Below, in pieces: positions 1 through 31,065 of a stretch of 31,065 bases of DNA. How positions within the stretch are numbered: position 1 is the stretch's first letter; every line of letters starts with the position of its first letter. Position numbers and translations under genes: made by a program. Source of the stretch: a virus; the IMG/VR virus record IMGVR_UViG_3300031227_004701, positions 1 to 31,065 of that record; one strand, written 5' to 3'. The notes below the pieces were generated by a model that was given only the letters and a program-made list of their open reading frames with translations, made no database searches and was not told the origin of the DNA.

Positions 1-19
1 AAAGTCCTTTTGTTGCCAT
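1..19 (-). CDS. Start of a gene that runs off the left edge
   Basis: An ATG at 19 opens a reading frame of six codons (M-A-T-K-G-L) before the window ends. A purine-rich ribosome binding site (GGTGGTG) lies 8 nt upstream. The same GGTGG/GGAGG-type sites precede the 4353 and 1164 genes, so the start is credible. It is probably another tail or late gene of the same operon. Its product cannot be guessed from six residues. Confidence 0.5.
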
Positions 20-26
20 AATATTT

Positions 27-68
27 TCACCACCTTTCTTTCTTAAAACTTTTTTTTTTCTTAGCCAT
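27..68 (-). CDS. Possible 13-residue lysine-rich peptide
   Basis: A short frame, MAKKKKSFKKERW, sits between the fibre gene and the partial gene at the left edge. It is strongly basic. Its last codons also form the ribosome binding site of the next gene, so it could be a translational-coupling leader. A weak purine stretch (AAAGAGAA) lies about 10 nt upstream of its ATG. It may equally be chance in an A-rich intergenic stretch. No function is assigned. Confidence 0.25.
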   Translation of the reverse strand: MAKKKKSFKKERW

Positions 69-84
69 CTTAGCTAAATTCTCT

Positions 85-1164
85 TTATGTTGATATTAAA
101 TGAACTGTTAAAAATGTAACTAAAGTATGGGTTATATCAGTAGTTGCGTTGCCAATAACATGAATAAGAACTTCAACATACTGACCAGCTGTTAAATGAT
201 AAATATCAGTTACACCTAACGTTAAATCTGTTAAACCAGTGCCAGTATGTACATCATTTCTCATAATCTCAACATTATTTACCCTAACATAAAGAACATG
301 TCTGGTATCTGCTGTACAGTTTGTCAATGAAACACTCGTTGAAATGTGATAATACCCTGTTACTGGAGCAACAAATCTCGCCTTCTTGATTTCGTAGCCC
401 TCATTCCCGTCTGGAAAAATATCATCGTTTAAAGTCAAATCTCCAGCCGCAACAGCAGTTACATAACCATAAGTATTGTCAGTAGTATTTTTAACTCTGT
501 CCCCTGCTACAACTCCATCATTAACAAAATCGCCACCACTGTCAATTAGGTGGTCTACAGTATTACCGTCTGCCGTTCCTGATACTAAAGTCCCCATGTC
601 AAAATCACCGCCAATATCATAACTTTCAGTATCAAATTCAATCTTTGAAACACCTTCAAGATTGTCTTGAGCGGTTTCTCTATAAGCTCTTGCCTTAGGT
701 GTTATATTTGGTGCATTATCACCATACACTGCAACGCTGTCTTTAATTAATAAGCCATCAACGGTTACTCCCGTGGCTGCTGTTTTTTCAGCAATTACAT
801 CAGTAGTATGCGCTCCTGCTACAGTATGTTCGGCATCTATGGCATCTCTTTGATCGTTGTGCATGCCAATTGCATAAACTGCTTCAACTAAAGAGCCGTC
901 AGCATGTGACCTTGCCGTTGAATTGTCTGCTGCCCTAGTCACTCCAGTGATATCGCTACCATCAATGCCAGTGAACTTAATTACTTCTCTTGCTGTTGAT
1001 GTAGCTGTTCCACTACTATCTTCCCTGTTAATAACCAAGTAACCAGGATACTGCAAATTAGTAGCAGAATTTAACGTAATAGTTGTATCATCATCATCAA
1101 TAGCACCATTTAAACTTGTTGACCAAAAGTTTTTAGTTGGTGCTTTAAATAATCCTGCGCCCAT
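85..1164 (-). CDS. Tail fibre / receptor-binding protein with C1q-like C-terminal domain
   Basis: A 359 aa virion protein, likely a tail fibre or spike subunit that contacts the host surface. The first ~100 residues are a beta-rich domain (GYLVINRE, REVIKFTG) like those that attach phage fibres. The C-terminal half has the jelly-roll pattern of C1q/TNF-like domains: KARAYRETAQDN, then FVAPVTGYYHIS, LYVRVNN and LTAGQYVEVLIHV. A beta-rich insert of about 75 residues (DSGGDFVNDGVVAGDRV and following) interrupts that domain after KIEFD. A strong ribosome binding site (AAGGAGGTGA) precedes the ATG. It is the last complete gene of the late block, as expected for a fibre. No enzymatic motif is seen. 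The fibre role is inferred from domain type and position. Confidence 0.7.
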   Translation of the reverse strand: MGAGLFKAPTKNFWSTSLNGAIDDDDTTITLNSATNLQYPGYLVINREDSSGTATSTAREVIKFTGIDGSDITGVTRAADNSTARSHADGSLVEAVYAIGMHNDQRDAIDAEHTVAGAHTTDVIAEKTAATGVTVDGLLIKDSVAVYGDNAPNITPKARAYRETAQDNLEGVSKIEFDTESYDIGGDFDMGTLVSGTADGNTVDHLIDSGGDFVNDGVVAGDRVKNTTDNTYGYVTAVAAGDLTLNDDIFPDGNEGYEIKKARFVAPVTGYYHISTSVSLTNCTADTRHVLYVRVNNVEIMRNDVHTGTGLTDLTLGVTDIYHLTAGQYVEVLIHVIGNATTDITHTLVTFLTVHLIST

Positions 1165-1218
1165 AATTTTTCACCTCCTTAAAGGTAATTTTTAAAATTC
1201 CGAATTTTTAATTTTAAC

Positions 1219-3150
1219 TTATACTTTTTCACTTGAAGGGATAAAGCCAAATCCTAATGGCTTTGCCCTCGTTTTGATTGCTAGTAATTCATAATTATCA
1301 TTTCTATTATCTGTTGTTATTATAAATTGCACATTTCTTGCCGCCTTATTCATAACCGTCCATCTATAAATTTCATTAATATCGGAAGCACCGCCTTCTT
1401 CTTCAGAATCAGCCCATTGAAAGTCTGCCCACATCCCCGATCCCCACCCGGCATTGCTGGCTGAAGTTGAAATGGCAAAGCTCTTAGCTGTTGTAACATC
1501 TCCATCTCTTTCTTGTAGTCTAATAGATACATTAATCGTTCCTTGAACATTTCTAAACAAGGTAAATATTTCTTTAATGTTCTTAAATCTTTCCCATGTT
1601 TTAAAATCTTCTTTTCTTGTTCTCAAGATTGTTTCGATTGCCGTTCCTTTGTCGTCTGCAAAGTTCTCATCATATTCGGTTACATTCGGCGCCCCATCTT
1701 CTCCATAAAGCAAATGTTCATCATCACTTGAGTCGTAATATGTTTCAAAAACCCTTGCATCTTTACTCCAGGGTCCAATCCAAGCAAGTCTTTCCCGATC
1801 ATAAATCATTGTTTTAACCTTGCCGGGAAAAGCGATGCCATATTTAAACTTATGATAAAAAGCTGTTGCTCCTTTTTTTTGCGTTATACTTAAATTATCA
1901 AAAAACGGCCTTATTTTAGCTGATATTTCACTTGTTCTTAAGACGTTAAATATGTTCGGCTCATATCCCAAAGCATAAACACCCTTTCTTGATAAAAAGA
2001 ATATGTCATTTCCTACAGATACTATTGATTTTGAGGCTATACAGCCATGTGACGCGGTTATTAACCGTGCTTTTGGAATGGTGACTACAAAATTTCCAAT
2101 CGACAAATTAGATAATGTTACCTGCCAAATGGATCTTTTTTTGAAAACAATTATTTTGTCTTCAAAGTTCGCTATTCCTGTAATATCGTCTCCTGCGTCT
2201 GGTTCTATTCTAATATAATTTCCACCTAAAGATAAATCAAAATTCTCTTGATGGGGAACCTTTCCTGAAATCGCTACTTTATCTGGTTCACCGTCTATAC
2301 CTGCAAAAACAAGTCTATCTTGAAACTTAATCACAAATTTAGCGTTTATCCCTCCCGTTGAATCACTTGTTGGCGGAAAAGTAAAGTCTTGCGGTGTTGC
2401 GTCTCCATTATCAAACCAATTAGTGCTGGAAGCGTCCACAGAAGCCAAAAACCTTTCATCTCCTAAGTATCTACCATAAATATTGTATCCTTCTCTAACC
2501 CCGCTTGCTGTTGATACTGCTGACCAACTGACTAATATTTGTCCGTCTGCTGGATCTTGGGGACAGTTATCTGCCTCTATAGACGTTGATGCTAGTGTTT
2601 CTCCTACACTTGACACCGCAGAAACTCTGTATGAGAAAGAATTTGTTCCACTTACTCCTGAGTATTGAGTAGCAAAAACACTGCTTGGTACGGCAATTGT
2701 TGGGAAGCCAACAAGAGTAGGACTAGAATATCTAACCATTTCCCTATCACCGTTCACTAAATACATTTTATCATCAAGTTGGGCCATTGACATATCGTAT
2801 CCTGAAGCCCATGATGCGCCTGTCAAAGTGCTGTAGCTGGCATTTGATTTCTTAGTTAAGTAACCTTGATCGGTAATAGCCAGCAATTCGTTGGTTCCAT
2901 CTGCCTGATAAAACCCTTTTAATCCTCTTACTGAGCCAGTGGCACTAGACAAAAAGTAATTGGCTGTTCCCCACCTTTTAGTAGGGACGCCTTTTCCTAT
3001 TAATATTAAGTTACTAGATTGTGCTAGTTCGGTTTTGTCTATTTCTGTTTCTTTTAAAAGAGTGTTAAGACCTTTTCTAAAATTATCCCAATTAGCCTCA
3101 ACGTCTTTCGCTGGTTTAAATGCCGGCATTCGTGTTTGTAAAACAGCCAT
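1219..3150 (-). CDS. Large beta-propeller-like tail/stopper protein (P22 gp10-type), putative
   Basis: A 643 aa late structural protein. Repeated blade-like segments (KGFYQADGTNELLAITDQ, MYLVNGDREMVRY, DRLVFAGIDGEPDKV, DDITGIANFEDKIIVFKKRS, YALGYEPN) suggest a beta-propeller, as in the DNA-stabilisation or tail-hub proteins of short-tailed phages. Residues ~165-250 look like a fibronectin type III insert (SFSYRVSAVSSVGET, then GYNIYGRYLG). It starts directly after the stop of the connector-like gene upstream, with no spacer. The order connector, propeller protein, fibre resembles podovirus neck and tail modules. It is longer than P22 gp10 (about 470 aa), partly because of the FN3-like insert. 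The precise role is not certain. Confidence 0.55.
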   Translation of the reverse strand: MAVLQTRMPAFKPAKDVEANWDNFRKGLNTLLKETEIDKTELAQSSNLILIGKGVPTKRWGTANYFLSSATGSVRGLKGFYQADGTNELLAITDQGYLTKKSNASYSTLTGASWASGYDMSMAQLDDKMYLVNGDREMVRYSSPTLVGFPTIAVPSSVFATQYSGVSGTNSFSYRVSAVSSVGETLASTSIEADNCPQDPADGQILVSWSAVSTASGVREGYNIYGRYLGDERFLASVDASSTNWFDNGDATPQDFTFPPTSDSTGGINAKFVIKFQDRLVFAGIDGEPDKVAISGKVPHQENFDLSLGGNYIRIEPDAGDDITGIANFEDKIIVFKKRSIWQVTLSNLSIGNFVVTIPKARLITASHGCIASKSIVSVGNDIFFLSRKGVYALGYEPNIFNVLRTSEISAKIRPFFDNLSITQKKGATAFYHKFKYGIAFPGKVKTMIYDRERLAWIGPWSKDARVFETYYDSSDDEHLLYGEDGAPNVTEYDENFADDKGTAIETILRTRKEDFKTWERFKNIKEIFTLFRNVQGTINVSIRLQERDGDVTTAKSFAISTSASNAGWGSGMWADFQWADSEEEGGASDINEIYRWTVMNKAARNVQFIITTDNRNDNYELLAIKTRAKPLGFGFIPSSEKV

Positions 3151-3843
3151 TTAACCCCCCCACCTAAAACCGTGTTTAGCTTGGTCTACGCTTCTTACTC
3201 TGTCATTATAAGCTGCTTCTGATGGGGTAGACTCAAACTCTAACATATTTTGTAATATTAAATTAGCTTGAACTTGTGCCTGTTGAAATCTCGCATCTTC
3301 CCTTGCCTCCCACACATCGGCAATCACTCCTTGGACTAAGTAATTAGGATTAGGACAAATGACAGTATTAGTTGGTGATGCAAGTGATGATGGTGAAGAG
3401 AAATAAGGAACAAGAATTGATGCTCCGCTATTCATGTTATTACCAGAAAGAGTTGAGTTGACGAACATTGAACGCCCACTAGCATCGTTCCCCATTATCT
3501 TGACATATCTATCTGCACTAGCTGTAAACGTTGACTCCTCTTGTCCTCTAATCTCTGGAAATGTAACTGTTGTTGTCCCATCATAAGTAATTTTGGGCCT
3601 AGAGGCCAACATTCTAAAATTAGAAGGTAAAGCAACAGAAGCATTGCCTGTACTAGTGGAAGCAATAGAATTATATTCAGAATACAATGCCTGCCACTTA
3701 CCAGTTTCAGACCACGTTCTTTCACGCCTATTAATATATTCGAGTCTTAGGCTGTAATCGCTAGTCGAGATATTATCAGTATCTTCATCTTGATCGACCA
3801 CAGCCGCCACTCTGCTTTGAACATTATCAACTGTAAAGCTCAT
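3151..3843 (-). CDS. Putative head-tail adaptor / connector protein
   Basis: A 230 aa protein with a helical N-terminus (YSLRLEYINRRERTWSETG), a Ser/Thr-rich beta middle, and a helical C-terminus (VWEAREDARFQQAQVQ...LILQNMLEFE). The helix, beta middle, long helix layout and the position just ahead of the stopper-like protein fit adaptor proteins that dock under the portal. The ATG at 3843 has a modest ribosome binding site (AGGAAAATT). No catalytic motif is seen. The assignment rests on layout and position, so a different minor virion role is possible. Confidence 0.45.
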   Translation of the reverse strand: MSFTVDNVQSRVAAVVDQDEDTDNISTSDYSLRLEYINRRERTWSETGKWQALYSEYNSIASTSTGNASVALPSNFRMLASRPKITYDGTTTVTFPEIRGQEESTFTASADRYVKIMGNDASGRSMFVNSTLSGNNMNSGASILVPYFSSPSSLASPTNTVICPNPNYLVQGVIADVWEAREDARFQQAQVQANLILQNMLEFESTPSEAAYNDRVRSVDQAKHGFRWGG

Positions 3844-3858
3844 AATTTTCCTATTCTT

Positions 3859-4353
3859 TTATTCCCAAGCAACCGTATCAACCATTGTATTAGGTAATAC
3901 TGGAATCCATCCTAAAGTATCTGTATCACTGTGGGCAACCCTAATTACTCCGACACCTGCTAAAGCTGCTCCCGTCCAAAGAATTGATGTACAAGACACA
4001 AAAGCTGTTCCTACTAATCTAATTGCTGGTGCTGATGCAGTTGAAGAAACACCTAAAGTTACAGTCTCTTGAGTTGCTCCCTGAATCATTGTGTTTTGAA
4101 AATGAGCTGCTGGCTCTAAGGTTGCATTAGCATTAATAGTTGCTGTTGAAGAAACAACTAAATCTGCTGTTGACATAATAGTTGCTATTCTAACCGAGGG
4201 AATGGTTGCCGTTGAAGTAACAACTAAATTGTCTAGTTTCAAACCCGGTCCGGTTGATGAATTAGAAAGACTTAAAACTGGAGTCGCTTCATTGCCAATT
4301 ACATTAGCTTCAGTATCAGAATCTAAATTTAAAATTTGTTTTAATTTTACCAT
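3859..4353 (-). CDS. Repeat-containing beta-rich virion protein (fibre/decoration type)
   Basis: A 164 aa Ser/Thr/Ala/Val-rich protein of unknown function. It carries imperfect repeats of the form LVVTSTATIPSVRIAT, then LVVSSTATINANATL, then GVSSTASAPAIRLVG. The first two are 23 residues apart, and at DNA level the block near 4143-4162 recurs at 4212-4231. Such short beta repeats are typical of shaft or decoration proteins. A strong ribosome binding site (AAGGTGGTGA) precedes the ATG. It lies among connector and tail genes, which supports a structural role. No domain was recognised. Confidence 0.5.
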   Translation of the reverse strand: MVKLKQILNLDSDTEANVIGNEATPVLSLSNSSTGPGLKLDNLVVTSTATIPSVRIATIMSTADLVVSSTATINANATLEPAAHFQNTMIQGATQETVTLGVSSTASAPAIRLVGTAFVSCTSILWTGAALAGVGVIRVAHSDTDTLGWIPVLPNTMVDTVAWE

Positions 4354-4368
4354 GTTCTCACCACCTTT

Positions 4369-4578
4369 CTATAAAGAGTTTAAATATTCGTCTAATCTTT
4401 GATCATAGGGTAGGTTATAGGTATTACCAATCTTAGCTAGAATTTCAGATGGTCTGCTTGAACCAAACTTTTCCTTTAACAAGTCAGGGTACTTTTTGTT
4501 GATTGAAGATAAATTTGCCTGTAGCAGGATAATTCTATCTTCAATTGAGTGGTTAATGTCTTTCGGTGTTATAGCCAT
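4369..4578 (-). CDS. Small helical protein, first gene after an internal promoter
   Basis: A 69 aa protein of unknown function, mostly helical by composition (EDRIILLQANLSSINKKYP, then SEILAKIGNTYN). It is the first gene of a late sub-operon: a TTGACA promoter at 4641-4669 and a terminator-like hairpin at 4587-4609 precede it. Seven U residues run straight into its ATG and no Shine-Dalgarno site is visible, unlike most neighbours. Size and position would fit a small assembly factor, but nothing in the sequence proves this. Confidence 0.5.
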   Translation of the reverse strand: MAITPKDINHSIEDRIILLQANLSSINKKYPDLLKEKFGSSRPSEILAKIGNTYNLPYDQRLDEYLNSL

Positions 4579-4609
4579 AAAAAAATCCCGTCAATCAAAA
4601 TTTGACGGG
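4579..4609 (-). terminator. Intrinsic terminator-like hairpin abutting a start codon
   Basis: The minus-strand RNA forms a perfect 8 bp stem CCCGTCAA/TTGACGGG (4602-4609 with 4587-4594) with a 7 nt loop. It is followed by A and seven U residues (4579-4585), and the ATG of the next gene starts at 4578. By shape it is a Rho-independent terminator. Because a promoter lies just upstream, it would act on the leader of the gene it abuts. Confidence 0.75.
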
Positions 4610-4640
4610 CATTAACTAATTAGTTCTTTGCCTTTTATTA

Positions 4641-4669
4641 ATATTACTAAAACTTTTTCTTTTTGTCAA
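4641..4669 (-). promoter_or_regulatory. Sigma70-type promoter TTGACA-17-TAATAT
   Basis: The -35 TTGACA is at 4664-4669 and the -10 TAATAT at 4641-4646, with a 17 bp spacer: a near-consensus promoter on the minus strand. The TGA stop of the 4666-5361 gene is part of the -35 box. The predicted start near 4634 leaves a leader of about 55 nt that contains the terminator-like hairpin. Confidence 0.7.
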
Positions 4670-5361
4670 GTGACGGCAACGTGTTCATGCCATTGGTATT
4701 TAATACAAACATCAATAGCTCCACCTGATTTATTAGTTGCCTTAATAAGATAGTCTTCATTTGGCTTTAATAGCCAGTATCCATCAGTAAGATCTCCTCC
4801 AGCAGCAGTAAATTTGCCAGCAGATCCCAAAATACCATTTTCTAATCTTATGCCATCAGTGTCAACAGAAGGCGTACTGAGAAATGCAGTTATTGGAGTA
4901 GCATCTACTTCTCTATTCATGCAGTAAGAAGTTACTGTGGCTCCACTAGCATGAAGGGTTGGATTCTCAAAAAGTTCAAAATACATTTTTCCATCACTAC
5001 AGGCAAATATATGACCATGAGATGATTTTGCTCCTGTGGCTATTTGTATATAAGCAGAAGCATCATCTAATACTCCATCAAATCTATAATTAGTAAACCA
5101 TTCCTTTGATTCTCTAATTCTCCAATGAACCGCATTTACAGTTGAAATAGCTCCACTACTCCAAAGATATAAATCTGTAGTTCCATCAGTTACTTTTGAA
5201 AGCCAAGGATTAGTTCCTTGTTCAACGGTTACATTAGCGGTAGGATTAACAAAATCAATTATTTGGTTAGCCTCGCCATCAATGACGAAGACTTTTTTAC
5301 CATCTACTCCGCCTATATTGGCATGTTCATCTCTGGTTACTTTTTGTGAATCTTTAAGCAC
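4666..5361 (-). CDS. Conserved-type phage virion protein, function unknown
   Basis: A 231 aa protein starting at a GTG with a good ribosome binding site (AAGGAG, 7 nt away). The sequence resembles a widespread beta-rich phage structural type with a ligand-like core pattern: IFACSDGKMYFELFENPT, then HASGATVTSYCMNREV. It ends with GGAIDVCIKYQWHEH, which resembles the closing strand of a jelly roll. It sits among connector and tail genes, overlaps the end of the upstream gene by 8 nt, and is probably a decoration, head-fibre or neck protein. I recognise the pattern from phage genomes but cannot give it a defined function. Confidence 0.5.
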   Translation of the reverse strand: MLKDSQKVTRDEHANIGGVDGKKVFVIDGEANQIIDFVNPTANVTVEQGTNPWLSKVTDGTTDLYLWSSGAISTVNAVHWRIRESKEWFTNYRFDGVLDDASAYIQIATGAKSSHGHIFACSDGKMYFELFENPTLHASGATVTSYCMNREVDATPITAFLSTPSVDTDGIRLENGILGSAGKFTAAGGDLTDGYWLLKPNEDYLIKATNKSGGAIDVCIKYQWHEHVAVT

Positions 5362-5620
5362 TTAGTATCTCCTTTTGTTTTTGCAACTCTATCATGTTGC
5401 TGTCCAGCTTAGTCCATTGGTATAATTTGTGTAAAAGTCCTTTTCCTCTTTCTGATGTTCCCAGCCTATTTATTAAATATTTTACTGCCAACATTGAATC
5501 TGCTCCAGCTTCCTGTTTGGTGGCTAATAACTCCAGAAACATCTTTCGCTTCAGTCCTTTTCCCTGCCCAATCATAAATAAATGACATTTTCTTAACTGT
5601 TTCAGAATTATCTCTCTCAT
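5354..5620 (-). CDS. 3' half of a frameshifted small phage gene
   Basis: This frame carries the C-terminal part of a gene whose N-terminal part is in the 5466-5735 frame. From about 5556 down to 5354 it reads as a convincing helical protein (RKMFLELLATKQEAG, MLAVKYLINRLG, LLHKLYQWTKL), and its stop overlaps the next gene by 8 nt, as elsewhere in the operon. Its own upstream part (MREIILKQL...) is probably not translated. A one-base +1 shift at the GGGAAAAGG run (5556-5564) joins the two parts into one protein of about 126 aa. The function is unknown. Confidence 0.5.
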   Translation of the reverse strand: MREIILKQLRKCHLFMIGQGKGLKRKMFLELLATKQEAGADSMLAVKYLINRLGTSERGKGLLHKLYQWTKLDSNMIELQKQKEILSA

Positions 5621-5735
5621 GCCTATCTACGCCAACATAATCTGATAAACGATGATATGCAGGATTATATTTATAATTAACCTCTAATGGTGGCTGTTCT
5701 TTTGGTGTTTCAACCTGATCTAAAGTTTCATCCAT
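5466..5735 (-). CDS. 5' half of a frameshifted small phage gene
   Basis: This frame starts at ATG 5735, directly after a U7 tract and hairpin, and gives MDETLDQVETPKEQPP..., with an acidic, proline-rich N-terminus followed by YNPAYHRLSDYVGVDRH. After SFIYDWAGK the frame becomes implausible (SHQTGSWSRFNVGSKIFNK, stop at 5466). The better continuation lies in the +1 frame (GLKRKMFLELL). Either a base was gained in the AAAA run, by mutation or assembly error, or the phage uses a programmed +1 frameshift. A leader promoter and terminator-like hairpin precede it, and no Shine-Dalgarno site is visible. Confidence 0.55.
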   Translation of the reverse strand: MDETLDQVETPKEQPPLEVNYKYNPAYHRLSDYVGVDRHERDNSETVKKMSFIYDWAGKRTEAKDVSGVISHQTGSWSRFNVGSKIFNK

Positions 5736-5762
5736 AAAAAAACCGCCACTTACTTATGGCGG
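5736..5762 (-). terminator. Intrinsic terminator-like hairpin abutting a start codon
   Basis: The minus-strand RNA has a 6 bp stem CCGCCA/TGGCGG (5757-5762 with 5743-5748), an 8 nt loop, and seven U residues (5736-5742), followed immediately by the ATG at 5735. It overlaps the last codons and stop of the glycosyltransferase gene at 5750. It could end the glycan-island transcript, act as an attenuator for the 5735 gene, or both. Confidence 0.75.
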
Positions 5763-6511
5763 ACCCTAATCTTACTAGATTTTGTGTCTTTTAAGTATTT
5801 TAACATTGGATATATGCCCTTGTCAACTTTTTCCTTTTTATATTTTGTCCATTTATTAATCATGTTATTTTTATCCCATCCTTCTGGCCGTTCATGTTCT
5901 AAAGAAAAAGATTCATTTCCCTGATCTAAATAAAACTTGTATTTTTTAAACATATCTAACCTTTCAAAAACACCCCTTGCATCAAAACCAAAACCCTCAA
6001 AGTCTAAATTTTCATCAAAACCACCTACATCATAAAACGCCTGTTTTGGTACAGCACAAAGATTTGCCTCTATGTCCCATGGGTAAACTTCATAAAAAGC
6101 ACCTAAATCGGTTCGCTTCCTCGGATCTTGCCAAGTAATAACATTCCAACTGCCGTCCTTGTATTTGTGGCCAACTGCACCGATTAAGCTCCTCTTCTCC
6201 TTTTGGTAGCAGTGCCAAAAGTTCTCCAAACAGTTTGGCCTAGCAAAAGTATAATCCTGCCAACTCACGATTAATTCTCCTTTAGCTTGTTTAATAAGCT
6301 TGTTGTAAATGCGATTAAGCGTCCAAAATCCGCCCTTAAAATCATCCTCAACCCATATAATTGACGACCCATTATACTTTAGTTCTTTAGGATTAAACTT
6401 TGAACCAATTAACCATTCAAAGTCATTGAAACCTTGCCTGTGAAGGGCCTTTAGAACGATTCTAAGACCTTTTCTTCTTATTGATGGGGTTATTATTGAT
6501 ATCTTTACCAA
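5750..6511 (-). CDS. GT2-family glycosyltransferase
   Basis: A GT-A fold glycosyltransferase of about 253 aa. The start taken is TTG at 6511, which has GGAGG 4 nt upstream and leads straight into the first strand KISIITPSIRRKGL. An upstream in-frame start exists but would add an unrelated leader. Visible features are the nucleotide-binding start (ITPS), WVEDD, SWQDYTFARPN in the DxD region, and a C-terminal VGGFDENLDFEGFGFD typical of galactosyltransferase-like GT2 enzymes, where the acidic residues sit in the acceptor and metal site. It is the last gene of the glycan island, overlaps the ParB-like gene by 50 nt, and is followed by a terminator. The sugar specificity is unknown. Confidence 0.75.
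   Translation of the reverse strand: MVKISIITPSIRRKGLRIVLKALHRQGFNDFEWLIGSKFNPKELKYNGSSIIWVEDDFKGGFWTLNRIYNKLIKQAKGELIVSWQDYTFARPNCLENFWHCYQKEKRSLIGAVGHKYKDGSWNVITWQDPRKRTDLGAFYEVYPWDIEANLCAVPKQAFYDVGGFDENLDFEGFGFDARGVFERLDMFKKYKFYLDQGNESFSLEHERPEGWDKNNMINKWTKYKKEKVDKGIYPMLKYLKDTKSSKIRVRHK
5797..5826 (-). promoter_or_regulatory. Sigma70-type promoter TTGACA-18-TAAAAT inside the last glycosyltransferase gene
   Basis: The -35 TTGACA is at 5821-5826 and the -10 TAAAAT at 5797-5802, with an 18 bp spacer. It lies within the 3' end of the 5750-6511 gene, so it also encodes protein. It would give a leader of about 55 nt ending in the hairpin and U7 tract before ATG 5735. The layout matches the promoters at 4641 and 22152, which makes chance less likely. 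Confidence 0.55.
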
Positions 6512-7061
6512 TTTTCCTCCAAATAATATATTCACCCTCTTTAATAATAGAACCACACGGCTTACAATAATAGAAAGGTCCACCCGGCATTCCGTCTGGA
6601 TATTCAACTAATGGCCCCGGAGTAGTATTCTTTTTCATGAAACTAAGCTTTCTTCCACAAATCAAGCAAAACTGTTCATGGTCAACGCCAAACTTCTTAT
6701 AAGGAAAATAAAACTCACCCTTGCCTAGCTTCTGATAATACTCGTCTCTTATTATCTTACCAGTTCCCTTGCCCACTGGTCTTAAAACTGGCACTGTTTT
6801 TTGTCTTATAATTTTATATGCCGTTAACCTATGCCAACCATCTTTAATGAAGCCCTCTTCATCAACAATAAGTGGTGGCAAAACAACGTCATTCAAAAGC
6901 AATTCAATATAAACATTAAGCTTCCTGTCAGTTATAGTTTTACCAATCTTTTCACCCATAGAAACATTAACCTCCTTGGTTGGCCACATAACAATTTCCC
7001 AGTTTTTTGTTTGACCATCACAAACTTTTATTATTTTTGCTAATTTTGGATAATAATTCAT
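6462..7061 (-). CDS. ParB/Srx-like domain protein with C-terminal zinc ribbon
   Basis: A 199 aa protein starting at ATG 7061, whose ATGA overlaps the stop of the GT2 gene before it. Residues ~60-95 have the ParB/sulfiredoxin-like core: LPPLIVDEEGFIKDGWHRL followed by VPVLRPV, with the DGxHR motif at 74-78. The C-terminal part has two Cys pairs, CLIC (132-135) and CKPC (166-169), forming a probable zinc ribbon. Such domains can bind or hydrolyse nucleotides or act as kinases in other contexts. Being embedded among glycosyltransferases suggests a role in handling nucleotide sugars or in regulating the island. That role is inference, and DNA binding is also possible. Confidence 0.55.
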   Translation of the reverse strand: MNYYPKLAKIIKVCDGQTKNWEIVMWPTKEVNVSMGEKIGKTITDRKLNVYIELLLNDVVLPPLIVDEEGFIKDGWHRLTAYKIIRQKTVPVLRPVGKGTGKIIRDEYYQKLGKGEFYFPYKKFGVDHEQFCLICGRKLSFMKKNTTPGPLVEYPDGMPGGPFYYCKPCGSIIKEGEYIIWRKIGKDINNNPINKKKRS

Positions 7062-7696
7062 TTTAGCAACTTCACCATCCTTTCCCTTAAATCCCAATGG
7101 TTTTCAGCCTTTTGATAGCCTACATCGCCATCGGGTAGATTAACAATATATTTATTAGCCTCAACAACAGGAATAACCATTGACTCGTTGCTCATACTTA
7201 AAATCAAGTCTTCTTCTCTACCAAGATTTGATAGTTTCTCTTCTGCTTTAAGCATTTTTAATAAAGCAGATCTATGCGCAAAGATAGTTCCATTTCCAAC
7301 TAATAAATCTACCTTTTTAGGTTTGTCAAGAGTCCTGGGCAGAACCTCTTTGGCATTCCTATACGAATCCCCTAATAATATCTTTCCCCTATATCCCAAG
7401 CAACAACCCTTCTTAGCATATTTAACAAAGTTCTCCAAAGTGTGACTATATACATTAGTATCGTCATCTATAAAGTAGTAATAGTCACTTGGTTCAAGTA
7501 AGGCAGCTATATACCTTGCCCTGCCACCATAATTAACATTACTATTGATGGCGCCATCAAAAGAAACTTCTGGGTTATTATTAAAGAGAATAATTTTATC
7601 AGGCTTAACAGAACCAGACGCAAGGCTTTCAATAATTTTACCTATATTTCCAGTTCGTTCCCTCCAATAATGAAGTAAAACTACCGTTATTTTCAT
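7058..7696 (-). CDS. GT2-family glycosyltransferase with DDD metal motif
   Basis: A 212 aa GT-A enzyme. It opens with KITVVLLHYWRERTGNI, then KIILFNNN, and has a clear metal and nucleotide motif in YYFIDDDTNVYS (residues ~77-85). LVGNGTIFAHRSALLKM and REEDLILS resemble the acceptor-side loop and the acidic catalytic region. It is short, one catalytic domain without a membrane anchor, so it would work in the cytoplasm on a soluble or membrane-presented acceptor. It overlaps both neighbours by 4 nt, so translation is coupled. The substrate is unknown. Confidence 0.75.
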   Translation of the reverse strand: MKITVVLLHYWRERTGNIGKIIESLASGSVKPDKIILFNNNPEVSFDGAINSNVNYGGRARYIAALLEPSDYYYFIDDDTNVYSHTLENFVKYAKKGCCLGYRGKILLGDSYRNAKEVLPRTLDKPKKVDLLVGNGTIFAHRSALLKMLKAEEKLSNLGREEDLILSMSNESMVIPVVEANKYIVNLPDGDVGYQKAENHWDLRERMVKLLK

Positions 7697-8412
7697 TTTA
7701 AAAATCCCTCCCCATAATCCGCCTGCATTTGTTCAGGATAAAGCTTGTTCCATAAATCCTCTGGATATTCATTCCACTTCTTTTTAAAGTATTCCCTGTT
7801 TATTTCGTCATACTTTTTCCTTTGATCGTCTCCTGCGATTTTAAAACTATGACTGCCCCAGTGCTGATATTGAGCTTTATTAGTATAGGCAGTTTTCCAA
7901 CCAGCAAGTCTGAATCTATACCAAAAATCCCAATCATCGTAAGTACCCTTGCCATCAAACTTCTCATCATAAAACTGCATTGCTTCTTTCCTTATTAAGA
8001 AGAACGAGCTAGTACACCATCGTTCCTTACCAGTAATCCAAGTCTTATCGCCATTATAAAAAGGAGCATTATAGAAAATCTCATGAAAGTGAACCGAGCC
8101 AACCTTTTTATCCTTGAATATTTCTAAAGCTACCTTAAATATATTCTTTGACACTCTCACGTCATTGTTACTAATACAAATAAATGGAGTATCTACTAGC
8201 TTTAAGCCTTTATTAACCGCTTTAGCATAACCATAGTTTTTATCTAACCTAATATAAACGTTAGCAGCTTCCCGCAAATAACCAGCTCCATGAGTAGAGG
8301 CATTATCCACAATAATCCGCCTGCTGGCAGGCAGACTTTCTATTGTCAGTTGAGTTAAATTCAACGTTTCCGCTGTAGCCACCCAACAGGGTATGATTAC
8401 ACTAACCTTCAT
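7693..8412 (-). CDS. GT2-family glycosyltransferase (rhamnosyltransferase-like)
   Basis: A 239 aa GT2 enzyme. It begins KVSVIIPCW and contains IIVDNAST, NYGYAKAVNKGL and CISNNDVRVSK, the pattern of O-antigen-type rhamnosyl and related transferases, in which NND replaces DxD. A C-terminal DDWDFWYRFRLAGWKTAYT matches the catalytic-base and acceptor segment. It has no membrane segment. It overlaps the next gene and the preceding GT4 gene by 4 nt each. Family membership is clear. The donor is only suggested by similarity of the motif pattern. Confidence 0.8.
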   Translation of the reverse strand: MKVSVIIPCWVATAETLNLTQLTIESLPASRRIIVDNASTHGAGYLREAANVYIRLDKNYGYAKAVNKGLKLVDTPFICISNNDVRVSKNIFKVALEIFKDKKVGSVHFHEIFYNAPFYNGDKTWITGKERWCTSSFFLIRKEAMQFYDEKFDGKGTYDDWDFWYRFRLAGWKTAYTNKAQYQHWGSHSFKIAGDDQRKKYDEINREYFKKKWNEYPEDLWNKLYPEQMQADYGEGFLK

Positions 8413-9227
8413 TTTAACCCCCTTAATACAGCCTCCAAGTAGTTGTCGGCAGTATAATTTTTCAATATAAACTCTCTAGGTGATTTCAGGCCTGACTCCT
8501 TATATTCTTTAATATAACTGTAGGTTTTTCTGTTTTTAACTGGTTCTAAGACCTCAGGCAATATGTCACAGCTCATTGCCTCCAAAACTGTTCTTTCTGA
8601 ACCATGTACTGCAGGAATAATAACCCTTTTAGCCCTTCTGTAATAATCCCTTATCTTTTCTACAGGGAAATATCCTATTTCTATGTTTACTCCAGCCTTT
8701 TTACAAGCTTCTAGTTCTTCTTTTCCATCTGGCTGAACAGTTCCTATACAGGTTAATTTATTCCCTAGATAAGCAATATTAGATTGTAGCTTCCACTCAC
8801 TAAAAGTGGCAGGATAAAAATATTCAATATCCTTTTTCACACTTTTGTCTGGAGAGAAAAAATCAGCATCAGTACCAAAAGCTTTAATAGCTCTAATTCC
8901 TAGTGCCCTTACCGCTTCATAAACTGGTGTTGATTCACAAAAAACTACATCAAAACCCTTTAAATTACTAGGATTGTCTGGGGTGGTAGTTAGAAATAAT
9001 CCCCTTTTAGCAGAATATGTTGACTTTAGCCTTGAAAAGTTACTATAGCTTCCAGACCAAGCTAGAATCCAATCATATTCCTTTTTAGGCACTTCAAATA
9101 GTAGCCAGTCCACATTATGTACTTTCTCAAGTTTTTCCACGCAGGCACGTAGACCATCACGCCATAATGGCATAATTTTCTTTGCTCCTGTCCACTCCCA
9201 AATAAAACAAATTGATTTCTTTTCCAT
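8409..9227 (-). CDS. GT4-like (GT-B fold) glycosyltransferase
   Basis: A 272 aa protein with GT-B features. The N-terminal half (SICFIWEWTGAKK, FDVVFCESTPVYEAVRALG) ends in AFGTDADFFSP, the usual interdomain crossover of GT4 enzymes. The C-terminal half has LTCIGTVQPDGKEE, KIRDYYRRAKRVIIP and HGSERTVLEAMSCD, which matches the E-x7-E donor-sugar region with one spacing change. It is shorter than a typical GT4 (about 370 aa), so both Rossmann lobes are trimmed. The ATG at 9227 has AAGGA 5 nt upstream. It begins a sub-cluster after a 30 nt gap that holds a hairpin. The acceptor is unknown. Confidence 0.65.
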   Translation of the reverse strand: MEKKSICFIWEWTGAKKIMPLWRDGLRACVEKLEKVHNVDWLLFEVPKKEYDWILAWSGSYSNFSRLKSTYSAKRGLFLTTTPDNPSNLKGFDVVFCESTPVYEAVRALGIRAIKAFGTDADFFSPDKSVKKDIEYFYPATFSEWKLQSNIAYLGNKLTCIGTVQPDGKEELEACKKAGVNIEIGYFPVEKIRDYYRRAKRVIIPAVHGSERTVLEAMSCDILPEVLEPVKNRKTYSYIKEYKESGLKSPREFILKNYTADNYLEAVLRGLK

Positions 9228-9240
9228 ATTTTTCCTTCTT

Positions 9241-9258
9241 GGGCGATGTCGCCCTTTT
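9241..9258 (+). terminator. Hairpin with U-tract in the plus orientation (antisense direction)
   Basis: GGGCGATGTCGCCC (9241-9254) is a perfect inverted repeat followed on the plus strand by five T residues. By shape it would stop antisense transcription coming from the left. For the minus-strand operon it is a plain hairpin without a U-tract, between the 9258-9983 and 8409-9227 genes, and may affect mRNA stability. Confidence 0.4.
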
Positions 9259-9983
9259 TATAAAACTTTTTTCCACTTTTCAGGTATTTTCATCTTTTCA
9301 TTCATGCCAATGTGAAAATGTGCCTTGTCTTTTCTAAACCTACCCCTTCCACAAAATGCGTCCCAATCAATCTTTTGTAGGTGAACCATAAATACATCAG
9401 GGCAGGCAATTTCTTTTATATGCTCCCCTAACCCAAGTCCAATTTTAGATGCTATTTCAACTTCAGACTCAAGATAATGAAAACCATCTGCCCAATCTAG
9501 TAATACTTTAGAAATAGTAGGCTTATGATAACTAGGATGAGGCCACCAAATTGATCGTTGAGCTAAAATAGGCTTATCCCAATCAATTGCCTTTTCTTCA
9601 TCTCGTTGAAAAACCTCTCTGCCAGTAGCATAAACATAATCCTCTTTCATTCCCAAGACAAACTCATCTAGTCCACTATATTTATTTGGATCAGCTAAAA
9701 TAAACTCGTCTGATTCTGCAAATATTACAATATCATATCCCATATCAAATATTTTCTTCTGCCCCTCTTTGCCCATTTTAACCATTGCACCAAGCTTAAA
9801 ACCAACATCTTCAGTAACTTTATATTCTGTAAATTTGAACTTCTTATGTGCTCTGCCTACGCTCCCATCGGAAGTATTATTGTTAAAGACATAAAGATCA
9901 TCAAAATACCGACTATAATACTTTAACCATAAAGGAAGCATTATCGGTTCATTTTTTACCATCGTGTATACTGCAATTTTCAA
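9258..9983 (-). CDS. Glycosyltransferase, Glyco_tranf_2_4/GT92-like
   Basis: A GT-A-type enzyme of about 241 aa. TTG at 9983 is preferred because AAGGAG lies 4 nt upstream. It opens with KIAVYTMVKNEP and LPLWLKYYSRYFDDLYVFNN, the hallmark of this family (accepting a substrate at a face-to-face loop), and has AESDEFILADPNKY as its DxD-like motif. It is clearly paralogous to the 12007-12747 product: both share DEFI..(D/N)P(N/D)KY, TGRE(V/I), WWPH and GFHYxxS in the same order. It overlaps the RGP-like gene by 35 nt. The donor and acceptor are unknown. Confidence 0.7.
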   Translation of the reverse strand: MKIAVYTMVKNEPIMLPLWLKYYSRYFDDLYVFNNNTSDGSVGRAHKKFKFTEYKVTEDVGFKLGAMVKMGKEGQKKIFDMGYDIVIFAESDEFILADPNKYSGLDEFVLGMKEDYVYATGREVFQRDEEKAIDWDKPILAQRSIWWPHPSYHKPTISKVLLDWADGFHYLESEVEIASKIGLGLGEHIKEIACPDVFMVHLQKIDWDAFCGRGRFRKDKAHFHIGMNEKMKIPEKWKKVL

Positions 9984-10848
9984 CAAACTCCTTCCAAAGT
10001 CTCATTCTTTTGTGAAACTCTTTAAAATATTTTTTAACATCTGGGCTAGTTTTATTTTGCCAATAAAGTTCATTCAAGCCAAATCCCCTTGCTTCCTTAA
10101 CCAAGTTAGTAAAAACATTACTTGCCTTGTCATGCCAAACATTACTATATCCAGTAACTACGGCCCAACCCTTCTTGTCTATTACTTTTTTAGAATATTG
10201 ACCACCAAATACATCATCAGCTCTGTCAACACCCATAAATGGAGGCATCATATACATGTAGGGCAACATTTTCCTTTTAAATCCAACATTCATTATAGAC
10301 ATAGGATAAAAAATACCTTTTGGAATAGGACCCTTAAAGAATTTCATCTTAGGATTACCCCTAACCAACTGCGTTGGTGCATCATAGTCATGAACATTTT
10401 CCCAAACTCCATGTGACAAAACTACTTCTGCTTCATCTCTTACTCCATAAGGAAATCCTCTGGTGTACTCACTACCCAAAGACATCCAACTGACAGGCAC
10501 CCTAGTATTTAAAACATCAATATGGTCTTGAATTGGATCTCCAATTGGCGAAACATCATCATCAGTAGTTATGATGTATTCAACTTCTGGACAATATTTG
10601 GCAATATAAGCAAAACCCATGTTCCTTACAGCAGAAGTTCTATTACCAATCAAGGCACTATATTTTCCCATTAATTGTTTTGCAGAAAACTTCTTACCAT
10701 CCCAAGTCTTTAATATTGGTTTTTTACCATCATAAATAATAAAAACCTGACACTTAAAATTCCAGTCTTTTAAAAACTGCTTTATCTTTTCTGGCCTTAT
10801 TGTTGGAATAACTACAGCTATTGATTTATCAATTATTTCTTTTTGCAT
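9949..10848 (-). CDS. Reversibly glycosylated polypeptide / UDP-arabinopyranose mutase homologue
   Basis: A 299 aa protein that matches the RGP/UAM family over its length. Residues 12-18 read VVIPTIR. ITTDDDVSP has the DDD motif at 96-98. RGFPYGVRD (130-138) parallels plant RGYPFSLRE and keeps two arginines seven apart, R130 and R137. HGVW and DYDAPTQLV (154-162), IPKG (175-178), MNVGF, DDVFGG (211-216) and WHDKASNVFTNLVKE (238-252) follow in the family order. Characterised plant members interconvert UDP-arabinopyranose and UDP-arabinofuranose and are glycosylated on an arginine that I align with R130. Here it sits between methyltransferases and glycosyltransferases and would supply or transfer a pentose. 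Activity on arabinose is inferred; related family members lack mutase activity. Confidence 0.75.
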   Translation of the reverse strand: MQKEIIDKSIAVVIPTIRPEKIKQFLKDWNFKCQVFIIYDGKKPILKTWDGKKFSAKQLMGKYSALIGNRTSAVRNMGFAYIAKYCPEVEYIITTDDDVSPIGDPIQDHIDVLNTRVPVSWMSLGSEYTRGFPYGVRDEAEVVLSHGVWENVHDYDAPTQLVRGNPKMKFFKGPIPKGIFYPMSIMNVGFKRKMLPYMYMMPPFMGVDRADDVFGGQYSKKVIDKKGWAVVTGYSNVWHDKASNVFTNLVKEARGFGLNELYWQNKTSPDVKKYFKEFHKRMRLWKEFVENCSIHDGKK

Positions 10849-11444
10849 ATTTGAAAAGCACTCCTTTCTTTTTTATAAGTAAAACTTTCTCTTTTTGAAT
10901 ACAAATATTTTAATTCATCTACCGCTTTTACAAGTTGTGGTTGATTTCCAGTATAGTAATCATGAAACAAAACAAGATTTCCTTTTTTAACAAATGGCGT
11001 CCAATTCTTTCCATCATGATAAACTTCAGGATAAGAATGATCCCCATCTATAATCAGTAAGTCTATTTCTCTTTCCCACCCAGTTACTAATTCATATGAT
11101 GGATGTTGATATAGTGTCCAATTCTTTATACCTTTTAAGTTTTCAAGGAGTGCACTTTTTACTTCTGTTTTTGTGTACTTTCTCTCTTCGCCTGGTTCAC
11201 ACGTACCGCCTTTTCTATATTCATAATCATATGGAAAAGGATCGACAGATATAACTTGACTTGTAGGAGAAGAAAGAGAAAGCATTTTAGCTGATCTCCC
11301 CATCCAAGCTCCTATTTCCACGATTAAGCCATTTTCAATCTTACTGGCGTGGTTATATAACAAGCGACAATCTGATCTTGACATCCAACCATGTATGTCC
11401 TTAATCTGATTATATATATTTTCAAAACCTATTTCTTTGTGCAT
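10833..11444 (-). CDS. Class I SAM methyltransferase (Methyltransf_24-like), copy 2
   Basis: A 203 aa protein. LIVEIGAWMGRSAKML is the SAM-binding loop. Then come VISVDPFPYDYEY (acidic ribose-binding position), LLIIDGDHSYPEV and NLVLFHDYYTGNQP. This is the pattern of small sugar or secondary-metabolite O-methyltransferases with an IDGDHxY metal and catalytic segment. It is a tandem duplicate of the 11429-12007 gene: both share KDIxGWM, CxxLYNxASKIxNG, SPTSQ, GIKNW, DLLIIDGDH and VLFHDYY. It likely methylates a sugar in the glycan built by the neighbouring transferases. Its 3' end (FQICKKK) contains the start codon of the RGP-like gene, a 16 nt overlap. Confidence 0.8.
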   Translation of the reverse strand: MHKEIGFENIYNQIKDIHGWMSRSDCRLLYNHASKIENGLIVEIGAWMGRSAKMLSLSSPTSQVISVDPFPYDYEYRKGGTCEPGEERKYTKTEVKSALLENLKGIKNWTLYQHPSYELVTGWEREIDLLIIDGDHSYPEVYHDGKNWTPFVKKGNLVLFHDYYTGNQPQLVKAVDELKYLYSKRESFTYKKERSAFQICKKK

Positions 11445-12007
11445 ATTTGGAACATACTTCCTATACCATCTTTATTGGTATAATCTTTTCTTTCACTAAA
11501 TAAATGTTTTAGAGCATTTACGGCTGGTTTAACATAATGTTTGGCTGCATGATAGTAATCGTGAAACAAAACATAATGACCAACCTTTACCTCTGGCACC
11601 CAGGTAGCTGTATCCAATCTTACCGACAACTCCTGATGATCCCCATCAATTATTAATAAATCAATTGGTGTGTGCCATGTTCTACTACCCTCAACTGAAT
11701 CAATGTGATGTAAGTGCCAATTCTTAATACCAATCATATTTTTAAGACACTCCCTTTTTGCATCTTCACCCTTAATAACACTACCACCCTTATACTCATA
11801 ATTAGAAATATAAGAATCAAATGAATGAATCTGACTGGTGGGTGAAGCCAAACAAAGAACTTTGCTTGATCTTCCCATATATGGACCAATCTCAACAATT
11901 ACGCCATTTTTTATTTTAGAGGCATAGTTGTAAAGAACCTCACAATCACAAATTGGCATCCAGCCTTTAATATCTTTTACTTGATCGAATACTTCTTCAA
12001 ATGTCAT
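11429..12007 (-). CDS. Class I SAM methyltransferase (Methyltransf_24-like), copy 1
   Basis: A 192 aa protein with VIVEIGPYMGRSSKVL as SAM-binding motif I, IHSFDSYISNYEY, DLLIIDGDHQELSV and HYVLFHDYYHAAKHYV. The ATG at 12007 overlaps the previous stop by one base (TAATG), with AGGAGG 8 nt upstream. It is paralogous to the next gene downstream. Where copy 2 has IDGDHSYPEV this copy has IDGDHQELSV, so the Tyr after the conserved His is missing and its substrate may differ. The reaction is inferred to be O-methylation of a sugar. The fold assignment is firm. Confidence 0.8.
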   Translation of the reverse strand: MTFEEVFDQVKDIKGWMPICDCEVLYNYASKIKNGVIVEIGPYMGRSSKVLCLASPTSQIHSFDSYISNYEYKGGSVIKGEDAKRECLKNMIGIKNWHLHHIDSVEGSRTWHTPIDLLIIDGDHQELSVRLDTATWVPEVKVGHYVLFHDYYHAAKHYVKPAVNALKHLFSERKDYTNKDGIGSMFQICTKK

Positions 12008-12747
12008 TAAAACGCCTCCTTATATTTATCTGGTATTTTCTTACAATTTTCCCTTTTTCTTTTTACAAAATCTTTAAATAACTTGCTACCTTCTCTTTTA
12101 GTTTTTAAGCTTTCAAATTCATCAGCATCAATAAACCTGGTATGTACCATAATTAAGTCTGGATCAGCCCTTTTGAAAATATAAACCTTTAAGTCAAGCT
12201 CTTTTACTTCAGATTTAAGTCTAAAGCTTTTAGGATAGTGAAATCCCCACACAAAAGTCTGCGGTATACTTGAAATGGCAGTTTTAAAATGAGCGCTGTG
12301 CGGCCACCAATGGTCTCTTTGTTCCATCCAAGGTTTTTCCCACTTCATGGCTGATTCATCACTAGATTGTATAATCTCTCTGCCTGTACAGGTGATTTCT
12401 TTCCCTTTCGCTTTCCTGACATAATCTCCTAAATCCTTATATTTATCAGGATTAACAATAATAAATTCATCTAAGTCAGAATAAACCACATAATCATATT
12501 TCTTTAACAAGCGCTTTTGCTGTTCTTCTATCGCGACCACGCATAAGTCATGATAATTACCAGTTCCAACAACGTTAAGTCCTTTTAGCTTAATCTCGGT
12601 AAAGTTATAACCATGAGTGGGTAAGTCCTTTTGCTTATCACTCAAATTAACCACATAAACATCAAAATCAAACTGGCAATAATACTTTAACCAGTATTTA
12701 AACCAAAAGTAATAATTCCTGACATAAACTAAACAAGCTATTTTCAT
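12007..12747 (-). CDS. Glycosyltransferase, Glyco_tranf_2_4/GT92-like, paralogue of 9258-9983
   Basis: A 246 aa GT-A-type enzyme that opens KIACLVYVRNYYFWFKYWLKYY and has YVVYSDLDEFIIVNPDKY as its DxD region. TGREIIQSS, then RDHWWPHSAHFKTA and WGFHYPKS mirror the paralogue downstream. The motif order is identical but overall identity looks moderate, so the two probably act at different steps of one glycan. It starts at an ATG that overlaps the previous stop by 4 nt. No membrane segment is visible. Confidence 0.7.
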   Translation of the reverse strand: MKIACLVYVRNYYFWFKYWLKYYCQFDFDVYVVNLSDKQKDLPTHGYNFTEIKLKGLNVVGTGNYHDLCVVAIEEQQKRLLKKYDYVVYSDLDEFIIVNPDKYKDLGDYVRKAKGKEITCTGREIIQSSDESAMKWEKPWMEQRDHWWPHSAHFKTAISSIPQTFVWGFHYPKSFRLKSEVKELDLKVYIFKRADPDLIMVHTRFIDADEFESLKTKREGSKLFKDFVKRKRENCKKIPDKYKEAF

Positions 12748-13373
12748 ACTACAAACATTCCAAATCCAGGCGGATTAGGATTCTCCATATTAGAAACTGA
12801 CCGATGAAGGTCTGGTAAAGATAATTTTGGGTATTTAATTTCATCCCATGCCCTTGTCATGCCCTCATTCAGCCTTATATCATCTATTAAAACAATCGTT
12901 CCCTTTTTAAAGAATTGGTCATATAACTGCATTTCAGCATGTAACTGCTCATAATTATGATCTGTATCAAAAAACCATAGATCGGTTTCTTTAAGTTGGC
13001 AGTCTTTAGGCCAAATTGCTAAGTCTAAGTCATTTCCCCTTATTAACGTTAAATTTGGATAATCCTGCTTAATAAATCTAAACTCACCCTCTGGTTCTGG
13101 AATAGAACAAGCATAAAGCATTGAATCCTTTGGTAAAGTTGATAGCATCATTAAAGCTGAAGATCCTCCAGCCGAGCCAAGCTCAACCACTTGCTTTGGT
13201 TTTATGGCCTTTACCAATGCCGCCAAATACCGATAATATTTTAAATTAACAACGTTATTAATATCATTCAAGCTACCTTGACTCACATCTTTAAGGTAGG
13301 GCTGAATTTTGCTAAAATCTAGCTTCGCCAATTCGTTCATTGCTAGTTGATTAATTCCTTTTGGTGTTACCAT
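12744..13373 (-). CDS. Class I SAM methyltransferase (CmcI/Methyltransf_24 type)
   Basis: A 209 aa protein. VVELGSAGGSSALMML (residues ~62-77) is the SAM-binding loop, DLWFFDTDHNYEQLHAEM carries the acidic D-x-D-H segment, and IVLIDDIRLNEGM is the following strand. This resembles CmcI-type and rhamnosyl O-methyltransferases that bind a metal through the DxDH and DD residues. It precedes the GT92-like gene by a 4 nt overlap and follows a small zinc-binding protein by 7 nt of overlap. It likely methylates a sugar hydroxyl. Confidence 0.75.
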   Translation of the reverse strand: MVTPKGINQLAMNELAKLDFSKIQPYLKDVSQGSLNDINNVVNLKYYRYLAALVKAIKPKQVVELGSAGGSSALMMLSTLPKDSMLYACSIPEPEGEFRFIKQDYPNLTLIRGNDLDLAIWPKDCQLKETDLWFFDTDHNYEQLHAEMQLYDQFFKKGTIVLIDDIRLNEGMTRAWDEIKYPKLSLPDLHRSVSNMENPNPPGFGMFVV

Positions 13374-13546
13374 TTTTTAATCTCCTCTGGACTAGGCATT
13401 TTGCCTGTTACTGGATCTCTATGCTTTTTTTGATATTCGTAATTGGTTATACAAACCTTCTTATGACAAATCTTAGGCTTGTCATTTGGATTCCAATAAG
13501 GAACATTGACCCCGCACATAATACATTTTGTGTGTAAAACTTTCAT
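13367..13546 (-). CDS. Small zinc-binding protein (59 aa)
   Basis: Reading MKVLHTKCIMCGVNVPYW..., this short gene has CIMC and a second pair CHKKVC about 20 residues later, a typical zinc ribbon. A very good ribosome binding site (AGGAGG, 4 nt before ATG) and a 7 nt overlap with the methyltransferase downstream support it as real. The C-terminal half is basic and polar (YQKKHRDPVTGKM). It may be a small regulator or a metal-binding accessory protein. No specific function can be assigned. Confidence 0.65.
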   Translation of the reverse strand: MKVLHTKCIMCGVNVPYWNPNDKPKICHKKVCITNYEYQKKHRDPVTGKMPSPEEIKKW

Positions 13547-13558
13547 TTCGCCTCCTTT

Positions 13559-13759
13559 CTATTTTTCTTCTTTCTTAAAATATTCACCAAATGGATGATG
13601 AAAAGGACATCTAGGAGCATTTCTAGAGGCATAAGTACAGCCACTCCTTGCACAAACATCCTTATTATATTGATTTGATTCTGGAGTCAAAGGTTTGCTT
13701 GAACCACTAAATAAAGCATGGCCTATAAATGATCCTAATAATGCTCCAAAAAAACTCAT
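13559..13759 (-). CDS. Small protein with hydrophobic N-terminus and Cys/His cluster (66 aa)
   Basis: A 66 aa protein whose first ~18 residues (MSFFGALLGSFIGHALF) are hydrophobic and glycine-rich, suggesting membrane association. The C-terminal part has C-x4-C, then RCPFHHPFG, a plausible single metal site. It overlaps the upstream methyltransferase by 4 nt (ATGA), so translation is coupled. Placed inside the glycan island, it could tether enzymes at the membrane. That is speculation, and the family is not recognised. Confidence 0.55.
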   Translation of the reverse strand: MSFFGALLGSFIGHALFSGSSKPLTPESNQYNKDVCARSGCTYASRNAPRCPFHHPFGEYFKKEEK

Positions 13760-14541
13760 TTTTCCTCCTTCCTTTGGTACTTAAAACAAATTAAACCATC
13801 TTTACTAAAGATTTCTCCTACTTTATAATCCTTCAAAAGCTCTTTAATTGTTTCTTTTGTAAAAACCCTTATATGCCCTCTAGGTAATTTGCCGTCCCAT
13901 TCCCATCCACCCTTAATGTTACCCGCACCATCACCATAGGGGCCGTCTGGAGTAGTAACATAGACCCAGCCACCAGGATTAGTCATATCTACCATGTGTT
14001 TTAAGAAGTCTTTTGGGTCAACCACTACATGCTCAAATACTTCCATGCAAGAAACAAGATCAACCTTTTCCTTTGGCACGAAGGTAGTTACATTATCCTG
14101 AACAAACTTAGCCTTAACCCCTAGTTCTTTAGCTCTCTGCCTTGCTACTTTCAAGGCACCACTGGTCATTTCAACCCCAGTAGCCTTTACCCCACATTTA
14201 TTGGCATAAATAACCAAACTACCAACGTAGCAACCAAGGTCAATCATTGACTTGGCTTTATCTAAGCCATCAACAACCCATTGATAGCGAGCATATCTCT
14301 TCCCTGGATCAAGGGCTATAATTGCTGGTTCAATTCTTTCACAATCATCAGCTGGAACATCAAGTAATTTATCCAACCATTCTGGCTCAAAAACATGACG
14401 CACTATACCGTAAGTGTTTTTTCGTTCCTCTTCTAGTCCAACGAGGTCCTTAAAATGTTTCAGTAAATTCCAAGCCTTGAGGGGTTCATCCATTGTCACT
14501 AGTTCCCTTCTTATTATTTTGATTGCTGTTTTTAGGTCCAT
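13756..14541 (-). CDS. Class I SAM methyltransferase (UbiG/Methyltransf_11-type)
   Basis: A 261 aa enzyme with a canonical core: SMIDLGCYVGSLVIYA (residues 98-113, motif I), KATGVEMTSGALKVAR (acidic ribose-binding residue), KFVQDNVTTF, VDLVSCMEVFEHV (motif IV) and NPGGWVYVTTPDGP. A ~90 residue N-terminal helical extension may bind substrate. It follows the GT4 C-terminal gene with a one-base overlap. It is a different methyltransferase type from the three IDGDH or DTDH enzymes in the island, which suggests another position or substrate, perhaps a glycan or lipid head. The substrate is unknown. Confidence 0.8.
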   Translation of the reverse strand: MDLKTAIKIIRRELVTMDEPLKAWNLLKHFKDLVGLEEERKNTYGIVRHVFEPEWLDKLLDVPADDCERIEPAIIALDPGKRYARYQWVVDGLDKAKSMIDLGCYVGSLVIYANKCGVKATGVEMTSGALKVARQRAKELGVKAKFVQDNVTTFVPKEKVDLVSCMEVFEHVVVDPKDFLKHMVDMTNPGGWVYVTTPDGPYGDGAGNIKGGWEWDGKLPRGHIRVFTKETIKELLKDYKVGEIFSKDGLICFKYQRKEEK

Positions 14542-15221
14542 TAGTACGTCACCTCCAATCCATGCTTTTTTTGTAATTTAACAGGCATGTACTGTGCTAA
14601 TTTTGCATCTTTTTTAAGTACCACGTTCATGGCTTCCTTTAAATCATCACGCTTGAACTCATTAGACCAGCCCTGAGCCACTTTTTCCCATCCAAAGGTG
14701 TCTTTGGCCCACTTCATCATTGGTTTTCTAATTTCTTCCTGCCTTTTATGATCCTTTAAAAGACTAATCAACTGTTTTTTGTATTCTTCCTGTACTTCTG
14801 ACTCATAAATATCGCCTTCAATCTTAATTCCATGCTGTACCGTTGTTTTTAAAGCAGCATAATCAATCACAACTGGAACAGCGCCCCAAACTTGGGCCTT
14901 CATGGCACTTATACAGCTAATTTCTCCAAAGTGAGTAGGATAAGTCCACAAACCACATTTTTGATACCATTTCTTAATCTCTGGTTGAGGGATACGGCCA
15001 TGATGAGTAACCCCATCTGTTTCCATTAACTTGTCCATTTTTCCCTTCCATGCCATTGAAGCGGGATTATTATTGTAAAAGCGAACAAACAACTGCCAGC
15101 CATAGAAAATATGTAATTCTGCTTGAGGAACGGCCTTTTTAACATCTGGCCACATCTTTAAGAGATGTTCTAATCCACGGTCATAGGAAGAAGTATATAT
15201 ACACGAATAAGGATTTCTCAT
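14541..15221 (-). CDS. C-terminal (donor-binding) domain of a split GT4 glycosyltransferase
   Basis: A 226 aa protein that is only the second Rossmann lobe of a GT-B enzyme. It begins at the usual start of that lobe (NPYSCIYTSSYDRGLEHLL), then ELHIFYGW, VTHHGRIPQPEIKKWYQKC and LWTYPTHFGEISCISAMKA, the E-x7-A donor-sugar region. The first lobe lies at the end of the preceding gene, which stops at GNGVNL just where the crossover would occur. The ATG at 15221 overlaps that stop by 4 nt. Two subunits could assemble into one active enzyme. Otherwise a lost base split a single gene. Confidence 0.75.
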   Translation of the reverse strand: MRNPYSCIYTSSYDRGLEHLLKMWPDVKKAVPQAELHIFYGWQLFVRFYNNNPASMAWKGKMDKLMETDGVTHHGRIPQPEIKKWYQKCGLWTYPTHFGEISCISAMKAQVWGAVPVVIDYAALKTTVQHGIKIEGDIYESEVQEEYKKQLISLLKDHKRQEEIRKPMMKWAKDTFGWEKVAQGWSNEFKRDDLKEAMNVVLKKDAKLAQYMPVKLQKKHGLEVTY

Positions 15222-17059
15222 AAGTTTACTCCGTTCCCAGTTATCATCACTTTCTCATCAGGGATATCGGGCAGATTCTCCCTATGCCATTGTGACAAAA
15301 CCATAATCTTGGTAATTTTATCCAATCTTTCCTTTGTATAGTCTAATTGGTTGGCCACATCATGCAGCCAGACATATATTTTCTTGGCGTTATAGTTTGC
15401 ATCTACTAATTGCGGCTGCCTCCAACCTATTACAATATTAAATGTATCTTTTGGATTAAGCCTAAAAGCTGGAATATATTTAACCCCATCATGTTCTCCT
15501 TCATCTATCCCTGGTTCAGCATAAACAGTTACTTTCCAACCAAGTCTAGCTAGTTCCCTGCTTAAATAAATAACTGCCTCTTCACTGCCGCCAATGAAGG
15601 ATTGGCCTGGCTTATCTAAAGACTTAGGCGACCAAGATGTATAGTTAAATCCACATATAAGAGCAATTTCATCATCTTTCCATATTCTAGGCGGGATAAC
15701 CTTCTTACTAAGTTCAGCCATAAAAGGATTATCAGCAATCATTGCGGGTAAAGAAAGCAGAAGCGGCTTTAATTTGTCTTTTTGACCCGTCTTTTCTAAA
15801 TGATCAACCAACTCTATTACATTTTTAGAAAGCTTTTTCTGAAGAACCAAATTATCAGTAAACTTTACCCTATTAGCCATGGCTTGATCGTTAGGCAGAA
15901 GTTCGTGAAGTTTTTGAGATGCCGCCCATGCTTCGTTGATTTTACCGGTTTGAATTGAACTGTGATATAAAATCTCTAAAGCTCTTGCCATTAAGTCGCG
16001 GGGATTGCTAACTAACGTTGACCGTGGACTCTTAATCTTTGATGCTAATTTAACCCAGTGTAATGCTCTTGTCCATTCCTTTTTAACCAAATATGACATC
16101 GCGATATTAAGATAGGCACCGGGGGATCTATCATCTTCTATTAAAGCATTATGACCGCATTTAATAGCATTATTTATTTCCCCTAAAGCACGATAAATCT
16201 CCGTCAAATACTCCCAGCATTGAGCGCGCTCCTCTACCCAGCCAGACTGATGCTCTCCACCCACATAAGATAAAAATAAAGTTTTGCTTGATTCTAAATA
16301 TTCCTTTTTTTTAGTAATCAGCCAAACGTCAAAATGCGCCTTGCCTAAATAATAAATGGGGCGGGGATCTTTGCCCTCTGTTTCATAGATGCTTAATTCT
16401 AAGTTCTTAATGTTCCTTAACAAAGCTTTTTTTGACCTTTTAGAGTTAGAGAGGTGAAGAACATCACACCAGTCATTTTCGCCTTTCCTTGTTGGTTTCT
16501 GCTCAATTAAGGTTTCATGAATACAAGCAACCCATTTATGAAGCCCTACGTTTTTAATTATTCTTTCCCTTAAATGTTCAATTAAAATGTTTTTAACCTT
16601 ATTATCTACAATTTCCGCTTGGTAGATATAATTCATAAAAACACTATCAAGTTTGTTAACTTCTGCCCACTTAACAATTTCTTTTAACCTGTCACCCCTA
16701 AAAATGTCGTCAACATCAAGCCATATCATCCATTTAAACTCTTCAGGTACTTGAGCCAAATTGTGATTTCTAGCCTTATCAAATAAGAATATCTTGTCAC
16801 CAATCTCTATTTCTGGATTTAAACCAAACTTCTTTAACCACTCAATATGCTTTTTTTCAATTACTCTAAAGAACTTATCGGGTTCATAATCAACTACGGC
16901 CCCGTATTTTTTAGCCACTTTCCTTAGTTTATTATTCTTAGTTGGGGTTGTAATAGTTATAAACATCCCATCAACTTGTTTATCAATAGAGCTTAGAACC
17001 CTTCTAAGGGTATTAGGATCTTCATGTCCGGCCACAATTAAGTTAAGGGCAATTTTCAT
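15218..17059 (-). CDS. GT2 glycosyltransferase + TPR repeats + N-terminal domain of split GT4
   Basis: A 613 aa multidomain protein. Residues 1-~200 are a GT2-type domain (KIALNLIVAGHEDPNTLRRV, WMIWLDVDDIFRGDRL with a DVDD motif, then HKWVACIHETLIE). Residues ~225-420 are helical TPR-like repeats (IYYLGKAHFDVW, YLTEIYRALGEINNAIKCGH, AYLNIAMSYLVKKEWTRALH). From ~460 it becomes the N-terminal lobe of a GT4 enzyme (SFIGGSEEAVIYLSRELAR, IYVWLHDVANQLD), ending at ITGNGVNL. The C-terminal lobe is the next gene. GT2 and TPR fusions are common in bacterial and phage glycan clusters. It is the first gene of the island and overlaps the upstream unknown gene by 4 nt. Confidence 0.8.
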   Translation of the reverse strand: MKIALNLIVAGHEDPNTLRRVLSSIDKQVDGMFITITTPTKNNKLRKVAKKYGAVVDYEPDKFFRVIEKKHIEWLKKFGLNPEIEIGDKIFLFDKARNHNLAQVPEEFKWMIWLDVDDIFRGDRLKEIVKWAEVNKLDSVFMNYIYQAEIVDNKVKNILIEHLRERIIKNVGLHKWVACIHETLIEQKPTRKGENDWCDVLHLSNSKRSKKALLRNIKNLELSIYETEGKDPRPIYYLGKAHFDVWLITKKKEYLESSKTLFLSYVGGEHQSGWVEERAQCWEYLTEIYRALGEINNAIKCGHNALIEDDRSPGAYLNIAMSYLVKKEWTRALHWVKLASKIKSPRSTLVSNPRDLMARALEILYHSSIQTGKINEAWAASQKLHELLPNDQAMANRVKFTDNLVLQKKLSKNVIELVDHLEKTGQKDKLKPLLLSLPAMIADNPFMAELSKKVIPPRIWKDDEIALICGFNYTSWSPKSLDKPGQSFIGGSEEAVIYLSRELARLGWKVTVYAEPGIDEGEHDGVKYIPAFRLNPKDTFNIVIGWRQPQLVDANYNAKKIYVWLHDVANQLDYTKERLDKITKIMVLSQWHRENLPDIPDEKVMITGNGVNL

Positions 17060-17475
17060 ACTGCACCTGCTATTCTAAACTTAGGAAATTTTCTAATAAA
17101 CTTTTCAAAAAACTCTTTATTCATTGGTAGTTCTGATGGATCATATAATGTTCTAATTATATTATGTATTCTTACTGGCAAGTCAAGTATCGCCCTGCCG
17201 AAACTTCCATCCTTTTTAGTAACACCCCTAAATCTCTTATTGCCGACTGATGTCACCTTTCTTGTTGCTTTTGTATTCTCCAATGTAACAATAAACGATT
17301 TGTATTCTTTGGGCCTTTCTGTTGCCCACATTGCTAGAATTTTCTCAATAACAACCCAGGGGTCTTTGGTTTTTTTAAGTTGGATTAAACGGTCAACAGT
17401 TTGAACCGCACCTGCCGGAGCATATTTGTAGCTTGAAATTAGTTCCCGATCTTTTAAACCTTTTATGTCTTTCAT
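17056..17475 (-). CDS. Protein of unknown function between capsid and glycan island
   Basis: A 139 aa product from ATG 17475 (KDIKGLKDRELISSYKYA). In-frame extension to a TTG at 17514 is possible but has no better ribosome binding site. It has a helical N-terminal half (WVVIEKILAMWATERPKEY) and a beta-rich GNKRFRGVTKKDGSFG segment, and no recognisable domain. It follows the capsid gene and its stop overlaps the GT2-TPR gene. It could be a small head protein or the first protein of the glycan island. A micro-reading frame ending LSGNVTWQQVANTVPPFLK lies just upstream and overlaps its ATG by 4 nt. Confidence 0.55.
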   Translation of the reverse strand: MKDIKGLKDRELISSYKYAPAGAVQTVDRLIQLKKTKDPWVVIEKILAMWATERPKEYKSFIVTLENTKATRKVTSVGNKRFRGVTKKDGSFGRAILDLPVRIHNIIRTLYDPSELPMNKEFFEKFIRKFPKFRIAGAV

Positions 17476-17570
17476 TTTAAAAAGGGTGGAACGGTATTTG
17501 CAACTTGTTGCCAAGTTACATTGCCGCTCAAGCCGCCACCCGCGACATCAATTATTTTTTAATAATTATG

Positions 17571-18509
17571 TTAACCTCCCTGTGCGTAACCAGAACTTCT
17601 GAATGAAGATCTTTCTGCCAGATACTCCAAAGTAACTTCACCAATAATGTGACCGTTGTCACGATCTCCATCTTTGGCCAATCTTTCCCTCTTTGGAGGT
17701 CTCAAATAAGCAAGTTTCCACTTGTCTTCTTTAATACCGATTATTTGAGGTCCTGGAGTAGTCACCGCGCTAGGAACGTCTTTGTGCGCAAAGAGTTTGT
17801 GTACACCTCCATCAGACTCATAAACCTCGACTGGTCTTGTAAGTCTTTTGTCAGAAGCATCCACATACTTTGTTGAACCAGCTGTAAAAGTAGAAATCTT
17901 TTGTTTCAGTTGAAAAGTCGTTAGAACTGTGTCAAACACATCTGAGTGTCCAACGTCATCCCAAACTAATTTAACCATTGAGTTAAATTCTGTTTCAGAT
18001 AATGAACTTCCAGAATTTCTATTAGTATAGTGGCTCGTAATAACAGATTTCAAACCTGCCATTGTTCTTGCTACACCAGACGAACCAGAAGCCAAGGCGC
18101 CATTGATAATGTCGTATTCAAGTTGGTTTTTCCATTCTTTTAAACCTTTACCCGCTTGATAATCCAATGGACTACCCATACCTGCGTGGTCTACGTCCCT
18201 TTCCGTGCCAGAAACCCTATATGTTTGCTCGATAATTTCACACCAATTATGTCGTCTTACAGGTTGGGTTAAGTCGCTATAAGTAGCGGCTGCGCCTTCA
18301 ACTGAAGTTGACTGACTGGATTTTCGAGAAATATAGTCTTCTAGCCATTCGTGGTGAACTTGTTTTGCTGTGCTTCTACCAAGCATTGTCGCTAAAGGAT
18401 TGTCATCTGGACTTACATCAGTAATAATATCCAGTAAATCCTCCCGCATTGCCTGGTCGCTATCCGTAGCACCAGCAGCATCCGTCCATGTTCCTAAACC
18501 ATATGCCAT
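17571..18509 (-). CDS. Major capsid protein, SU10-like (DUF5309/HK97-fold)
   Basis: A 312 aa protein that I match to the SU10-type major capsid family. ITDVSPDDNPLATMLG is followed by VHHEWLEDYISR, SVEGAAATYSDLTQPVRRHN, EIIEQTYRVSGTERDVDHAG and LEYDIINGALASGSSGVART, the order seen in that family. Then come KLVWDDVGHSDVFDTVLTT and VEVYESDGGVHKLFAHKDVP. It has a strong ribosome binding site (AAGGGGGTGA). Scaffold precedes it immediately, as expected. The size matches family members (about 300-360 aa), and no cleaved N-terminal delta domain is evident since a separate scaffold exists. Confidence 0.85.
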   Translation of the reverse strand: MAYGLGTWTDAAGATDSDQAMREDLLDIITDVSPDDNPLATMLGRSTAKQVHHEWLEDYISRKSSQSTSVEGAAATYSDLTQPVRRHNWCEIIEQTYRVSGTERDVDHAGMGSPLDYQAGKGLKEWKNQLEYDIINGALASGSSGVARTMAGLKSVITSHYTNRNSGSSLSETEFNSMVKLVWDDVGHSDVFDTVLTTFQLKQKISTFTAGSTKYVDASDKRLTRPVEVYESDGGVHKLFAHKDVPSAVTTPGPQIIGIKEDKWKLAYLRPPKRERLAKDGDRDNGHIIGEVTLEYLAERSSFRSSGYAQGG

Positions 18510-18529
18510 ATTATTTCACCCCCTTTCAA

Positions 18530-19300
18530 TTAGATTTTCGGGAGGTTCTTAATCCTTTCATGGATAGCGTCTATGTCACCATGTCTTGTTCGTTCTTGTA
18601 AATCGGCAAGATCAGTTGACGGTAAACGTTTGTCAGAACGTCCCGTTGCCTCAAGAGCCGCTTGCTCTTTTGGCGTTAACTGTTCAAGAGCCTTGTCTGC
18701 ACCTGCTTTTTCAGCCTGTTTCACTTCTTTTCTGCTCAAACCAACAATTCTATCAGCCGCCTCTTTAAAGGTCGTTTTATCTCCCTTTAATAACGAGTTA
18801 GTCAGAAGACCGCTAACAGCATTATGAAATTCCTGATTAAACTTTTTCCCTTCTGGGTTTAAGCTCGGATAAGCATTAAAAGCTTCTTTTTCCTGCTTCT
18901 CAGTTTCTATAACAGCAATTCCCTGCACCTGATGAGACAACTTAGTTACTTGCTGTCTTAACTGTGCGTTCTGCCGTTCTGCGTTTCCAACAGGTTCTGG
19001 CTGTTGAGTCCTAGGCTGTGGTGTACCTTTTAGGGTGGTAAAAATCTGTTCGGCTTTTACCCGCTTTGACCGCTCTTCTGCAAGTTGAGTTTTCAACTTC
19101 TCGAATTGTGCGGTTGTGCGTTCCTTTACACCAACAGGCAACGTGGCTTTTTTCCCTTCAACTCCTTTTTGACCTTCCCCCGATGGGCTAGTCTCTGAAG
19201 GAACTGTTGGGTCAGGCGTTTTTTGATCTGCATCAGGCATTGATGCTGGCTGAGTGTCTGCACTCTCAGCTTCTAATTCTGCCTTTGGTTGGTCTACCAT
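18530..19300 (-). CDS. Scaffolding protein
   Basis: A 256 aa product from ATG 19300, chosen because AAAGGAGG lies 4 nt upstream; an earlier in-frame start lacks this. It is charged and glutamine- and glutamate-rich, with a disordered Pro/Ser/Thr-rich start (KAELEAESADTQPASMPDA) and coiled-coil stretches (KLKTQLAEERSKRVKAEQIF, QLRQQVTKLSHQVQG). The C-terminus is helical and basic (LQERTRHGDIDAIHERIKN), where scaffolds usually bind capsid protein. It lies between portal and capsid genes, the standard place. It has no catalytic motif, so it is a scaffold without a protease. Confidence 0.8.
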   Translation of the reverse strand: MVDQPKAELEAESADTQPASMPDADQKTPDPTVPSETSPSGEGQKGVEGKKATLPVGVKERTTAQFEKLKTQLAEERSKRVKAEQIFTTLKGTPQPRTQQPEPVGNAERQNAQLRQQVTKLSHQVQGIAVIETEKQEKEAFNAYPSLNPEGKKFNQEFHNAVSGLLTNSLLKGDKTTFKEAADRIVGLSRKEVKQAEKAGADKALEQLTPKEQAALEATGRSDKRLPSTDLADLQERTRHGDIDAIHERIKNLPKI

Positions 19301-19356
19301 CCAACCTCCTTTCTTTTGCGATTTAGACTGCCGCATACAGTGGTATTTTTAATGCT

Positions 19357-19384
19357 TTTATAAGTTGGGCTTTAACTTAGTCAA
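19357..19384 (-). promoter_or_regulatory. Possible promoter TTGACT-16-TATAAA ahead of scaffold and capsid
   Basis: The -35-like TTGACT is at 19379-19384 and the -10-like TATAAA at 19357-19362, with a 16 bp spacer, just after the stop of the 19388-19609 gene. It would give the highly expressed scaffold and capsid genes their own start, with a leader of about 50 nt. It is weaker than the other TTGACA promoters here. Confidence 0.4.
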
Positions 19385-19387
19385 AAC

Positions 19388-19609
19388 TCAAATTACAAAC
19401 TCATTCTTCCTGTAAATATGTCCTTTTCTTATTGTATCATGAACCCCTAGAAAAAATCCCGCCCTACACTTCTCACACTCCGCTTCCTTTGCTTTTACTA
19501 ACTTAAAACTATGTTTACAATCAGGCTTTTCTACCATCTCTGTTTTAACAGTATCCGCTCCATACTTAGTAAAATATTTACTGTCACTTGCTGGTAAGGC
19601 GTTTAGCAT
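19388..19609 (-). CDS. Small zinc-ribbon protein of the head module
   Basis: A 73 aa protein with KPDCKHSFKLVKAKEAECEKC, giving a Cys/His site followed by CEKC. This type of small CxxC protein is common between portal and scaffold genes in phages of this layout. A role in head assembly is possible, but no function is established from the sequence. It follows the 81 aa gene by 3 nt and is followed by the possible scaffold promoter. Confidence 0.6.
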   Translation of the reverse strand: MLNALPASDSKYFTKYGADTVKTEMVEKPDCKHSFKLVKAKEAECEKCRAGFFLGVHDTIRKGHIYRKNEFVI

Positions 19610-19612
19610 TAC

Positions 19613-19858
19613 TTATGTCCTCCCTGCTTGGTCGTCTACATCAGCTTTAATATCTGGTGAAACTGCCTGCTGAGTAGTTGTTCCCCATTTAACCGTAGCG
19701 TTGCTTGCTAAAGTTGTTCTATCAGCATTATCAGGTAAAACTTTAGCTTCATTGGCTTGTAAATGCCATTTATAACCTTGACTGTCTCTAACAGTCATGT
19801 TAGCAATATCAGTGTCTTTACCTTCTTGTGGAATGTTTCTTAAACGAATTGTACCCAT
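19613..19858 (-). CDS. Small head-module protein, function unknown
   Basis: An 81 aa protein starting MGTIRLRNIPQEG, with a compact beta-like middle (VRDSQGYKWHLQANEAKVL) and a polar Asp/Ala-rich tail. Its position between the 109 aa gene and the zinc-ribbon gene fits a minor head or decoration protein. A good AAAGGAGGT-type site precedes the ATG. No motif is recognised. Confidence 0.55.
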   Translation of the reverse strand: MGTIRLRNIPQEGKDTDIANMTVRDSQGYKWHLQANEAKVLPDNADRTTLASNATVKWGTTTQQAVSPDIKADVDDQAGRT

Positions 19859-19872
19859 CTTACCTCCTTTCT

Positions 19873-20178
19873 TTATTGGCCAATTTTGAACTTAGTATCC
19901 TCTTTACTATATTTTTTCTTGTTCAAAGTCTTTAATGTTTGTTCTTGCTGTTCAATAAACTGTAATATCTCAATTATTACTTTTTTAAACATACTAGCAG
20001 TTACCGCTGCATAGTTAAACTCTTTTTCTATTTTGAATTGGGTTGGGTCTGGAAACGACTGGTCGCGCTTGACCTCCAGCCATGGGCCTAGCACCTGCTG
20101 CCATCCTTCCGACTGGGACATTTCCTTGACCTGCCCCGCCTGCTTGCGGGCCAACTCCTCCTGCTTGGTTAGCTTCAT
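19873..20178 (-). CDS. Helical protein overlapping the portal 3' end
   Basis: A 101 aa protein from ATG 20178, preferred over an upstream in-frame TTG because AGGAAGG lies 5 nt before it. The sequence is MKLTKQEELARKQ..., highly charged and helical, with a C-terminal coil-like segment (VIIEILQFIEQQEQTLKTLN). It overlaps the portal coding sequence by about 164 nt in another frame, so its first half is dual-coding with the Gly/Pro-rich portal tail. The function is unknown. Its position suggests a portal- or capsid-associated factor. Confidence 0.6.
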   Translation of the reverse strand: MKLTKQEELARKQAGQVKEMSQSEGWQQVLGPWLEVKRDQSFPDPTQFKIEKEFNYAAVTASMFKKVIIEILQFIEQQEQTLKTLNKKKYSKEDTKFKIGQ

Positions 20179-22060
20179 TTGGTCCTTCCTGTATTTTTTC
20201 AAAATACTTTTCAGCGTCTTTTAATCCTACATCTTCAAGTGAATCTTCTAATAATTCCTTCATTTTAATCCTTATGCCTTCTTGTTGCAGTAATGCTATT
20301 GTATTTGGATCTCTTGCTTGTTCTAACAGTTGTCTTTTCATTATGCCTTTTTGCTCATCAGTCGGCAATTGCATTGATTCTACATCGGGTATAAAGTCAT
20401 AATTACCGGACAAATCTTCTGGGGTAAGAATCAAACTGCCCACCTCATCCCCTTCTTCCATTTCAAGCTTTGGTTTAATACCGTCTTCTGTTTTAATTGG
20501 ATATTGCGGTTGGCCAAAACCTTCAACGTCAATGTTAACGCCGCTTTCCATAGCCTCTGCCATTTTTCTTGCATCTTCGTCATTAATTACATGATTGTCT
20601 AAGCCCCTGCTTTGAAAGTATCTAATCGCTTCTTTACCTACAATTCTAATGATTTTTTGCTGTTCCCTTGGATCGCTGAACATAAACTGCTTATTCATTG
20701 CGTGCCAAAACATCATTTGCTTTTTAATTGCTTCTTTCAGGAACAGTTGATTGAAATTGTCTCTGGCGTTCTTTTGCATTTCACTTGCCTTGATTTCTGT
20801 AGCCGTCCTGTCTTGCTGTCCCGGCACCATGCCCGAAGTTTGTGCTGATGTTTCACCAACAGCTTCCTGTAATGCCCCTACTAAGAATCTATAAGTTGAA
20901 GCAAACTCTGAAACACCGGCAATACCTGATTCATGAGCAACTACATCTGTAGCGGGATCGTTCATAATCCATTTCTTGCCCGGCCCAAACTCTAAGGTGT
21001 GCATTTGAACACCGGTAGACCTAACTTTAAGCGGTGTATATAACTTCATGTTCACCCCATCTAAATATTGACAAATCAACGCATTAATACCACGCTGGAT
21101 TCTTTCAACTGGTTCAACTTCCGACAATCCGTATAGGTCGTCATCAATCGGATAATATTTAAGCATTACTACTGGAATTTGCTGATGGTCATAAGGATTT
21201 GGAATCTCCCTCAAGACAACACCATATTTAGGGGCGAAGGTAATCCACTTGTCATTTCTATATTCTGTTATTACTTCTACTGTTTTATATACCTCATCCC
21301 TGCCTAAGAAATCCTGTAAGCCTTTTAATGATTTATTCTTAAGCACAAAATTAGAGGCTCTTGTGTCACCGTGTTTCTTAGCTTCCTTTTTTACAGAATC
21401 TCTTAAGATGTCAAGGTTTTTATAGATTGGCTTGCTTCTTGCCATGTCATTAACCCGTCCAAACTCATCCAAAGTTACATAATCCCTATATTGAAACCAC
21501 TGTTTGATTGTAGAATAGGAAGGATTAGCTAATACGTCTCTCGGAGATAATACTTTAAAGTCATTGCCATCATAAAAGGGGACTGACTTAACCTTGCCAT
21601 CCTTTTTTTTAAATCCTCTATCATACCGATACTTACACAAAGCAAAAGCACTGCCATATTTTCTAGTAATCGTATCCATCATTGCCCATTTGGCTAACAT
21701 GGCCATAGAATCAACTCTTTCGTTTTCATCCCATTGAAACATTAAAAGTTCATTGTTGATCTTAGCACCCAAAGCATCTCCGCCTTCTCTTGGCACCATT
21801 CTGCCCCTTAGTTTGTTTGCCAATAACCTTGAAGTCTTTTCAAATATGAAAGTAAAAACACGGGGATCAAATACTACTGAATTGTAGGGCCAGTTTGAAG
21901 TATCAATGTGGGAACGGAAAAGCTCATCTACTTTGTCCCATTGGGGTCTGCGGACATCTAAATCTTCCTCTGCCATGCTTTTATGACGCATAACATCAAC
22001 AAAGGTTTTTCTTTCGTCTAGGGTTCCTTTAACAACGATTTTTTCTAGCGGATTAGCCAT
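20015..22060 (-). CDS. Portal protein (large podovirus-type)
   Basis: A 681 aa protein, the size of podovirus-type portals rather than the ~450 aa siphovirus type. Typical segments are FEKTSRLLANKLRGRMVP, YGSAFALCKYRYDRG, FYDGNDFKVLSPRDVLANPS, YYPIDDDLYGLSEVEPVERI and TSAQTSGMVPGQQDRTATE. The last ~60 residues are a Gly/Ala/Pro-rich tail dual-coding with the next gene. It would form the dodecameric DNA entry ring. The gene starts after a promoter and a terminator-like hairpin, with U8 three bases before the ATG and no Shine-Dalgarno site. A membrane-protein gene and zinc-binding genes separate it from terminase. Confidence 0.85.
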   Translation of the reverse strand: MANPLEKIVVKGTLDERKTFVDVMRHKSMAEEDLDVRRPQWDKVDELFRSHIDTSNWPYNSVVFDPRVFTFIFEKTSRLLANKLRGRMVPREGGDALGAKINNELLMFQWDENERVDSMAMLAKWAMMDTITRKYGSAFALCKYRYDRGFKKKDGKVKSVPFYDGNDFKVLSPRDVLANPSYSTIKQWFQYRDYVTLDEFGRVNDMARSKPIYKNLDILRDSVKKEAKKHGDTRASNFVLKNKSLKGLQDFLGRDEVYKTVEVITEYRNDKWITFAPKYGVVLREIPNPYDHQQIPVVMLKYYPIDDDLYGLSEVEPVERIQRGINALICQYLDGVNMKLYTPLKVRSTGVQMHTLEFGPGKKWIMNDPATDVVAHESGIAGVSEFASTYRFLVGALQEAVGETSAQTSGMVPGQQDRTATEIKASEMQKNARDNFNQLFLKEAIKKQMMFWHAMNKQFMFSDPREQQKIIRIVGKEAIRYFQSRGLDNHVINDEDARKMAEAMESGVNIDVEGFGQPQYPIKTEDGIKPKLEMEEGDEVGSLILTPEDLSGNYDFIPDVESMQLPTDEQKGIMKRQLLEQARDPNTIALLQQEGIRIKMKELLEDSLEDVGLKDAEKYFEKIQEGPNEANQAGGVGPQAGGAGQGNVPVGRMAAGARPMAGGQARPVVSRPNPIQNRKRV

Positions 22061-22063
22061 AAT

Positions 22064-22120
22064 AAAAAAAACTGCTTATAATGTAGCTTCTCCCTGCGGA
22101 CAACTACGCTATTAACAGTT
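22064..22120 (-). terminator. Terminator/attenuator-like hairpin in the portal leader
   Basis: The minus-strand RNA has a long imperfect stem (22104-22120 with 22070-22086; AACTG/CAGTT and GTAG/CTAC are paired, 13 Watson-Crick pairs of 17 positions). It continues inward with a second short stem and is followed by eight U residues (22064-22071). ATT and the portal ATG come next. It lies downstream of the promoter at 22152, so it would act within the leader. Confidence 0.6.
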
Positions 22121-22151
22121 CCTTACCTTATTAGGTCTTAAAACTTATTTA

Positions 22152-22180
22152 AATATAACAGTTACTTGTTGGCTTGTCAA
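22152..22180 (-). promoter_or_regulatory. Sigma70-type promoter TTGACA-17-TATATT for the portal operon
   Basis: The -35 TTGACA is at 22175-22180 and the -10 TATATT at 22152-22157 with a 17 bp spacer, in the 128 bp gap upstream of the portal gene. It is a near-consensus promoter. Transcription would begin near 22145 and make a leader of about 85 nt containing the hairpin. Confidence 0.75.
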
Positions 22181-22188
22181 GTTGGTTT

Positions 22189-22695
22189 CTAAACCTTGAA
22201 CCTTTCTGCTAATTGTATTTCCCAAACATCATAATCCTCTGTATAACAAAACCATTTATCTTTGCCATTTTCTTCGCAATAATCAAAAGCAATGTAATTA
22301 CTTTTAGTAAAATATATTTTTTGAATATAAGAAGAATCACAATAATCACCACCCCATCCTCTTATATCCCACTCACCACCCTCACAATACTCTGGAACAT
22401 AATCTGCACGAACCTTATAGCACTTACTAACTTTATCATAGGGACACGCATAAACAATGGTAATATAAGTAAATTGATTCTGATAAATTGCCCAACCAAC
22501 AATAACAGCCCAAACGACAAAAGAAAACAAATAATATCTTTTCTTATATTGTCTATCAGTTTTTTCTTGGTGTTCAAATGCACACTTTATTTCTTCACCT
22601 AATACAAAATGTTTAAAGCCATTAATAACAACCCCAATAATTATAACAGGAAAGAAAAATATTAAACTTGCTATAACTATAAAATCATTTTTCAT
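22189..22695 (-). CDS. Two-transmembrane protein with Cys-rich exposed domain
   Basis: A 168 aa protein. Residues ~5-26 (FIVIASLIFFFPVIIIGVVI) and ~55-71 (YLFSFVVWAVIVGWAIY) are transmembrane segments, joined by a charged loop. The last ~90 residues are polar and Cys-rich (YACPYDKVSKCY, EYCEGGEW, DYCDSS, DYCEEN, WFCYTEDYD), which suggests disulfides outside the cytoplasm. It overlaps the zinc-finger gene upstream by 4 nt. It may alter the host envelope, for example in superinfection exclusion, but no family is recognised. It is the last gene before the portal promoter. Confidence 0.55.
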   Translation of the reverse strand: MKNDFIVIASLIFFFPVIIIGVVINGFKHFVLGEEIKCAFEHQEKTDRQYKKRYYLFSFVVWAVIVGWAIYQNQFTYITIVYACPYDKVSKCYKVRADYVPEYCEGGEWDIRGWGGDYCDSSYIQKIYFTKSNYIAFDYCEENGKDKWFCYTEDYDVWEIQLAERFKV

Positions 22696-23504
22696 ATTCT
22701 TGTTTTGAGAAGGATGTATTGGTTAGGACGATGCCTTTGATCCCCAATTCGCCCTTTTTCATTACCACCACCGCGTTTTAATAATCTTATTGCCTTAACT
22801 TTTATTAAATATTCTATAGACGGATAGAGGGCCCGTGTGTCTAAAGCTTCATAACCGTCTATAGGTAATCCCCAAGTATTTGACCAATTAAACCTTTTTC
22901 CAATTTTAGCAATGGGCCTTTCCCATTCCAGATTATCTTGATTACCAGTCCAGTACTTTAAAAATGCTCTTGCTATCCTTTTATACTTAGGATTTATATA
23001 ATTTCTACGCATTTTATCTATTTCGTTTATATTTTGTAAAAATTTATACCAAGAGTTTTTTCCATACCTTCTCCTTGTCGCATTAAGTAAATATTGATGA
23101 TTATCTCTTAACCAACAAGTGTTAAATTTACTTTTAGATTTTATTCTTTTAAATTTCTTTTTAATTATTTTTTTAGTATAAACAGTATTACATAACTTCC
23201 CCGCACAATAGTGACTACAAAACCTACCTGCGTTTTTTATCCCGCCTACTTGGCTTGGTGGATTTTTAAATTGTTTACCACACCACCGACATTTCAATTT
23301 AACTCTCTTTCTCCGTTGGTATTTATCATGGCATTTTACATTACAAAAAATCCTCTTTTTCGTAAAATTATAAAGACTCTCCCATTGCCATTTTCTTTTC
23401 CAAACAGCGGGACATTTTTTCTTCTGTATTGCCCCCCACTTCCTTATTTTAAACCTCTTCCTCTTTAACTCCTTCCCACAATATTGACAAAATCTTTTTT
23501 TCAT
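22692..23504 (-). CDS. Multi-zinc-finger basic protein, function unknown
   Basis: A 270 aa very basic protein. ATG 23504 is the start because it overlaps the previous stop by 4 nt. The N-terminal ~105 residues hold Cys pairs: FCQYCGKEL, IFCNVKC, LKCRWCGKQF and FCSHYCAGK, the fingers seen at the front of phage HNH-type proteins. The rest is lysine- and arginine-rich helical sequence, without a visible HNH or GIY-YIG catalytic motif. It could be a DNA-binding protein or a homing-endonuclease relative that lost its nuclease. It sits in an insertion-like interval between terminase and portal. Confidence 0.5.
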   Translation of the reverse strand: MKKRFCQYCGKELKRKRFKIRKWGAIQKKKCPAVWKRKWQWESLYNFTKKRIFCNVKCHDKYQRRKRVKLKCRWCGKQFKNPPSQVGGIKNAGRFCSHYCAGKLCNTVYTKKIIKKKFKRIKSKSKFNTCWLRDNHQYLLNATRRRYGKNSWYKFLQNINEIDKMRRNYINPKYKRIARAFLKYWTGNQDNLEWERPIAKIGKRFNWSNTWGLPIDGYEALDTRALYPSIEYLIKVKAIRLLKRGGGNEKGRIGDQRHRPNQYILLKTRI

Positions 23505-23632
23505 TTTATCTTTCTTGTATAAGGCACGTTCCAATATTGACTTTTACAAGCAGGACAACGCTTAGGAATCCAGTCACCTCTTTTCCACCATGTGTTTCCA
23601 CACCGTATACATTTTTGAATAGGGCTTTTCAT
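23501..23632 (-). CDS. Small zinc-ribbon protein (43 aa)
   Basis: A 43 aa protein, MKSPIQKCIRCGNTWWKRG..., with CIRC and CPAC pairs and the pattern C-x2-CG-x2-W, P-x-x-CPxC. This is common for small phage and bacterial zinc ribbons that recognise nucleic acid or protein. The stop overlaps the next ATG by 4 nt. The promoter -10 box ends only 8 nt upstream of the ATG, so its mRNA would be almost leaderless and has no Shine-Dalgarno site. Confidence 0.6.
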   Translation of the reverse strand: MKSPIQKCIRCGNTWWKRGDWIPKRCPACKSQYWNVPYTRKIK

Positions 23633-23639
23633 TAAGATA

Positions 23640-23668
23640 ATACTACCACAAGAGGAATAACCTGTCAA
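23640..23668 (-). promoter_or_regulatory. Sigma70-type promoter TTGACA-17-TAGTAT
   Basis: The -35 TTGACA is at 23663-23668 and the -10 TAGTAT at 23640-23645, with a 17 bp spacer. The TGA stop of the MurB-like gene forms part of the -35 box, as at 4664-4669. The predicted start near 23633 lies almost on the ATG of the zinc-ribbon gene. Confidence 0.65.
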
Positions 23669-24471
23669 GTCCAGACAACTATCTCTAGCTCCAACTTAGT
23701 CTTATCTTGTATCCTTTTTATTAATGTCAATACTTCTGTTGAATCTGCCCCGCCAGTATTTAAGATAAAGGAAGGGAACATTGGCGAAGTTACTGCTTTA
23801 CCCTCCCATGCTCCAACCATTCCTATCCTTCTTATTATATCATTCCCACCCCAGCTTCCCTTGAAACAGCAGCCAGCCGAAGGAAAGGAAGGATAATCCC
23901 TTTTACGAACCTCCTGTATCTTGTCATAAATCTCTACTAATTTTTCATCCAGTTCCATTCTAAAAACAGCATTGATAACAATCCAGTCGTTTTGGAAAAC
24001 ACTTGTTCTGCGTCCAAAACAGCATTCTTCTTTACTAAACACTTTTCTTTCCCTTGTTAGTCTATTAAAAGCTTCAACGCTAACTAAATAATCCGATATT
24101 GTTCCACGGGACGCGCCAGCGTTCATGACAACAGCCCCCCCAATAGTACCGGGAATCCCTGAAATATGTACAAGTCCTCTTAAGCCAATTTTAGCGGTCA
24201 TTAAACCTGCTTTTCTTAACAAGAAGCCCGCTTCTACTAATAAGCTTGTTCCAGTAAGTCTAAAAGCGTCTAAGCTAATTTTTATGACTGAATTAACTCC
24301 TTTGCTAACTAAAATATTAGTACCCGCCCCCAGAATGTAAGCTGACTTTAAGGTTTTAGAATCTATTGCCATCAAATCGTCCACAGATTTAACAATGTAA
24401 AACCTTTTAGCAGGGCCTCCTATTTTATAACTCGTGTGGTTGGCTAATGGCTCATTTCTAAGTAATTCCAT
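23665..24471 (-). CDS. murB: MurB-like UDP-N-acetylenolpyruvoylglucosamine reductase
   Basis: A 268 aa protein with the MurB fold. NHTSYKIGGPA (11-21), AYILGAGTNILVSKG (44-58) and SGIPGTIGGAVVMNAGA (104-120) form the FAD site, and FPSAGCCFKGS (196-206) is the active-site loop. MurB normally reduces UDP-GlcNAc-enolpyruvate to UDP-MurNAc with NADPH. Two odd points: Cys201 stands where E. coli MurB has the proton-donating Ser229, and the YRxS motif reads R154-R-T-S, so its Tyr is replaced. It is somewhat shorter than host enzymes (about 300 aa). It overlaps the pyruvyl transferase gene by 14 nt, so the two probably act together. The family is clear; the substrate may not be the peptidoglycan precursor. 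Confidence 0.85.
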   Translation of the reverse strand: MELLRNEPLANHTSYKIGGPAKRFYIVKSVDDLMAIDSKTLKSAYILGAGTNILVSKGVNSVIKISLDAFRLTGTSLLVEAGFLLRKAGLMTAKIGLRGLVHISGIPGTIGGAVVMNAGASRGTISDYLVSVEAFNRLTRERKVFSKEECCFGRRTSVFQNDWIVINAVFRMELDEKLVEIYDKIQEVRKRDYPSFPSAGCCFKGSWGGNDIIRRIGMVGAWEGKAVTSPMFPSFILNTGGADSTEVLTLIKRIQDKTKLELEIVVWT

Positions 24472-25516
24472 CTTTTATCCCTTTAATTATTAATTGATAA
24501 ACGCTTTCTGCTTTTCTTTTTACTCCTGGAATAGTTTTCTCTAAACCTGCCCTAATTTGTTCCTTTAGCTTCCAAACACTGACAGCATATTCAAAAATAT
24601 CTTCCGCCTTAACCGTTTCCGTTAAAAGTACATTATTAAAGGGATAATCAATCATTTTCAATAATCCAGGCATTTTAAAGTCTATGTCTGGTGTCATTGG
24701 AACAAACGGAGTACAAGCTGACGCGGCATAAACTATGCCATGATACCTGTTAGATATTAAGATACCGTCTTTAAGAATGTCAATTAACTGCCCAGCGTCA
24801 GGTCTATCGTTAATAACTAAAGATTTATGATCCATCATTCCTGCTATTTCATTGGCTTGTACTCTATCATCCCTGCTTCCATGACCAATGGGAATAAAAA
24901 CAACTGGACCTAATGTTTCTACTGCCATGTCTGCAAACTTAGCAATTTCTTTTAATAGTCCTGGAGCGGCCAAGTATCCCCTTATACCTATTTTAACTGC
25001 TTCTGGTGGAAGGAGTTTAGGATACTTTTTAGCTTTAACAGTAAAAACGCCATCGGGGAGTAATTTAAGATGATAACCATTAACTCCTAGATGTTGAATT
25101 AATTTAAAAGACTCTTCTTCTCTCGCAACAACCAAATTAGCATTATTAAGGACGGTCTTGCCCAATTCCCTAGTTTCTTTACTCAAATTCCCTATAAAGG
25201 TCTGAGAAGCAAAGAAGGTTGGTTTACCAAGGCGCTGAGCAACTCTGAAATAGGTGAAGTGATTAATCATATCGTCCCCATTCATGTAGCCACCGCCCTG
25301 ACTTATTACTACATCTGCTTCCTCTAATGCCTTAGAAGAAAGCAATGGCGCTACTTTAACCTTTCCAAGCTGTTCTACGTCCCACGCTTCAGTTTTTTGC
25401 GAACAAATAGTAATAGAAACAGGAAAAGCTTCTTTTAAATGATCTATCATGCTTTTCCAAATAGCCACGTCACCAGTATTGCCAGTCTGCCAACAATGAG
25501 TTAGTAAAATATTCAT
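24458..25516 (-). CDS. Polysaccharide pyruvyl transferase family protein (CsaB/WcaK-like)
   Basis: A 352 aa GT-B-like enzyme. NILLTHCWQTGNTGDVAIW (the GNxGD motif) opens it. Then come ADVVISQGGGYMNGDDMI, NANLVVAREEESF and LLPDGVFTV, and in the second lobe VVFIPIGHGSRDDR and ISNRYHGIVYAASACTPFV (the R-x-HG segment). Family enzymes move pyruvate from phosphoenolpyruvate onto sugars as a ketal, for example on secondary cell-wall polymers. The start overlaps the 95 aa gene by 4 nt and the end overlaps the MurB-like gene. A phage-encoded copy next to a MurB-like enzyme is unusual. The target sugar is not evident. Confidence 0.85.
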   Translation of the reverse strand: MNILLTHCWQTGNTGDVAIWKSMIDHLKEAFPVSITICSQKTEAWDVEQLGKVKVAPLLSSKALEEADVVISQGGGYMNGDDMINHFTYFRVAQRLGKPTFFASQTFIGNLSKETRELGKTVLNNANLVVAREEESFKLIQHLGVNGYHLKLLPDGVFTVKAKKYPKLLPPEAVKIGIRGYLAAPGLLKEIAKFADMAVETLGPVVFIPIGHGSRDDRVQANEIAGMMDHKSLVINDRPDAGQLIDILKDGILISNRYHGIVYAASACTPFVPMTPDIDFKMPGLLKMIDYPFNNVLLTETVKAEDIFEYAVSVWKLKEQIRAGLEKTIPGVKRKAESVYQLIIKGIKDGIT

Positions 25517-25800
25517 ATTAACACTATCCTTTTTTTAACCATAACCGACTTAATAATATTATCTGTTTCTTCCGCCTTAATCTGTGTCACTACATTGTCT
25601 TGAACAAAAGTCCTAATAGTACCATAACCAGTCCCATAAGCTAAATTAGCCAAAGCCCTAACATAGCTGGTGATAATAAGTGGATTAACGCCTGTTTCTT
25701 CTAAAGCTATTTTAATTAAATAAAGTTCAGGATCTAATTTCCTTATTACTTCCCAATAAGATTTTAAATTAGCAGCCTCGACTGTTGGTAGTGATTTCAT
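25513..25800 (-). CDS. Conserved-looking small protein after large terminase, unknown
   Basis: A 95 aa protein (MKSLPTVEAANLKSYWEVI...) with a mixed helical pattern (LKSYWEVIRKLDPELYLIKI) and a central ALANLAYGTGYGTI segment. It overlaps TerL and the pyruvyl transferase gene by 4 nt each, so it is translated with them. It could be a small packaging accessory protein, but no motif supports this. Confidence 0.55.
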   Translation of the reverse strand: MKSLPTVEAANLKSYWEVIRKLDPELYLIKIALEETGVNPLIITSYVRALANLAYGTGYGTIRTFVQDNVVTQIKAEETDNIIKSVMVKKRIVLI

Positions 25801-27113
25801 AAACCTATTCTAAAACTCTTTTCACCAACCCTGCCAAATCGTGCTTGATCTGGCGGTGCTTGATCCATGCTTGTCTTCTTATAGCTGACAGCAAAATATC
25901 CCAAAGCGTCCATAGCGTGATCGTTAGCCTTCTCAGGTACATCGGGTTCATTTAAGTCTTGTGCTTGGGTAACTGATTTCTCTTTCCACCTATATGTTTC
26001 AAATTCATTAATTGTATTTTGACAGTTTTTGAAAACAAATAAACTTGGATTGCCTTTTTCTTTTTGGGTGACCTTCTCAACAAAATGTCCTGGTGAAGAC
26101 TTAAGTCTCTCTGCTACCTTCTCAATTCTAAGCCTAACCCAGCTTTGCTGATTTGTGCCAGACTCCCTAGTTGCCGGAGTAATATAGATACCCCTTTCTT
26201 GAAATTCTTTAATCCATTGCGCTCCAGAAGGATCACCATAACTTGATACAACACTTTTAGAGTAAGTATTGGAATTAATAATACCGGCATGATAATCGAT
26301 AGTCTTGCCGGCTAAATAGTGTTCGTCAATAATAAACCAGTTGTCGTCGTCATCAACTCCAACCCAAAGACAAACAGTGGGATTAGTAGAACCAAAGTCA
26401 AGACAGCGATAAATACTAAAATCTACATCAAAGGGTTCAATGACATGAATGCTTCTGTCAAACCCTTTATACACAAGTCCTGTATACTTTCTAAAGTCAG
26501 CCATGTATTCTTGAGCGAATGTATCTTCAGTCAACTCGGCTTTAGCTTGATCTATCTCTCCTTTTGGAATGAAATTATTATCATACGAAGTGAATCGCCA
26601 CGACTTATAACTTCCCTCTACTTGTCCCAACTCATATAACTTATGGAAATGATTAAAACCTTTTGGTGTTGAAATGAAGATAGTCGGGGCTTCGTAATCT
26701 GTTAAAGTGGGTCGCAATACTTCTAACCATAACCAGTCCCAGTTTCTTATACTAGCGATTTCGTCAATCACTAAACCTCTTAATTTAACTCCTCTTAGTG
26801 TATCGGGGTTCTCAGCACCTTTTAGTTCAATGATACTGCCGTTTATAAGTTCAATCGAGAGATATGGTCTGCCAATAATTTTCCTAATCCACTTCTTTGG
26901 TATCTCTTTCTGGATGTCTCTCCAATGAATCATTTCCGACTGCTTATAAGTTGGTGAAACTATCCAGTAGATTCCTCGTTCTTTAATTGCCCAGCCCAAC
27001 ACAATCATTCGGCTTAAAACTGATTTGCCTGCTCTTCTTCCAGCACATACAACTTTAAACCTATGGTTATCCCTCAATACCTGGCTTTGCCACTTCGATA
27101 GTTTGACTCTCAT
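25797..27113 (-). CDS. terL: Terminase large subunit (ATPase and nuclease)
   Basis: A 438 aa DNA-packaging motor. Walker A is AGRRAGKS (residues 24-31), Walker B is LVIDEIAS (114-121) with the catalytic Glu, and the coupling motif is ISTPKG (~147-152). The RNase H-like nuclease domain shows CLDFGSTNPTVCLWVG (first Asp), SYGDPSGAQW and NDHAMDALGYFAV (last Asp). It binds the portal and cuts concatemeric DNA. The ATG overlaps the small terminase gene by 47 nt and has no strong ribosome binding site, which suggests coupled translation. All expected motifs are intact. Confidence 0.92.
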   Translation of the reverse strand: MRVKLSKWQSQVLRDNHRFKVVCAGRRAGKSVLSRMIVLGWAIKERGIYWIVSPTYKQSEMIHWRDIQKEIPKKWIRKIIGRPYLSIELINGSIIELKGAENPDTLRGVKLRGLVIDEIASIRNWDWLWLEVLRPTLTDYEAPTIFISTPKGFNHFHKLYELGQVEGSYKSWRFTSYDNNFIPKGEIDQAKAELTEDTFAQEYMADFRKYTGLVYKGFDRSIHVIEPFDVDFSIYRCLDFGSTNPTVCLWVGVDDDDNWFIIDEHYLAGKTIDYHAGIINSNTYSKSVVSSYGDPSGAQWIKEFQERGIYITPATRESGTNQQSWVRLRIEKVAERLKSSPGHFVEKVTQKEKGNPSLFVFKNCQNTINEFETYRWKEKSVTQAQDLNEPDVPEKANDHAMDALGYFAVSYKKTSMDQAPPDQARFGRVGEKSFRIGL

Positions 27114-27492
27114 TGTCTATGTATTCTAATTTCATTTCGCCGATATTAATTTGGGTTACACTAGATGGCGGTTCTACCATTTTATGATTTACTTTTAACA
27201 AGAAAATCGCCATTGCTTGATTAATTTCTTTACCCCCATACATACCATCATTCATTAATTGGACTTTCTGTTTGGCTAAAAGCTTTTTTATTGTGTCGGA
27301 AAAGTCTTTATATTTCTTAGACCATTCATATATCGTATCGGTGTTTATCTTAAGGTGAAGGGCTAAACCCTCTACTGTTGGCAACTCCATATTTCCCCGG
27401 CCACACATTGCCAAATATTTTTCAATCTCTTTAAAAACACCAATATTATATTTTGTTGGCCTGCCGATTAAGCCTTTTGAGTGTTTTCTCAT
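27067..27492 (-). CDS. terS: Terminase small subunit (GP3-like DNA packaging protein)
   Basis: A 141 aa protein from ATG 27492. KGLIGRPTKYN leads into a helix-turn-helix region (LPTVEGLALHLKINTDTIY, then EWSKKYKDFSDTIKKL) and a helical oligomerisation region (QKVQLMNDGMYGGKEINQA). This is the order of GP3-type small terminases, which bind the packaging site on DNA and feed it to TerL. The gene precedes terL and overlaps it. It starts inside the HNH gene, with a 47 nt overlap. Confidence 0.8.
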   Translation of the reverse strand: MRKHSKGLIGRPTKYNIGVFKEIEKYLAMCGRGNMELPTVEGLALHLKINTDTIYEWSKKYKDFSDTIKKLLAKQKVQLMNDGMYGGKEINQAMAIFLLKVNHKMVEPPSSVTQINIGEMKLEYIDNESQTIEVAKPGIEG

Positions 27493-27811
27493 AATCAAAG
27501 TTAGGTGATAATATATTCTTTTTCTTCTTCAAGTAAGCATAGTCTTTTGGTCTTGCTTTCTTAAACCATTCAAGAAACCATATTGGATCATTGTGGGCGC
27601 TTTCTTTTCCTCCTACATGATGGGTGTAACCAAGTAAGCAGCCATTTCTTAAATCATATCTAAGTGTTAAATTCTTACGGCCAACCACGTGATGAGGCTG
27701 ATTTCCAATCTTTTGGCAAATCTCACAACATCCATTATTCTTCTTTCTTATTATACTACTCCATAACTTATCACACTTTTTTCTTAATGTTTTCTTACTT
27801 GGTTTTTTCAT
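27446..27811 (-). CDS. HNH endonuclease-like protein, terminase-associated
   Basis: A 121 aa protein with an HNH-type core: CCEIC (28-32), NQPHHVVGRKNLTLRYDLRN with H40-H41 and N56, and LLGYTHH with H64-H65. The layout follows NinG-like and terminase-adjacent HNH proteins, which nick DNA during packaging. The second Cys pair that usually flanks the final HH is replaced by Gly-Tyr, so zinc binding there is likely altered. It is basic (KKPSKKTLRKKCDKLW). The ATG overlaps the stop of a 32 aa membrane peptide gene by 4 nt. Confidence 0.75.
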   Translation of the reverse strand: MKKPSKKTLRKKCDKLWSSIIRKKNNGCCEICQKIGNQPHHVVGRKNLTLRYDLRNGCLLGYTHHVGGKESAHNDPIWFLEWFKKARPKDYAYLKKKKNILSPNFDYEKTLKRLNRQANKI

Positions 27812-27906
27812 ATCAACCCCACTAAAAATAAAATCAAAGTACTAACTGCAAACCAAGCCACAATAACAATCAATCCTGCCATTAAACAACCTGTGTTATT
27901 ATTCAT
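27808..27906 (-). CDS. 32-residue single-pass membrane peptide
   Basis: A tiny gene encoding MNNNTGCLMAGLIVIV..., one hydrophobic segment (residues ~8-31) and almost nothing else. The ATG at 27906 follows a CTAACC-hairpin element by about 11 nt. The stop overlaps the HNH start by 4 nt (ATGA), which argues for a real gene. A small membrane peptide at this place could be a lysis or anti-host factor. The function is unknown. Confidence 0.5.
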   Translation of the reverse strand: MNNNTGCLMAGLIVIVAWFAVSTLILFLVGLI

Positions 27907-27917
27907 AAGAATTTCTC

Positions 27918-27933
27918 TAACCGATAGGTTAGT
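27918..27933 (-). repeat. Hairpin element CTAACC-TATC-GGTTAG, copy B
   Basis: A palindrome giving a 6 bp stem with a 4 nt loop on the minus strand, between the 46 aa gene stop and the 32 aa gene ATG. The flanking AATAACTAACC...GTTAGAGA is shared with copy A at 28457-28475. It could be an operator or an RNA stem controlling the start downstream. Confidence 0.5.
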
Positions 27934-28069
27934 TATTAAATAATTCTTTTAAATCTTGAAAAACTGCTATGCCCATTCCTATTGCCAAGCAGTAATCCCA
28001 AAACATAGAACTTTCAATCTTTAAACTACTAATAAAAAATGTTATTCCAACACTAATAACTGTTCTCAT
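27929..28069 (-). CDS. 46-residue hydrophobic peptide
   Basis: Encodes MRTVISVGITFFISSLKIES... then WDYCLAIGMGIAVFQDLKEL, with one or two hydrophobic stretches suggesting membrane insertion. Its ATG overlaps the YopX-family stop by 4 nt (ATGA), and the frame is complete to a TAA at 27929. Together with the 32 aa peptide it forms a pair of small membrane proteins just ahead of the packaging genes. No family is recognised. Confidence 0.5.
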   Translation of the reverse strand: MRTVISVGITFFISSLKIESSMFWDYCLAIGMGIAVFQDLKELFNN

Positions 28070-28452
28070 CTTAATAACCTCTCTGGTAATAATTCAGGAT
28101 TCTCATAAATGTTGCCAATTACTTTTAATTCAATTCCAATTATATTTCCTTCTTGAAAATAATCATCTTCAGCCATTCTATCTACTAATGAAAATTTTGC
28201 TTTTTTGTCTTCCCATTTTACTATAAACTTGCCTCCAGCAAGATTAACAATATCCCCAGAATAAATCTCTTTTTTATTCTTGTCTTTGAGGCCAATGAAT
28301 TGCATAAGTTCTAATGATGTAGACTTAACCCATAGGGCAACACCTTGTTTATTTTTTACCTGTGTAGATTTAAAATTGTTTCTAAATCCCGATACATCGA
28401 ATATTCCTTGATTATTTTCTTTATCCCAAGCCCTAAATTTAATTTCTCTCAT
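28066..28452 (-). CDS. YopX-family phage protein
   Basis: A 128 aa protein with the clear YopX signature: MREIKFRAWDKENN at the start, LELMQFIGLKDKNKKEIYSG and DIV in the middle, and ELKVIGNIYENPELL at the end. The family is common in phages of many bacteria and its biochemical role is unknown. A strong GAGGAG site lies 3 nt before the ATG, just after hairpin copy A. It heads a coupled run of small genes that continues into the packaging module. Confidence 0.85.
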   Translation of the reverse strand: MREIKFRAWDKENNQGIFDVSGFRNNFKSTQVKNKQGVALWVKSTSLELMQFIGLKDKNKKEIYSGDIVNLAGGKFIVKWEDKKAKFSLVDRMAEDDYFQEGNIIGIELKVIGNIYENPELLPERLLR

Positions 28453-28456
28453 CTTC

Positions 28457-28475
28457 TCCTCTCTAACTGATAAGG
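28457..28475 (-). repeat. Hairpin element CTAAC-CTTATCA-GTTAG, copy A
   Basis: Second copy of the element at 27918-27933: AATAACTAACC is identical, with a 5 bp stem and 7 nt loop here. It lies directly upstream of the YopX ribosome binding site. Two copies at equivalent positions suggest a shared regulatory role, either a protein-binding operator or a translational control stem. Confidence 0.45.
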
Positions 28476-28493
28476 TTAGTTATTTTTTCCTTT

Positions 28494-28553
28494 CTAAATA
28501 AGGGTTAAGCCCCGTCCTGTATATTCTGCGAGTTCTGCGTATAAATTTCTCAT
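28494..28553 (-). CDS. Micro-gene, 19 residues
   Basis: Encodes MRNLYAELAEYTGRGLTLI. Its ATG overlaps the stop of the 28550-28903 gene by 4 nt, the same coupling used by longer genes here, and the peptide has normal protein composition. I know no homologue that can be named. It may be a real micropeptide or the remnant of a longer gene. Confidence 0.4.
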   Translation of the reverse strand: MRNLYAELAEYTGRGLTLI

Positions 28554-28903
28554 TTTTCTAATATCTCCTTTACTGGTTTCCAAAGTTTATTACACCATTC
28601 TCTTGGATCATGAAAGACAGCTCCATTTATTCCGTCATCAAGTAATAAGTAATCTGTCCACTTATAATAGTTTTTAAACTCAAAATCATCATTCTCATCC
28701 AAAAACTCAATAAGTTGGCCGATGGAGAGGAGAGGAAGCATACCAAAAGGTATTAAGCCATTTTTATCTTTAAATAAATCAATATCTATTTTGTTATATT
28801 CGTCTACTGCCCGCCCAATATGTTTTTCACACCACTCTTGATATTTTTTTCTTCCCCTTCTGCTCAATTTATTTAATTGTTCAACTGTGATTCGTTTTTT
28901 CAT
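28550..28903 (-). CDS. Phage protein of the 'IGQLIEFL' type, copy 2
   Basis: A 117 aa protein, MKKRITVEQLNKLSRRG..., paralogous to the 30212-30583 product. Both share ITxxQLNxLSxxGRxxYxxWC, LPLLxIGQLIEFL and a C-terminal LW-x-x-VKE(I/V)L. The central LLSIGQLIEFLDEN motif occurs in small phage proteins of unknown role. This copy lacks the terminal zinc ribbon of its paralogue. The ATG lies inside the end of the gene upstream (23 nt overlap), with AAAGGAA as ribosome binding site. Confidence 0.6.
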   Translation of the reverse strand: MKKRITVEQLNKLSRRGRKKYQEWCEKHIGRAVDEYNKIDIDLFKDKNGLIPFGMLPLLSIGQLIEFLDENDDFEFKNYYKWTDYLLLDDGINGAVFHDPREWCNKLWKPVKEILEK

Positions 28904-29138
28904 TTTTTCCTTTCAGGGAATTTAAAAGCCTATTTATTATATGATTAGAAAATGGGTCGCCTATTTCATTTCTACAATCTTTTATCCTCCCCACCATTTC
29001 CTTCTCAGCGTTAGAGATTTCTTGTTCAACTAAATTTTTTAAATGTCCTCCTAAATTCCATTCGCCTATTACCCTATTGCTTTTTATTCCAAATTTTTCA
29101 AGTAATTCTCTAATTAATTTATTTATTCTACTTTCCAT
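28881..29138 (-). CDS. Small protein, tandem relative of 29128-29400
   Basis: An 85 aa helical charged protein (MESRINKLIRELLEKFGIK...). It shares with the gene upstream the pattern EKEM-x-x-(R/K)I and a C-terminal LLNSLKG. The DNA around the shared C-terminus, including the next gene's ribosome binding site, is repeated (near 28909-28925 and 29146-29160). This points to an old tandem duplication. The function is unknown. The product has no membrane segment or metal site. Confidence 0.55.
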   Translation of the reverse strand: MESRINKLIRELLEKFGIKSNRVIGEWNLGGHLKNLVEQEISNAEKEMVGRIKDCRNEIGDPFSNHIINRLLNSLKGKNEKTNHS

Positions 29139-29400
29139 TATTTCCTTTCAGGGAATTTAAATAGTTTAATAATTCTCCTCGGTGAATGAACCTATCACCA
29201 TCCCAACCAGGCTTGCTACTTCTTATTTCATGATAAGTGTCACTCTCAATGTTTTTTATTATCTTATTCCCCATTTCCTTCTCTTTGTCTTGAATAACCT
29301 TAACAATCTCATCTGCAACATTCCACCAAGAAGCACTATTAGTAGCATCATTTATCCTAAGTATTTTATGTATTTTTTCTGTTAATTCTTCAGTTTTCAT
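29128..29400 (-). CDS. Small protein, tandem relative of 28881-29138
   Basis: A 90 aa helical protein (MKTEELTEKIHKILRIND...) with SWWNVADEIVKVIQDKEKEM and a C-terminal ELLNYLNSLKGNN. It overlaps the next gene by 11 nt; that gene's ribosome binding site (AAAGGAA) is within its last codons. Its own ATG overlaps the stop of the Cys-rich peptide gene upstream. The function is unknown. Confidence 0.6.
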   Translation of the reverse strand: MKTEELTEKIHKILRINDATNSASWWNVADEIVKVIQDKEKEMGNKIIKNIESDTYHEIRSSKPGWDGDRFIHRGELLNYLNSLKGNNGK

Positions 29401-29555
29401 TTTAAATCTCCTTCAAGTTTTTCAGCACAATCAAAACAATGACCTTCAGATTCTTCTCTACACTTCTCTTGTTCAATTCCACATTCTTTACAAATATGAC
29501 GCCCAACTTCACCACACCAACCACACATTTCTCTCAACTCTTTTTTAGTTTTCAT
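29397..29555 (-). CDS. 52-residue Cys-rich zinc-binding protein
   Basis: Encodes MKTKKELREMCGWCGEVG..., with CGWC, CKEC and a later C-x-x-C (CFDC) plus two histidines, a likely double zinc ribbon. Both ends use 4 nt overlaps (with the RlpA-like gene upstream and the 29128-29400 gene downstream), which supports a real gene. It may bind nucleic acid or regulate host functions. The function is not recognised. Confidence 0.6.
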   Translation of the reverse strand: MKTKKELREMCGWCGEVGRHICKECGIEQEKCREESEGHCFDCAEKLEGDLK

Positions 29556-29968
29556 AATTCCTCTATTTCAACTGTTAATACTCCTCTACTAATTGGCGCA
29601 AGAGCCTCAAAAGCTCCTTTACTTAAATCAAAATCCCTGCCGTATTTTTCTTTGAAGCTTCCCCTATCGTTACATCTCGCAACCACAGAATTACCGTTAA
29701 AACTGAACCTAAAATGAGAACCAATATCGTAATTATTAGAACAAGCACATGACATATCAGTTTCTCTAAACCTTTCGCCAGAAGCCGTAATACAGGCAGG
29801 ATTAAATCGTCTGCAATAGCTTTCGTCATAGAAGCTGACTTTTGCTCTATATATCCCTTCAATATCTTCTTTGGCTTCCTCTCTTTGTTCAAAAACTGCA
29901 ACCTCTTGTATTGGGCTTCTGTAATTAGCATGATTTCCTCCTAAAAGTAAAAGTATTAGTAATATCAT
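29552..29968 (-). CDS. RlpA-like double-psi beta-barrel protein, probable lytic transglycosylase
   Basis: A 138 aa product from ATG 29968. An ATG at 29992 is in frame but lies in the arm of a strong hairpin. Residues 1-14 (MILLILLLLGGNHA) look like a signal sequence. The barrel shows KVSFYDESYC, ACITASGERFRE, SHFRFSFNGNSVVARCNDRG and KYGRDFDLSKGAFEAL, the order seen in RlpA and related enzymes, with the Asp of NDRG in the active-site position. RlpA-type enzymes cleave peptidoglycan strands. Here it may help lysis or entry. Six cysteines suggest disulfide bonds outside the cytoplasm, unusual for RlpA. It ends with a 4 nt overlap to the Cys-rich gene. Confidence 0.7.
   Translation of the reverse strand: MILLILLLLGGNHANYRSPIQEVAVFEQREEAKEDIEGIYRAKVSFYDESYCRRFNPACITASGERFRETDMSCACSNNYDIGSHFRFSFNGNSVVARCNDRGSFKEKYGRDFDLSKGAFEALAPISRGVLTVEIEEL
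29623..29931 (-). CDS. Embedded out-of-frame ORF with a membrane segment (holin-like candidate)
   Basis: A 102 aa frame lying wholly inside the RlpA-like gene. AGGAGG (29937-29942) is 5 nt before its ATG, a better ribosome binding site than that of the host gene. The product has a basic N-terminal part (MLITEAQYKRLQFLNKERK) and one strong hydrophobic stretch near residues 58-83 (LVLIITILVLILGSVLTVIL). Lysis genes in phages often overlap like this. The AGGAGG arises from Leu-Gly-Gly codons of the other frame, so chance cannot be excluded. Confidence 0.35.
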   Translation of the reverse strand: MLITEAQYKRLQFLNKERKPKKILKGYIEQKSASMTKAIADDLILPVLRLLAKGLEKLICHVLVLIITILVLILGSVLTVILWLRDVTIGEASKKNTAGILI

Positions 29969-29980
29969 ATTGGCAGGCTT

Positions 29981-30014
29981 GGGCCACGCCATCAGTTTGC
30001 TGTTAACGTGGCCC
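29981..30014 (-). promoter_or_regulatory. Strong hairpin overlapping an alternative RlpA start
   Basis: GGGCCACG (29981-29988) and CGTGGCCC (30007-30014) form a perfect 8 bp GC-rich stem with an 18 nt inner region that can itself form CAG/CTG. The upstream ATG at 29992 lies in the loop/arm, so it would be masked. No U-tract follows, so it is not a standard terminator. It may separate the tRNA-like element from the RlpA message. Confidence 0.45.
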
Positions 30015-30031
30015 CGGGATTATAACCCTTG

Positions 30032-30115
30032 AGCCGGGACAAGGATTTACACCTTGCATGGGGAATGACCCCCTAGTTAATTTAACTAGTGCGTTACTTT
30101 TTCCGCCACCCGGCT
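30032..30115 (-). tRNA. Degenerate class II tRNA-like cloverleaf (Leu-like), anticodon unclear
   Basis: An 84 nt element folds as a tRNA on the minus strand: acceptor AGCCGGG/CCCGGCT (7 bp), T8-G9, D stem GCG/CGC, anticodon stem CTAGT/ACTAG, long variable arm GGGG/CCCC, and T stem CAAGG/CCTTG. The long arm makes it class II, as for tRNA-Leu. Key bases are missing: the D loop AAAAAGTAA has one G instead of GG, the T loop is TGTAAAT instead of TTCRANN, and the anticodon loop TAAATTA lacks U33. No CCA is encoded. It is probably a decayed tRNA or a tRNA mimic. A plain decoding role is unlikely. Confidence 0.45.
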
Positions 30116-30211
30116 ATTTATAACCCCTGAAAATGCCTCTCGCTGTTGTTTAAAGAACAGAGTTAATTGTGTTCTTGTTGTTTAAGCCAGAGACATCTTC
30201 AAGAATTATAA
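30116..30211 (-). other. Short non-coding spacer with small hairpin and boxA-like motif
   Basis: The stretch between the 123 aa gene and the tRNA-like element holds no convincing gene. It contains TGTTCTTTAAACA near 30147-30159, similar to the boxA antitermination consensus TGCTCTTTAACA, within a short CTGTT/AACAG inverted repeat. The resemblance is suggestive only. Confidence 0.25.
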
Positions 30212-30583
30212 TTAAATACAATCTTTGCAAAATTTGCTTTCATCCATTTTTACTTGACCACATTTGCAGTATTTGTCTTCAAGAATTAGAACTTCTTTTA
30301 CTGCTTGCCAGAGAGCGTCGCAGAGTTCTGTATACTTAATTTGTTTATCATGAACACCCAAAATTAAAATATCCATATAAATTGTAACCGTTATTTTTTC
30401 CCTTAAAAACTCAATAAGTTGGCCGATGGTGAGAAGGGGAAGTTTAAACTTAAATGGCGTCCCATCCTTTCTCCTCCCTGCGGGCCAATTCAAACCATCC
30501 CTAGGGTCACACCAACTAGCGTATCTTATTCTTCCCTTTTCACTCAGCTCATTTAGTTGTTTTTCAGTTATGTGTTGTTTCAT
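30212..30583 (-). CDS. Phage protein of the 'IGQLIEFL' type, copy 1, with C-terminal zinc ribbon
   Basis: A 123 aa protein, MKQHITEKQLNELSEKG..., with the shared core LPLLTIGQLIEFLREK and LCDALWQAVKEVLI. It extends past its paralogue at 28550-28903 with YCKCGQVKMDESKFCKDC, a four-Cys zinc ribbon. Such small proteins are common in early regions of phages and have no known activity. The ATG overlaps a possible 19-residue micro-frame upstream. Confidence 0.6.
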   Translation of the reverse strand: MKQHITEKQLNELSEKGRIRYASWCDPRDGLNWPAGRRKDGTPFKFKLPLLTIGQLIEFLREKITVTIYMDILILGVHDKQIKYTELCDALWQAVKEVLILEDKYCKCGQVKMDESKFCKDCI

Positions 30584-30639
30584 ATTATGTGGGGGCGATT
30601 TCTAAACACTAGCCACCGCCCCCGCCTTTCTTGCGACAT
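30580..30639 (-). CDS. Possible 19-residue basic micro-peptide
   Basis: A frame MSQERRGRWLVFRNRPHII has its stop overlapping the next ATG by 4 nt, as coupled genes here do. No ribosome binding site is visible, and the region also forms a GC-rich inverted repeat (GGGGGCG/CGCCCCC), so it may be only a structured spacer between the two genes. Confidence 0.25.
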   Translation of the reverse strand: MSQERRGRWLVFRNRPHII

Positions 30640-30651
30640 TTTTTTAAAGTT

Positions 30652-30960
30652 CTACCACTTCATTTTAATAATTGACTCTATTGACTGAACCAAAACATGA
30701 CAATCATTTGGCAATTCTTGTAAATCAGAAGCCTCTTTACTATTTAATTCTCCAGTTTCATAAACTATTCCAGCGTCTTCTAAAGTAATATAAGTTGAAT
30801 TAACCGCTTTTACTTTTCCGTGATAAGTATATCTAGCACACCAAAAAGTGTAAATCTTACCAACTAAGTCTTTTAAATCATTAATTGGCTCAACCTCATC
30901 TCCATTTAATTGATCTTTAATTTTCTCGTATATTTCACTGCTTATTTTAATTGTTTTCAA
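30652..30960 (-). CDS. Small phage protein with SH3/Sm-like beta core, unknown
   Basis: A 102 aa product from TTG 30960, chosen because AGGAGGTGA lies 5 nt upstream; the GTG at 30969 falls inside that site. The centre, LVGKIYTFWCARYTYHGKV then STYITLEDAGIVYET, has the strand pattern of a small barrel common in phage proteins of unknown function. The N-terminus is helical. It is the first complete gene at the right side and follows a G-rich repeat that is open in the same frame. Confidence 0.55.
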   Translation of the reverse strand: MKTIKISSEIYEKIKDQLNGDEVEPINDLKDLVGKIYTFWCARYTYHGKVKAVNSTYITLEDAGIVYETGELNSKEASDLQELPNDCHVLVQSIESIIKMKW

Positions 30961-30988
30961 ATTTATCACCTCCTTTATTTTGCTATAT

Positions 30989-31065
30989 CGACCACAACCT
31001 CGACCCCAACCCCGACCTCGACCTCGACCCCGACCACAACCCCGACCACAACCCCCACCACGACC
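30989..31065. repeat. Hexanucleotide repeat at the right edge
   Basis: About 13 tandem units of a 6 bp motif (plus strand CGACCN/CAACCN, for example CGACCACAACCTCGACCC) run to the window end. Read on the minus strand in the frame of the 30652 gene it gives Gly-Arg/Gly-Cys dipeptides without a stop. On the plus strand one frame gives Arg-Pro/Gln-Pro with the variation mostly in third positions of Pro codons. It is probably a low-complexity coding repeat or the cause of an assembly break. Confidence 0.7.

Follow-up and report, generated by a model that had tools for sequence, protein, structure and literature searches.

Why should a phage carry, between its terminase and portal genes, a polysaccharide pyruvyl transferase-family (PSPT) gene joined to a gene for a MurB-like FAD reductase? 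The question is raised by a window of 31,065 bases, the whole stretch of DNA that was analysed, which is an entire IMG/VR virus record (Table 1). A preliminary description had placed the pair between terminase and portal, and both ORFs are found exactly as it had drawn them, with an overlap of 14 nt (24458-24471). It had also spoken of a coupled operon following TerL. A chain of overlapping genes is indeed present, running from TerS and TerL through a gene of 95 aa to PSPT and the MurB-like gene, but the pair does not follow TerL directly, as the 95-aa gene lies in between and overlaps both TerL and PSPT by 4 nt each. The 95-aa protein matched no known family above cut-off, and homologues of it occupy the same position in about 20 relatives identified through TerL. 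As the pair lies in the packaging region, expression late in infection may be supposed.

Table 1. Genes of the window that are discussed in the text, in the order of their positions
Feature	Position	Strand	Basis and remarks
Glycan block	5750-15221	minus	Pfam; glycosyltransferases, methyltransferases and an RGP-family protein
Gene at the end of the block	5750-6607	minus	no Pfam match; GT2-like by eye
Glycosyltransferases in the block	14541, 12007, 9258, 8409, 7693, 7058		Pfam (7058 weakly; 12007 and 8409 below cut-off)
RGP-family (reversibly glycosylated polypeptide) protein	9949-10848	minus	Pfam
Four methyltransferases in the block	13756, 12744, 11429, 10833	minus	Pfam
Two-domain glycosyltransferase (GT2 + GT4-like)	15218-17059	minus	Pfam; lies a short distance downstream of the capsid gene
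Major capsid protein, SU10 type	17571-18509	minus	PF17236, E 2e-64; adjoins the glycan block
Portal	20015-22060		
168-aa ORF and HNH-like endonuclease ORF	22189-23534		
MurB-like FAD reductase, divergent subfamily	23665-24471	minus	268 aa; Pfam MurB_C/FAD_binding_4
PSPT (polysaccharide pyruvyl transferase-family)	24458-25516	minus	352 aa; PF04230, E 7e-28
Small gene between TerL and the pair	25513-25800	minus	95 aa; conserved
TerL (terminase large subunit)	25797-27113	minus	phrog_2, E 1e-51

Two ORFs separate the MurB-like gene from the portal gene. Both are missing in a related contig (L002), and they are possibly a mobile endonuclease insertion. The dN/dS values were 0.13 for PSPT and 0.17-0.19 for the MurB-like gene, and 0.07-0.09 for TerL, the portal and the 95-aa gene. 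Therefore, both members of the pair are under purifying selection.

The PSPT protein matches PF04230 (PS_pyruv_trans) with 98.7 bits against a cut-off of 25.3. Its best name among the NCBIfam models is CsaB, but the equivalog cut-off of TIGR03609 is missed (86.4 vs 213.1 bits). Against PHROG, only a marginal match to a family of unknown function was obtained, and against cultured phages there was no match. A structural model was built from four sequences (pLDDT 83), and its best matches were GT-B glycosyltransferases and UDP-GlcNAc 2-epimerases, with TM-scores mostly of 0.5-0.6. The GT-B fold is the one expected for the PF04230 family. The members of this family characterised so far make pyruvate ketals (reviewed in PMC6801904).

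The partner protein matches PF02873 (MurB_C, 38.1 bits, cut-off 27) and PF01565 (FAD_binding_4, 31.7 bits, cut-off 26.4). MurB is also its best NCBIfam name, yet every equivalog cut-off is missed: the best score was 173.6 bits where 259 are needed, and TIGR00179 gave 117.5 against 144.5. No PHROG family was matched at E 0.1. The subfamily is marked by the motifs FPSAGCxFKGxWGGxDIIR and SPxFPSFILN. An AlphaFold model built with 28 sequences (pLDDT 88) resembles MurB structures with TM-scores of 0.77-0.91 and VIA Z-scores of 27-31.5, while the next-best matches, FAD oxidases, reach a Z of about 13-14. Thus, where structure prediction had been named as the check on the two family assignments, both models match their families.

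The residues of three phage MurB-like proteins were aligned with those of 25 cellular MurBs. The catalytic Arg155, Cys201 and Glu263 are present in all three phage proteins; at position 201, the cellular enzymes have either Ser (15 of the 25) or Cys (the other 10). The substrate domain is different. The Asn of the FKN motif, Asn205, is replaced by Gly in all three phage proteins and kept in 24 of the 25 cellular ones. Similarly, in the HxNF motif, His232 (25 of 25 cellular MurBs) has become Phe and Asn234 (24 of 25) has become Ser in each phage protein, and the protein of the window accordingly reads Gly205, Phe232 and Ser234. Judged by its motif (the Asn after FK), Asn205 would be the counterpart of Asn-243 in P. 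aeruginosa MurB, a residue in contact with the bound nucleotide (PMC3689657). The loss of three near-invariant substrate-domain residues argues that the phage enzyme is probably not a peptidoglycan MurB. With the catalytic residues kept and those of the substrate domain altered, the enzyme seems still to be capable of the reduction, but probably acts on another substrate than the cellular enzyme does.

It was further asked how often the pair recurs, a search of viral databases having been proposed from the outset. A TerL search of viral contigs gave 44 loci. Most of the TerL-related phages have no gene, or small ones, in the slot that is bounded by the portal on one side and by TerL, together with any 95-aa gene, on the other. 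In L002, the pair is present, with 77% and 74% identity to the window proteins. In L003, PSPT is kept (69%), and the place of the MurB-like gene is taken by a full FrhB_FdhB protein that overlaps PSPT. A search of 20 related virus records with PF04230 found PSPT only in the record of L003. The same slot holds a short-chain dehydrogenase in one further locus (L013:9361-10059) and a methyltransferase in another (L035:3949-4446). On the whole, it looks like a cargo site.

Outside this group, a search with the PSPT alignment located L052, in which PSPT and the MurB-like protein are 44-45% identical to those of the window over the alignments, and the two genes overlap by the same 14 nt (7007-7020). 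The terminase there is of the PF04466 type and the portal is fused to a MuF domain, both unlike those of the window. The gene order is also its own: the portal is followed by GT2, GT4, PSPT, MurB-like and GT2 genes, and then by the capsid genes. When all viral contigs were scanned with a DNA motif of the MurB subfamily, L002 and L052 were the sole matches other than the window, and so the MurB-type pair is known from just these three phage records. No match was obtained when genome contigs were scanned with the PSPT alignment. Among cultured phages, the MurB matches come mostly from unannotated fecal contigs without a PSPT match and are probably bacterial murB. The PSPT-MurB module is, therefore, rare, yet it occurs in two unrelated phage lineages. 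Such recurrence is hard to explain without a joint function. The pairing is real and conserved, as is evident from the purifying selection and from its recurrence in both the related L002 and the unrelated L052.

The FrhB protein of L003 shows that the partner of PSPT is not fixed, a point that had escaped the preliminary description. Among the other viral contigs, FrhB was found only in L003, by a query with one sequence, which is sensitive to close relatives only. Its relatives were located on bacterial plasmids, and in 6 of the 10 FrhB loci examined, that of S. meliloti included, PSPT lies directly beside FrhB. The two genes overlap by 14 nt in S. meliloti (pSymB) and in Ensifer, by 16 nt in Parabacteroides, where a flippase and glycosyltransferases are nearby, by 8 nt in D. 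shibae, and by 4 nt in K. aerogenes (p35_D), again with glycosyltransferases nearby; in Loktanella, they are immediate neighbours. The loci with this arrangement (L098, L113, L114, L118, L119 and L120) belong to diverse bacteria. Together with the FrhB of L003, these neighbours establish PSPT and a flavoprotein as a recurrent module in which the flavoprotein is exchangeable. Phages thus use either of two non-homologous flavoproteins, MurB-like or FrhB, in the same slot. E. coli genomes searched with the FrhB-PSPT DNA of K. aerogenes gave no match, and in the literature no paper was found that names the PSPT and FrhB families together with glycosyltransferases, or that describes their pairing.

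The surroundings of the pair point to a glycan. A block of glycosyltransferase and methyltransferase genes of about 11 kb (5750-17059) lies between the SU10-type capsid gene and the tail genes, so that the glycosyltransferases are located among the structural genes of this phage. The preliminary description had overlooked it. Nearly the whole block is kept in the second pair-bearing contig. Relatives without the pair keep parts of it, notably, in several of them, the two-domain glycosyltransferase after the capsid gene. From this distribution, the pair appears to be an optional decoration added to an existing phage glycan pathway.

MurB is known to reduce an enolpyruvyl ether, PSPTs use PEP, and a pyruvate ketal is not a MurB substrate. 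With this in mind, we tentatively propose, giving it somewhat less than an even chance, that the pair is a decoration module of a phage-encoded glycan, in which a PEP-dependent (enol)pyruvyl transfer is followed by flavin reduction to a lactyl ether, an uncommon acidic group. PSPT would use PEP to place a pyruvate-derived C3 unit on a hydroxyl group of a sugar in the glycan or in its precursor, and would stop at the enolpyruvyl ether. The MurB-like flavoenzyme, using NAD(P)H and FAD, would then reduce this ether to the lactyl (1-carboxyethyl) ether, the same reduction as that of MurB in MurNAc synthesis but on a different carrier. Assembly of the glycan itself would fall to the glycosyltransferase/methyltransferase block that adjoins the capsid gene. 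The virion would be its likeliest destination, because the block is encoded among structural genes, with the host surface as the alternative. The sequential action of the two proteins, their product and its destination are inferred. As the characterised PSPTs make ketals, which are not MurB substrates, the model requires that this PSPT stop at the enolpyruvyl ether. Of what had been suggested for the pair at first sight, the idea of a lactyl- or pyruvyl-modified sugar holds up best, since the pairing is conserved in two unrelated lineages and both families handle PEP- or pyruvate-derived groups; the chemistry is the part that we infer.

Lactyl ethers occur in capsules and O-antigens, for example, in those of Klebsiella K22 and of Salinivibrio. 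The K37 capsule of Klebsiella carries the same 4-O-(1-carboxyethyl)-GlcA residue as K22. The stereochemistry counts against the model, as the product of MurB is (R) and the lactyl group of K22 is (S). No paper was found in the literature that names the enzymes making lactyl ethers of polysaccharides, nor one that links PSPT directly to such an ether. In the Klebsiella types K8, K22, K37 and K66, pyruvyltransferase genes are present and capsule pyruvylation is absent, and the same capsule survey counts two nitroreductases and one F420 hydrogenase over all the loci together (PMC4616057). For K22, 4-O-[(S)-1-carboxyethyl]-glucuronic acid is given as a capsule component in a title cited in PMC3857182. 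A stop in an acetyltransferase gene is all that distinguishes K22 from K37 (PMC5359410). The K22 pattern lends indirect, correlative support to a link between PSPT and the lactyl ether. It is possible, although doubtful, that PSPT forms an unrecognised general pathway with a flavin reductase, which would be MurB-like in phages and FrhB, or perhaps a nitroreductase, in bacteria. Its products would be lactyl ethers on polysaccharides, a modification that has been known for a long time. Phages would use the pathway to decorate their own glycan, and one non-homologous flavoprotein would have taken the place of another as the reductase on at least one occasion.

The alternative that survives best is one in which PSPT makes an ordinary ketal while the redox step of the MurB-like FAD protein, oxidation or reduction, takes place at a different sugar position, the two being neighbours only through a common glycan. 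Ketals are indeed what the known PSPTs make (PMC6801904), and structure comparison finds the FAD fold also in sugar oxidases such as DprE1; the altered substrate-domain residues fit with it too. However, the Arg/Cys/Glu set of enolpyruvyl reduction is retained, the predicted model is far more similar to MurB (Z 27-31) than to the oxidases (Z about 13-14), and the pairing is fixed in unrelated phages. On balance, we regard this separation of roles as unlikely.

It is slightly less likely still that the same chemistry is aimed at the host envelope, so that a surface polysaccharide of the host is altered during infection or lysogeny and superinfection is blocked or a receptor changed. The bacterial PSPT-FrhB pairs do sit in surface-glycan loci, and an integrase is present in 4 of 19 records of relatives. 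Against this, the position of the genes among those for packaging and the head fits with late expression, and several relatives have the core glycosyltransferase gene after that of the capsid. Moreover, no integrase was found in the records of the window, L002, L003 and L052, all of which are fragments.

Interference with host wall synthesis had also been suggested at the beginning, with complementation of a murB mutant as the expectation. A phage MurB that adds to UDP-MurNAc synthesis, or takes it over, would agree with the fold and the catalytic residues, and among the cellular sequences located, those nearest to the protein are murB genes, mostly of Patescibacteria, with up to 39-40% identity. 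This reading fares poorly and is very improbable. Asn205, His232 and Asn234 are lost, all the NCBIfam MurB equivalog cut-offs are missed, no MurA-like gene was seen among the window genes examined, and the neighbours are glycan-assembly and structural genes instead of mur genes. Moreover, the MurB-like gene is always found with PSPT, and what replaces it in L003 is FrhB rather than another Mur enzyme. Lastly, viral glycosyltransferases are known to decorate DNA with diverse glycans (Pyle 2024, as cited in PMC12619734), but it is highly improbable that this glycan sits on the phage DNA instead of on a protein or lipid, as none of the genes examined in this fragmentary record resembles a nucleotide-hypermodification enzyme.

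As regards the host, the closest cellular MurBs in the scan (L056-L067) come mostly from Patescibacteria (Staskawiczbacteria and others), a group that the peptide patterns of the scan may favour; this similarity may be taken as a weak hint. TerL was compared with 380 genomes of the phylum and nothing close was found, the best match being 39%. PSPT matches are present in 10 of these 380 genomes, and no MurB or FrhB relative lies beside them in the short loci read.

If lactyl-ether formation is indeed the role of the compact, conserved PSPT-reductase pair, it offers two candidate genes for this step. A new decoration would be added to phage-encoded glycan chemistry, and the adjacency of PSPT and FrhB genes in bacterial glycan loci would be explained.

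Several known systems resemble parts of this arrangement. The CsaB, WcaK and Pvg1 pyruvyl transferases share the PF04230 family and the GT-B fold with the phage PSPT, which, however, falls below the CsaB equivalog cut-off, is coupled to a reductase and is phage-borne. The MurA-MurB route to UDP-MurNAc likewise handles a PEP-derived group, and its FAD enzyme shares the MurB fold and the catalytic residues with the phage protein; the phage has a GT-B fold PSPT in place of MurA, altered substrate-binding residues and a glycan context. In mycobacteriophages, virion glycosylation also involves glycosyltransferase genes of a tailed phage (Freeman 2023, as cited in PMC12619734). Those of the window adjoin the capsid gene and differ in forming a block of ten-plus genes with methyltransferases and a putative pyruvate-derived decoration, for a glycan that would be attached to virions. 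The Klebsiella K22 and K37 lactyl-ether capsules combine a pyruvyltransferase gene with the absence of a pyruvate ketal (PMC4616057), K22 having 4-O-(1-carboxyethyl)-GlcA by the title cited above, but these are bacterial and of (S) configuration. In the bacterial PSPT-FrhB pairs, a PF04230-type protein is again coupled to a flavoprotein; in many cases the genes overlap, by 4-16 nt, and many of the pairs have glycosyltransferases or a flippase next to them. They differ in residing in bacterial genomes and in the partner, which is FrhB (PF04422/PF04432) where the window has MurB.
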